A stretch of 64,000 nt of DNA. Source: Populus alba (lineage: Eukaryota > Streptophyta > Magnoliopsida > Malpighiales > Salicaceae). Below, in pieces: positions 1-64,000 of this stretch. The stretch covers positions 5,299,875 to 5,363,874 of the forward strand of contig NC_133300.1 of the NCBI RefSeq assembly GCF_005239225.2, in the 5' to 3' direction. Each line of letters begins with the position of its first letter. The stretch's first letter is position 1. The translations under genes and the position numbers were made by a program. The notes below the pieces were generated by a model. It searched no databases. It was not told the DNA's origin and saw nothing but the letters and a program-made list of their open reading frames with translations.

Positions 1-494
1 TTCCTTTCCTCCCCTCTTCTCCTCTTGCTTTTTTTTTCTTCTGTTTTGCTCGAGCTTCACTCCTCTCAAAAACAAACTCTCCCCTCTGTTTTTTTGTTCT
101 CCCTTCCCCCCCTCTCCTTTGTGTCGCTCGCTCCCCTGTATTTATAGGTAGTCGAGGAGAGGTTCACCATACCCTGTACAAGCACAGGGCATGGTGGCCG
201 GGGCATGGGTCTTCTACCTTTTGTCATGGTGGGGAGGCATGGGTCTCCTGTGTTCTCCATTAATGAGGGTATGGGTTGTGTAAGTAGTTAAGCAAGTGGG
301 GAGGCAGAGAAGGAGAAGTTAGCGGGAAAAGATTTTAAAATCTTCTTCTCCCCTGTTCTCTGCATTTGCAGGGGAGAAAGATAGGAGAGCTGCCACCGTG
401 CTGTTCAAAACAAACACCGGTGCAGGTTTTTTTTTTTTTTTAAGAACAGGAAAAAAAAAATTTAGGAGTGATCCAAAAATGGGGTTTCATGACA
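1..494 (-). mobile_element. Ogre/Tat-type LTR (LTR0), partial, U3 end
   Basis: This is the U3 portion of a long LTR on the minus strand, cut by the window start. It is nearly identical to 11803-12287 (LTR2). It ends at ...CATGACA, the complement of a TG start, directly before a polypurine tract, so it is the 3' LTR of the internal region to its right. A TATA-like box (complement of tatttata) lies near 138-145. The apparent minus-strand ORF at 66-260 is LTR sequence and not a gene. Confidence 0.8.
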
Positions 495-511
495 GTTGCC
501 CCCCTCTTTAC
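495..511 (-). other. Polypurine tract
   Basis: On the minus strand the sequence AAAGAGGGGGGCAAC abuts the TG start of LTR0. It is the expected primer for plus-strand DNA synthesis. The same arrangement is seen at 56709-56722 (GAAGAGGGGGCAAC). Confidence 0.75.
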
Positions 512-582
512 AATGCTTACGAAGCAAAAAAAAAAAACTCGATGCTTTGCATAGTAAGCTTGTAAAGAAAAAACAAAAATGG

Positions 583-856
583 TCTATTTTCCCGGGCAAC
601 TTGCCCATACAGACTCACACTGGTTTATTTTCACGGGCGACCTGCCCACACACGCTCACACTGGTCTATTTTCATGGGCGGCCTGCCCAAGTACTCAAAG
701 TGATCTATTTTAGGGGCGACCGGCCCACACACTCACACTGGTTTATTTTCACAGGCGACCTGCCCACACATACTCACTCTGGTCTATTTTCAGGGGCGAC
801 CAGCCCACACTCACACTTACCCTGGTCTATTTTCATAGGCGACCTGCCCAAGTAGA
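583..856. repeat. Tandem repeat, about 40-bp units
   Basis: About seven imperfect units with the core tctattttca-gggcgacc-tgccc separated by cacactcacactgg spacers. They lie in the 3' untranslated part of internal region 1. The plus-strand ORF at 496-855 only reads through this repeat. No function is known. Confidence 0.85.
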
Positions 857-865
857 AAAAAGAAA

Positions 866-1835
866 GATTGATCTCATTGTAATGGGTGACCTACCCAAGA
901 AAAACATAAAGAAATGGGTCGGGTTGTAATGGGCGACCTACCCAAAAATGGGAAAAGAAGAGTGGTCGTGTTTGTAATGGGTGACCTACCCAAATGGAGG
1001 AATGGTCTCATTGTAATGGGTGACCTACCCAAATAAAAAAACATGGAGAATGGTCGAGTTGTAATGGGCGACCTACCCAAAAATTGGGAAAAAAGAAAGA
1101 GTGGTCGTGTTGTAATGGTGACCCTACCCAAATGGAGGAATGGTCTCATTGTAATGGGTGACCTACCCAAATAAAAAAAACATGGAGAATGGTCGAGTTG
1201 TAATGGGCGACCTACCCAAAAATGAGAAAAAGAAAGAGTGGTCGTGTTGTAATGGGTGACCTACCCAAATGGAGGAATGGTCTCATTGTAATGGGTGACC
1301 TACCCAAATAAAAAAACATGGAGAATGGTCGAGTTGTAATGGGTGACCTACCCAAAAATGAGAAAAAGAAAGAGTGGTCGTGTTGTAATGGGTGACCTAC
1401 CCAAATGGAGGAATGGTCTCATTGTAATGGGTGACCTACCCAAATAAAAAAAAACATGGAGAATGTGTCGAGTTGTAATGGGTGACCTACCCAAAAATGA
1501 GAAAAAGAAAGAGTGGTCGTGTTGTAATGGGTGACCTACCATAATGGAGGAATGGTCTCATTGTAATGGGTGACCCTACCCAAATAAAAAAAACATTGGA
1601 GAATTGGTCGAGTTGTAATGGGTGACCTACCCAAAAATGAGAAAAAGAAAGAGTGGTCGTGTTGTAATGGGTGACCTACCCAAATCGAGGAATGGTCTAT
1701 TGTAATGGGTGACCTACCCAAATTAAAAAAAACATGGGAGAATGGTCGAGTTGTAATGGGTGACCTACCCAAATGGAGCGGGGGGGGGGGGGGAATGGTC
1801 TCATTGTAATGGGTGGACCTACCCAAAAAACATGG
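866..1835. repeat. Higher-order tandem repeat, about 140-bp period
   Basis: Each higher-order unit holds three sub-units, all centred on aatggg(t/c)gacctaccca, with distinct linkers: a GGAGGAATGGTCTCATT linker, an AAACATGGAGAATGGTCGAG linker and a GAAAAAGAAAGAGTGGTCGT linker. About seven higher-order copies are present and homogeneous. Minus-strand ORFs with GRSPITTRP peptides are translations of this repeat. A G-run near 1780 and single-base indels in later copies could be sequencing noise. Confidence 0.85.
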
Positions 1836-2125
1836 CGAGGGCCCAAAGGCGCACTCGAAAGAGTAGGATAAGAAAACGCATTACCTGAGGAAGTGAGGGC
1901 TCAAAGGCGCACTCAAAAAAAGAATGTGTGAGGGCTCAAAGGCGCACTCGGAAAAAGAAAAGAGGTAGGGTTAGAAAACGCACTACCTGAGGAAGTGAGG
2001 GCTCACAAGCACACTCAAAAAAGAATGTGTGAGGGCTCAAAGGCGCACTCAAAAAAGAAAAGAGGTAGGGTTAGAAAACGCACTACCTGAGGAAGTGAGG
2101 GCTCAAAGGCGCACTTGAAATGTGT
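1836..2125. repeat. Tandem repeat, gagggctcaaaggcgcactc units
   Basis: Units alternate between a short form (gagggctcaaaggcgcactc plus A-rich linker) and a longer form containing gtagggttagaaaacgcactacctgagg. There are at least six occurrences of the core. This is a third repeat family stacked in the same 3' untranslated zone. Confidence 0.8.
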
Positions 2126-4160
2126 TGTAACACTGATATGTTAATGATGAAAGCAATGCATTATGATTGATATGCATGTATACTTACCTAAGAAAATATA
2201 GGTCCCCATTTCTTCATGGTGTCTCTCATTTCTCAAAAGTTGGAGTGATGGCAGTGAACTTCAATGGCTTTTTCGCTCTTGCTTACTCAAGTCATCTCTT
2301 ATGATCTTGACCTCTAGGAAGGGCTTGATATCATTATACTTCTTTGCCCCCCATCATTTATCTCAAAGGGTTGCCAATTTTGCCTTGACATTGTTTCTAG
2401 AAAGGGAATGATGGAGCCAGCCCTACCAGGAATTTTTGATTGTCCCCCCCAGCTTGATCATGCCCCAAGTATTCAATCAGGTTTGGGGATAAGGTTCTGG
2501 TGAAGGAAGATTTGACAAGGAGTTGTCTTCATTGCTGATTTTTTTTTTTTGGAATTTCAAAGCTATTCCAGACACATAAATCATTTTGACATCGATTCAA
2601 AGCAAACTTATTCTGAAAGAAATTCAAGTGATTCTATGAAGAGGTTTTCAAAAAAGTGATAGAAAAAAAACCTTTTGTTTTGGCTTTTGGTAAAAAATAT
2701 GAAGTGACATTTGGCTAGTCGAAATGGTTCAAGATTTAATATGAGAGTTTCAAAGATCCAGTCTTGAAAGCATTCATTTTATTTGCATGAATAATGATTT
2801 GGTTCACATGAGAAAGCATTTGAATACCTAAACTCCTACCGATCCAAATTGCTTTGCCTTTGATCAGAAAGGGCTTGATTAGGCATGTAATGTAGTCTTT
2901 GGGCTCTTGGTTATGAAGAAAATGATATTTTTGTAGGCTCAAAAGGTGTTTTAAGGGATTTCAAAAACTAAGGAATCACTAGTGCTTATATCCCAAACTC
3001 TTTTGTTCATACATTTCTGGACCTTGGAATTGATTTTGTAAATATGGTCCACGGTTCCCCCCAAGTGTTGGGCTTGGGCTCTTTCTCTTTGTTTTTGTTT
3101 TCTTCATTTGATTTTGAGCATCATTGCATTGACCTTGTTTTTTTTTTTTCAAAATTTTTGGATCCTTTGGATTTTTCTTCATGCCCCCCTAGCTTTGTAT
3201 GGGCACCTTTGTTATTGATTGAGAATTTTCTTTTATGCCCCCTCCCAGTATTGTTTGGGCACTTTTCATTGTTGAAGACTTTTTTCATGCCCCCAAGAGT
3301 TATTTGGGAACTTTCAAGCATTATGGATTTTTTTGCACTTGCCCCCCAGTGTAGGGTGTGATCCTAGCCAAGGTTATTTTTCAAGAAAAATTTATTAGGC
3401 TCAAAAGAATGATATATTTCAGCCTTATGAAAGGATTATCAAAGATGGCCTTTCTTCATCTCAAATGCATGCATTTAGGATCGGTAAGCCTTACTTTCAT
3501 GCGAGTATGTCAAAGTGATTTCTCTTATTCATGCAATCAAAAACTCAACTTTTAGAGTCACTCATGGTTTTTTTTTTTTTTAGGTTGTATTATTACCTCT
3601 CTAAGGAATCACCCCAATTTTTAGAACTCGTTTGTTTCGGACAAACACCAACATGATTTCTGTTTTTGTACTAAACTTTGAATTCCCGAAAATTCTTTGG
3701 AAGAAAAGGGAAACACACCGAAGGATTCTTGGTGCAGTGGTTTTTGTGAGTAAATATTTTTGTGCTCAGAGTGTTATTTTCATGAACAACAAAAAATGAA
3801 GACATGTCATGAACACAGGAAAACACTTGATCTTATTAACAAGAAGGCTCTTTTGACAAAGAAAGTCTTGTTGCATTATGAGACAAGTTAACAACAAGAC
3901 TGAAACAAGTTTAAAACAGGGACATGATCAAACAAAAGGAAATAACAGGGTCGGTCTTTCATTCTTCCAATTTGGCAAATCTTCTCTTAGTCTAGCCTTC
4001 CCCACCACGACTCTTGTTGATGTCTCCTTGACGACAGAGACAAAAGAACTGTGGTCAAAATTCAAGTCCTTCAAAATTTATGTTGTCTTTTTCACACCAT
4101 ACCTTAACCATCGGTGCTTTCTGAGCATTCTGCCTCTAGTGCTTTTATTGATCCACCTCT
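2126..4160 (-). mobile_element. Non-coding internal DNA of the same element
   Basis: No credible ORF or domain is visible on either strand. The stretch has several C-runs of the type tgccccccag and T-runs. It lies where pol would be expected in a complete element. I see nothing here beyond probable degenerate retrotransposon DNA. Confidence 0.5.
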
Positions 4161-5590
4161 TCAAACATGATTAGGTAGAGGGTTCGTGTTCACATTAGGA
4201 GCGTCTTCCAACTCTATCCACCTTGCCTTGATTAATTGCAAAAGTTTTCTCTTGAAGGCGTTGCAAGTATGGATTACTATGCCAGCGACACCAGCATGGT
4301 ATTTCGCAAGTGAGCTCTGGCTTGTACCAGTTAGGGGTAAGGTGGTTGTTACAGGCGTCAGAGGTTCGGGAGAGCTACCTTGCCCAATGCTTAATAGCTT
4401 ATGGTACAATTTCATTCAAGGGTAGCGGTAATGGAGGTAGTTGTTCTTGGACCCTTTGGTAATTTCCAATTTGGCTTTTGGCTTGAAAGTTTTGGGTTCA
4501 GGTTTTTTTTTATGTCGGCAACTTGGGATGGAGTATGGTATTTTGGACGATGTTTTCCTACCCCTATAGTCATCTCCAACGTGGTTGACCTCTTTTCCTT
4601 TCAAAACCTCTTTTCTCGGTGGGCTTTGCAGGAATTTCTACCACTCTTGATGCCTTGCTCTATACGTTCACACCACTACCACAGCGTCAGTGAATTGCTG
4701 AGCCGAACTAGCCCATCACACATGCTCATAATATGGTGCTATGAGTGTGTTGGCAAATAAAAGTGACCACTCTCCTTGTCCAAAAAGTGGGGATGGACTT
4801 GAGCAGCTGATTCTCGCCATCTTTAAGCGTATTCTCCTTATGCTTTCTTCTTTGTCCCTTTTCTCTAGATTGTGACAAGCTGGTTCTGTCAAGAGCAATG
4901 TCCATGTTGTACTTGTACTGCTTGATAAAAGCATCCACCAGGTCTTTCCACTCTCCGAATCTTTGTGTTGTCCAACCTCATGTGTACCACCTCAATGTTG
5001 CCCCCACTTAAGCTATCTTGAAAAAAAAATGCGATTAGTAGTTTTTCATCATGCACTACTTCTGCCATTTTATTGCAATAGGACTTGAGATGAGTCATGG
5101 GGCATTGTGTTCCATTATATTTGATGAACTCAGGAACACGAAACTTCTTTGGGACAACCACATTTGGGACTAGACACATCTCTGCTGCTCGTACTGGATC
5201 ATATAAGTCTACCCCTTCAATGACTTTGATTCTGGCTTCCAGCGCCGCTATCTTTTCTTGATCAAGGCTATCAGATGACTTAGCCTGGTGGGACTCGTTA
5301 GCAAATGCATCCATGACTGTCGGGGCTGGTGCAGGTGTCGTTGACTGCACAAATGCTGGATTATGTTGAGGCTCTTGACCATGTTCACTCATTCTTTCTT
5401 CAGGTTGAGCTGTTATTGGAGTCTGATTAAATGATGAAACTGGCAATTTTCGGTTAGAAGGACCCTTCACCAGAGGCATTTCTCAGTGTTTACTCGAGTA
5501 AGCTAGTAAGGCGAGCCACGCTTGTCTCAGAGACTCCAACTCTTCTTGTGAAAATGGGCATTCACGATGAGCGTGTTCTTCATCTTCCAT
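4161..5590 (-). pseudogene. Decayed Ogre/Tat-type gag
   Basis: Gag forms the capsid-like particle of LTR retrotransposons. The likely original start is the ATG at 5590 (MEDEEHAHRE), followed by a stop and a second open stretch (5479-4889) with the conserved block DPVRAAEMCLVPNVVVPKKF and then KYNGTQCPMTHLKSYCNKMA, typical of Ogre/Tat gag. Downstream the frame changes at about 4990, 4720, 4600 and 4415. The last block (4415-4161) has the zinc-binding-like AKYHAGVAGIVIHTCNAFK and a PNVNTNPLPNH ending usual at the end of this gag type. At least four frame breaks make it non-functional. Confidence 0.8.
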
Positions 5591-6108
5591 GTTTATCGCT
5601 CGAAGTCGGGTGTTGTAGACTCTTTGGGGACCTATATTTCAACCTGATACATGTATGTATGTTATTTATCATGAATGGGTGTATGTGTACAATTCAAATG
5701 TATATACATGCGTATTAGGGAGTTCATACTCTAAGGATAGGTTTGGGCCATTACATGATGGGTGGCTTTCTACCTGGTCTCAAAATGGTCTCTTGCTGTC
5801 CCAGTGATCGCCCTAATGAAGGCAATATGGGGGCTCCGTAGATAATGGAATGGCACGTGCACCAATCATTACCAATCTAAGCTCTCAGCGAAGAGTTGAG
5901 GTTTACACAAACTTAAACCTTGACTAAAAGTCGTAAGGTAAGCTGTTAGTTTCCTCACTAACAGTTATAAATTTAAAGTTTCTCAGTATAATTCCCTTAG
6001 AGTATGAACAAATACATACAAAATTAAAGTGTATGAGGAAATGAATAACACCCAAACCAAAACAATAAAACATGATAATCAGACAAAAACAAAGCTTAGT
6101 CCACAAGG
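5591..6108 (-). mobile_element. 5' leader of internal region 1
   Basis: This is untranslated leader between the PBS and gag. It is almost identical to 9404-9920 in internal region 2, with many one- or two-base indels. No ORF is supported. Confidence 0.6.
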
Positions 6109-6126
6109 TCCCTAGTGGAGTCGCCA
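6109..6126 (-). other. Primer binding site, tRNA-Arg type
   Basis: On the minus strand the sequence TGGCGACTCCACTAGGGA follows the end of LTR1 by a few bases. The first ten bases match the PBS of internal region 3 (14461-14477) exactly. Assignment to tRNA-Arg is from general knowledge of the Ogre/Tat group; no tRNA alignment was run. Confidence 0.7.
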
Positions 6127-6132
6127 TTCTTC

Positions 6133-8097
6133 TGTCGCACGTGTGCGGCGTCGCGCGATTAACCCACCACCAACCTTCATGATGGTGTTGTCGTTTTATC
6201 TATCTATTGTGGAAAATAAGGTGAGACAAGGAATTCTTTGTCTCTAAGCAGTGAAAAATTGGAAAAACCGGGAGTCGCCACCCTAGTATTGCTGGTCACT
6301 AGAAACCCTAACTGGTCTCAGAGATCGGGTACGGAGACTGGTTGCGATAAAGGGAAGGTATTAGCTACACCCCAAATACGCTAAATTTTCCTACCTAAGG
6401 TAAGCTGCATATGAATATGTTTTTATTTGTCTGATCAAGAATCTAAGGTCTCATTGTATTTCTAATTGTTGGTCTGTCTACGGTTTAAGAAAATCCTCTT
6501 CGGTAAGAAGGTCCTTATCTTATCGGGTAAAGCCTTTCATTTCTAACCTTCTAAGGTTGTAAAATAAAAAAAAACCTTTTTAATATCGGGAGTGACGTTT
6601 TACGTATAAATTCGTTAATCGCCGGTTATTAAAAGAAAACAAAATAATTTTTTTTTGGATTTTTTGAAAAATGTTGGTCAAGTTCTTGTGAACTTTAAAT
6701 AACTAGTTATTAAAGCCATAATGCATGCTAAAACAATATTTTTTTTTTTTTTTTGTTTTCAATTGTTTGTGATGAAAATACAATATGAGGTTTTTTATTT
6801 TTAGAGAGACTTGGCCGTATACATAAAAGAAAGATATATTTAAAAAAATAATGAAATAATAATAAATTTGATGAAAACCGGGTATTTTAATACAAGATAT
6901 ATATTTCTAAACGATGTAATAAATACAAACCAATAATTAAGCAAAAATTTAATGTGAAGAATACGTGGAAAAATTGTAAGATTCCAAAAAATATTTTTTA
7001 ATTTTTCTTCTAAAAAAAAAAAAAAAAAAAAAAACTGGGCCGGACCTGGCCCACCCATCCTGGCTGGGCCTGACCAGGCCCATATACTGTGGGCTGGACT
7101 CAGCCCATAACCAAAAATAACGGGTTACTGTCTGAGCACAGTAACCATGTAATTATAAATTAGCCGGTTACTGTGCTCATGCACAGTAACCGGGTTACTG
7201 TGTGCATAGTACCAGTTAATTAATTAGCCCGTTACTGTGGCACATGCACAATAACCGGTAATTAATTTTCTTGCTTCCAGAACGTGCACAGTGCACGTTC
7301 TGCATGCAAGAAGATGAACAGTAAAATGAGATAAAGGGGCAGAGGGCTGACCTGTGGCGGTTTTGAAGGCGGTGCTACTAACGGTTGCTAACCGAGGATG
7401 GCTGGGAATGGTGGTCGGCCTTTCTCCTTATTCTCTGTGTTTTTTTAGTTCTACTCTGTTTCTCCTCTGCTTCCTTCCTTTCTTCTTCTGCTTCTCACAC
7501 TGCTCTTCCCCTCTCTACGGTGATTCTGCTGTTTTTTGGCAGCGCTGATGGTGCTAGTGGTGGTAGAGAGGAAGCCGATGATGCCTCAAGTGGTTATGAA
7601 GGTGACAGTGGCTGGGAAGCCTAAGGACAGCAGTTGTTTCCTTCTTCTTCTTCCCCGTGCAGAGGAGCAGGTGCTGCCTTTTCTTCAATGGTGCTCTCCT
7701 CGTTTGAAAACTTCCCTCTCCTTTCAGTTTTAAAAAAATATAACTCTCTCCCCTCTATTCGGTCTCTTTGAGTTTTCGTGATGGGTATTTTTTCTCTCTC
7801 CTCTGGTTTGTTCTCTATTTACAGGGGGAAAAAAGGAGCTGGTCCTTTTGCTAGTGCGGCCAGTGACTTCGGATCGTTTGGTCCAAAGGCGTGGGGTCGG
7901 TCAGTTGTGGGTGTGAGAGAGCGAGGCGGGAAGATTTTTTAAAAAAACAAAGGTTCTTCTCCCCCTGCTGCACGTTCGAGGGGGGAAGAAGAAAGAGGAA
8001 CAGTGTCGTTAAAACGACACCCGTTCCGGCCTTCTTCCTTTTTTTTTGATATTATTATTTATTTTTTGTGGGGACCCAAAAAAATGGGTTACAAACA
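6133..8097 (-). mobile_element. Ogre/Tat-type LTR (LTR1), chimeric
   Basis: A 1965-bp LTR bounded by TGTCGCAC on the left and ...ACAAACA on the right (minus-strand start TGTTTGTAACCC). It has a PBS on its left and a polypurine tract on its right, so it is at once the 5' LTR of region 1 and the 3' LTR of region 2. The U5 half matches LTR2 (9940 onward), but from about 7165-7200 the U3 half matches LTR3 (15415-16360). The switch falls in a run of gttactgtg...cagtaacc inverted repeats. ORFs inside it (for example 7354-7733) are not genes. Confidence 0.8.
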
Positions 8098-8269
8098 GGA
8101 TGCCCCTTTTTATAAAGCTTATGGAGCAGGGGTTTTGCGCAGTAAGATTTATAAAGATAAACCAAAAAACTGAACTCCCGAAACTGATCTGGTTGGAGCT
8201 TGATCGCTCTGAACTTTGTCTTTACAGCAATCCTCCTCAGCCCAAAAAACTATGATCAAAATTTAGTCA

Positions 8270-8525
8270 TCTCGAGATCTCTTTCTGGCGATCTTCTTAA
8301 CCAAAAAAAAAACTTGAATCCCATCTGGCGATTCCTTTTAACCAAGGCTGAAATATGAGGTCCCTTCTGGCGACCTCCTTTGACCAATATCGAAATATTG
8401 AGATCCCTTCTGGCGATCTCCATCAACTTGGAATCCCATCTGGCGATTCCTTTTAACCAAAACTAAACTCTGTTGTTGTGGTTGGGTTTTAACCTGAGAT
8501 CCCAGCTAGCGATCTCCTTTAACTA
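8270..8525. repeat. Tandem repeat, ctggcgatctcc units
   Basis: Units of about 38 bp contain gatccc-tctggcgatctcc or the variants ctggcgattcc and ctggcgacctcc. This is the same family as 9190-9262 and 12288-12725. Confidence 0.8.
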
Positions 8526-8544
8526 CAACCAAAACAAAAATGTG

Positions 8545-9145
8545 TGTGTGGTCTCATTATGAGGGTTGACCTGCCGCGAGTGGAAAAGGGGAAGGAGTGG
8601 TCTCATTCTTATGGGTGACCTACCCAGGGGGAGAATAGCCTCATTATTATGGGTGACCTACCAGGTAAAAAAAATGAAGAATGGTCTCATTCTAATGGGT
8701 GCACCCCCTACCTACCTGCAAAAAAAAAAATGATGATTTCATTGTGATGGGCGACCTACCCAAGTGGAAAGGTGGGAGGAGTAAGTCTCATTCTTATGGG
8801 TGACCCCCCCCCCCCCCCCGCCCCTACCCAGAGGGAAGAATAGCCTCATTATTATGGGTGACCTACCCAAGTATATAAAAAATGGAGAATGGTTTCATTC
8901 TAACAGGTGACCTACCCAAGTATAAAAAATGGAGAATGGTTTCATTCTAACGGGTAGACCTACCCAGAAAAAAATGATGGTCTCATTGTGATGGGTGACC
9001 TGCCGAGTGGAAAGGGGGAGAAGTGGTCTCATTCTTTTGGGTGACCCTACCCAAGGGGAAGAATGGCCTTATTATTATGGGTGACCTACCCAAGTATAAA
9101 AAATGGAGAATGATCTCCATTCTAACGGGTGACCAACCCAGCTTA
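8545..9145. repeat. Tandem repeat, aatgggtgacctaccca units
   Basis: This is the same core as the array at 866-1835 but with different linkers. Irregular inserts (C-runs at about 8807 and 8823, gcaccccctacctacc at about 8700) break several units. They look like sequencing or assembly errors rather than biology. Confidence 0.75.
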
Positions 9146-9262
9146 AAAAAAATTCTTAGTAAACTCCATGCTTTTCTAAGAAAATGGTTTCAATATGAGG
9201 TCCCTTCTGGCGACCTTCTTTGATGAATATTAAAATACGAGATCCCTTCTGGCGATCTCAAA

Positions 9263-9917
9263 CAACTTGAAATCCCTTCACCAGAGGCATTTCTCAGTGT
9301 TTGCTCGAGTAAGCTAGTAAGGCGAGCCCACGCTTGTCTTCAGAGACTCCAACTCTTCTTGAAATATGGGCATCACGATGAGCGCGTTCTTCATCTTCCA
9401 TGTTCTCGCTCGAAGTCGGGTGTTTGTAGACTCTTTTGGGGACCTATATTTCAACCTGATGCATGTATGTATGTTATTTATCATGAATGGGTGTATGTGT
9501 ACGATTCAAATGTAGTATACATGCGTATTAGGGAGTTCATACTCTAAGGATAGGTTTGCCATTACATGATGGGTGGCTTTCTACCTGGTCTCAAAAATGG
9601 TCCCTCTTGCTGTCCCAGTGATCGCGCCTCATGAAGGCAATATGGGGGCTCCGTAAGATAATGGCTAATGGCACGTGCACCAATCATTACCAATCTAAGC
9701 TCTCAGCGAAGAGTTGAGGTTTACACAAACTTAAACCTTGACTAAAAGTCGTAAGGTAAGCTGTTAGTTCCTCACCTAACTTAAAGTTTCTCAGTATAAA
9801 ATTCCCCTTAGAGTATGAACAAATACATACAAAATTAAAGTGTATGAGGAAATGAATAACACCCAAACCAAACAATAAAACATGATAATCAGACAAAAAC
9901 AAAGCTTAGTCCACAAG
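9263..9917 (-). mobile_element. Gag N-terminal remnant and 5' leader of region 2
   Basis: Near-duplicate of 5470-6108. It contains the same ATGGAAGATGAAGAA gag start at about 9403 on the minus strand and runs to the PBS. It supports duplication of one segment spanning the leader, PBS and U5. Confidence 0.65.
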
Positions 9918-9939
9918 GTCCCTAGTGGAGTCGCCATTC

Positions 9940-12211
9940 TGTCGCACGTGTGCGGCGTCGCGGCGATTACCCACCACGAACCCTTCATGATGGTGTTGTC
10001 GTTTATCTATCTATTGTGGAAAATAAGGTGAGACAAGGAATTCTTTGTCTCTAAGCAGTGAAAAATGGACCGGGAGTCGCCACCTAGTATTCTGGTCACT
10101 AGAAACCCTAACTGGTCTCAGAGATCGGGTACGGAGACTGGTTGCGTAAAGGGAAGGTATTAGCACCCCAAATACGCCCTACCTAAGGTAAGCTGCATTG
10201 TTTTATTTGTCTGATCAAGATCTAAGGTCTCATTGTATTTCTAATTGTTGGTCTGTCTACGGTTTAAGAAAAGTCCTCTTCGGTAAGAAGGTCCTTATCT
10301 TATCGGGTAAAGCCTAACCGTTCTAATGTAAAATAAAAAAAAAACCTTTTTTAATATCGGGAGTACGTTTTACGTATAAATTCGTAATCCCGTTATTAAA
10401 AGAAAACAAAATAATTTTTTTTTTGGATTTTTGAAATGTTGGTCAAGTTCTTGTGACTTTAATAAACTAGTTATTAAAGCCAAAATGCATGCTAAAACAA
10501 TTTTTTTTTTTTTTTTTGTTTTCTTTGTTGTATGAAAATACAATATGAGGTTTTTTATTTTTAGAGACTTGGCCGTATACATGAAAAGAAAGATATATTT
10601 AAAAATAATAATAATAATAATAAATTTGATGAAAACCGGGTATTTTAATACCAGATATATATTTCTACGATGTAAAAATACAAACCAATATTAAGCAAAA
10701 TTTAGTAGAAGAATACGTGGAAAAATTGTATGATTCCAAAAAATATTTTTTTAATTTTTCTCTTAACAAAAAAAAAAAAAAAAAAAACTGGGCCGGACCT
10801 GGCCCACCATCCTGGGCTGGGCCTGACCAGGCCCATATACTGTGGGCTGGACTCAGCCCAGCCGCGTGGGCTGGGCTGATGTTCCAGCCCATAACCAAAA
10901 TACGGGTTACTGTGCTGAGCACAGTAACCATGTAATTATAATTAGCCGGTTACTGTGCTCATGCACAGTAACCGGTTAATTATTTCTCTTGCTGCAGAAA
11001 CGTGAACAGTACACGCTCTGCATGCATGAGACCCAGCCAAGAAGACGAGAAGACAGAGAAGAGTGTTACCTGGAATGAAAGTGCTCTGGTAGCTGAGCTG
11101 ACGGCGGCTTGCGGTGGCGGTCGGGCGTTGTTCCAGGCGGCGATGCTGCTGTTACAGTTTTTTTTTCTTCTTCCCACTGCCTTCTGCTATCTCTGCCCCT
11201 CCCCCTCGTTTGTTCTGTTATTCCCCGTTTATGGTCTGGCGGTGGTGGAAGGTGGTCTGGGAAGCGGCTGGGAGGAGAAATGACGATGATTCCAGGTTGT
11301 GGCGCGACTATCTTTTCTTCTCCTCCTCTGTGCAGAGCCCGCGGTCTCAGTTTTTTCTTCCCTCTCTGTTCTGTCCTATTTCTCTTCTCCCTCTCTGGTT
11401 TTGCTGGCGTTGGCAATGCTAATGGTGGCGGGATGGGTTGTTGTCGCGGAAATGAGGCTGGCAGGCGGTGCTTGCTGCAGTTTGTTTTCTTCTCCCGCGT
11501 GCAGAGGTGCAAGCCTCTGTTTCTCTGTATTTCTCTTCCTCTCAATTCTCTGCCTCTTCTTCTATCTTTTGGACGATGATGGTGCTGTCGGGGGTGACTG
11601 GGAGGAACGGTGGAGGCGATGGTGGCGGCTATGTGGACCACAGCCGGTGGTTCTTCCTCTCCTCTCCTCTGTTCGGTTTCTCTCTTTTCTGTTTTCAAAT
11701 GTTCTCCATCTTTTCTCTTTTCAAAACCATTCCCCCCAGTTTTTCTGTTTTCAACTACTCAAAACACCCGGCCCCCTTTTATTTTCTCCACCGTTTCTTT
11801 CCTTTCCTCCCCTCTTCTCCTCTTGCTTTTTTTTTCTTCTGTTTTGCTCGAGCTTCACTCCTCTCAAAAACAAACTCTCCCCTCTGTTTTTTTGTTCTCC
11901 CTTCCCCCCCTCTCCTTTGTGTCGCTCGCTCCCCTGTATTTATAGGTAGTCGAGGAGAGGTTCACCATACCCTGTACAAGCACAGGGCATGGTGGCCGGG
12001 GCATGGGTCTTCTACCTTTTGTCATGGTGGGGAGGCATGGGTCTCCTGTGTTCTCCATTAATGAGGGTATGGGTTGTGTAAGTAGTTAAGCAAGTGGGGA
12101 GGCAGAGAAGGAGAAGTTAGCGGGAAAAGATTTAAAATCTTCTTCTCCCCTGTCTCTGCATTTGCAGGGGAGAAGAAGCTGCACCGTGCTGTTCAAAACG
12201 GCACCGTGCAG

Positions 12212-12242
<31 letters not shown>

Positions 12243-12287
12243 ACAGGAAAAAAAAATTTAGGAGTGATCCAAAAATGGGTTATGACA
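9940..12287 (-). mobile_element. Ogre/Tat-type LTR (LTR2)
   Basis: A 2348-bp LTR from TGTCGCAC to ...TATGACA, with a PBS on its left. Its U3 matches LTR0. A TATA box (minus CTATAAATAC, about 11936-11945) sits upstream of a C/T-rich leader with many spurious ORFs (11002-11949), which are low complexity and open by composition. On the right it passes straight into the repeats of region 3 with no clear polypurine tract, so a short deletion is likely there. Confidence 0.8.
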
Positions 12288-12725
12288 ATGAGGTCCCTTC
12301 TGGCGACCTTCATCAAAATACAAGATCCCTTCTGGCGATCTCCTTTAACCAAACAACTTGGAATCCCATCTGGCAATTCCTTTTATTCAAAGCTGAAATA
12401 TGAGGTCTCTTCTGGCGACCTTCATCGAAATACGAGATCCCTTCTGGAGATCTCCTTTAACCAAACAACTTGGAATCCCATCTGGCAATTCCTTTTATTC
12501 AAAGCTGAAATATGAGGTCCCTTCTGGCGACCTTCATCGAAATACGAGATCCCTTCTGGCGATCTCCTTTAACCAAACAACTTGGAATCCCATCTGGTGA
12601 TTTCTTTTAACAAAAGCTAAAATTTGAGGTCCCTTCTGGCGACCTCCACTAATGAATATCGAAATACGAGATCCCTTCTAGCTATCTCAAACAACTTGGA
12701 ATCCCATCTGGCGATTCCATTTTAC
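12288..12725. repeat. Higher-order tandem repeat, about 116-bp period
   Basis: Each unit holds three sub-units: gaggtcccttctggcgacc, gagatcccttctggcgatctcc and ggaatcccatctggcaattcc. Nearly four copies are visible. The plus-strand ORFs at 12162-12600 (peptides like RSLLATFIEIRDPFW) translate this repeat. Confidence 0.85.
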
Positions 12726-14460
12726 CGAATGCTATAGATGTCGTTCTTCCTGCTGGCAGGATTTGAAAATTATTTTCTCTTCTTGTTGTTCTAGAATCAA
12801 CTCAATGATTCTTTCTTCGTCCACAATCTTGTTGGAATGCACTAAGATCTCCTCCTCTAACGATCCAAAAAACATACATGCAATGATTTATGATTAGATG
12901 CAATGCATGCATTCGTACCTGGTTTTGAAACATAGGCCCCATCATCTTCTTGTTCATGAAACTCTCTCTTAACATGAGCTTGCTTTTGGAGTCGTTTGCT
13001 GGATTTATTCTCACGTTGCCCTATCATATCCTTGAGAAGAAGTCTTCGACTTTTTACAAGTAGCTTTTTTCAAAATGTGTGACTTGTCAATGCCTTCTTT
13101 GTCATTCCTTTGTTAAATGCTTTAACTTATCTTTTTCAAATCTACGGGCTCTCATCCCGTAAAACTTTTCATGAAATATCTTTTATTGCCCCCAGTGTGG
13201 GGTGTGATCCTAGTCTGGGTTTTCATAAAGAAGAAATTCATTCTGGCTCAAATAGGGACCACCAACGATAAACTCTTTAGAGAGTGAAGGGATGATGATT
13301 TTTTTCTCATTTCAAAATGCACCTTGTTAGGGTTGATAAACTTTATTCTTATCTTGAAAGAAATAGATAAGCAATTTATCATCATGAATTACTTATGCTA
13401 TTTTGTTGCAGTAGGATCGAAGGTGAGTGTTTAAATCGGGTATCCTAAAATCCTTTGGCACTATAATGTTTGGTACCAGACATACTTTAGCTGCTCGCAT
13501 AGGGTCAAACCAGTCATTACCCTCAATTGCCCTTAATCTTTCTTCCAAGGCAAATAGCTTATCCTGGTCCATCAAATTAGAAGACCTATTATCCGGGATT
13601 CCCTCCGTTGTTAAGTCAATAGTGATTGGAGGATGAGTTGGCTGGATAGGGGTGATAGGTACAAAATGTTGTTCATTGGCCGAGTTTGCCCCCTGGTTTT
13701 AAGATGTTTGTGGGATGTGAGCTGCTAGCGCTCCTTCAGGTGGTTGTGCTGATGTTCCCTCCCCATTCTTAGCTCTTAGAAATTGCTCGAGTAGGTCGGT
13801 CAGCCGAGCAACTTCATTTTTTATGGATTCTAACTCGGTCTGATAGTGTGACTCTAAGTGAGCTCTTTCTTCGTTCTCCCTCCTTGATCTGGACCGGGTT
13901 TGATGGACTCTAGACGTGGGACCTATGTTTCACGATCTGGAATGCATATGATAATGTAAAAACAAAAATGCATGATGAAGATGTGATGCGCGATGACTTT
14001 AACATTATTAATCTTGATGCAAATAAGATACATAACCTAAGGACAAGCTCTATTTATTAAGTGAGAGTGGGTAGGTTTTCTATCTAGTCTTGAAAGGTCT
14101 CATATCTGCCTAGTGACGTTCTTCGTAAAGACAGTATAGGGGCGTTGCAAGGAACAGTTAAGGCACGTATGCTCACCGTTGCCAAGCAGGCACTCAGATA
14201 TGAGTTGGGTGTTTCACGCATTTGAACCTTGACCAATAGTCTTAGGGAAAATTGCTAATTCCCCACTTAACTTAAGGCTTGTGTGTGCTTCTCAAAATAA
14301 AAGCAAGTGATGCATGAGACAATTTTAGACAATGCATGAATAATATACGTAAAAAAAAAAAAAAAAAAAACAAATACGCAAATAAAAGGAAAGGCATATT
14401 AACAATAAACACACGAAAACATAAACAAATTAGACAAAAACAAAGCTTAGTCTACAAGGT
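12726..14460 (-). mobile_element. Internal region 3 with gag remnant and leader
   Basis: Mostly non-coding retroelement DNA. It contains the gag remnant listed separately and a leader from about 13920 to 14460 with A-runs. There is no pol. It has the same order as regions 1 and 2 but is more diverged. Confidence 0.6.
13385..13900 (-). pseudogene. Truncated Ogre/Tat-type gag
   Basis: The minus strand encodes an N-terminal gag segment. The block DPMRAAKVCLVPNIIVPKDF followed by THLRSYCNKIA at 13575-13393 is homologous to the gag at 5479-4889. A stop interrupts the upstream part near 13700 and the sequence leaves homology at about 13385, so only the first third of gag is left. It cannot make a capsid protein. 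Confidence 0.75.
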
Positions 14461-14477
14461 CCCCAGCGGAGTCGCCA
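14461..14477 (-). other. Primer binding site, tRNA-Arg type
   Basis: Minus-strand TGGCGACTCCGCTGGGG begins three bases from the inner edge of LTR3. This is the cleanest PBS in the array and fixes the orientation of the elements as minus. Confidence 0.8.
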
Positions 14478-14480
14478 TTC

Positions 14481-16360
14481 TGTCACACGTGTGCGGCGTC
14501 GCGGCGAAAATCTAGTGTTTCCATTTAAAAAAAAAATTATATTTCTATGTGGCAGATATTGGGGATACAAGAAAATTCTTGTCTTTTGTTGGTGGAAAAT
14601 GGAATGGGAGTCGCCACCTAGTATTTTGGTCACTAGGAACCCTAACTGGTCTCAGAGATCGGGTACGGGGACTGGTTGCGTAAAGGGAAGGTATTAGCAC
14701 CCTAGATACGTCCTACCTAAGGTAAGCTGCATTGTTTTATTGTGTGATAAAATCTAAGGTATTTTCATGTTTTCCTAGTTGTTGGTATGGTGCATTGTTT
14801 TATTGTCTGATAAAATCTAAGGTATTTTCGTGTTTTCCTAGTTGTTGGTATGGTTCAAGAAAAGTCCTCCTCGGTAAGGAGATCCTTATCTTAATGGGTA
14901 ATTCTGACGTTAACAAAAGAATTTAATATTCGGAATACGTCTTACGTATAAGATCGTAACCCCAAATACTAAAAGAAAACACAATAATTTTTTTGGAATT
15001 TTTGAAATATTGGCCTAGTTCTCATGGCTTGAATAAACTGGTTATTAAAGCCAAGATGCATGCTAATACATATATTGTTTTGAAATTTCCTTTGTTGTGT
15101 GAAAATACGATGTTATAATATTTATATATATATACATATTGGAGAGACTAGGCCGTATGCATGAAAACAAAACATTTTTTTTAATAAACATATATTTTTT
15201 TTTTTACAAAAACCGGGTATTTTTAATACCGGATTTGTATCTTTACAGTATAAAAATACAAACCGATACTGATCAAAATACAGTAATAAAATTACAGAAA
15301 AATCACATATTTTTTTAAATAATTCTTTGAAGAAAAGTTTATCGAATGGGCCAGACTCGGCCCAAAAGGAAATTGGACCGAAATTAGCCCAAAATAAATT
15401 GGGCGGAAACAAGCCTGGACTGGTTACTGTACACAGAGTAACCGGGTTACTGTGTGCACAGTAACCAGTTAATTAATTAGCCAGTTACTGTGCACATGCA
15501 CAGTAACCGGGTAATTATTTTCTTGCTTGTAGAACGTGTACAGTGCACGTTCTGCATGCAAGAAGATGAACAGTAAAATGAGATAAGGGGCAGAGGGCTG
15601 ACCTGTGGCGGTTCTGAAGGCGATGCTACTAGCGGTTGCTGACCGGAGGATGGCTGGGATGGTGGCCGGCCTTTCTTCCTTTTTCTCTGTGTTTTTTTGT
15701 TCTACTATGTTCTCCTCTGCTTCTCCTTTCTTCTTCTGCTTCTCACACTGCTCTTCCCTCTCACGGTGATTCTGCTGTTTTTTGGCAGCGCTGATGGTGC
15801 TGGTGGTGGTGGAGAGGAAGCCGATGATGCCTCAAGTGGTTATGAAGGTGACAGTGGCTGGGAAGCCTAAGGACAGCAGTTGTTTCCTTCTTCTTCTTCC
15901 CCGTGCAGAGGAGCAGGTGCTGCCTTTTCTTCAATGGTGCTCTCCTCGTTTGAAACTTCCCTCTCCTTTCAGTTTAAAAAATATAACTCTCTCCCCTCTG
16001 TTCGGTCTCTTTGAGTTTTCTTTTTCTCTCCTCTGGTTTGTTCTCTATTTATAGGGGGGGAAAGGAGTTGGTCCTTTTGCTAGTGCGCCTTGGGAGCAAA
16101 TCACGCAGCGGCTGGTCGGCCAGTGACTTCGGTCGTTGGTCCAAAGACGTGGGGTCGGTCAGTGGGTGTGAGGAGAGAGAGGCGGGAAGATTTTTAAAAA
16201 AACAAAGGTTTCTTCTCCCCCTGGTGCACGTTCGAGGGGGAAGAAGAAAGAGGAACAGTGTCGTTCAAAACGACACCGTTCCGGCCTTCGTCCTCTCTTT
16301 TTTTGATATTATTATTTATTTTTATTTATTTTTGTGGGGACCCAAAAATGGGTTACAACA
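14481..16360 (-). mobile_element. Ogre/Tat-type LTR (LTR3), outer 5' LTR of the array
   Basis: An 1880-bp LTR from TGTCACAC to ...TTACAACA (minus start TGTTGTAACCC). A TATA box lies at 16045-16054 (minus CTATAAATAG). The U3 is shared with LTR1 and the U5 is diverged from LTR1 and LTR2. Its right edge cuts a CACTA transposase copy immediately after codons for the motif FVGR, and the next five bases (TCTGC) should be the target duplication. The partner copy would lie left of this window. Confidence 0.85.
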
Positions 16361-17520
16361 TCTGCCAACAAAGAAGTTATTTTTGTTATTTCTTAATCAT
16401 TGATTTGTTGACAAAAACCATTGGTGATAGTAAAAAAATTATATGTTTTACCATTGTTTGTTAGCGTGAATGCCTTGTTATTTTTTATATAGTATGGATA
16501 TGCTAGTTTTTCATGCATGCTCCAACTAAAAACCATTTCATAAGCTGGTAAATCACTAATAGTCCACAACAAAGTTGCCTACAAAATTTTGTTTCCTCAA
16601 TACATCATAAGTTAAAGCCCTAGATGACCACAACTGTTTCAACTCATCAATCAACAGTTGAAGATAAATATTTATATTTTAACCTGGACTATTAGAACCA
16701 AGTTTGATCGTAGATAAAAATATAAACTTCAACCTCATACACATCTCTGATTGCAAGTTGTAAACCGTAAGTATCATCGGCCAACAAGAATAAAGAGCAA
16801 TGAATGACCTGGATGGATTGAATTCATCTATACATAATCTAAGACACATGTTTCTTGTCTCCATTGAAAACTAAGGATGCACATTGTTAAAGTGTTTCTA
16901 GGCTTCACCATCGGAAGGGTGTATCATCACCCCATCCACCACATCATATGATTGGTGTATTGGCATATGCTTAACAGTCTTTGGTGACATGAATAATCTC
17001 TACAGTATAGGTATGATTGAAAAGTATCTAAGTTTTCTATGTACAATAAGAGTCATTCCCCTGCTATTCATGGGTTTAATGAGAATGCTCACACGTTCTA
17101 CACTAGATCAACTCTGCATTTTTCAAGTAGTACAACATGCAAAAGTTTGGACACATATCAATTTTCTAGTATCCTAAGCCAAGAGGTTTCATCATGGACT
17201 TAGCAGTATAAAAGTTTTCTTTCAGTTTATTCCCTTCAAGTAAAAAGCTTCTCGATCATTCAACAATTCTATCATGAGCGGCCTCACTCAACTTATGATT
17301 TAACTTTATGGTGAACACCTATGCAACAACCGATAATTTACTGTGATTTGTGCAACCATCTTATAATGGTTTATTATAATCTTTCAAAAGATCAAAAAAT
17401 ATCATCGCATCTGCATTAGGTTCTTATTTATGATTGGACATTGACTGGTATGACCATGATTTATTCTCATTGCATTTATAACCATATTCCTACAAGGATT
17501 ATTGTTAAATTGAGCTGTCT
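16361..17520 (-). pseudogene. Degenerate CACTA TNPD (tnp2) transposase
   Basis: The minus strand carries a heavily decayed tnp2 transposase, recognisable by comparison with the copy at 21152-23470. Collinear blocks include RNMCLRLCIDEFNPSRSFIA and SCWPMILTVYNL (16864-16679), then a W-S-M-H-E-K-L-A-Y-P-Y block near 16470. Upstream, remnants of the KIDMCPNFCMLYYL region lie near 17150. Stops and frameshifts are frequent. The ORF is truncated at 16361 by insertion of LTR3; its C-terminal half would lie beyond position 1. The host CACTA copy is therefore older than the LTR array. Confidence 0.8.
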
Positions 17521-19109
17521 TTATATTTGTACAACCAATTTAGCTATTTTTTCTCGCTCATTCAAAAATTAATTTAGGCTTTATATTTGTACCAATTCAG
17601 CAAAAAAGCTCCAAAAAAAAAATCGGTCCAATTGAGTTGTCTTTTATACTATATATAGTTCCTTCTAATCTGATAAATTTGATATTGTTTATTATAATTT
17701 AATTTTATCGAGTTGAATTGACAAGATGTGATGAATATATGATAATTTTTCAGAAATAAAATTCATGAGTAATTATTGGTCGAGCTTATACAACCACAAC
17801 AGCTAAATTTGAGATAATTTCCAAGTAACATAAACTAACAATTTAAGCCGCAGAATTAGACCACAAGAGCCTTCTTATTGACATCATCCCATACGCCACA
17901 GGAGTGATAAACTGTTTCTCAAGGAAAGAAACCGGGGGGGTGGTGAGAATGTGAGCAAGATGCTGTTTTGCTATAGCTTCCGCCGTGTAAAAGGGTTATA
18001 ATTTCCCTAATTATCAACCTGGTCTTTCATTTTCCTTTTCCTATCTACTTGTCACTTTAAGGTCTAAATAGTTACATAAAGGCAAATATTTGCAAGGACT
18101 CATTTCCTGGAAAGTGAAGGGCTTGATTGAGCTCATGAAATGATCAGCTAGGAAACTTCTTAGTTGCTAGCATTATTTTGTGCCAAGATCAGTATCTTCC
18201 TAGTAGCTAGCATTATTAATTTTGTGACAAGATCAGTATCTTTTGTTCTTCGTTTTAATGATTTCTGATCACTCCATTTGAATAAATAATAGATCACTAG
18301 AAATTATCGGGCCCAAGAATGAGACTTAAAGGTAAGGAAATGGAAAGGATTACTAGCAAATAAGTAGCCAAGATCACAATTAATTCAAAACTTAATTAAT
18401 TTAATGATTTTAGTTGACTCAGTTTTATGTTCTTTTATTTTATGCAATATGTAATTTAGTGGACCACTTTTAATATTCAGTCAATTTTATATGGTTGTAA
18501 TGAGTTTGGTTTGATATATGCAAGATTATGAATGGTAAATAAATAAATAAAAAGTTAACGAGACCATTCAATAAATATTTGTCTAAATACATTTAATTTA
18601 AGTTAAAATTTTAAAAAAAGTTATATTAATAAATGTCTCTATTCATATACAATATATTTTTTAAACCTGGTCTATCTAATGATCCATGCATCCAAGTCAT
18701 TCATAAATCTAAATTAATAGTTGTTTAACCCAAGTTTTTTTTTAATAAAAAAACAAGTTGTCTTGTTCAATAAAAAACAAGTTGTTTTTGCTCAATTTGT
18801 TTTTTAAAAAAACTAAACATGTTTTATAAGATATTTTAAAAGAATCTGGAAGTAATTTAGTTTACTATTGTTTTGAAAAAATTGAACCCTCAACCAATTT
18901 CAGAGGTTTGTTTTTTGAAAAAAAAAAAACTATTGACGATCCTCTAATTCAGATCTTGGATTACAACATAACCCGGACAAAGTCTCTTATAACTTGCAAT
19001 ATATTTATTTATTTATTTTTATTTAAGATATATTGTTTTGGATTCAAGGTTTATACATTTCAAAACTATTCATTATTTGTATCGAGAACTGATTAAAAAA
19101 AAAAAGATA
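17521..19109. other. AT-rich DNA with no recognised feature
   Basis: Homopolymer runs and short ORFs only. A direct duplication of a tagctagcatt / aagatcagtatc segment occurs at about 18140-18240. I see no gene, RNA gene or complete element. Confidence 0.5.
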
Positions 19110-19730
19110 TATAAAGTATAGATTATTATGTTTGACCGAATTATTAAATACAAGACTGGAGCAGTGCTACAGGGCAGTGTCAAAAAACCATCTCAACCCA
19201 AAAGCTTAAGCTGTTAGGTGAGGTCCTAGGATATGATTTATATTATTTTCTAACACACCCCCTCAAGTGAAAGCCCTTTGGGCTTGAAACTTGCACAGGT
19301 CCACATTACCTTGTGCTTAATTTTTATCAAATAAATGGGGATGGTGAGATTCGAACTCGTGACCACTTGGTCATCAAGGCTCTGATACCATGTCAAAGAA
19401 CCATCTCAACCCAAAAGCTTAAGCTGTTAGGTGAGGTCCTAGGATATGATTTATATTATTCTCTAACAGGCAGAAGCATGCCTTGGCCATTATTATGTCA
19501 GGTTAAATTCTAACATTCAAATGGACTAATGACTTAATCGGACGGTTTTTATAAAAACTATATATTCTCTATAATATAAAGTATAGATTATTATGTTGGA
19601 CCGAATTATTAAATACAAGACTGGAGCAGTGCTACAGGTCAGAAGCATGCCATGGTCATTATTACGTCAGGTTGAATTCTAACATTCAAATGGACTAATG
19701 ACTTAATCGGATGGTTTTATAAAAACCAAA
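19110..19730 (+). repeat. Tandem duplication, first copy interrupted by a TRIM
   Basis: The segment beginning aaagtatagattattatg and ending near cggatggttttataaaaac occurs twice: copy 1 at about 19115-19177 plus 19474-19555, copy 2 at about 19577-19730. Copy 1 carries the TRIM at 19178-19468; copy 2 reads straight through as gctacaggtcagaagcatgcc and so preserves the empty site. Confidence 0.85.
19178..19468 (-). mobile_element. Complete TRIM (miniature LTR retrotransposon)
   Basis: Two 78-bp LTRs (19178-19255 and 19391-19468) differ at two positions and begin TGTCAAA / end TAACA on the plus strand. Between them are the complement of a polypurine tract (caccccctcaag, from 19256) and the complement of an initiator-Met PBS (gctctgatacca, 19379-19390), which gives minus orientation. 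The 5-bp duplication GGCAG flanks it exactly (19173-19177 and 19469-19473). It has no coding capacity; the ORF at 19313-19513 is spurious. It depends on another element for movement. Confidence 0.95.
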
Positions 19731-20197
19731 AACATCAAATGGTACTAAGCACAAAGAAATATGAAAAGTGTTTTTTTAGATATTATAAAATAATATATAA
19801 ATTATATTTGAGTAATTCATTTAACAAAACTTTTTGAGTTGAAATGAGTTTTTAATATATATATTAGAGTGTTAATAATTGAGCAATCATAGTTTAAATT
19901 TTATTTTATTTTTTTATAAAAATTTAAATATAAAATAGTGTTGAATTTATAGCCATGATTGCACTCCTTAACCCTTAACCATGTTATATTAACGTTATTT
20001 TACTGGTTTGCTTTTCTATATTAAAGTCAATGAGCAAATCTATACTGATTTGAAAAATATGAGCATATCGATAAAATATTAATACTTTATGACTCCTTTA
20101 TCTAAAATATTATGTATATTGACCCTTTGCTTGATCTTATAACAAGCTCTGGTTCTGCTAGATAACTTCTATTTCCAAGTGCTTAGCTTTTGCTTTC
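19731..20197. other. AT-rich DNA with no recognised feature
   Basis: Nothing recognisable on either strand between the tandem duplication and the CACTA element. Confidence 0.5.
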
Positions 20198-20218
20198 TTA
20201 CACTACCAGAAAATCGCT

Positions 20219-20690
20219 AAATACCAACGGACATACCGACGGAATTTTTTCTGTCGGTATTTTTCGGCCGAAATCACCGACGGAAAATATTCGTCGGTAA
20301 TTCGGTCGGTAATTACCGACGGAAATAGTCCGTCGGTAATTACCGACCGAATTACCGACCGAAAATTCAGAATTAATGAAAAAAGGGCGGGCAGTAGCGC
20401 GGAGGTTTTGGCGGGTGATTTTTCCGACGGAATCACCGACGGAATTAAAAACTGGGGCCCGTACGCGTGAGGGGACCTATTCACCGTAAAAAAAAACCGA
20501 CGGAATCACCGACGGATTTGAAATGCCAGATCCGTACCAGTGACGTGACGGGTGCACCGTTAAAAATACCGACGGAATCACCGATGGATTTGAACAGCAG
20601 GTCCGTGCGGTGACGTGTACCGACGGTGTTGCCGACGGATTCACCGACGGTATTAATGTCTGTCGGTAAGTCCGTCGGCAAAAGTTAATA
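20219..20690. promoter_or_regulatory. 5' subterminal repeat zone of CACTA element
   Basis: Dense copies of ACCGACGGA and its complement TCCGTCGGT, often paired into short hairpins (for example gtaattaccgacggaaat near its inverse). In En/Spm these zones bind TNPA. They also form the upstream region of the transposase gene here. The ORF at 20477-20722 is composed of this repeat. Confidence 0.8.
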
Positions 20691-21151
20691 TATGGCTCCT
20701 CTGCCGACACTCTCTCCCCCATTTCTCCTTCTTCTTCCTAATCCTAACCCTCCCCATCTGCAAAATAACCAGCCCCCCCTCACCCCAAAACAAGAATTTT
20801 TCTCATCTCAGCACAACAAGTTGTATTTGTTTTGTGGTCACAGCATCCGTGTTCTGATTTACCGACGGATTTTATCATTTTTTGTAAGTAATTCTATCTT
20901 TTAAAATTTTAACATTTAAATGTTAATTTTATTGTTTTTTTAGTATATGTATTATTTTTTTTTAGTAGATGTACATGTTTTATTGTTATTTCTCAAACAA
21001 ACTTGTAGTATATTAATGTATAATTTTATACTTGTTATGGTTTGTTTTAGATTTTGTAAGATTGTATTTGTTTGAAAATTGTTAAAATTTAATTTGTAGA
21101 ATTACCGAATTACATGTTGTGTTTTGAAATAATTAAGAGCTTGCTTAATTA
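20691..21151 (+). other. Probable 5' UTR / intron of CACTA TNPD
   Basis: A short C/T-rich leader (20695-20800), then AT-rich sequence with a gtaagt-like donor at about 20884, before the first transposase codons. The ORF at 20692-20904 has no conserved domain. Confidence 0.4.
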
Positions 21152-24100
21152 ATGGGTCCTTTTTATAGAGGTTCGATAAAAGTCATGGATGATCGTTCAT
21201 GGATGTATCTAGATTCACCCCAAGGATTGCGGAGGATGGATTATTGTAACAGGGTTCAAGGTTTTATTAATTTCGCAACATCTATTCCCAGAAATTTTAC
21301 TGGAGGCGGTATTAGGTGTCCATGTAGGAAGTGTCAAAATAAAAAGTATCTGCATCCAGATGTTGTAATGATGCATCTTCTACACAAAGGGTTTGTGGAG
21401 GATTACGAGTGTTGGTATGCACATGGAGAGGTATTTGTTAGTAATAGGAGAATGGGAGAAACGGTGGTTGGGTCAACTTCTAGTGCTAGCAACGTGCATG
21501 AAGCGGCAAATGACAACACTAATCCTTACAGAAACATGGTTATGGATGCAATGAGAATGAATCAAGATAATGTCAATCAATGTCCAATCGTAGAAGAAGA
21601 ACCTAATGCAGAGGCAGCTAGGTTTTTTGATTTGTTGAAAGATTCTGACGAACCATTATGGGATGGCTGCACAAACCACAGTAAATTATCGGCTGTGGCA
21701 CAGGTGTTCACCATCAAGTCAGATCACGGGTTGAGTGAGGCCGGGTATGACAAAATTATTGATTGGGCAAGAAGCATTTTACCAGAAGGGAACAGGCTCA
21801 AAGAGAACTTCTATGCTGCGAAGTCCATGATGAAACCCCTCGGTTTAGGATACCAGAAAATTGACATGTGCCCTAACTTCTGCATGTTATACTACCTTGA
21901 AAATGCTGTGATGACCGAGTGCATGACATGCGGGCATTCCCGTTACAAACCCAGAACTGGCAGGGGAAGACTCTAGTGGCATATAAAAAACTTAGATATT
22001 TCCCGATCACACCTAGACTGCAGAGGTTATTTATGTCACCAAGGACTGCTGAGCACATGACATGGCACCAAAACACACGATGTCGTTGATGGTGTGATGG
22101 TGCATCCTTCTGATGGCGAAAGCGTGGAAACGCTTTAACAGTGTTCATCCTGACTTTTCTGCTGAATCAAGGAATGTTCGACTTGGGTTGTGTACAGACG
22201 GGTTCAACCCATTTGGGTCATTTGCTGCTCCCTATTCTTGTTGGCCGGTCATTCTCACAGTTTATAACTTGCCACCAGGAATGTGTATGAGGCCGGAGTT
22301 CATGTTTCTATCTACTGTCATACCCGGTCCAAGCAGCCCGGGGCGGAATATAGATGTTTGTCTTCGACCGTTGATAGATGAGCTGGCGCAGTTGTGGTCC
22401 TCCGGATCTCTGACTTATGATATATCTAGGAAACAAAATTTCCTTATGAGGGCGGCTTTGATGTGGACTATCAGTGATTTTCCAGCTTATGGAATGCTTT
22501 CTGGTTGGAGCACGCATGGGAAACTCGCATGTCCATACTGCATGGAAAACAACAAGGCATTCACGCTAGCAAACGGAGGTAAAGCTTCTTTTTTTGACTG
22601 TCACCGTCGCTTCTTGCCACTTAATCACAGGTTCAGAAAGAACAGAAAAGATTTCTTTGTTGGTAGAGTTGAAAAAGATGTTGCATCCCCGCGTCTTTCT
22701 GGTGAAGAATTGCATCATGTTGTATCAGAGTACGGTGACATTGTGTTTGGCCTTCAATCAGGTAAGCAAAAGTTTCCTGGTTTTGGTTTGACCCATAATT
22801 GGGTAAAGCGAAGTATCTTTTGGGAGCTTCCGTATTGGAAGACCAATCTTCTCCGCCATAACCTTGACGTCATGCACATTGAAAAGAACGTGTTTGAGAA
22901 TATTTTCAACACCATCATGGATGTGAAGGGGAAGACAAAGGACAACATGAAGGCTAGATTGGATATAGCTTTATACTGTAACCGTAAAAATATGGAGTTG
23001 GTTTATGACGAGTCACGGGTTGCAAAACCAAGGGCAAGCTTCGTGTTAGAGAAAAACGCACAACTGCTAGTCTACAAATGGCTTAAGAGTCTGCGTTTCC
23101 CGGATGGACATGCATCGAACATATCAAGGCTTGTTAACATAGAGGACTGCAGATTGTATGGAATGAAGAGCCATGACTGCCACGTGTTTATGCAAACACT
23201 CATCCCATTAGCTTTTCGTGATTTGTTGCCAAAGGGAATATGGGATGCACTAACGGAGATCAGTCATTTCTTCAGAGATATATGCTCCAGCAAGATGAAT
23301 GTTGAGCACATTGAGATGCTTCAAACGAATATCATCGAGACACTATGCAAACTTGAGATGATATTCCCTCCTTCATTTTTTGACTCAATGGAGCATCTCC
23401 CTATACATCTACCGTTTGAGGCAAAAGCTGGAGGACCGGTCCAGTATAGATGGATGTACCCATTCGAACGGTGAGATATTACAGTTGTAATGGAATTCAT
23501 ATCTTAAAGTATTTGAAAATACTTGAATTGTACTTCAATGCAGGTACTTGTTTAATCTAAAAAAAAAGGTTAAGAACAAGGCGCATGTTGAGGCTTCGAT
23601 ATCTGAGGCCTATATTGTTGAAGAGATATCAACATTTATCTCGTACTATTTCGAACCTCATCTGAGAACAAGAATCAATCGCGTTCCACGACATGACGAT
23701 GGCGGTGAAGTGCCTTCCAGTGGGAACTTGTCAATATTCTCCAATACTGGACGACCCACACCTAAAAATGCTGTAAGAGGAAGATATTTGTCGGAAATAG
23801 AATTCAAACAAGCACACAACTATGTTCTATTTAACTGTGATGAGCTGAGACCATTTATTCAGTAAGTCTATATATGTGTAATAGTAATTAAACTTTGTCA
23901 GTAATATACAGTTAATTATATATTGTAATATCATACACTCATTATCACTTGCAGACAACATCGACAATATTTGCTCTCCAATAACTCGCAGCTGACCGAA
24001 TCCCAGATCTTTCAATTACAAGATGAACAATTTGCCACATGGTTCAGAACACATGTAAGCACTATCACAAACTCATTCTAACGTATGCATGTCATTACGA

Positions 24101-24929
24101 GATTCTCGTTCATTTACCGTGTATTGATGTACATTTAATTACATATATTTACAAGGTTTATCAAATGGGAAGGAGTGCGCCCAAGTCATTGTCTTCATTA
24201 AGCCTCGGCCCTGAAAGAAAAGTTAAGTGCTACAACGGGTATTTTGTCAATGGATATGTTTTCCATACTGAAGAATACGGGCAAGGAAGAAAGACATACA
24301 ACTGCGGTGTTTGTGTTAAGGGATCCACAAGTAGCCAGTTAGAAGTTGACTACTATGGTAGATTAGAAGAGGTCGTCGAACTGCAATATCATAGCGAGCA
24401 GAATAAAGTGTTTTTATTCAAATGCTATTGGTATGACACGACGGACAGAGGAATCAGAGTTGATCCGCACCATGGTCTGGTCGAAATCAACTCAAAAGCT
24501 AGACTCCGCAACATAAACGATGTCTTTGTTTTCGCAAAGCAATGTCAACAAGTTTATTACACATACACCCCTTCATTTAGAAAGGATCGTTCAAGAGTTG
24601 ATTGGTTGTCCGTTTTAAAAACGAAACCACGGGGTCATGTCGAGGTTGTTCAGGATGAGAACGAAGACACAAGTGTGCGAGATGAAGTCTTTCAAGTTCG
24701 TGAGTTGGTTGAACCATATTGAGTTGCTCCTTCGATTGAATTGGAAGAAAATTCAAATTTTCGAGTTCTCGATGATAGTCTTGTTGATATTGACGGAGAG
24801 GAGTTGAATGTTGTTCTCAGCTCTAGCGGACAACCAAATGTCGATGAAGAAGATGATATCCATATTGAAGATTGCGATGAAGATGATGACAATTCAATTG
24901 ACGAGGAAGAAGAAGAAAATTCCGACTAA
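21152..24929 (+). pseudogene. TNPD: CACTA transposase TNPD (tnp2), broken
   Basis: This is the catalytic transposase of the element. The coding sequence starts at 21152 or, more typically, at the MDDRSWMY methionine at 21185. Domains in order are a transposase-associated zinc domain (CPCRKCQN), the tnp2 core (KIDMCPNFCMLYYL to the HIEKNVFENIF block), a DUF4218-type domain (RDLLPKGIWDALTEISHFF), and a DUF4216-type domain near 24430-24640, ending in an acidic tail. Likely introns are 23471-23543, 23862-23954 and 24055-24155, all GT-AG. Between 21960 and 22130 the reading frame shifts at least twice, and a TGA at about 24719 precedes the acidic tail. The gene is otherwise well preserved, so decay is recent. 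Confidence 0.9.
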
Positions 24930-25116
24930 TTATGAACATGAAGCCCTATGTAAAAACATTTGTCTCATGTAATTTAGATTATTGATGATGTATTTTGTAA
25001 AACAAAATATTTACTGTTTAAGCAATGTGGTTATTGTGTTTATGTGATGGACAGTTTATCAGTTAAGTTTCTGCAGGAAGGTAAACAGGCAATACAAAGA
25101 CAAACTTTCCTGCATA
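24930..25116 (+). other. Short spacer after TNPD
   Basis: AT-rich sequence that is probably 3' UTR of the transposase gene. No polyadenylation signal could be confirmed. Confidence 0.35.
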
Positions 25117-25665
25117 ATGCCACAATCACCGACGGCCATGCCGACAGAATCACCGTCCGTCGGTATCTCACAGAGAGTTCGAAAATATTTACAACAAAAT
25201 GCCACAATCACCGACGTCCATGCCGACGGACTCACCGTCCGTCGGTATCTCACAGAGAGTTCGAAAATATTTACAACAAAATGCCACAATCACCGATGGC
25301 CATGCCGACGGAATAACATCCGTCGGCATCTCACAGTAAGCTCGATAACATAAAACCACCATCGACGGTATTACCGACGGCGTAGCTCCGTCGGTAATTT
25401 GTCGGTTACCCATTTTACCGACAGAATTACCGACGGACCGCGCGTTTCCCAAAGTGCGTTAATTAATGCGCCCCTGAACTTGTCAGATTACCGACGGAAT
25501 CACCGACGGACTTCGAAAATTTTGGAGGGCTTTTAAAAATTTGGGGCGAAATTCGAAAAATACCGACGGAATTTTGACCTTGTACTGACGGATTTGTAAC
25601 CTGTTACCGACGGATGTTAATTCCGTCGGTGGAGTCCGTCGGTAAAATTGACCTATAAGTTCCAC
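25117..25665. promoter_or_regulatory. Internal ACCGACGG cluster between the two CACTA genes
   Basis: It begins with three direct copies of an 80-bp unit (from about 25117, 25197 and 25277) containing aatgccacaatcaccgacg and ccgtcggtatctcacagagag. These are followed by further ACCGACGGA motifs to about 25650. The motif is the same as in the terminal zones, but the cluster lies in the middle of the element, just upstream of the second gene. It may serve as that gene's promoter, or it may be the joined ends of two elements. Confidence 0.7.
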
Positions 25666-26896
25666 CCCCGCCGCTTCGCCTCATTTTTTCTTCTTCTCCC
25701 CGCCGCTTCTTCTCTTCTCCTGCGTTTTTCAGCCTAGATTTTTCATTTTTTCCCCCTCAATCCTTAAACACTTTCACCTTTAATCTCTAGCAAGATTTGG
25801 TGTTGTAAATCTTCATTATATTAAAAGGTATGTGTTTTTTTTCTAATTTATTTTATTTTATTTTATTTTTAGTTGTTTTTATTTTTGTTGTGTTGGTGTT
25901 TTTGTTGCAATGTAGATAAAGTTTTGAATTTGACACATTATTAAGGTATGTATATTTCGTTCCCTTTTTTTTTTGAATATTTTTTGAATTTGTTGAATAT
26001 TTGTTAATTTAATTGTTGAATAATTGAATTTATTTGTTGAATTTATTGAATATTTTTGTTGTTGTGTTGTTAGAATTGTTATTAGGTAATTTAACTTAGA
26101 ATTAGTTAAAGTTGAATTTTTTTGAATATTTTTTGAATTTTTTTAATTTGTTGAATATTTGTTAATTTAATTGTTGAATAATTGAATTTAATTGTTGGAT
26201 TTATTGAATATTTTTTGTTGTTGTGTTGCTAGAATTGTTATTAGGTAATTTAACTTAGAATTAGTTAAAGTTGAATTTTTTTGAATATTTTTTGAATTTG
26301 TTGAATATTTGTTAATTTAATTGTTGAATAATTGAATTTAATTGTTGGATTTATTGAATATTTTTTGTTGTTGTGTTGCTAGAATTGTTATTAGGTTAAT
26401 TTAACTTAGAATTAGTTAAAGTTGAATTTTTTGAATATTTTTTTGAATTTGTTGAATATTTGTTAATTTAATTGTTGAATAATTGAATTTAATTGTTGGA
26501 TTTATTGATATTTTTTGTTGTTGTGTTGTTAGAATTGTTATTAGTTAATTTAACTTAGAATTAGTTAAAGTTGAATTTTTTGAATTTTTTTTGAATTTTT
26601 TGAATTTGTTGAATTGTAATTGTTAATTTGTTGAAGTATAATTTGTTGAATTTATTGAATTTATTTTTTGTTATATTTTTTATTGTTTTGAATATAATTA
26701 TTGATTAATTTGTGAATTGTAATTGTTAACGTTGAATTTATCTCTTAGGATTAATAGTTGAATATGTTGGAATAATTAGTATAGATTGGTTCGATTGGTT
26801 GTGGCTATTGTTAATATTTGCAGGTTTGTGGATTTGGGTAGTATCTTTTTTAACTTTTGAATTTTATTTTACAATTATTAATATAAAATTTTTTAG
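25666..26896 (+). repeat. AT-rich leader with about 150-bp tandem repeat
   Basis: A C/T-rich stretch (25666-25760) is followed by at least three and probably four copies of a unit of about 150 bp. It contains gaattgttattaggtaattt-aacttagaattagttaaag and lies at about 26085, 26235, 26383 and 26533. It probably lies in the 5' UTR intron of the TNPA-like gene. Confidence 0.75.
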
Positions 26897-28611
26897 ATGC
26901 GCAAAATGAAAACCAGAGCTGGTCGTCAAGTCGAATCAAGTTCGTCTAGCAGCGATGATGATGTTTCCTTAGGTGCCTCTCAAGAAGAGGCACCTACACC
27001 ACCTGCGCCGTCAACCGATGCTGCCTCTTCCAGCGATGTTTCACATCGCAGACGCAGCATGCCTTCGAAGCGGAATCAATTTACCCGCCAGTTCGAGGCA
27101 CAGTGGAAGGACGATCTTTCAATGTAAGTTTGTTAATGTTTTAGTTTTTTTATATAAAAAAAACAAATTTAAAACATAATTTATGAAGTAATCACAAATT
27201 AATTTCATTTCTTTTCAGGTTCACAAACATTGAGGCCGCCCGATTATATCATCGGCGTTTAAGCGTCGATGGAGATTCCATTGTTTCAATGGAGTCAGAT
27301 ATCCAGACATCCTGAATGGATGCCTCAAATCAATGCATGGTTTCGTAGATTTGAGGTTCGTGTTAATATATAATTTTCAGCTTATTTCTAATTATAAATT
27401 CATGTTATAATTGTAAATAAATTATTAACATTTTAAAAAATTATTTTTTTATATACAACATCGATTCTGCTGGGACGATGAACATGACAGTGTTGTGAGG
27501 AGGGTGTGGGAAAATCACGCGGCAATTAGGTAACATCGAAAACAATACGACTTTTTTTTACATAATTATTTATGTTTTGAAATGTAATTTTTTCGTGCGT
27601 GATTTTTGGTATGACGCCCAGAAAAAAGCAAAAAAAACAGCGAGGGATAAGGGGTTACAAGGCTGGAACGATGTTGCGGTTTGGAGGGATTTCAAACCAA
27701 TATACATCCCGGAAGATATATGGCCGCACTATCTTCAGCACGTGACGTCTGAGCGGTTCACTCGACGCTCACAGTCCGGTGCCGGCAATCGGAATCGGCA
27801 AATTCATGGCTCGGTTACAACGCACACCGGCGGCTCCGTTCCATTTGCTGCACATGCGAAACGGATGGTAAGATTAATTTAAATGAAATATATCGTTCAA
27901 TTAATTTGTTGTTAATACATTTTTTTCATTATATATAGGCTACGTCTCTTGGACGTGAGCCGAGCCCTATGGAGCTGTTTGTGGAGACGCACGTGCGGAG
28001 TCATGACCGCCAAAAGGGGACGCAACAGTTCGTTGACAACCGTGCTCAACAGTTTGTGGTGTGTTTGTTTAACCATTTTATTTTGTAAGTTATTATTATG
28101 TTTATTGAATTGAATATGATTATTTTTTTTTCAGGAGACCTATAATAATCGGTTGAGGGAGAGATACGGGGATGATCCTTCGACCCATCCGGAATTCGAT
28201 CCGGATTTGTGGATGGAGGCTGGATCGTCAGGTGGACCCGATAAAAATCGGGTTTACGGGCTCTCCAACACTACCGCTGCCAAGTTGCGGTCGACCGGTA
28301 CTGCTTCAACCGGTGGGAGCTCCCAATCTGTATCGAGCTCCCAATCTAAGGAGTTTGTGGCCTTGCAGCAAAGGTGCGACCACCTATCAGAGGCGTACAC
28401 ACAACTCAAAGAAGAGCAAAGATTGGCGAATGAACAACACAGATTGGCGGACGAACAACGCAGAGCAGAGTCTGAACAACAAAGAGCGGCCTATGAAGAG
28501 CTTCGTCAAATGGTCATGAACATGACACAAGGCGGAACATGTGCGCCTAATCCTTTTTGGCCGCCTAACCCCCACCCTCCTCCTCCTCCTCCTCCTCCAC
28601 CTTTATATTAA
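26897..28611 (+). pseudogene. TNPA: CACTA TNPA-like gene (Transposase_24 type)
   Basis: The second gene of the element encodes the DNA-binding partner of the transposase. The first exon (26897-27123) has a Ser/Asp-rich region and a basic RRRSMPSKRNQF stretch. Later exons are near 27219-27355, 27460-27530, 27590-27868, 27939-28059 and 28136-28611. The last two carry the plant Ptta/En-Spm (Transposase_24) signature: RSHDRQKG, then RERYGDDPSTHPEFDPDLW. A glutamine/arginine-rich coiled-coil segment (ANEQHRLADEQRRAESEQQ) and a proline tail follow. The second exon appears to need a frameshift, and the splice site before the third is unclear, so I call it a probable pseudogene. Confidence 0.8.
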
Positions 28612-28756
28612 TTGTTTTTTTTTTTAAACACATTCATTTTGTAATGAATATTATTTAACTTTGAGTTTTTGTTGCTTAATATAAATTTTATTTGCATAAT
28701 TGGTTTGTATTACTATTAATTTATATTAATTTTTCTAAATAATTAAAAAAAAATTA

Positions 28757-29175
28757 CACAGGGATTTATCGACGGAATAAATCCGTCGGCATTGGACAGT
28801 GTCTGAGGTATGCCATCCCATCACCGACATACTCACCGACGGAAATAATCCGTCGGTATAAAAATACCGACGAATTTACAGACGGATTTATTCGGTCGGT
28901 ATGAAATATCACCGACACTTTTGCCGACGGAGTTAGTCCGTCGGTATTTACATAACACCGACGGAATGTATTCCGTCGGTACATTCCAAGCGGGAAACTT
29001 TTTTTTTTTTGGCGCGCACAGGCCGTCGGTAAATGTGTTTTTTTATTACCGACGGAATGTGGAATCACCGACAAAAGGTATTCCGACGGGAGTATTCCAT
29101 CGGTAATATAGTCGGTAAATAATTTACCGACGAACGTTCTGTCACACACCGACGGAATATTTCTGTCGATAAAAC
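28757..29175. promoter_or_regulatory. 3' subterminal repeat zone of CACTA element
   Basis: ACCGACGGA motifs in both orientations run up to the TIR, mirroring the zone at 20219-20690. They are expected binding sites for the TNPA-like protein. The minus-strand ORF at 28766-29215 is made of these repeats. Confidence 0.8.
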
Positions 29176-29195
29176 TGTGAAATCTTGTAGTGTTA

Positions 29196-30299
29196 GTGGT
29201 CAACTTTTCTATCATCTCTTTTAAGTCTATGTATTATTCAATTTATTTCATTTTATGGAAACAAAGGTAGAGTCTTTAGTTTCCATGCAAAATAAGATTA
29301 TTTATTTTTTTTTGTCCTTTTTAATATGTAATATATATAAGGAAGAAGCTAAACGGATCTTGGGTTACATAGTTAGTTTAAAATATTACATACAATTTAA
29401 TAAAAATCTCAAACCTAAATTACTTGTATGATGTGGAACATCTATGAGTATTGGAAGAAGGAAATAAATATAACCCTTAATTAATTAAATCAAATTGTTG
29501 TAAGCAAAAGTAACGTCGCAAGTGCTTATGTGTTCTCTCTTTTGTTCAAATAACCAAGTTGATATAAATCATAAAAACGACTTTTCCATGGATGATATCT
29601 TTCACTAGTCAAGAATTAATCAAGATCTCCTCCTTGTGGATTTTTTTTTTTTTTTGTTAGGTTATACTAATTCTTCCATTGCATCGATCAATGGACAATC
29701 TCTTAGATTTGGTGTATCTTGTGATTGTGTCATTGTAACCTTATATATTATATTAGTTCAAAAAAAGAAACAACATGTAAACATATAGATCTTAAATCTT
29801 GAACTTCTAGAATGCAATGAAGAATATTGAGTCCTCGAATATTTTCTCCTGTTTCTTTTGAGCAGGTGAGGAGCTGGGAGGCACAAAGCATATCTTCATC
29901 TTTATATGGGGTGAGGATGACTGTAAAGTTCCCAAAACAGGTGTTTAATTGCCTAAATCGACGAGAAAGAGATTTTTATTATATATTTTTTTGGAAATTC
30001 ATTTCAGATTATAGGCATTGAAAAATGTGCTATGTTGTACATGATGTTTTGCATTATGTTGTTGCTTGATGTTAATGAAAATATCTAGTATAAAAACACA
30101 AATCAATATAAAAACTGAGAATCGACCTTCCATCATATAAAGTTTAAGTCTTTAAAATAAAATGTAACCTCAACTATCTTGTTCTACCATTTTTAATGCC
30201 CGTTTAATGTGAAGAATGCAGACCAAGCTTCAACAATTAATGGAAACTGGGTTCTAATGACAAGACTAGCTAGACTGATTTTATTAGGGGAAAATGCAG
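29196..30299. other. AT-rich DNA, nothing recognised
   Basis: Several short ORFs without domains. A near-duplicate phrase (gaatgcagaccaagcttcaacaat) occurs at about 30212 and 30293. Confidence 0.45.
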
Positions 30300-30763
30300 A
30301 CCAAGCTTCAACAATGGGCTACCTTACTCCATAAACTCTCAGGATCAGGATAACACCCTGATGAGAGATAGCTGCAAACTTCAAATGAGAAAAGGTAACC
30401 ATGTAAATTTTTGGAAAGACACTTGGCTGACTGGTTTCTGTCTAGCTAACTCTTATCCTACACTATTTCGGCTCTCTTTTTGAATTGGATAAGACCCCTT
30501 AGAGCTAGAGAGAATCTGAATTTCATGGGCTAATTTTTTATCTAAATCTAGTAGGAATTCATCAAACGAATAGAGATAAATTGATATGGGAATAGGGGAA
30601 GGAAGGTGAGTATATTGTGAACTCCTATATGCTTTTCTTTGACAGGACAAGGTTTGCCAGAACTAAACCATATGCTACAGACACTTGGAAATTAAGTTGT
30701 CCTCTGAAAACATAAATGACATTATGGCTGGCTCTAAATGAAGGCCTCTGCACTGGAGTTTTC
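30300..30763 (+). pseudogene. LINE ORF2 C-terminal remnant (zf-RVT region)
   Basis: The plus strand shows short collinear pieces of the zf-RVT region downstream of LINE reverse transcriptase: GNHVNFWKDTWL near 30390, then TWKLSCPLK and LWLALNEGL at about 30690-30750. Stops lie between them. The last piece ends at GVF and is cut exactly where the next repeat begins (TGTTGTG at 30764). The continuation on the far side was not found. Confidence 0.6.
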
Positions 30764-32089
30764 TGTTGTGCGGAATCCGGCGACCGGTGATGTACTGATA
30801 ATTGCTCATAGGAGGGGAAGCACACTGACACACAATAATTTACGTGGTTCGGCAAAACCACCTACATCCACGGGAGAGAGTCCATTTCATTTAGAGATAG
30901 AGAAAGGATACAATAAATACATGGAGGAGAAGGATCACATCCACTCTACTCAACTCACTCATTGTTGCCCTTGCAGCTGCTGCAATGGCTGCTGCCATTG
31001 TAGCTCTCTTTTTCTCTCTATTCTCTTTACATGTCTCACAACCTCTCACATTTTGCTCTCTTTCTTAGTGCCTCTTTATAGGCATCAATGGCAGCTCCTC
31101 TTGCTCCTTTGTCATCAATGGTGGCTGCCAAACTCATCTCTTTTTCAACAAAGGCTGCTGCCAACTTCTTCTCTTCTTCAACAATGGTGGCTACCAAAGT
31201 CAATGGTTGTAGCCACCATTTGTTGCACATGTAATGGCAACATACCTAACAATCACCCCTTTTTCCATTCATGTTGGGCAATTGTCCGCTTGCTTCTTCA
31301 GTACAAGCTTGCATCTTGCAGCTCTTCCAAGCTTACCATTCTGAGAGCGTCCGTGGCCAAGTTTACAGGTACTCGCCAAACCTTTCAATCACCAGAGTCA
31401 CCAAAGCACACCTTTTCTCACACAAAAGGATCACTACAACCAGATGGTCTGCCACTTCACATTTGAAGAGTGTTAACGCTTGTCTCTGGGATACAACATT
31501 CCCCTTCGAGCGTATCAACCATGCTCGGTCCGGAATGATTCATCAAGCCTCACACCAAGGCTTACAACACCCCCTCAAACGGATATTCCAAGTGCGACAG
31601 TCATTATCTGAGTATCTCAATATGATCATAAGCTCACCACTCTTCCAAGAGTCTACTCATCCAGGAGTTGCGCCTGCCCTCTGTTCCATCCTAGGAACCA
31701 CGCCTTACTTCTCCGTGAGTCTCTCGCTCTTAGTCTCAAGAGTCCAGGTAGCTCTCCACCTTTAACCATGGGGACAGCCCGTTAAGGTTGATCCATATCT
31801 GTCTTGATACTGTGAGTATTACAATGCCTTCACCGAGCTCACCACCTTGACAAGAGTCAACTTGTTCCCGGAACCTGCGCATGCCCACTGCTCCTTCATA
31901 GCAGTCGTGTCTTAATGCTCCACAAGTCATCCACTTATTGTCCAAGGCAAGTGTCTTCTAGCTCATTGATCTTTAGCATGGGGGCAATATCCATGAAAGT
32001 CAATCTTGCATTTGTCTTCATACTCATCATAGCCATTTTATTTGGCTATACACTTGTCCACTCATATCTAGCCATCACATTGCCTCTGG

Positions 32090-32645
32090 GGCGTTCTGAA
32101 CTGGGCTTATTTAAGGCCCACACACCTTCTCCTCGGGTGTTTCCACTCGTCGTCATACGGCGGTCTAAATAGGGCTCCTATCATAGCCCTTACACCTTCC
32201 ATATGAGGTGTCTCTGCTCATTGTCATGCGGCTTTATGTCCCTCACACCTTCTCCGAAGGTGTCTTCGCCCATTGTCATGGGGCAGTATGATCTTGGGCT
32301 CATATCATGGCCCTCACATCTTCTGTCTGAGATGTCTCCGCCTGTCGTCATGAGACGGCCTGAACATGGACTCATATCAAGGTCCTCACACCTTTCATCT
32401 GAGGTGTCTCCGCCTGTCATCATGAGACGACCTGATCTTTGACTCATATCATGGTCCTCACACCTTCTCCTCGGGTGTCTCCATTCGTCGTCATGCGGCG
32501 GTCTGAAATGGGGCTCCTATCATGGCCCTCACACCTTCTCTAAGATGTCTTCGCCTATTTTCATAAGGCGGTCTGAACTGGGGCTCCTCTCATGGCCCTC
32601 ATACCTTCTCCTCAGGTTTCTCTGCCTTTCATAGGCAGTCGCATC
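32090..32645. repeat. Tandem repeat, about 75-bp units
   Basis: Seven to eight diverged units contain catggccctcacaccttctc and tgtctccgcc-gtcgtcatg-ggcggtctgaa. The ORFs on both strands here are repeat translations, such as the minus-strand SPRSGRLMMTGGDTS-like peptides. Confidence 0.8.
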
Positions 32646-33667
32646 CTCCTTCAGCTGGGATGCCTTAGTGGCTCCAAGATTCTCTACCACCATGTGGACT
32701 TGGGAGAGATTACTGCCACTGACTACATAGAAAGAGAAAGTTGCAGTATACTCCTCGCAATCCTCCACCTCGATTTCTATGTTTGGAGCTTCTACGCCTT
32801 TCTGCTTGACAGCTCCACCTACACCACCTCTCTTTGGTGTCTTCGCCTTTCATAGGCGGTCGCCTTTTATCACAGGCGTTTGTACCCCCTCAATTACGTG
32901 CCTCTGCAACAGCTCATCTTTCCATCCTTGCATGCATTGGAAAGGTCTTCGCATGTTGTCTTCATCAAGAGCACAAGAGACTTCTTGTTGTACAACCTTT
33001 ACACAGTCTCTGCTCTGAGCTTCATCTGGGAACTCTTCTTCTCTTTGCACCTGTTGTCTCATTACAGTAACTCGTTAGATCCCTCGGGTACTTCTGCACA
33101 ATCTCCATGTGCCCTCGTGCAATTTCTGTTCTCCAGATTTCTCTCTATTCCTTGCTTATGTTTGACAGCAGCTCATCCCGTCACAACACCTATCCAAGTC
33201 AAAATAGGGTGCCAATCTTTATCCCCTTGCTGTATTTCTCCTCCATTATCAGGGTCTTCATCAATTCTCCCCTCGAGAAATCACAGTTATCGAATCTACC
33301 TTCTTTGGAGAAATCACCACTCCATCAGATCCTTGATCATACGGAACCCAACTGTTCCCCTTGTGTCGTCTTCCTGCTAGTCTTCACTAGTTTCGTTACA
33401 AACTGTTATATATATGAAAATAGTACCGTATGGATAATCCTTCTACTAAGCAAGTTCCCAAGAAAGATTGGAGGGGTCACACTGGTCACACTTAAAACCC
33501 AATCTCCTAGACAAAACTTCTTAGGCCATATCTATCCATTGTACTATCTCTTCGTATATACAACCATTTGCTAGCTTTGTTGCGACTTTCCTTTACAAGT
33601 GATCTGGGTATCTTGGTTTCATACCTGATTTCTCAACATCTAGCAAGACTACTAGTGCTTAGATTCG

Positions 33668-33868
33668 TCAAGATTGGTCTTCGTCAATTTTCACTCTCCC
33701 CCTCAAATCGACCACATGACCGGGTGTCCAAAGTGTCCTAATTTTGCCTTCCTTCGAGGCATTAAATTCTTCATTTAATAGTTCAGCACATGTAATTGGG
33801 TAAACATATGCACCTTCTTCTTCTTCATCTTCATCGACCACCATGATGACCTTCAGATGCCTCCTCAT
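33668..33868 (-). other. Short ORF behind a TATA-like box
   Basis: A 66-aa minus-strand ORF starts MRRHLKVIMVVDEDEEEEGA. It begins about 10 bp downstream of GAATTATAAAAGAG (about 33875-33888). It has an acidic run but no domain that I recognise. Its C-terminus overlaps the polypurine-like GATTTGAGGGGGAG. It is probably part of the surrounding repeat and may not be translated. Confidence 0.3.
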
Positions 33869-34439
33869 CGGGCAATCTCTCTTTTATAATTCACCACCGC
33901 CATTTTTGGTCTCCAATCTCAATGATCGGACCGTACCATTGCATTCGGAATGATCAAATTAGCTGGAAACATATCTTGAATCGTCCAAATCGCACTTCAG
34001 ACGGCTAAGATTTGATCAACACAGTTCTGGCCTGAACAACGGCTTAGATTCAATCTCAGATCCGGTTGCACGTAGGATCAGCTACACTGGATCCTATCTC
34101 TCGGCTCGCTGCTCGGCTTGGCTCGGCTCCAATTCAGCTCGGCTCGACTCGGCTCGCTGCTGATGACGTGGCAGGTGGGTCCCACTATGCTGACGTGGTT
34201 GTTGACTGGTCAATGTATACTGACGTCATTATTACATCAGGTTGATGTCATCATCTGGATGCTACTGTTCATGTCAATTGTGCATGTCTACTGTTCATGC
34301 TGGTATTCGGGTCGGGTCAACTCATCTGAGTGAAGAAGACGCGTGGGCAGACGCCTTGCCGGAGAGTGATGGAGAGTGCGGCCATGTCCGACGTCTGATT
34401 TTGACGTCGTTTTCACCAGTGGCTTCGTCTCTTCCTCCT

Positions 34440-34740
34440 CTTAAATCTTGTGGTAATTTCGTCGGTAATATTTAATTTAAATTTTCAATTTCGTAAAAAG
34501 TTTCCAGAAATCGCCAAAAATTAACGATGATTTTTCAATCCGTCGGTGATTCCGTCTGTAATATTTAAATGAAAATTTTAAATCAATTGAATATTTTCAT
34601 AAAACCGCCAAATAACACCGATAAATTTTTAATCCATCGGTGATTTTGTCCGTAAAGAACAACAATTAACAGTGCAATTGGAAGGTGAACAGTTCTGGAG
34701 CTCTCTAGAAAATTCTGTCGGTAATTCTTTTTGTAATTGA
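34440..34740. repeat. CACTA-like subterminal debris
   Basis: Scattered ttcgtcggtaat, ccgtcggtgattccgtctgtaat and ctgtcggtaattc motifs resemble the subterminal repeats of the element at 20201-29192, but they are mutated and lack a TIR or TSD. This is probably an old CACTA fragment. Confidence 0.55.
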
Positions 34741-36760
34741 CATGATAAACAGTGTTTAGGGCCTAATCAAAACAGCTAGAAAAGGCATTGCTTTTTTTAA
34801 TTTCTCTCTAGCATGGCCCGCCATCTTTAGACAGCACATCCTAAGCAATGTATTGTGATCTTGCAAGTCTTTGAGATATTTTTAATGATATTATAATGTT
34901 AAAAGGATTCCGGTGTGTTCTTGATAACTGTTATTTTATTTATTCTCTTTTTTTTTTTTCTCCAATTCTCTGTCCTCTCTCCTCTCTGATGCCATGCATG
35001 TAAGCATGCATGCATTGAATGTGCACAAGAGAAACTTGTTTGTGCAAGGATGAATTAAGCAGCAAATGCATAAGGTTTTTTGTGCACGGGGAAGAAAAGT
35101 GCATGGAGGGGAGAAAGAGCCGCTCCTGGCCATTTGGGCCTCCCCAAACATTTAGAATTTTTTTTAAAAAAAAAATGCTATTTATTTTTTATCTTCAATA
35201 ATAAAGGCTGTAGTTCAAGCAATGTACATGTGGTATGTCCCCTGCTCTTAGCTACCTGTTTTTCATCACTGTCTTTGTCTTGATTGAATATTTCCCAACT
35301 TCGAACAGTCAGTCTACTTGGAAGCTCCTAAGGGAAAAGTTTTGCTCTGATTATGTCATTTGAACGTCTTCATTTTAGGTTAAATGAAAAAATGGGAAGG
35401 TGGGAAATGTTAAGGTATATAATATTCATTGTATGCCTAATAATTTTTCTATAAAATAAGATTAGTCCTAATGATTATGATTTTTTTTTAATTATAATCG
35501 TATAACTTAAATTTTCGTTGTAATTTCCACTAAACTTAAAACACATTTCTTTTTTAGACATTGGTCAATTTCGCATCTGGGGATTGTGGTTGGCATTCCT
35601 CTCCTATATGTTATGGCTTCCTTAGCCTTGTTGCCTTGTGGGGATATGGTGTGGAGAAGATTATCAGAAAATCGAAGCAGAAAGTGATATATTAAGGAGG
35701 TGATTTCTGTGAAGTCACATCCTTCTTTACCAGCACAACGATGCGACTCTCTGTGGAAGCATGCAAACAGGAGCATCGAGGGCTACTATATACTTCATTG
35801 AAAGAGATCATTTTGCGACATGGAGGAGTGCTTGTTCTCCAACTGTCCAACATGTGTTTTTTTGCTTTCTTTCTTTTTGGTCAGTGGTCCAGGTATTTGA
35901 GCATGGATGTGCCTGCTACTCCTTGTGAAAGTTTTGAGGGGTTGGGAGCTGGTATGATCCTATTTGCATGCTATATTTGATTCTATTCCAGAATCAGCTG
36001 CGATTTAGAGCTCCCGAATTGGTGCTCGTGTAACTTTCCATGTTTGAGCAACCTTCACGAGGTATTCTAGAGGGTTATTGCGGGGGGACATGGCAACCTA
36101 GGCAAGTCAATGGCTGTGTTTCATGGGACCTAGACTGGCATCTTCGACCAAGCTGCAACCCTCAGGACAAATAACCAAAATTCGTTTTGTTGCCTCCAGT
36201 GCACGTCAAGAGTTTGACACGATACCGAGGGAGAAAATTGGTGTTCACAAATTCTATCATTGACTACCGTGTGAGAAGACTGATTCAGAGTTCAAACATT
36301 ACGAGCTTTGATGGGAAGATTCCTGCCACTGCTCATTGTAGTTCAATTTTTGGGCCTCACGCCTATGGATACATGGAATTACATTGACCATTTACAACAC
36401 GTTTAAGCATTTCTGTAAATAGAATTGAAAGCCAAGAACATTATACAAAAATTAATAGCATTATATAACATCATTAATTTGAATCTTAGATTTGCTGAAT
36501 ATTTTTTTATACAAGCAAAATGTAAAGAAAATAAGCAAAAGGGGAAAGACAAGGAGGAGGAGGAGGAGGAGAGGGGTTACAGAAGGCACAGGCAAGGAAT
36601 TGCACACTAGCAAAACTTTTAAACACTGATTCCGTTTTCATGAAAGAAAAAAATGATGACAATTGTGATCTGAGATATACAAATAGGATATTAGAAGAAA
36701 TATAATCTGAAAATATGTGATCAGTTAGCGGGTACTTCTGTTGAGTTCTGAACTTTATGT
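34741..36760. other. No recognised gene
   Basis: Short ORFs at 35741-35980 (plus) and 36187-36387 (plus) show no domain that I know. The second (YRGRKLVFTNSIIDYRVRRL) is compositionally protein-like but isolated. The 3' UTR of the METTL18-like gene should lie at about 36450-36760. Confidence 0.4.
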
Positions 36761-36931
36761 TCACTTGAGAAAGAACTTCCAGATATCTCTATCAGTCATC
36801 TCCTTAACTAAATGCGCTCCGAAAATGCCTTCCTCGTCCACCAGGCTTCTTAGCTGTCGTGCTCCATTACTGAAACCAACATAATTTCTCTTTGTTGCCA
36901 GGTATAATACGCCATATGGAGGCCTCAAACA
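36761..36931 (-). CDS. METTL18-like histidine methyltransferase, last exon
   Basis: This is the terminal exon of a plant homologue of histidine protein N-methyltransferase (METTL18/HPM1 family), which uses S-adenosylmethionine to methylate a histidine of a ribosomal protein. The exon encodes CLRPPYGVLYLATKRNYVGF, then a GARQLRSLVDEEG block, and ends WKFFLK followed by a TGA stop at 36761-36763. The AG acceptor is at 36932-36933 in a tttgcttgaccag context. It joins in phase 0 to the exon at 59326-59742, which ends TLIKK. The segment before CLRPP that stays open to 36991 is intron sequence. Assignment is by remembered family sequence, not by a search. Confidence 0.75.
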   Translation of the reverse strand, partial: CLRPPYGVLYLATKRNYVGFSNGARQLRSLVDEEGIFGAHLVKEMTDRDIWKFFLK

Positions 36932-37380
36932 CTGGTCAAGCAAAACAGGAGTTAAAAATGGATCTATAATAAGAATAAACGCTAACACCATTAGCCTCTC
37001 AGTTTTTTTAGTTCAAGTATTGCAAAATGGGACTTGATACTTTATCCTCTTTCAACATGGAACGTGCATATAAATTTAGTTTAATCAGGTACTGAAAAAG
37101 GTATCATTTGTGTGGCTCTTAAGATCAAATTAGTTATGCCATATTTACAAATGCAACTGTCTAGCAAGCAAACTTCTTCTTATCAATAACACCAATCAAC
37201 TAGCACATGTTCAATGTTAAACTAATTGAGATCAAACACAAAACGGAGGCTAGTATTCTGAATAAATCTGTTTATTATGAATGCATTGACTTAACCTAAA
37301 TACAAATAAAGTATATATAGGTTAAACTGAAAGTACTATTCTACGCTTAATAAATAAAACAACATAAATATTATTTAACA

Positions 37381-39436
37381 TCTCCCCTCAAACTCACGAT
37401 GCGACAACTACAAACATCGAGAGTTTGCCAACTAGAAAACGAAAACGAGATATGGAATGCGCCTTGGTAAAGAAATCTGCAATCTGCAATGAAGAAGGAA
37501 CAAAAGGCAAAGTAATGGTTCCATGCTTAAGATGATGACGAGTAAGATGACAATCGATTTCAATGTGCTTAGTCCGCTCATGAAAAACTGAGTTGTGAGC
37601 AATCTGAATAGAACTCTAGTTGTCACAATACATAGGAGTAGGATGGGAAAAGGAAACTCCTATATCAGCAATAACCAACGTAACCAAATAATCTCTTTGG
37701 TAGTAGATGTCATGGCACGATATTCTGCTTCGGTGGATGATTAAGAAACAATAGATTGTTTCTTGCTCTTTCAAGAAATAAAAGAATCACCTAAAAAGAT
37801 ACAAAACCCGGTAACAGACTTGCGATCTGTGGGATCACTACCATGATCAGCATCAGAGTATGCACACAACTCCAAGGAAGAGGTGGATGAAAGTAAAAGA
37901 CTTTGAAAAACTATACCCCGAAGATATCGCAAATTACGAAGAACAGCTGCCTAGTGAACAGTAGTAGGAGAAGTAACAAACTGACTAACAACATGAACAG
38001 CATATGCAATATCTGGACGAGTAATGGTGAGATATACCAAACTCCCAACAATAGTGCGGTATAAAGTAGGATCTATCAAAGGTAAACCATCAGAAGAAGA
38101 GTACCTTGCGTTAACCTCAATAGGAGTATCCACAGTCTTGTTATCAGTAAGTCTAGCCCGCTCAAGAATATCTGCAACATATTTCGACTGAGAAAGAAGG
38201 TAACCTCTAGGTGAGTATGCTACCTCAATACCCAAGAAATATCTAAGATAACCCAAATCCTTCATCTCAAATCGTCTAGCCAATTCTGTCTTCAAAACTG
38301 AAATACCATCAATGTCATCACCAGTAATAATCATGTCATCAACATATAAAGACAAAATGATACGACCTGCATCAGTGCACTTAATAAAAAGAGCAGAATC
38401 ATGACTATTAGAAACAAAGCCAAGTGACGAGATCACAATAGAGAATTTCTCAAACCAAGCACGGGGTGCTTGTTTGAGACCATATAATGCTTTCTTAAGC
38501 TTACAAACATATCCAAAGTCATGTGAAATACCAGGAGGGGGTGCCATATAAACTTCTTCTTGAAGATCTCCATTCAAGAAGGCATTTTTAACATCAAGTT
38601 GAGAAATATGTCATTGACGAATCGAAGCTACAACAATAAGAGTACGAATAGTAATCATTTTTGCAACCGGAGCAAATGTCTCCTCATAGTCCATACCATA
38701 CTGTTGAGAGTATCCTTTGGCAACCAACCTAGCTTTATATCGCTCAATAGACCCATCAGAATTAGTCTTGATCTTATACACCCAACGACAACCAACAACA
38801 CTCTTACCAGGAGGTAGAGGAACCAGATCCCAAGTATCTGTCTTATGCAAAGCAGAAAGTTCCTCATCCATAGCTTGCTGTCAAAACGGATCAAGAATTG
38901 CCTCTTTATAGGAAGAGTGCTCAACAAGACAATGAATAGAGGCTAAAAAGGAAGTAAATGATGAAGAATAACAAGAATAAGCAAAATCTGGTAGTTTTGT
39001 GACTTACGAATACGGATGGACTGATGTGGAGGTGGATCCACAATCTCAGATGAAGCTTGAGGGGCTGTAGATGAGAATGGAGCTTCAGGTGTGCCAGAGA
39101 GTAAAGTACCAATACCTGCAGAGTTATGAGTACAAATTGATCGAACATGGGGAGAGCTATCATCACCAGAATCCTCAGAAAATGGATTTATACTAATAAG
39201 ATCAGATTTACTCAGGCTATGAGTAGTGGATGGAATAGAAAAGAAAGGTATATGCTCAAGGAAGACAACATGACGAGACACATAAAGTTTATGAGTTATT
39301 GGATCAAAACAACGATAACCCTTTTTACCTTCACCATAGCCCAAAAAGACACAAATAGCGGATCGAGAGGATAGCTTATTTCATTCTACATGAGGACGAA
39401 GAACGAAACAAGTACAACCAAAGACTCTAAATGAGG
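37381..39436 (-). pseudogene. Copia pol, RT and RNase H part
   Basis: This is the 3' half of the Copia polyprotein. From the Athila junction it resumes with the end of integrase (SSFRVFGCTCFVLRPHVE, then a stop), continues through ICVFLGYGEGKKGYRCFD and RT ([20 protein letters not shown], 38871-38611). It then reads the catalytic LYVDDMIITG (38577-37951) and ends in a decayed RNase H with stops below 37951. Stops at about 38600 and 37950 and frame changes near 38930 make it inactive. Confidence 0.85.
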
Positions 39437-39441
39437 AATAA

Positions 39442-39714
39442 TGACACGACCAAAAGCTTGATGTCTTCTCCCAAGTGCAGGAGTGTCAAAGTAATAAATA
39501 ACCCGGCAAGACCGGGGTCGAACCACAGAGAGGTTAATTGTATAAATTATAAATAACAACGCAACAATAACAATAATAACGATAATAATAACAATAGTAG
39601 TACTAGTAATAGTAATAATAATAATAATACTCAGTACGTGGCGTTGTTATACCTGAGAATAATCTAAAAGATCGGGTCACAGGTTTCCAGCCTATATACT
39701 GAGTTTATGAACAG

Positions 39715-39754
<40 letters not shown>

Positions 39755-39914
39755 CAAAAATAATAAAGAAGAGAAGGAAGAAATTAATAAGAACTTTGAG
39801 TTGAAAGATTAATGTAAGGATTAAACAACGATAAAAATAAATGTCAAGGTTAGAGGATCCACTAATGGTACTTCAAACAAGTATAGTATAAACTCTTATT
39901 ACTCAATTGGAAAC
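39442..39914 (-). mobile_element. 3' LTR of Athila element, U5 part only
   Basis: Aligns with 50966-51436 with about six substitutions plus microsatellite length changes, then loses similarity abruptly after the shared phrase ggaaaccacacataa. The U3 portion of the 5' LTR (51437-52690) has no counterpart here. The complement carries GTGGTTCGACCCCGG, common in Athila LTR ends. Confidence 0.8.
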
Positions 39915-41065
39915 CACACATAATCTATCCAGATAAACAAACTCTCATTAAATTTATATTACTGCTTCATACTTTCTTAAACAAGATATTAATAAACCTT
40001 CTTTTTATGTGCTCAATATATGAAAACATAGATGATGAGGCTTTTGTTGGAAGAAAACAATATTATGTTCAAATGTTTAAGGTGAACTTCCTTGGGTTGG
40101 GATTATTATTATTATTACTTTTTTTTTTCTTCTTTTTTTTTATTTTTTTTTATTTTTATTTTATATACACATACAACATAATGTATCTTTAACCCATGTA
40201 ACGAGTTTTAGGCTAATGACTCCCAGACCAGTTGGTCTTAGGGCATTAGGTGTTGAGACACCCCTACGAGCTTAACAACTCGGGTTGTAGATACTGATAC
40301 GTAGATAGTGCAATGTTTGATTCCCTTAAGCTTTTCTCCTTAAAACATGTAACAAGCTTTGGGCCAATAGCTCCCAAGTCAGTTGACTTTAGGGTATTAG
40401 GTGTTAAAACACCCTTTCGGGCTTAATTGCTTAGGTTAGGTTAGGGAAGCTACGAAACCAAACTTATCTACGTTTTTATTATCATCAATATTATCATTTT
40501 TTTTTTTGAAAGTTATATACTATCCCTTTTCCTTAGTTGTTACATTTAACAAAAGAACATAAATAATGTAATAATCCAATGTGCAACCCACAATCATATG
40601 TTAAAGTGTGTGTGTGAAAATGAAGGTTTAATAATACTTGTTAAATGAGTATATGAGCAGAATCCAGTGATAACAATGCGAGAGTTTGTAAACCTGAATA
40701 TTTCAAGAAGTATTCTAATAGGCCTTGTTATGAATATTGCAAATAACCATTAGAAAATTTTTACTATGATGCGTCTCAAGAATAATTCCTCTTTACTCTG
40801 CCATCCTAGTAATAACAGTTTTGCCAAATGGTTTTTTAAAAACAACAACAGTTAGTTGGTTAGTTTTTTTTTTTTTTTTTAAACTATTACCCTCTCCCCC
40901 CAACCAAAACGAGACATTGTCCTCAATGTCCTAAGGTAGAAAGATAGAGTATAGAAGACATCACCTGAAACAGCAAACAATGACAAACCTGAAACACACT
41001 TAAACAAATATAAGAAGTAACAAAACAAAATAATATGCTATTAATAACACAAAAGACACAAGGTT
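39915..41065 (-). mobile_element. 3' untranslated zone of Athila element
   Basis: Includes a twice-repeated segment of about 110 bp (about 40195-40290 and 40345-40440: agcttt-ggccaat-gctcccaagtcagttg-cttagggtattaggtg), T-runs, and on the minus strand GAGGACAATGTCTCGTTTTG followed by GGGGGGAGAGGG (about 40890-40925). The latter is the sequence style found ahead of 3' LTRs in Athila-type elements. No ORF is credible. Confidence 0.55.
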
Positions 41066-41718
41066 TCACAGATGAAGGCTCAAATCTAATCTAAGCTTTT
41101 TACGGCTTTCCTTAGCTGACCAATCTAGGCGACTCATGCAAGGATCAATGACAGGGATGAAAGATTGTAGTTGGTCAATCAATTGTTCAGCAGTAGCAGC
41201 AGAGATTATGATTTGTCGTGCTGAAGATGTTAGAAATTCCTGTTCCACAGCTTGATCAAGGAAAGACAGCAACTTATCATAAAACCATTAACATTTAACA
41301 AACCTATAGGTTTATGGTGAATGTGCAGTTGGGCCCAAGATAAAATATGAAAGATCTCTTCCAATGTGCCCAGACCACCTGGTAAGGCAATGAAGGCATC
41401 AGCATGGTTAAACATGGTATTCAGTCGGTCAGACATTGTTGGGACCTGTAGTTCCTCTCCAATTGTTTTTCCAATGATGTCCTCATTTGCTAAAGCTTTG
41501 GGGACAACCCCCAAAACTTGACTGCCTCCTAAAAATTCAGCCATTGAAACACCTCCCATTAACCCAAGGCTGCCTCCCCCATACACTAAATGAATCTTTC
41601 TCTTAACTAGTACTTGACCAAGATGATTTGCTGATTCTAAAAACTCTTTTTCTTTCCCAGGGCTGGATCCACCGAAAACACAAATATTTCTTATGTGATG
41701 ACTTGAGGAACCTGCCAT
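41066..41718 (-). pseudogene. LOG: Intronless LOG (cytokinin riboside-5'-P phosphoribohydrolase)
   Basis: LOG enzymes release active cytokinin bases from their riboside monophosphates. The ORF starts MAGSSSHHIRNICVFGGSSP at 41718 and shows the family landmarks in order: VYGGGSLGLMG, a conserved arginine in MSDRLNTM, and the catalytic PGGLGTLEE. It then runs HKPIGLLNVNGF and, after a one-base loss near 41280-41286, FLDQAVEQEFLTSSARQIII in the next frame to a stop at 41066. About 217 codons match normal LOG length. Plant LOG genes have several introns; this copy has none, which suggests a retrocopy. It lies inside the Athila element, in the element's sense, with its own leader. It is divergent from LOG1-9 types as I remember them. 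Confidence 0.85.
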
Positions 41719-41784
41719 TTCTACACACTTCTATATTTGATGAATGTATGGGATGAGTAGAAATGAAGGGAAGGAAGAGAAGAA

Positions 41785-41793
41785 TTTATAAAT
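41785..41793 (-). promoter_or_regulatory. TATA-like box upstream of LOG copy
   Basis: Minus-strand ATTTATAAA, about 70 bp before the LOG ATG, in a C/T-rich leader. Another TATA-like site precedes the small ORF at 45261, suggesting separate internal promoters. Not tested. Confidence 0.4.
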
Positions 41794-41998
41794 GAAAAAG
41801 TGAAAATGCAATTATACCACCTACATGTAGGCCAGCTGTAGTCTCACACTCTCTCTCTTTATTAATTTATTTTGACAAAGCATGTATGTACAGGTAGTTG
41901 TGATTGTGGCTCACATCTTCCCTTGGTTTTACGTCCAAGAACGGCTTAAACGCCCTCTATGGGTCGGGGACAGGCTTCCCATCCAGTTTTCTTAAAAA

Positions 41999-43761
41999 CT
42001 AGCAAACAGGGTCTTTTTTAGTCAGATTCCTAAGACTAAGTCGATCATGTTCTTTATGGAATTGTGGCCATAAATCATGAATTATGTTGTAAACCATTTT
42101 TGGGTCCCCGCAAAAAAAATAAAATAAATAGCCAAAGAAGGTTAGAAAAATAACAGGAGGCAGAAGCGCTTGGAAAATGGTCAGAAAATTGGTCAAGGAG
42201 TATAAAGATACAAAGATTGGATTTTTGACAATATATTCTTGAAGGATGAGAACCCTATTGAGAAGGAATTTTGAATTTTGAGGAGAGAAGCCCAAATTTG
42301 GATGTTTATGGGTTTAATTGATTTTTTTAATTGGATTTATAGGGGATTTGATTGCAAGAAAATTGATTTTTAAGTCAATTTGGGCTTTAAATTGAAGAAA
42401 TTTAAGTTCTGGGGCCAAATTATAATTTTTAGGATTTTATTAAGTCAAATCAGGGGCTTAATTGCATAAATATTGAAGTTTAATGGCCAATTAGGGGTTT
42501 AATTGTGAAAATCCGAAACCAGGGACCAATTTGGAAAAGGCGCAAAGATAAGGGGGCTGTTTGGAATTGATTGAGGGGCCTAATTGAAGAAATTGGAAGT
42601 TTATTGATCAATTGAGGGCTAAATTGCATAAATCAGAGGCCAAGGACCAAAGTGGAAAAGGCGGCCAACTAGGCGGATAAGACCGAAATTGGCAGGGACG
42701 CAATTGAAAGGAACAAAAATAATTGGGGGACTGATGTGAATGTTGGCGCGTTTCTGGCGCCACTTTTAAATGAAACGGCGCGTTTTCTCCAAAACAACGT
42801 CGTTTCATGCGTTTAAAAAAAAAAAAAAAACCAAACGGTGCCCTTTTGAACGGCACTGTTTCTCTTCTTCTTCCCCCCCCCCGCAGGCGTAGCAGAGAAG
42901 AGGAAAACCGGGGTTTTTGTCCCCGCCTCTCTCCTCACGTGCCATGGCCAGACGCTCCACGCCTTGGGACCCCCGAAACCGAAGCCACTGGCCGACCACC
43001 CGCCGCGCCACCGAAACCGAGAGCAGCTCCTTAGCAGCGGCGCCTGCCGACCGACCGACCAGCACGCCTCGCTCCCCACGCGGTCACGCCCCGATATCCC
43101 TATAAATAAAGAAGAAACAAAAAAAAAGGAAGAGGAACGGAGAGGGGGACCCGAAAAAGAAAGAAAAACCGAGACAGTGAGAGAGAGAGGAAGAGAGAGA
43201 AACACCATAACAGAGGAGAGACCCAAGAAAACCGAAAGCAAAGGGAAGGTTTGAAACCGGGAAGGAAGTGAGAAAACTGAAACCAAGCAAACGAACCGAG
43301 AGGACGTCGCCGGACCACTTGGAATTCGCCGTGAGGAGCCGACGTGAGTTAGGTCACTGCCACCGCCTCCACCGCAGCACCGCCAGCTAGCCATCGTCTC
43401 CGCCGCGCCAGGTACGCCTCCTCCCCTGCACATTTTTTGTTAATCTTGTTTAAATTCTTGCCCCCTGCATGCAGAATCGTTTCTACATGCAGGAGGCGGG
43501 GGGGGGAATAATTCCCCCCCCCCGTTCATTCGTTTTTTACTGTTGGGCCAGACAGGGTCTGGCCTCGGGATGTGTATGGGCCAGAGGGATTCTGGCCCAA
43601 CCCAGCGGTTTGGGCCGGTCCGGCCCAGACCAAGGTAGGGTGTTGTTGGGCCGGGGTCGGCCCAACGATTTTTGGGGCTGGTTCCGGCCCAGTTAGTTGG
43701 GCCGGCCCAGCCCACTTAATATATTAATATTATATTAATATTATAGTAAATTATTATATTA

Positions 43762-43794
<33 letters not shown>

Positions 43795-43862
43795 TTTTAA
43801 TAAAAAAAAATAAAAAAAAATTCCGAGAAGTCTAAAAAATATATTGTTGTTTGCTTTTCATA

Positions 43863-43920
<58 letters not shown>

Positions 43921-45069
43921 TTTTTTATATACATTGATTTTTTTTTATATTATGGGGATATAATTTCAGTGTTTAAAAACACCCGTTTTCGTCAACAAAA
44001 AAAATAAATGTTTTTCTTGCTTGTTGCATACGGCCACTACTCTAACATGTTTTGAATTTTCTTTTTATATATAAAAAAATATTGGAAGCTTTGAAGGTGT
44101 GTGTTTTCGCATAGATTTCTTTAAACACAAATTATTTTCTTGCATTTGTGGATTTTACAACATGTTTGTAAAACTCCAAAGGGTATTGGCCAATATTCCA
44201 AAAACTATAAAAATCTTATTTTGAGAGGAGAAATTGTAGTTATTATTCACCGCTAATGTTTGGATAAAGAAATCTTTAAAAGGATGAACATCCAAAATAT
44301 TATTGGGAGTAATAAATCGGCACACATGTTTGAAAGAAGCTTTGGTTATAATCGAGGACATTTCAAATTTTATTTTTTTATTTTTTTTTATTTTTTTACT
44401 CCACGGTTTACGAGTCGTGAAAGTATAAAATCGTTTTTTAAGAGTTGTGAATTTTTATTTTTTTTTCTTTTCCCTTTTCCTGGCGATTTACGAGTTGCCA
44501 ACTCCTGAAATACTAAAGAAAAAATGAACTTTCAAAGCACATGGAATCTCCTTAGGTTTCTATCCAAGATAAATTGACGGGTTCAGAAGACACCAACAAC
44601 ATAGACTATAGAGTAAACCAAACACCAAGCAGCTTACCTTAGGTAGGGCGTACTAGGGGTGCTAGTACCTTCCCTTTACGCAACCAGTCCCTTGCCTTAG
44701 AATCTCTGAAAGACCAGTTAGGGTTCCTAGTGACCAAATACTATGTGGCGACTCCAAAGAACCAAATCATTAGAACACAACGAAAATCGCCAACCGATGT
44801 CGCGCCTTATAAAAATTTTTTGTGGGGGTGTGACAAATTACACGATGCACATCTCCACTAGGATGCGTCTCAAGGGTCAATAAAAGATTATCTAAAGACC
44901 TCTTACTCAGGCCATCCTTAATGAATTGTATTTTATCTTCACGGTTTACAGAAACCATTCCTAAAGAACGACATGTCGCATTACAAGTCCATCTAGCACA
45001 TCTGTGACAGACTTTCAGTCGTTTTGCACGACGTTTCTTTGCAAAAGTGCTTTTACCTGTTCCAGGCAT
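41999..45069 (-). pseudogene. Basic cysteine-rich small ORF, split by a solo LTR
   Basis: The ORF begins MPGTGKSTFAKKRRAKRLK at 45069, followed by a C-x2-C-x4-C-x3-C cluster and a helical C-terminal part. It is interrupted at 44840 by the solo LTR, and its last 28 or so codons resume at 42084 and stop at 41999. The solo LTR's AATTA duplication sits exactly at the break, with the same frame on both sides, so the ORF was open when the LTR landed. A basic stretch before a small Cys cluster is the layout of nucleic-acid-binding cysteine-rich proteins, including those of some flexuous plant RNA viruses. Homology is not established. It lies 36 bp after a 51-aa ORF. Confidence 0.6.
42085..44835 (+). 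mobile_element. Solo Ogre/Tat-type LTR (2751 bp)
   Basis: It starts TGTTGTAAACCATTTTTGGG and ends GGGGGTGTGACA, with the exact duplication AATTA at 42080-42084 and 44836-44840. It has a TATA box at 43101-43108 and the conserved U5 block at 44630-44760. There is no PBS, internal DNA or second LTR, so it is a solo LTR left by LTR-LTR recombination. A long TA microsatellite (about 43860-43917) and purine/pyrimidine-rich leader give many false ORFs (42805-43433 minus). Confidence 0.95.
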
Positions 45070-45105
45070 GTGTGAAATGAAAGAATTAGAGGACTCACTT
45101 GATAA

Positions 45106-45261
45106 TCAGACCTTTGCTTCAATCAGCCAACGAATATCTTCAGGAATTTCATGGTTCATTAACAACCTCAATCTTTCACACCTAGCACGGTAAATTTTTG
45201 TAATCGCATTCTGAGGCAGAGCGGGAAAATACTTTTTCAATTTTTTAAGAGTGGTGTCCAT
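45106..45261 (-). CDS. 51-aa ORF behind integrase in the Athila element
   Basis: Starts MDTTLKKLKKYFPALPQNAI and continues through a charged, probably helical region (RARCERLRLL) to IEAKV. It follows integrase by about 210 bp, preceded by a TATA-like TGTATATAAT (45321-45330) and a C/T-rich leader. It has no frame damage. I do not recognise the family. The conserved-looking start and the tight spacing to the next ORF suggest a shared transcript. Confidence 0.45.
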   Translation of the reverse strand: MDTTLKKLKKYFPALPQNAITKIYRARCERLRLLMNHEIPEDIRWLIEAKV

Positions 45262-45320
45262 TTTCAAATGAGAATTGGATGGGAGATTCAAAGAAAGAAG
45301 AAAGTGCAGAGAATTGCACA

Positions 45321-45330
45321 ATTATATACA
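45321..45330 (-). promoter_or_regulatory. TATA-like box before post-integrase ORFs
   Basis: Minus-strand TGTATATAAT, about 60-70 bp upstream of the ATG at 45261. It could start a separate transcript for the ORFs behind integrase. Prediction from sequence only. Confidence 0.35.
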
Positions 45331-45471
45331 TAGATATCAGTTATCATGGGAAACTGAAAGAACTGACTTAAGAGTCACGGAGTACCGTTATCCGCCATTT
45401 GACCGGGGTGAGAGAAACTAGCAAAACAAAAGATACACCAAAACAAACACAAAACAATGTGAGAAAAAGCT

Positions 45472-48400
45472 TCAATCTTTATATACAGGATCACTCAATT
45501 CAGTAGAGTCATTTTCAACTGAAAAATTGTCAAAATAAACTTTCAACCGATGCCCATTTACCTTGAAAACATTGTCATTCTTTGGATTCTCGATATCACA
45601 GGCCCCATATGGATACACATGTTTCACAATAAAAGGACTGCTCCATCTTGATCTTAGTTTTCCAGGAAATAAATGGAGTCGAGAATTATAAAGCAAGACT
45701 TTTTGACCAACATTGAATGTTTTTCTCAGTATTTTCTTGTCATGAAACTCTTTGATTTTTGCTTTATGAATTCTTGAATTGTCATATGCATCATTTCTAA
45801 TTTCCTCAAGCTCATTTATTTGCAATTTTCGCGGCTGACTAGCATCATCAATGTTTGAATTGAAAGCTTTAATAACCCAATAAGCTTTATGTTCAATTTC
45901 CACAGGCAAGTGACAAGGTTTTTCATAGACTAGTCTATAAGGTGACATACCTAATGATGTTTTATATGCAGTTCGATAAGCCCAAAGTGCATCATTAATT
46001 CTTAAAGACCAGTCTTTCCGATTAGGGTTCACCGTTTTCTCCAAGATTTGTTTGATCTCCCTATTAGCAAGCTCTACTTGTCCACTTGTCTGAGGGTGAT
46101 AAGGGGTGGCAACTTTGTGTGTGATTCCATATTTCTTCATTAAAGAAGCAAATGGCTTGTTGTAGAAATGTGTTCCACCATCACTTATTATGGCTCGAGG
46201 AATTCCAAATTGACTCAAAATATTGTCTTTCAAAAACTTTATCACTGTTTTGTGATCATTGTTTCGACTTGGAATTGCCTTTATCCATTTTGAAACATAA
46301 TCTACTGCGACTAATATGTACACAAAACCAAATGATGGAGGAAATGGACCCATGAAATCTATACCCCAACAGTCAAAGATCTCAATGAAAAGAATAGGAT
46401 TTAAAGGCATCATGTGACGTTTTGAAATAGATCCCAACTTTTGACAATTTTCACAAGTCTTGCAGAATGCATGTGAGTCTTTGAACATGGTGGGCCAATA
46501 AAATCCACTTTGTAAGATTTTTGCAGTTGTTTTTCTTGATGAGAAATGACCCCCACATGCCTCAGAATGACAAAATTTAATGACACTACTTACCTCATTG
46601 TCAGGAATGCATCTTCAAAATATTTGATCAGGACAATATTTGAATAAATAAGGGTCATCCCAATAAAAGTTCTTCACTTCGTTCAAGAACTTTCTTTTGT
46701 CTTGGGTACTCCAATGAGCTGGCAATTGTCCTGAAACAAGAAAATTAACAATATTAGCAAACCAAGGCATCGTAGAAACGGAAAAAAAAGATTCATCGGG
46801 AAAGTAGTCATCGATTGGTGTGATGTCAGATTTCGAATATGTTGTCAATCTTGACAAATGATCTGCAACAACATTTTTGGTGCCTTTCTTGTCTTTGATT
46901 GTGATATCAAATTCTTGAAGTAACAAAATCCACCGCACCAATCTAGCCTTAGAATCTTTCTTAGAAAGAAGATATTTCAATGCTGCATGATCACTAAAAA
47001 CAACAACAGGTGAGCCAACAAGATAAGATTTGAATTTATCACAAGCAAATACTACTGCAAGTAATTCTTTTTCAGTGGTGGTGTAATTCATTTGAGCACT
47101 ATTTAAAGTTTTACTTGCATAGTAAATCACATAAGGTTTCTTATCTTTTCTTTGTCCCAAGACAGCACCCACGACATAATCACTAGCGTCACACATTATT
47201 TCAAAAGGTAATGACCAGTCAGGAGGTTGAATGACAGGAGCAGAAGTAAGCAAGTTTTTAAGTTTAACAAAGGCTTCTTCAAAATGTTCAGTCCATTCAA
47301 AAATATTATCCTTTGTTAGAAGGTTACTCAAGGGCTTAGATATTACACTAAAATCTTTGATGAACCTTCTGTAAAAACCAGCATGTCCTAAGAATGATCT
47401 AACATCTTTAACAGATTTTGGTGTTGGTAAGTTGGCAATTAACTCGATTTTAGATTTGTCAACCTCAATTCCTTTCGATGAAACAATGTGACCAAGTACA
47501 ATGCCGTTTGTTACCATAAAGTGACATTTTTCCCAATTCAATACAAGATTCTTCTCTTCACACCTGCTCAAAACCTTTTCTAAGTTAGTCAAACAATCAT
47601 CAAATGAATCACCAAAAACAGAAAAATCATCCATAAAAATTTCAAGAAAACGTTCAACTATATCACTGAATATGCTAAGCATGCATCTTTGAAACGTGGC
47701 TGGTGCATTACATAATCCAAAAGGCATCCTTTGATATGCAAAAGTACCAAATAGACATGTGAAAGTAGTCTTCTCTTGATCTTCCAATGCAATTTCAATT
47801 TGATTGTAACCTGAATAGCCATCTAGGAAACAATAAAATTCATGACCTGCAACTCTTTCTAGGATTTGGTCCATGAAAGGTAAAGGGAAATGATCTTTTC
47901 TAGTCATTGAATTAAGTTTCCTATAGTCAATGCACATGCGCCAACCAGTAACAGTCCTAGTTGGAATTAACTCATTTTTCTCATTTGTTATCACAGTGAC
48001 TCCAGACTTTTTGGGTACAACTTGGGTAGGACTTACCCATTTGCTGTCAGAAATAGGATAAATGATTCCATTATCTAGAAGCTTAATGACTTCATTTTTC
48101 ACTACTTCTTTCATATTAGGATTAAGCCTTCGTTGCATTTCTCTAGAGGGTTTAGCATTTTCCTCCAAATAAATCATGTGTGTGCAAATCAAAGGGCTAA
48201 TTCCTTTTATGTCAGATATGGTCCATCCTAATGCATTTTTGTGCATTTTCAAAATCTATAATAACTTACCTTCTTGATGTGCATTAAGTTTGGAAGAGAT
48301 TATTACCGGAAAAGTTTCATTTTCTCTCAAAAATAAGTATTTGAGATTAAATGGTAACGGCTTCAATTCAGGTTTTGGTGGTTGAACACTTGAAGGTATG

Positions 48401-50733
48401 GGCTCAATTGATCGTGGTGGCAATTCTTCAATTTGTGGTCTCCAATTGCATGCATTTGATTCCTGAAAGTAGACCATTTGCAAATCATCAGATTCATCAA
48501 TCTCAGTTTCATTAGAAGTGGTTTGAAATTGATCATGAACTAATTTTTCAATAAAGTCCACTTCCTGTAAATCATTATCATCTCTAGGTTGCTTGTAAAT
48601 GTTGAAAATATTCATCTCCAATGTCATATTTCCAAATGATAGCTTTATCAGTCCATTCCTACAATTAATCAATGCATTAGAAGTGGCAAGAAATGGACGT
48701 CCTAAAATGACAGGAATTGAATTACATGCTTCAACAGGTTGTGTATCCAAGACAACAAAATCCACAGGATAAATGAATTTATCAACTTGTACTAACACAT
48801 CCTCAACTATTCCTCTAGGCACTTTTACAAATCTATTGGCAAGTAAAAGAGTTACAGAGGTTGGTTTTAACTCACCTAGATTGAGACTTTGAAAGACTGA
48901 ATATGGAAGTAAATTCACACTAGCTCCAAGATCAAGTAAGGCTCTTTCAATTTTATGTTCTCCAATAAAGCAAGAAATTGTAGGACAACCAGGGTCTTTA
49001 TATTTCAAAGCATTATTGTTCTGAAGAATGGCACTTACTTGTTCGGCTAAAAAGGCTTTCTTTTTCACATTCAGTTTTCTCTTCACGATGCACAAATCTT
49101 TCAAAAATTTAGCATAGGAAGGAACCTGTTTAATAGCATCCAACAAAGGTATATTGATCCTTACCTGTTTGAAAGTTTCAAAGATTTCAGAGTTGTGATT
49201 GACTTTCCTTTTTTTGGTCATGGCATGAGGAAATGGAAGTGCTGGCGGGGAATCAGTCTTTTCTTTGCAATGTTCAGGTCCAACCCCTTCCTTACCCTCA
49301 AAGATAGACTCATCATCTTTCTCACAAGGTTCAAGTATGGGTTTTTCAATAACCTTACCACTACGAAGAGTGATGACTGATTTGACTTGATCCATGTGTT
49401 GGCTTCCGGAACCACTTGCATTTGCATTGTATTGCCCCTTTGGATTTTGTTGTGGTTAAGATGGAAACTTACCTTTCTCTTGGAAACTGAGAGCAGATGT
49501 TAATTTTGCAAAAGCATCTTTAAAATCTGTCATGCTTTGAGCAAGTTGAGTGTTGATTGTCTCCTGCTTTTCAATGAATGCATGCAATGTTTCCTCAAAA
49601 TTTCTTCTAGGAGGTGGAGCATAAGGAGGTGCATATCCATGAGAATTTTGAAAATTATGGTGTGCTTGAAACGGTGGCTGTGAAGTTTATGCATTGTTTC
49701 GATCACTCTTCCAACTGAAATTTGGGTGATTTCTCCAACCAAGGTTGTACGTTTGTGAGTATGGGTTATGGTTGGGTCTTTGAAAACTGTTTAAAGCATG
49801 GGCTTGTTCATGGAGGCATTCCTTAAAAGAAGGCAAAGTTGGACAATCATTTGTTGAATGTTCATTGGTTTCACAGATTTGACACGCAATGTCTTGAATA
49901 GATTTTAATTGACCACTCTTTTTCAATTCAAGTGCTTCGACTTTTCTAGCTAAAGATGCAAACTTGGCTTGGAGGTCATGATCTTCCCTAAGTTTGTGCA
50001 TACCTCCACTAGATGTATGAGGTTGAGTTTTACTTGGTGCCTCATAAGTACCTGTGGTGTCCCAATTTTGAGCATTTTCGGCTAGCAAGTCTAGGTACTC
50101 CATTGCTTCATTAGGGTCTTTATCTTCAAAAGTTCCATTGCACATCAATTCAACCATTTGCCTATCTCTAGGTGTTAAACCTTCATAAAAATGTGAAACC
50201 AATCTCCATGTTTCAAAACCATGATGAGGGCAAGTATTAATCAAATCTCGATACCTATCCCAACATTGGTAAAATGTTTCTCCTGGTTTTTGAGTGAAAG
50301 TGATGATTTGTCTTTTGAAAGAGTTTGTTCTGTGAGACGGAAAAAACTTCTTTAAAAATTGTTGTTGCATTTCATCCCAAGCACGAATGGATCCTGGTCT
50401 CAAATTTTGTAGCCATGTTTTAGCTTTATCTTTTAATGAAAAAGGAAAAAGCTTTAATCGAATGGTATTCATGCTACAATTTGAGTCATTATAGGTATTA
50501 CAAACCTCCTCAAATTCCCTTAAATGCAAGTATGGATTTTCTAGGTCTAAGCCATGAAAAGAAGGTAAAAGTTGAATAATGCCTGGCTTAAAATTAAAAT
50601 GAGATGCATCAGGAGGGAAAACTATGCATAAGGGTGCACTTGTTCTTGTGGGATTCATGTGGTCTTTAAGTGTTCTCATACGGTTATTCTCATTATTCTC
50701 ATTATGAAGCGATTGATTATCTTCTTCGGCCAT
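45472..50733 (-). pseudogene. Athila-like gag-pol polyprotein
   Basis: One reading frame runs from the ATG at 50733 to the stop after integrase at 45472, with no indel and only four premature stops (at about 49687, 49460, 48256 and 46615). Domains in order are gag with AKTWLQNLRPGSIRAWDEM; a CCHC knuckle (CQICETNEHSTNDC); retropepsin-like protease (LLDLGASVNLLPYS); RT with the catalytic [10 protein letters not shown]; RNase H ([16 protein letters not shown]); and a CHCC-type, DDE-type integrase ([12 protein letters not shown], then [15 protein letters not shown]). FMDDF in place of YVDDF is normal for Athila. Each stop is one C-to-T change from a plausible sense codon. It is inactive but very young. 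Confidence 0.92.
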
Positions 50734-50941
50734 ATTTTCTGAAAATGATGAGGATACCCTACAAAGTCGACCACTTAATGTACGTGATCAAACTCTCATG
50801 CACGTGTAAAAAGAGAATAAAAGGAAGAAAAGAAAATAGAAGAAAAAGAAACAAAACAAAACAAAGAAAACAAAAGTTAGATAAAATGAAAAGTGAAAAG
50901 AGAAAATAAATTAAATATTATAATTTATACAAGAATTTACC
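50734..50941 (-). mobile_element. Athila 5' leader
   Basis: Short A-rich leader between the PBS and the gag ATG. No feature beyond low complexity. Confidence 0.5.
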
Positions 50942-50959
50942 TCCCCGGCAACGGCGCCA
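50942..50959 (-). other. Primer binding site, tRNA-Asp type
   Basis: Minus-strand TGGCGCCGTTGCCGGGGA lies six bases from the 5' LTR end. It is the classic Athila-type PBS. Confidence 0.85.
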
Positions 50960-50965
50960 AAAACT

Positions 50966-52690
50966 TGACACGACCAAAAGCTTGATGTCTTCTCCCAAGT
51001 GCAGGAGTGTCGAAGTAATAAATAACCCGGCAAGACCGGGGTCGAACCACAGAGAGGTTAATTGTATAAATTATAAATAACAACGCAACAATAACAATAA
51101 TAACGATAATAATAACAATAGTAGTACTAGTAATAGTAATAATAATAATAATACTCAGTACGTGGCATTGTTATACCTGAGAATGATCTAAAAGATCGGG
51201 TCACACGTTTCCAGCCTATATACTGAGTTTATGAACAGATAATAATAATAATAATAATAAAAACAACAACAATAATAAAGAAGAGAAGGAAGAAATTAAT
51301 AAGAACTTTGAGTTGAAAGATTAATGTAAGGATTAAACAACGATAAAAATAAATGTCAAGGTTAAAGGATCCACTAATGGTACTTCAAACAAGTATAGTA
51401 TAAACTCTTATTACTCAATTGGAAACCACACATAAAGGAGGTTCCAATCAGATTATATATTGTTAACATGATTACATTAGTTATCTTATTCGAATAAAGC
51501 TAATACTTGTAAATGTTGGCAGACATTCATGATTATAACTTATGTTAACAATAAATCAAGTTCCTTTCATAGCTCAGGTGTCGGTTATGCCATACAGTAT
51601 GGGCTATGAAAGTACCAAGTATTTGTTGTACCAAGTGTTATACAACATAAATCTAGATTAACCATTTAACAAGCAAAGTATTAAAAGTGAACAAGATAAC
51701 AAATATAAAACATGTTAGTATCCAACGTTAAGGTCCATGTTAAGTTTATATTATACTCAGTCTTACACCATTAGTGTACCCTTTTCACCTTGACATAATT
51801 AACTTAGCTAAACATAATGAAAGAAAGAAACATAGATGAATAAGATAAGAACATAAATGAGAAAGAAGTTAACTAAGTAAAGGAAAGGAAATGAAGTGCA
51901 TAAACTTGAAATTAGTGAAAGCAAAACATAAGCAATACAAAGAGAGAAAGCAAGAGCATGATCTTGATCTGGAAACCAAGATGCCTCAATACATGGTAAG
52001 TGCCTCCTTTTATAGGCCAAAATTTGGAACTATTGATTTGTTAATTAATTGATGAGTGGGTGGCCACATCTTGACTTGGTGACAATCCTTATCTTCTTGT
52101 CTGAACAAGACGTCATTGCTAACATCATAATTTGCCCAGAATCCTCAGGAATGTTCTAGGAAATTGTCTCAGCTTTCCAACAAAAAAAAAGATGAGGTCA
52201 TTTGGACTTCTAGAACTCAAGATATGGGCTGAACACTAAATAGTGTCTGGGCTGCAGGACAGCTTCGGACTTCTTCGTTGTTCCTTCAGTTTGGACTTCA
52301 AAACGGCCTTTTTAAATCTTGGGCTCAGCATGAAAGTTGTAGGCCTTTGTCTTACCTTTCCATACATATAAAATGGATCTAAATCCGAGATCTAGAGCTC
52401 CAGATATGATCCAATTACCGAGCAATGTTCCGGTTTGGACTGCATCGGCATCTCTTTTCTAAGTTTGGCCATCTCTTTGTCCTTTCACTTTCAATACTTA
52501 AACTCATCAATCAATCCTTTTATTTATGTGATAGGCCTGCATTTAAAATGAGCATTTACCATAAATAAAGGTATCTTATAATATCAAACTTGTTATTATA
52601 AAACATGCTTTAGTTAAGGAGTTATTGATACTTCAAGTGCAAAATGATGATATAAAACCTTGATAAACATGCACTTTTAAGTACTAATCA
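50966..52690 (-). mobile_element. 5' LTR of Athila element
   Basis: A 1725-bp LTR; minus start TGATTAGTACTTAAAAGTGC, end GGTCGTGTCA. It contains (AAT)n microsatellites near its U5 end. The plus-strand right border is marked by the aacaa flank and the resumption of Copia integrase codons. Confidence 0.85.
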
Positions 52691-52695
52691 AACAA

Positions 52696-54806
52696 TCAGG
52701 GACATACCCATATAACTTTTCAAAAGGAGATAGACCCGAACTATGAGAAGATGGAATTGTATTAATCAAGCTTACAGTAGTAAGAACAGCTTCTCCCCAA
52801 AACTCACTAGGAACAAAAGCAGACAACAAGAGAGAACGAGCAGTTTCGACAATGTGCCTATGTTTTCTTTCAGCAACACCATTTTGCTCAGGAGTATCTG
52901 TACATGAAGTTTGGTGGATGGTTCCATCTAGGGCAAGCAATTGGAAAAATTTATTAGAAGTGTATTCCCCACCCAAATCACACCTAAAGCATTTGATCAT
53001 AGTAGAATATTGAGTTTTGATAAGAGCTCGAAAAGCTGCATATATTTCAAAGAATTCATAACGATGTTTCATTAAATAAACCCAACAATAACGAGTATGA
53101 TCATCAATAAAAGAGACATAATATCGAGACCCTCCTTTTGTGGCAACATGAGAAGGTCCCCATACATCAGAATGAATGAAATCAAATGGTGAAGAAGAAA
53201 CAGAAATACTTCGATTAAAAGGTAAGGCGGAAAATTTTGTCAATTTACATCCACTACAATCAGAAATGTCACAAGTTTTCAAATTTCCTAAAGCTCCTGT
53301 GGATGCCAAAAATCTCAAACGAGAAGACGAAACATGACCTAGGCGGGAATGCCATAAATAAAAACTAGAAGATGAAATACTCAAACGAAAGGAAGACAAA
53401 TCAACGGTAGTAGTAGCAGCGGCAGCAGCAGCAACTGGCACTTTTAACTCATCCAAAATATATAGTCCATTCTCCCTACGGCCTGTCCCAATCAGCTTCT
53501 GAGACTGCAGATCCTGTATACAACAAAAGGAACCAGAAAACATGACTAAATAATCACCAGAATCACATATTTGACCAACATACGCAAGATTCAATTTGAG
53601 TTGTGGAATAAGATAAACATTAGGGAGAGACATGTGAGGTGTGACAACAGAACCAACACCTGCTAAGGGCATTTGAATGCCATCAGCAGTCATAACAGGA
53701 ATGGAGGACAAAGGGGATACAGAGGTAAAAGATGAGGAATCTGGAGACATATGATGGGAAGCACCAGAATCCAAGACCCATTCAGAATGTGACATACCTG
53801 AGGAACTATGAGGCAACTGACCTATGGAAGAAGAAGCGGACATTGCTTGTGGCTGAAACGAGAGAAACTTCTGAAATTGCTCAGCCAAATTATTAGGATC
53901 AGTAATAGAACCTGGGGAAGCTACTGCTGCAGTATTGTGGTGTTGTGGTTTATAACCCTGAGGTGGTCTATGAGCATTAGATTGTGACTGATTGTCAGAC
54001 TTTCAAGCTTGATTCTGCTGTCTCAACTTAGGATACTAAGCCTTCAAATGACCTTTCTGCTTACAGAAATTGCACTCATCGAAGCCAACCCTTATGTAAG
54101 GCTTATTCTGATGATTAGAGAATGGCTTAGAAGGCACTGCTAATACTGAAGGATTTAAAGCAGAAAGAATTCCCTTTTCAGAATAAGACTGAAGACGTAT
54201 TTCTTCAGCCAATAACTCACTAACAACAGAGTCAATACAAAGCAGTGGAGAACGATGCAGAATTGAACCTCTAAGTCCTTCGAAATCACTATGAAGTGCT
54301 GTTAAAAACTGTACCAATCGTTGCTGCTCTCTACGCTCAATATAGGCACCACATGCCTTTAATTCTGCCGATTCTGTAAGAGCCAATTGATCCTAAAGAT
54401 CTATCATAGTAGAATAAAACTCTTGGATACTCATATTCTTCTAATGAAGAGCTCGTATGTCATTCTTTAATTGAAACTGTTTTGCAAAATTTGATTGTGT
54501 GAATAACCTTTACAGATGATCCTAAACCTCTTTTGTTGTCTCATACTTCGCCAATTGCATACCTATCGAATGCTCAACAGAATTATTGATCCAAGTAATG
54601 ATCTTTGCATTATTTGCTTCCCATGTATCTATCAAAACAACATCTCCCTCCTCAACATTCTTAGGTATCATATAAGTCTCACTAACATACCCCCACATCT
54701 TCTTACCCTTAAGGAAATTTCTCATCACATAACTCCAATACGAATAATTCTTCCCTTCTAACCTCACACTCACAGACTGAAGTGAATCATCTCTTTTAGT
54801 AGCCAT
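52696..54806 (-). pseudogene. Copia gag, protease and integrase part
   Basis: The 5' half of the Copia polyprotein. Gag starts at MATKRDDSLQSVSV (54806), passes through frameshifts near 54520 and 54390, and has the knuckle start CNFCKQKGH before a stop at about 54036. From 53888 the frame is open: protease (WVLDSGASHHMS), a GAG-pre-integrase H-x-C region (LWHSRLGHVSSSRLRFL), then integrase with FIDDHTRYCW, RCDLGGEY (usually RTDNGGEF) and QNGVAERKHRH. It ends at the Athila insertion, within the GYVPD motif. Confidence 0.88.
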
Positions 54807-55104
54807 AATCAGCAATCAAAAATAACCACAATGCAAAAGCAGCGGAAACAAAATACTAAATTGCAGAAACTAAACAAATCTCTTCTCGAAATTATACGAT
54901 TACTCCAAAACACAAAACAAATTTGCAAAAACTGAACGCAAATACCAAATTGCAGATGCTGAAGGGAAGACGAAATACCAAAATAATTGCAGAAACTGTC
55001 GAAATACCTAATTTTGCAGAAGCGGAAGACAAAATATCACTCCAAAAAAAAATTGTTGGATCCGCGAAGCTGTATTTGGGATTAAGCCTCGTTCCATAAA
55101 ACCA

Positions 55105-55116
55105 GCTCTGATACCA
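55105..55116 (-). other. Primer binding site, initiator-Met type
   Basis: Minus-strand TGGTATCAGAGC directly follows the end of the Copia 5' LTR. The same PBS is used by the TRIM at 19178-19468. Confidence 0.9.
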
Positions 55117-55617
55117 TGTTAAACTAATTGAGATCAAACACGAAACGGAGGCTAGTATTCTGAATAATCTGTTTATTATGAATGCATTAACTTAACCTAA
55201 ATACAAATAAAGTATATATAGGTTAAACTGAAAGTACTATTCTACCCTTAATAAATAAGACAACATAAATATTATTTAACACAATACAAATGGAGAATCA
55301 AATTCACAAGTTCATATGGCTAGAGATTATATGAAAGGTTAGTTTCTACGTACAAGAACGGGGCATAAAATAACATTCAGGTATCAAATGAGCTCAGCAA
55401 CACAGAAAATCTGATTTTCCCATCCTGCATTCATGTGCAAGTACTGCTGCAAATGAGCCAAGCCATTAGAGTCACTCAAAGCTCAGCTCACCAAGGGCTC
55501 GGCTCGAACTCATTTGTTAAGATATAATGAGCTTATGCAAGCCTATTTTCAAAGCTTGCTATATGATAGAGTTGAGCTTATGCAAGCCTATTTTCGAGCC
55601 CTATCATGTCTTATTAA

Positions 55618-56580
55618 AAAAAAAATCCTCGTATTTTTCAACTAGGCAGGTAACTCATTACAGTGTGATCAACTAGGCAGGTAACCTATTACAATGTGAC
55701 CATCTGGGCCGGTAACCCATTACAATGTATCATCCTGAAAAATCCTCATATTTTTCCACTGGGCAGGTAACCCATTACAATGTGACCATCTGGGCTGGTA
55801 ACCCATTACAATGTACCATCATGAAAAATCATCGTATTTTCCCACTGGGCAGGTAACCCATTACAATGTGATCATCTGGGCAGGTAACCCATTACAATGT
55901 ACCATCCTGAAAAATCCTTGTATTTTTCCACTGGGCTAGTAATCCATTACAATGTATCATCCTGAAAAATCCTCGTATTTTTCCACTGGGCTAGTAATCC
56001 ATTACAATGTACCACATGAAAAATCCTTGTATTTTTCCACTGGGCAGGTAACCCATTACAATGTGATCAATTAGGCTGGTAACCCATTACAATATACCAT
56101 CCTGAAAAATCCTCGTATTTTTCTACTAGGCAGGTAACCCATTACAATGTGACCATCTGGGCTGGTAACCCATTACAATGTACTATCCTGAAAAATCCTC
56201 GTATTTTTTCAATGGGCAGGTAACCCATTACAATATACCATCCTATACTGGGCAGGTAACCCATTACAATGTGACCAATTGGGCCGGTAATTCATTATAA
56301 TGTACCATCCTGAAAAATCCTCGTATTTTTCCACTAGGCAGGTAACCCATTACAATGTGACCAACTGAGCAGGTAACCCATTACAATGTGACCATCCTGA
56401 AAAAATCCTCGTATTTTTTCAATCATCGGGCAAGTCGCCTGGAACAATTAGTCCACTCGCGAAACCCTTTTCACGTTTTATCCTTTATCGGGCAGGTTGC
56501 CTAGAACAATTAGACCACTCGCGAAATTCTTCGCGTTTCTTTTATCATCACGCAGGATGCCCAAAACAATTACACAAAAA
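55618..56580. repeat. Tandem repeat, gggcaggtaacccattacaatg units
   Basis: A period of about 88 bp is made of two half-units (gggcaggtaacccattacaatgtgacc and gggctggtaacccattacaatgtacc) plus aaaaatcctcgtatttttccact. About nine copies are followed by two diverged units with ggcaggttgcctagaacaattag. It is the plus-strand counterpart of the array at 866-1835 and sits at the same place relative to a polypurine tract. Confidence 0.85.
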
Positions 56581-56722
56581 AATAATAAAAAAAGAGAAAA
56601 AAAAAGGGAAAAGAGGAAGAGTTTTCACAATTATTCTTCTTTACAAAACTTACTATACAAAGTCAAAAGAAAATAAATTTTCTAATGCATTTGCACTGTA
56701 AGCATTGTGAAGAGGGGGCAAC
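56581..56722 (+). mobile_element. Polypurine tract and 3' internal end
   Basis: A-rich stretch followed by the polypurine tract GAAGAGGGGGCAAC (56709-56722) abutting the LTR start at 56723. It fixes plus orientation. Only the 3' end of the internal region survives; the 5' LTR, PBS and genes are absent. Confidence 0.75.
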
Positions 56723-58883
56723 TGTTGTAACCCAATTTTGGCCCATTGGCTTTTAATTTAATTTTTACAGGGTTTAAAATGTAAAATTAAAAGATCAGAG
56801 ACTTATTTCGATGAAAAGTGTGATTTGTCAACTTGCGTGAAAATTAAGGACTATAATGTGCTTTTACCATGCTATTCTTATCTTTGAGATAATCCTTACT
56901 TTCAAGATAATCCTTACCTTCAAAATAATGCTTATCTTACCTTCAAGATAATGATAGTTGTCTGCTTTCGAATTCGATTCTAATTCGAACTTCAAAAAAA
57001 AGAATGAGTTTGATTGAGACTTTACTTCCTACAAGCGATGAGACTCTTGCACTATAAATACTGATCCCAGTCTATGCAAAAGAGGAGGAGGAAATTAGAG
57101 AGAGAAACCCTAAAAAAGAGAGAGAAACCCTAAAAGAAGGCTATTACCCGAAACCCTACGAAAAAAGACATTTACAAAAAAAAGAGGGGGTATGGCAGAA
57201 TCCTAGACTAGCCGTTGTTGCCCCCTCCCCTGGCTTTTTCCTCTGTTCTTCCCTGGTCTGAAACCAGCCATACCTTCCCCCTCCTCGGCCTTTTCCTTTT
57301 TCATCCTCCCCGCTCTCACTCTCCCCATTAACCATCATCCTTCATCTCAGCCCCTCCATGCATTGTGAGCATGCATCAGCAACCAACAAGGCGCGCCTCT
57401 TCCAGCCAGCAGCAGCAGAAGAGCTCCAGCTACAGCACCAACACCAGGACCCTCTATCTTCACTACTGGCCTAGAAGCTGCTGCAGCCTCAGTAGCATTG
57501 AAGTTCATTTCTTTAAAAACCACTCTAGTCTGCAAGAACTCACCAAGACCACCAAACCTGTGGGACCCGACATGAGTACTTGAACTCCAACGAAGGTGGT
57601 GGTGGTGAGGCTCGGAAGGAAGCTTGAGGTCGAGAGAGAGACTAGAAGTGGAAGGTGGTGATGGGAAGTTAGTCTTCGCCTTAGCTCCACGAAGAGAACG
57701 AGTTGCACCATCATAAGCGAGAGCAGCTTCTTCAGGTGTATCAAATGTGCCTAGCCATACCCGTGTTTTCTTCCATGGGTCACGTATTTCTGCAGCATAG
57801 CGACCCTATGGTCTCTTTCGAACTCCCCTGTAGTGTCCTTCCCATGAAGAAACCATGAAAGGAAGGGAGCAAAAAGGGATGATTAAAATGAAAAGAAAAC
57901 TAGAAGAGTGAGAAGGAAAATGGATGAGCGCAGTAGAGACAAGGAGAGCACGGGAAGAAGACCAGGGGAAGAATGAAGACAAAACAGAGGAGAAGAAAAT
58001 GTTTCAGCTGGCCAGCCCTCCATCACCGTCATCTTCATCTTCAAGTGCAGCAACAGGTAAGCTTCGGTTTGCATTTTAATTACCATGTTTTTGTAGCAGG
58101 CGTGCGTGAGCAGTTCATGCACGCCTACAGGTAAAAAAAAATGAAAGCAAAAAGGAAAACGGGTTACCAGCTTATGCTAGTAACCGGGTTTCGGCTGGTT
58201 AGTTCCAGCCCAACCCGTATGCGATAGGGCAAGACTCAGTCCAAAATAAATAAAAAAAAATAAAAAAGTAAAAATAAAAAAAATATGTATGTATGAATAA
58301 AGACAATATAAATTTATTGGTTTATTCATTGACGCCAGAGTCAGGAATAAAAATACCGGTTTAAATTTATATTATTCTTTCATTGTATTTTATTTTATTT
58401 AACTAGAAAAATAAAAAGATTGTGCATGTGTAAAAATAAATTTATTTTATTTGTTTATTCACTGACGCCAGAGTCAGGAATATAAAAATATGGATTTAAA
58501 TTTATTTTGTTTTATAACTACGTAATATTTACTAACGCCAGAGTTGAAAATATTCGTAGTTGAATATTCATTGGCGCCAGAGTCAGGAATATTATAAGCA
58601 AATTATCGTAGCATAAACTAATAAACATTTAGCAATTTAAGATGAAACTAACAATGCAGCCTGCCTCAGGCAGGATGTTTAAGGGGTGATAATATCTTCC
58701 CTTTTACATAACCAGTCCCGAACCATAGAATCTATGTTGACCAGTAAAAGTTCCGAGTGACTATAATACTAGGTGGCGACTCCTTAAACAAGACATTTTC
58801 CTCTCCATCAAAGAATAGAATGTCATATATCTGTTCCTTTTCTAAATATTGTAATTTTTAAAGCCGTCGTGATGTCGGGTGCA
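56723..58883 (+). mobile_element. Ogre/Tat-type LTR (about 2.16 kb) carrying an ERF ORF
   Basis: Starts TGTTGTAACCCAATTTTGG after the polypurine tract and ends near GTCGGGTGCA. A TATA box lies at 57053-57060. Three gacgccagagtc-type repeats (about 58330-58580) precede the conserved U5 block (58675-58785), which ends AGGTGGCGACTCC. No PBS follows, so this is a 3' LTR. Between the promoter and U5 it contains the antisense AP2/ERF ORF. Confidence 0.75.
57347..57856 (-). pseudogene. AP2/ERF repressor ORF embedded in an LTR
   Basis: ERF proteins bind GCC-box promoters through one AP2 domain. This ORF opens with MVSSWEGHYRGVRKRP and continues, after a stop, as [20 protein letters not shown], then [20 protein letters not shown]. 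The stop (TAG) replaces the invariant Trp of RPWGR, one base from TGG. Downstream is [11 protein letters not shown], an EAR-like LxLxL repression motif, and the frame stays open to 57347. Total about 169 codons, a normal size for a small class-II ERF, and no intron, as usual for ERFs. It lies antisense to the LTR promoter. The last 60 or so residues, including the terminus MHAHNAWRG, may be LTR-derived. Confidence 0.82.
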
Positions 58884-58955
58884 ATAGGCCTTATTAAAAT
58901 TAGATGAGCTAAGCTCAAACACATCAAAGCTCAGCTCAGCTTGGCTTATTTGCAG

Positions 58956-59325
58956 CCCTAGGTGCAAGATACTCTGGCATAATGAGATAGCAAACATTAT
59001 TAGTAATCTGTTTATTGTTTCACTGCTAAGGTTGTCACGGTCATGACAAATAAAACAAACTAGTACAGTACTTCATTCAACTACCTTTTTATTCCATAGA
59101 TTCAAGATAATTTTTTCCAAAATGAGGATGACGTCATCTTTCAATTCCCATAGGCTTATTATCTAATAAAGATGTTATCCTCTATTTTATCATGCTCACT
59201 ACTACAAACTTACCATATATCTACCATATATATCCCAGTCACCTTAGTTACGAATTAAAACAATACAATAATTTCTTTCACAAAACAAAGCAATGAATCG
59301 AACAAAGAGAAACCAATAAACTAAC
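58956..59325. other. Intron remainder, no feature
   Basis: Ordinary AT-rich DNA between the possible MITE and the donor site of the METTL18-like exon. Confidence 0.45.
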
Positions 59326-59742
59326 CTTTTTAATGAGAGTGTATAGCTTCTTCAAAGAAGACACAGAGTGTGGGATATCTGTCATCAGAATAACATCATA
59401 ACCCCCTTCTCCATGACCGGTCTCACTAGCCCTTTCCCATGCCCGGCTCCCTAAAAGCTTCCTTGATCGTCTTGAGGAAGTCTCCTTACCAATGATGCTG
59501 CCATCTTGGCTACTACATCCATCCATGAAATCCTCCTCAGAAAAACTCAGGCTCATCCCTGTTGTCACTTCAAATGTCTCGCTCCTCACAATAGATAAAA
59601 CTGTGGGGAGTTCCTCCCATTCCCCAGCATAAAAGTGCACTGATGGTGCCAGCATTTGTCTTGAGGATATGAGCTTCGGGATGCAGTAAGTTTCCAAGCC
59701 TTTTGGTTTTCCCTGATTTTCCCTCTCATTTTGTCCCATCAC
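59326..59742 (-). CDS. METTL18-like histidine methyltransferase, penultimate exon
   Basis: The minus strand encodes GKPKGLETYCIPKLISSRQM, a HFYAGEWEELPTVL block, a Ser-rich acidic segment, the motif YDVILMTDIPHSVSSLKKLY and ends TLIKK before a GT donor (59325). The YDVILMTDIP block corresponds to the conserved strand after the S-adenosylmethionine fold. The acceptor is either AG/GTGATGGG (exon start 59742) or AG/GGAAAACC (59712); both keep frame. Earlier exons with the SAM-binding G-x-G motif are not found in this window, so the gene is either incomplete or continues past 64000. Confidence 0.7.
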
Positions 59743-59785
59743 CTGAAGCATCATTTGATGAATCCCTTCTCATAATATTTTACAG

Positions 59786-60928
59786 GTGCATGGAATGTTG
59801 TCACAGATGGATCCTGCGCTTGTCACATACTGTGACAAGATTGCTGCTCAAGGGGGTCCTGTACAAATACCAGATGATTTAGGGGGATCTATTTTCCCTT
59901 CAACCCCAGTTGTGCAGCTTGGAACAGTTACTAGAACAAGTGCCAGGCTACGCAATGTCCAGCCTGATGTTAATCTGGATCAAAGCTACGAGGCCTTGAA
60001 AAGGCAGACGAAAAATGCTGATGCTACTCAAGCTGGTATGTTGATTGGTAATGTCCTTGTGATATTGCTGTTTGTTTTTCCCAGCTATCTGAATGATGTC
60101 TTGAAACATGTCAAGTTGCAAGACACATTTTACATGTTGAATTTTGGTGCGGATATTGATGTAATAGATCAGTAGCAAGTAAAACTAATCTCAGCCACCG
60201 ACTTCTTGTATATAATAGAGATGACCTGTTTGTAGTTCATGTTTTCAAATTTCCTTTCCTTGTTAGAAAAACCTCTCGTAAATATTGACAACTAAATCCT
60301 GAAGCCAGAAATCTGAATTTTTCTATTCAATATATGAATTTGATCTCGCAGCCCATATTCCAAACTAGCATTCTCTTCAGCTTGTGCCCTTTATCTGAAG
60401 TTTTTAGCTCGTAATTGTCCTAGATTTGTTATATTTAATGTTATTCTTTGACTGAACTCTTTAATTTGCCATATGATCGCTCTTCGGACACAACTCTCTG
60501 ATCATTTTATACTTTTCATGAAAAACAGCTTCAACAGCAGAAGATAAATCACGGCATCAGGATTCAGTACAGGAAAAGCCGCCGGAGGAAGCCGGGGCAG
60601 ATGATATGAATCCAGACAGACCCGAGTCCTCTTCAGCCGATGACAGTCGACATGAAACTTCAGGAGGAGAAGCTTCTGGTCATACCGAAGGGAGTGGATC
60701 CCAAGATGTTACAATGTCAGAAGCCGAAGTATCAAGCCACGTGGATCATATCAAGCGGCTTTTCGTGGAGCGCACTGAAAATTATGGCATTCCACTGCTT
60801 GAAGGCTCTACACTCGTATAATGAAGGGAATCTTCGAAACCAAGGACAAAGGGATCGAAGATAATGGCCCCAGATACTCAATTTTGAGGTTTTTGGTGAA
60901 ATTTGCCGAGAGCACTGCAAACTTCTGA
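59786..60928 (+). pseudogene. Terminal two exons of an unidentified plant gene
   Basis: Exon A (59786-60035) follows a tttacag acceptor and encodes MLSQMDPALVTYCDKIAAQG, then TSARLRNVQPDVNLDQSYEA. The intron is 60036-60528 (GT-AG). Exon B starts at 60529 in phase, has a Ser/Glu-rich acidic linker (SSADDSRHETSGGEASG), then HIKRLFVERTENYGIPLLE. Here one base appears lost (near 60805), after which the next frame reads RIMKGIFETKDKG and SILRFLVKFAE to a TGA at 60926. The composition suggests a nuclear or regulatory protein, but I do not recognise the family. Upstream exons are absent, because the METTL18-like exon lies about 45 bp away on the other strand. Confidence 0.6.
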
Positions 60929-61546
60929 ACTCAATACCTTTTCCCCTTAAAACAGAGGATAAAAGAAAAATGAAAAATGAACCCAAAAAAAAGAAATCTT
61001 GCAGGTAGCTGATGTAAAGTCGGGATTTTCTTGTCAATGCAAAAAAATTAGAGTGAAAGCAGTCTCTCTCTCTCTCTATACCCCCCTCTCTCTCTCCCAG
61101 AGTACAGTTTCCATAAGCTTATTTGACCTCACAAGCTGTCAAGCTCCATGGTATTATTATGGCTGGTGGCAAATCCAATGTGGCATTCTTTTACAGGGAG
61201 GACTAAGTGGGATCTTTTCTGAAGCAGACACACCAAGAATTGGGTTTGAATTTCAGCAAAAGCATCGCTGGTATAAATTAGTCTCTTTCTGATTGACAAT
61301 ATTCTTGAATATTTTTTCATAGTTTCCAAGATGTTTGTTTAATATCTTCAACTTCAAACTACTCAGAGAGGCAGAAGAAGAAAGGGTATTCAAGCTATTA
61401 TTTTATTGTCAACAATTAAAACTATATATATATATATATTCAAAATAAACATGCTGCTAAAATAGGAGACAAGTTTTAAAATAGAAAATGCGGCGACTCA
61501 AAAAAACAAGAAAAATACCCTTCAAAATTGTCTCAATATCTTTGTC
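60929..61546 (+). other. Probable 3' UTR and spacer
   Basis: A tctctctc microsatellite (about 61063-61098) and unremarkable DNA. The ORF at 60999-61292 has no domain. This may be the 3' UTR of the gene fragment at 59786-60928. Confidence 0.4.
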
Positions 61547-61551
61547 ACGCT

Positions 61552-63698
61552 TGTTGTTATCCATTTTTGGGTTCCATACAAAAAAAAATACAAAAACATA
61601 TTCAAAAGAAATTTAAAAAAAAATAACAGGAGTGAGAAAGGATGTTGGAACGCCCATAAAATGACTAGGAATTGGTTGAGGAGGTTCAGAAATACAAGAA
61701 TTGAAATTTGACGTTATATTTTCTACTGATGAGAGTCCTATTGACAAAGAAAATTCAAGTTGAGAAAGAAAAGTCCAAAATAAGATGTTTATAGACTCAA
61801 TTAAATTTTATTCAAGGTTTAATTGAATTTATGAAGGGTTTAATTGCACGAAAATTGATTTTTTAAGTCAATTTAGGCTTTTATTGAAAGTAATTAAAGT
61901 TATGAGGTCCAATTACAATTTTGAAGAGTTAATCTGGTCAAATCAGGTGCTTAATTGCATAATTATTGAAGTTTGAGTGCCAATTAGGGATTTAATTGAA
62001 ACGATCCGAAAACAAGGACCAAAACAGAAAAGGCGCTAAAAGTAAGGGACACAATTACAATTTTTTCGGGGGGTTTGATTATAAATCAGCGAAAACTTCA
62101 AGGGCCAAATTAGAATAACCCAAACGGCGCCGTTTCCACAATTAATGGTCTTCAAACAGCTGTGAATCGGTGACGATAATGGAAGGAGACGTTAGCAATG
62201 GAGCCATCAAGGGGCGTGTTTCACGGCTATCATCCCTCTGCAAACCGTTATCAAGCCAGCCGTTACCAGCACAAAGCCTTCTCTGACCTATAAAAGCAGC
62301 AGAAGAAGACTGAACCGGAGGGGGGAAAGGAGAAAGACGAGACAAAGAGAGAGGAGAAACAAGTGGGGAAAACAGAGACAGCAAGAGGAAAACAGAGAGA
62401 AGGACCGTGGTGAAAAAAGAGGAGACAGCAAGGAGGAAAGAGCAGAACAGAGAAGGAAAAGTAACGAGAGAGGAAAGGAAAAACAGAGGGACGGGGAAAC
62501 CAGAGAGGAACTGCAGGGGAAAAGAAAAAAAAAAGACAGCGAGAGAAGAGAAAATGCACTGAGAGAGCAGAGAAAAACGAATTGAAGAAGAGAAGAACAG
62601 GGGCAGAACATCGAAAAAAAAAAAAAAAAAACAAGTGAAACAGAGAAAAGAAAACAAGGAACAGAGGAGAGGAACTGAAACAGGCGAAAGCACAGAAGAG
62701 ACCAGCCAGCACGCCTTCGCCATCACCTTCGCCCCTTTCGTTTCCACTTCCAGGTATGCGTTTTTCCTCTCTGTGCATGCGATTTCCTTTTGCATTTTTA
62801 CTGTTCAAGTGAATTATAATTCACTTGAACAGTCAGCACTCACGCGTGCATCCTAAAACCGGCGGGGTCATTGGCTGGGTCCAGCCCAGCCACATAGGCC
62901 GGGCTGGGCCCAGTCAAAACAAATCAAAAAAATATTTCAAAAATTCTGTGATGTTCTGCAATTTTTTACTGCATTTTAATTACTACTGGTTTGTATTTTT
63001 ATACTGTAAAAATATAAATTTGATATTAAAATACCTGGTTTTCAACAAAATCATAAAAAATATATTTTTTTTGTTTTCATGCATACGACCTAGTTTTTCA
63101 AAAAATAATTAAAAAAAAATCATATCATATTTTTATACAACAAAGATTCAAAAATTTGTATTAACATGCATTTTGGTTTTAATAACCAGTTTATTAAAGT
63201 TAGGAGCACTAGGCCAATATTTCAAAAATATCAAAAAAACTTATTTTGTTTTCCTTTAATATCTAGGGTTATGATCTTATACGTAAGACGTATTCCAGAT
63301 ATTAAAATTCTTTTGTTGATGTTAGAACAGTTAGGTCATACCCGATAAGATAAGGATCTCTTTACTGAAGATGGTTTTTTTTTCTTAAACCATAGACGGA
63401 CTAACAACTAGAAAACACGACAAGACCTTAGATTTTATCAGACAATTAAACAATGCAGTTTACCTTAGGTAGGGCGTATTTGGGGTGCTAATACCTTCCC
63501 TTTACGCAACCAGTCCCCATACCCGATCTCTAAGGTCAGTTAGGGTTCCTAGTGACCAAAATATTAGGTGGCGACTCTCATTCTATTTTTCCACTAATAA
63601 AAGACAAGAATCTCTTGTCTCCCCACATGCCACATTTTTAGATAATACCAAATTTGAAGGTGGATGTTTTTTCGCCGCGACGCCGCACACGTGCGACA
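61552..63698 (+). mobile_element. Solo Ogre/Tat-type LTR (2147 bp)
   Basis: It starts TGTTGTTATCCATTTTTGGG and ends CGCACACGTGCGACA, with the exact 5-bp duplication ACGCT at 61547-61551 and 63699-63703. A TATA box lies at 62289-62296 and the conserved U5 block at 63460-63580. There is no PBS, polypurine tract or partner LTR. The long minus-strand ORFs at 62142-62808 are open because of a purine-rich leader and are not genes. Confidence 0.95.
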
Positions 63699-63703
63699 AC
63701 GCT

Positions 63704-64000
63704 TAGCAATCTGATCTTCAATGTCCCGCGTGACACCTTCTTGGTCTAGTAAAATACCTGGTACATATAAAATAATAAAAATCTTTGTTTTCCCAGCATT
63801 AGAAAAATCATCCTATTTTTTATCCATTACATGAATCGGAAAGGATAGGAAGACATAATTGTTATTTTTTTCTTTGATATTATGCTCATATAGAAATAAT
63901 AAAACAAAAATCAAAAAGTATGATTTGATATAAAAAAAACAAAACTCAAGGTGTATTTAGTAATAAGAAATTACTCTGATTTTATAAGAAAAAAAGAAAA
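63704..64000. other. Window end, nothing recognised
   Basis: AT-rich DNA without an ORF, repeat or known motif. Confidence 0.5.

What the first reader, a model, noticed from the sequence alone, without database searches (positions are those of the whole stretch)
41066..41718. Intronless LOG cytokinin-activating gene carried inside an Athila-like retrotransposon
Seen: a LOG coding sequence with PGGLGTLEE and the other landmarks, no introns, one frameshift, in the element's sense strand, between integrase and the 3' UTR and inside a nearly intact, target-duplicated element. Known: plant LOG genes normally have several introns, and retroelements can capture cellular transcripts. Inference: the element transduced a LOG mRNA, placing a hormone-activating enzyme where Athila elements carry their env-like ORF. 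If other copies keep it open, LOG could be part of a lineage of hormone-modifying retroelements.
Basis: partly seen in the sequence, partly recalled or inferred. Interest (0 to 1): 0.88.

Follow-up and report, generated by a model that had tools for sequence, protein, structure and literature searches.

The report
Hormone-enzyme gene carried by a retrotransposon
A jumping element in a poplar-like tree genome carries, in hundreds of copies, a plant gene of the kind that switches on the growth hormone cytokinin, and the gene looks preserved by selection while the element spread, which suggests that the element uses it.

Summary
The window's intronless LOG gene (41066-41718, minus strand) has a one-base deletion; 35 of the 39 other matches have 654 bases. 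It belongs to a high-copy Athila-type Ty3/gypsy family, not to a stray insertion. A 32-base LOG stretch occurs at 953 places in the genome. In 20 of 20 fetched copies, all picked for holding LOG, the gene has the same flanks; 15 of 20 keep the 217-codon frame open. Variants shared between copies are mostly silent, private ones look nearly neutral (LOG pN/pS 0.10 against 0.71), which suggests purifying selection while the element spread. Upstream lies a second extra gene, about 182 codons, matching Pfam's plant-virus nucleic-acid-binding families, with a similar pattern. Four copies lacking parts of pol still carry both, LOG open in all four. The LOG protein has the LOG fold and both proposed catalytic residues, but three of five prenyl-pocket residues differ, so a cytokinin substrate is plausible, not shown. 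The donor gene was not found. My reading: a retroelement that adopted a plant LOG enzyme. Five aimed paper searches listed no report of it.

The parts
39442..52690 (-). Athila-type LTR retrotransposon (as it stands, broken)
   Evidence: LTR pieces, ORFs, flanks and ends
39437..39441 (.). target duplication, left copy (AATAA)
   Evidence: read; the copia reading frame on either side fits
52691..52695 (.). target duplication, right copy (AACAA, one mismatch)
   Evidence: read from the sequence
50966..52690 (-). 5' LTR, about 1.7 kb
   Evidence: family LTR matches after LOG in other copies
50938..50965 (-). primer binding site region, tRNA-Asp-like (tRNA sequence recalled)
   Evidence: sequence
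49687..50787 (-). gag (PF03732)
48256..49455 (-). protease part of pol (PF13650)
46615..48255 (-). reverse transcriptase and RNase H (PF00078, PF17917, PF17919)
45472..46614 (-). integrase (PF17921, PF00665)
44770..45105 (-). open stretch with part of the nucleic-acid-binding-protein-like gene (Pfam Carla_C4 / Viral_NABP); cut by the nested insertion at 44836, so its last bases lie in the insert
   Evidence: about 182 codons in intact copies
42085..44835 (.). nested insertion, TG...CA, target duplication AATTA
41784..41790 (-). TATAAAT box upstream of the LOG start, a possible core promoter
   Evidence: present 65-72 bases upstream of ATG in 20 of 20 copies
41066..41718 (-). LOG gene (653 bases here, one-base deletion; 654 bases and 217 codons in intact copies)
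39442..39923 (-). remaining part of the 3' LTR (462 of 482 columns match the 5' LTR, 12 of the other 20 are gap)

Best explanation
A plant LOG transcript was captured, long ago and probably once, by an Athila-type retrotransposon and became one of its own genes. It lies after integrase and after a second extra gene that resembles the nucleic-acid-binding proteins of carlaviruses. Shown: the common position in the copies fetched, the high copy number of LOG, the open frames, and a change pattern that points to selection on the protein in the transposing lineage. Inferred: LOG is made from a 3' transcript (a conserved TATA box lies just upstream) and removes ribose phosphate from cytokinin nucleotides or similar N6-modified adenine nucleotides, raising active cytokinin locally and favouring dividing, meristem-like cells, where new copies can be inherited. 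The upstream protein may act alongside it on RNA silencing or transcription, as carlavirus proteins do.
For: 953 genomic places with a LOG 32-mer at up to 3 mismatches, 0 for the reversed control. 20 of 20 fetched copies collinear for LOG, downstream region and start of the LTR. LOG frame open in 15 of 20, against 8 of 19 for the upstream gene, 5 of 14 for integrase and 1 of 13 for protease-RT-RNase H, that one being the reference copy (shorter genes stay open more easily). pN/pS of private against shared variants: LOG 0.71 and 0.10 (Fisher p 0.013), upstream gene 1.10 and 0.22 (p 0.003), protease-RT-RNase H 0.73 and 0.25 (p 2e-5), integrase 0.56 and 0.23 (p 0.07). Three older copies: changes shared by at least two, 7 N to 17 S; private in L037 and L038, 39 N and 2 stops to 12 S (p 1e-4), and in L025b 7 N to 5 S (all three p 2e-4). 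Four copies with pol deletions keep the LOG frame open, 4 of 4. LOG fold: best solved match At2g37210. Catalytic Arg and Glu kept.
Against: No expression or activity data. Three of five prenyl-pocket residues differ from plant LOGs. Of the 15 open frames, L020 and L026 have changes in the PGGxGTxxE motif and L026 also lacks the catalytic Arg. With six older copies the contrast weakens: shared-old 20 N, 24 S and 1 stop (pN/pS 0.25), private old 0.60, private young 1.04, and a small shared-young-or-mixed class 8 N to 4 S (0.59); overall Fisher p 0.008. Shared variants of the upstream gene include 2 stops, those of pol 1. Recurrent mutation or gene conversion could make some variants look shared. 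The 20 copies were picked as best LOG matches to the window copy, so they cannot show how many elements lack LOG. The donor gene was not found. The benefit to the element is not tested.
Confidence: 0.5

Rival explanations
1. The LOG-like enzyme is used by the element, but not to make cytokinin: it cleaves other nucleoside monophosphates and so alters the nucleotide pool or a nucleotide signal in a way that helps reverse transcription or blunts a defence.
For: The nucleotide-binding motif and both catalytic residues are kept while H97, K100 and E125 of the prenyl pocket (CgLOG numbering) read S, L and H. Long protein branch, 0.84, against plant LOGs. Same selection evidence as above.
Against: It lies on the plant side of the small LOG tree. 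Pocket changes need not abolish activity on cytokinin nucleotides. No substrate was tested.
Confidence: 0.3
2. LOG is a passenger: captured once and copied along with the element without any use.
For: Individual copies decay nearly as if neutral (private pN/pS 0.71, with stops). Other plant elements carry transduced genes (PMC7264820, part 1 of 3 read).
Against: Shared changes are mostly silent (weaker in 99) and LOG is retained open in four pol-deleted copies.
Confidence: 0.12
3. A processed LOG pseudogene inserted separately into this one element copy.
For: Intronless; frameshifted in the window copy.
Against: Same flanks in 20 of 20 fetched copies; 953 places in the genome; no poly(A) and target duplication around LOG in the copy examined.
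Confidence: 0.01
4. The LOG part works as RNA: small RNAs from it dampen the host's own LOG genes.
For: High copy number.
Against: Low similarity to the cellular LOG genes examined: the longest DNA match to two of them was 51 bases at 82%, exon proteins about 42-62% identical. Selection appears to act on the protein sequence.
Confidence: 0.04

Closest known systems
Athila clade of plant Ty3/gypsy retrotransposons (OTA group)
   Same: gag, PR-RT-RH-IN order, long LTRs, tRNA-Asp-like primer site (tRNA recalled), extra ORF space between integrase and 3' LTR; no additional RNase H domain hit
   Different: the extra ORFs are a LOG enzyme and a virus-type nucleic-acid-binding protein rather than the env-like or Athila ORF-1 proteins described; RT phylogeny was not run
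LTR retrotransposons with transduced host genes, such as maize Bs1 (named in PMC7264820)
   Same: a spliced cellular gene carried inside an LTR element
   Different: [quoted passage not shown] here the gene occurs at some 950 places, with the same flanks in the 20 looked at, and looks selected
Plant LOG (LONELY GUY) cytokinin riboside 5'-monophosphate phosphoribohydrolases
   Same: fold, PGGxGTxxE motif, catalytic Arg and Glu, place on the plant side of the tree
   Different: no introns, three prenyl-pocket changes, long branch, carried by a retroelement
Carlavirus, allexivirus and mandarivirus cysteine-rich / nucleic-acid-binding proteins
   Same: the upstream ORF passes the Pfam cut-offs of PF05515 and PF01623 in the window and in the two copies scanned
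   Different: closer cysteine spacing than I recall for the viral proteins, carried by an LTR retrotransposon, no confirmed relative in IMG/VR

Membership tests
Athila clade | Ty3/gypsy domain order with integrase after RNase H | tested here: met
   ORFs in order on the minus strand
Athila clade | no additional (archaeal-type) RNase H, which marks the sister clade Tat (PMC6317226, passages read) | tested here: met
   no such Pfam hit in the RT-RNase H and integrase ORFs at E up to 0.001; absence of a hit is weak evidence
Athila clade | primer binding site for tRNA-Asp (feature recalled) | tested here: inconclusive
   the sequence beside the 5' LTR fits the plant tRNA-Asp 3' end as I recall it; no tRNA gene was compared
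Athila clade | reverse transcriptase groups with Athila in a tree | not tested
   no reference set was fetched
LOG family | PGGxGTxxE motif | tested here: met
   PGGLGTLEE in the window and in 13 of the 15 open frames; L020 and L026 carry changes in it
LOG family | catalytic Arg99 and Glu122 (CgLOG numbering, PMC4979012, passages read) | tested here: met
   (protein of L025)
LOG family | fold and phylogenetic place with plant LOGs rather than bacterial ones | tested here: met
   Foldseek best hits 2a33, 1ydh (model pLDDT 73.8); 98/96 split from five bacterial rows in a 13-row tree with a long-branch warning
LOG with a plant-type cytokinin pocket | prenyl-pocket residues M96, H97, K100, E125, W129 | tested here: not met
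   M and W kept; S, L and H at the other three. The same paper reports that the mycobacterial LOG also differs in this pocket, so this bears on substrate, not on the wider family
LOG family | cytokinin riboside monophosphate phosphoribohydrolase activity | not testable with these tools
   needs an enzyme assay
Carlavirus-type nucleic-acid-binding protein | Pfam PF05515 and PF01623 above the curated cut-off | tested here: met
   cut-offs 23 and 20.9 bits; window 26.9 and 28.3, L012 31.5 and 26.9, L025 24.3 and 21.6
Carlavirus-type nucleic-acid-binding protein | zinc-finger cysteine spacing of the viral proteins | tested here: inconclusive
   here C-x2-C-x4-C-x3-C; the viral spacing is only recalled

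The most novel reading that the evidence does not exclude
A plant retroelement lineage carries a two-gene host-manipulation module, a virus-type nucleic-acid-binding protein plus a hormone-activating LOG enzyme. It uses them to push host cells toward division and out of silencing, much as some animal retroviruses carry captured growth genes and as gall-forming bacteria carry cytokinin genes.
Probability: 0.25. Interest if true: 0.96.

Novelty: new variant of a known kind. Interest (0 to 1): 0.86.

Why it matters
Transduced genes in plant LTR elements are described as present in one or a few copies (PMC7264820), and the origin and role of most extra ORFs are unknown. Here an extra ORF has a recognisable enzyme identity, some 950 places in the genome and a selection signature, so the question of what such genes do for the element becomes testable. 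If the enzyme makes cytokinin, hundreds of LOG genes outside the known LOG family could feed into the hormone balance of the tree, and gene counts of LOG in such genomes need re-reading. A published survey of extra ORFs used a floor of 250 codons (PMC6317226); LOG at 217 and its neighbour at about 182 fall below it.

Tried and rejected
Separate processed pseudogene: rejected by the common flanks in 20 of 20 fetched copies. Bacterial origin: the three bacterial relatives found are at most 50% identical and the tree puts the gene on the plant side. Donor gene in the host: a last-exon probe listed 16 matches of the cellular LOG type above the element copies (a seventeenth, C8:17246488, holds a stop and was left aside). 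The five fetched are only about 42-62% identical exon by exon; the other eleven were not fetched. A splice-junction pattern gave 22 hits; of the five hits read through small fetches (L037-L041) all are intronless older copies. A third probe met only element-type copies among the 150 scored of 1195 candidates. So the donor is unknown, unsampled or lost. Viral relatives of the upstream ORF: 14 stretches matched a pattern in IMG/VR, none was confirmed. Its structure model was useless (pLDDT 39.8). LOG hits on C19 at 97-288 kb: the stretch looked at is a tandem of truncated element copies. Protein-database searches with LOG and with the upstream ORF could not be made.

Rows dropped: L021 (frameshifted) from the LOG counts (kept); L042 (partial LOG); copies with under 90% of a region. 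My first reading of the right LTR end (52665) was corrected to about 52690 from the letters.

Full report
What is there. The window lies in a plant genome of 416 Mb in 96 contigs; contig numbers and sizes look like poplar (my inference; no name is given). LOG is on the minus strand at 41066-41718 (PF03641, E 2.7e-28), downstream of gag, protease, RT-RNase H and integrase ORFs. The element runs from 39442 to about 52690 with a 5-base target duplication (one mismatch) inside a copia element. It is not nearly intact: a 2751-base insertion at 42085-44835 splits the ORF upstream of LOG, and the 3' LTR is cut short.

A family, not an accident. A search with the window LOG scored 40 near-full-length matches, the window itself included, at 98-100% identity, and 1 fragment (40 of 1266 candidates were scored). 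The PF03641 search scored 150 of 1248 candidates, 149 without a stop in the matched stretch (these are the best-scoring, hence biased). A 32-base LOG pattern at up to 3 mismatches occurs 953 times, 0 in the reversed control. Of 20 copies fetched because they hold LOG, all 20 have the downstream region and the start of the LTR at the same spacing (the LTR piece is incomplete in L018, L020 and L026), 19 have the upstream gene in full or nearly so (L024 a fragment), and 14 have integrase in full. How many elements of the family lack LOG was not measured.

The LOG frame. 15 of 20 copies encode all 217 residues, 13 of these with an unchanged PGGLGTLEE motif. All 20 have TATAAAT 65-72 bases before the start. 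No target duplication with poly(A) surrounds the gene in the one copy examined. Five cellular LOG genes in the same genome are split near residues equivalent to 70, 114 and 138; the element's gene is not.

Selection. In 19 or 20 young copies, variants seen once were 36 N, 14-15 S and 4 stops; shared ones 2 N, 6 S and 0 stops. The upstream gene and protease-RT-RNase H show the same contrast; integrase points the same way without reaching significance. Adding three older copies at about 89-96% identity, shared changes were 7 N to 17 S, private ones in L037 and L038 39 N and 2 stops to 12 S, in L025b 7 N to 5 S. With six older copies the contrast is weaker but remains (shared-old pN/pS 0.25, private 0.60 and 1.04, small mixed class 0.59; p 0.008). 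I read this as purifying selection in the transposing lineage and near-neutral decay of inserted copies. Recurrent mutation and gene conversion are not excluded.

Derivatives. L013, L019, L020 and L027 share a deletion in pol; L013, L019 and L027 share a second one in integrase. All four keep LOG open, though L020 has a change in the motif. Only L019 of the four keeps the upstream gene free of stops and frameshifts.

The enzyme. The best solved relative is Arabidopsis At2g37210; the model (pLDDT 73.8) matches it and other LOGs first. Against the C. glutamicum LOG paper (PMC4979012, passages read) the catalytic Arg and Glu and the phosphate-binding motif are kept, but H97, K100 and E125 of the prenyl pocket are S, L and H (alignment). 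In a 13-row tree the protein lies on the plant side of the split from bacteria (98/96), on a long branch that the program flags. A plant study splits LOG enzymes by product (PMC11593424, parts 1-2 of 4 read), so activity cannot be assumed. Earlier work counts 13 LOG genes in Populus (PMC3866579, passages read).

The neighbour gene. About 182 codons, above the Pfam cut-offs for viral nucleic-acid-binding proteins in the window and in the two copies scanned, in L025 only just. Viral proteins of this kind suppress RNA silencing, and one acts as a transcription factor causing hyperplasia (PMC12172455, passages read). Whether this one does is unknown.

Literature. Of ten searches of open-licence papers, five aimed at captured genes or LOG in retrotransposons (listings of 20 of 762, 2 of 2, 8 of 8, 0 and 10 of 29 papers) and two at virus-type genes in them (6 of 6 and 8 of 16). 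No listed title or abstract start reports LOG in a retrotransposon. Most subscription papers are outside that library. The review of extra ORFs (PMC7264820, part 1 of 3 read) describes transduced genes as present in one or a few copies. The large survey (PMC6317226, passages read) used a 250-codon floor for extra ORFs.

Verdict. Firm: LOG is a standing part of a high-copy retroelement lineage. Likely: its protein was selected while the element spread. Open: substrate, expression, benefit, donor gene, the share of elements without LOG, and presence in other plants.

Noticed in passing
window 37198-55281: A copia element whose pol (52677-54002 and 37951-39380) is split by the Athila-type insertion; its LTR-like repeats are at 37198-37380 and 55100-55281.
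   Followed up: partly
window 42085-44835: A 2751-base TG...CA insertion with target duplication AATTA, perhaps a solo LTR, inside the nucleic-acid-binding-like ORF; 135 bases near its end match five other places in the window.
   Followed up: partly
L042 (C19:280000-284900) and C19:97-288 kb: Six of 22 LOG pattern hits cluster here; the stretch read is a tandem of truncated element copies, unit about 3.77 kb.
   Followed up: partly
L012, near 8590-8650: The LTR after LOG is followed by a primer-binding-site-like stretch, as in a tandem of two elements sharing an LTR.
   Followed up: no
genome-wide rows: A class of LOG copies with a 248-codon open stretch rather than 221 (for example C9:154949, C4:10976987), suggesting a subfamily with a longer upstream frame.
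   Followed up: no
window 57347-57805: Open stretch with an AP2 domain match just under the Pfam cut-off (33.1 against 33.3 bits).
   Followed up: no
window 21149-24722: Several long ORFs that look like a CACTA-type transposase (recalled impression; not scanned).
   Followed up: no
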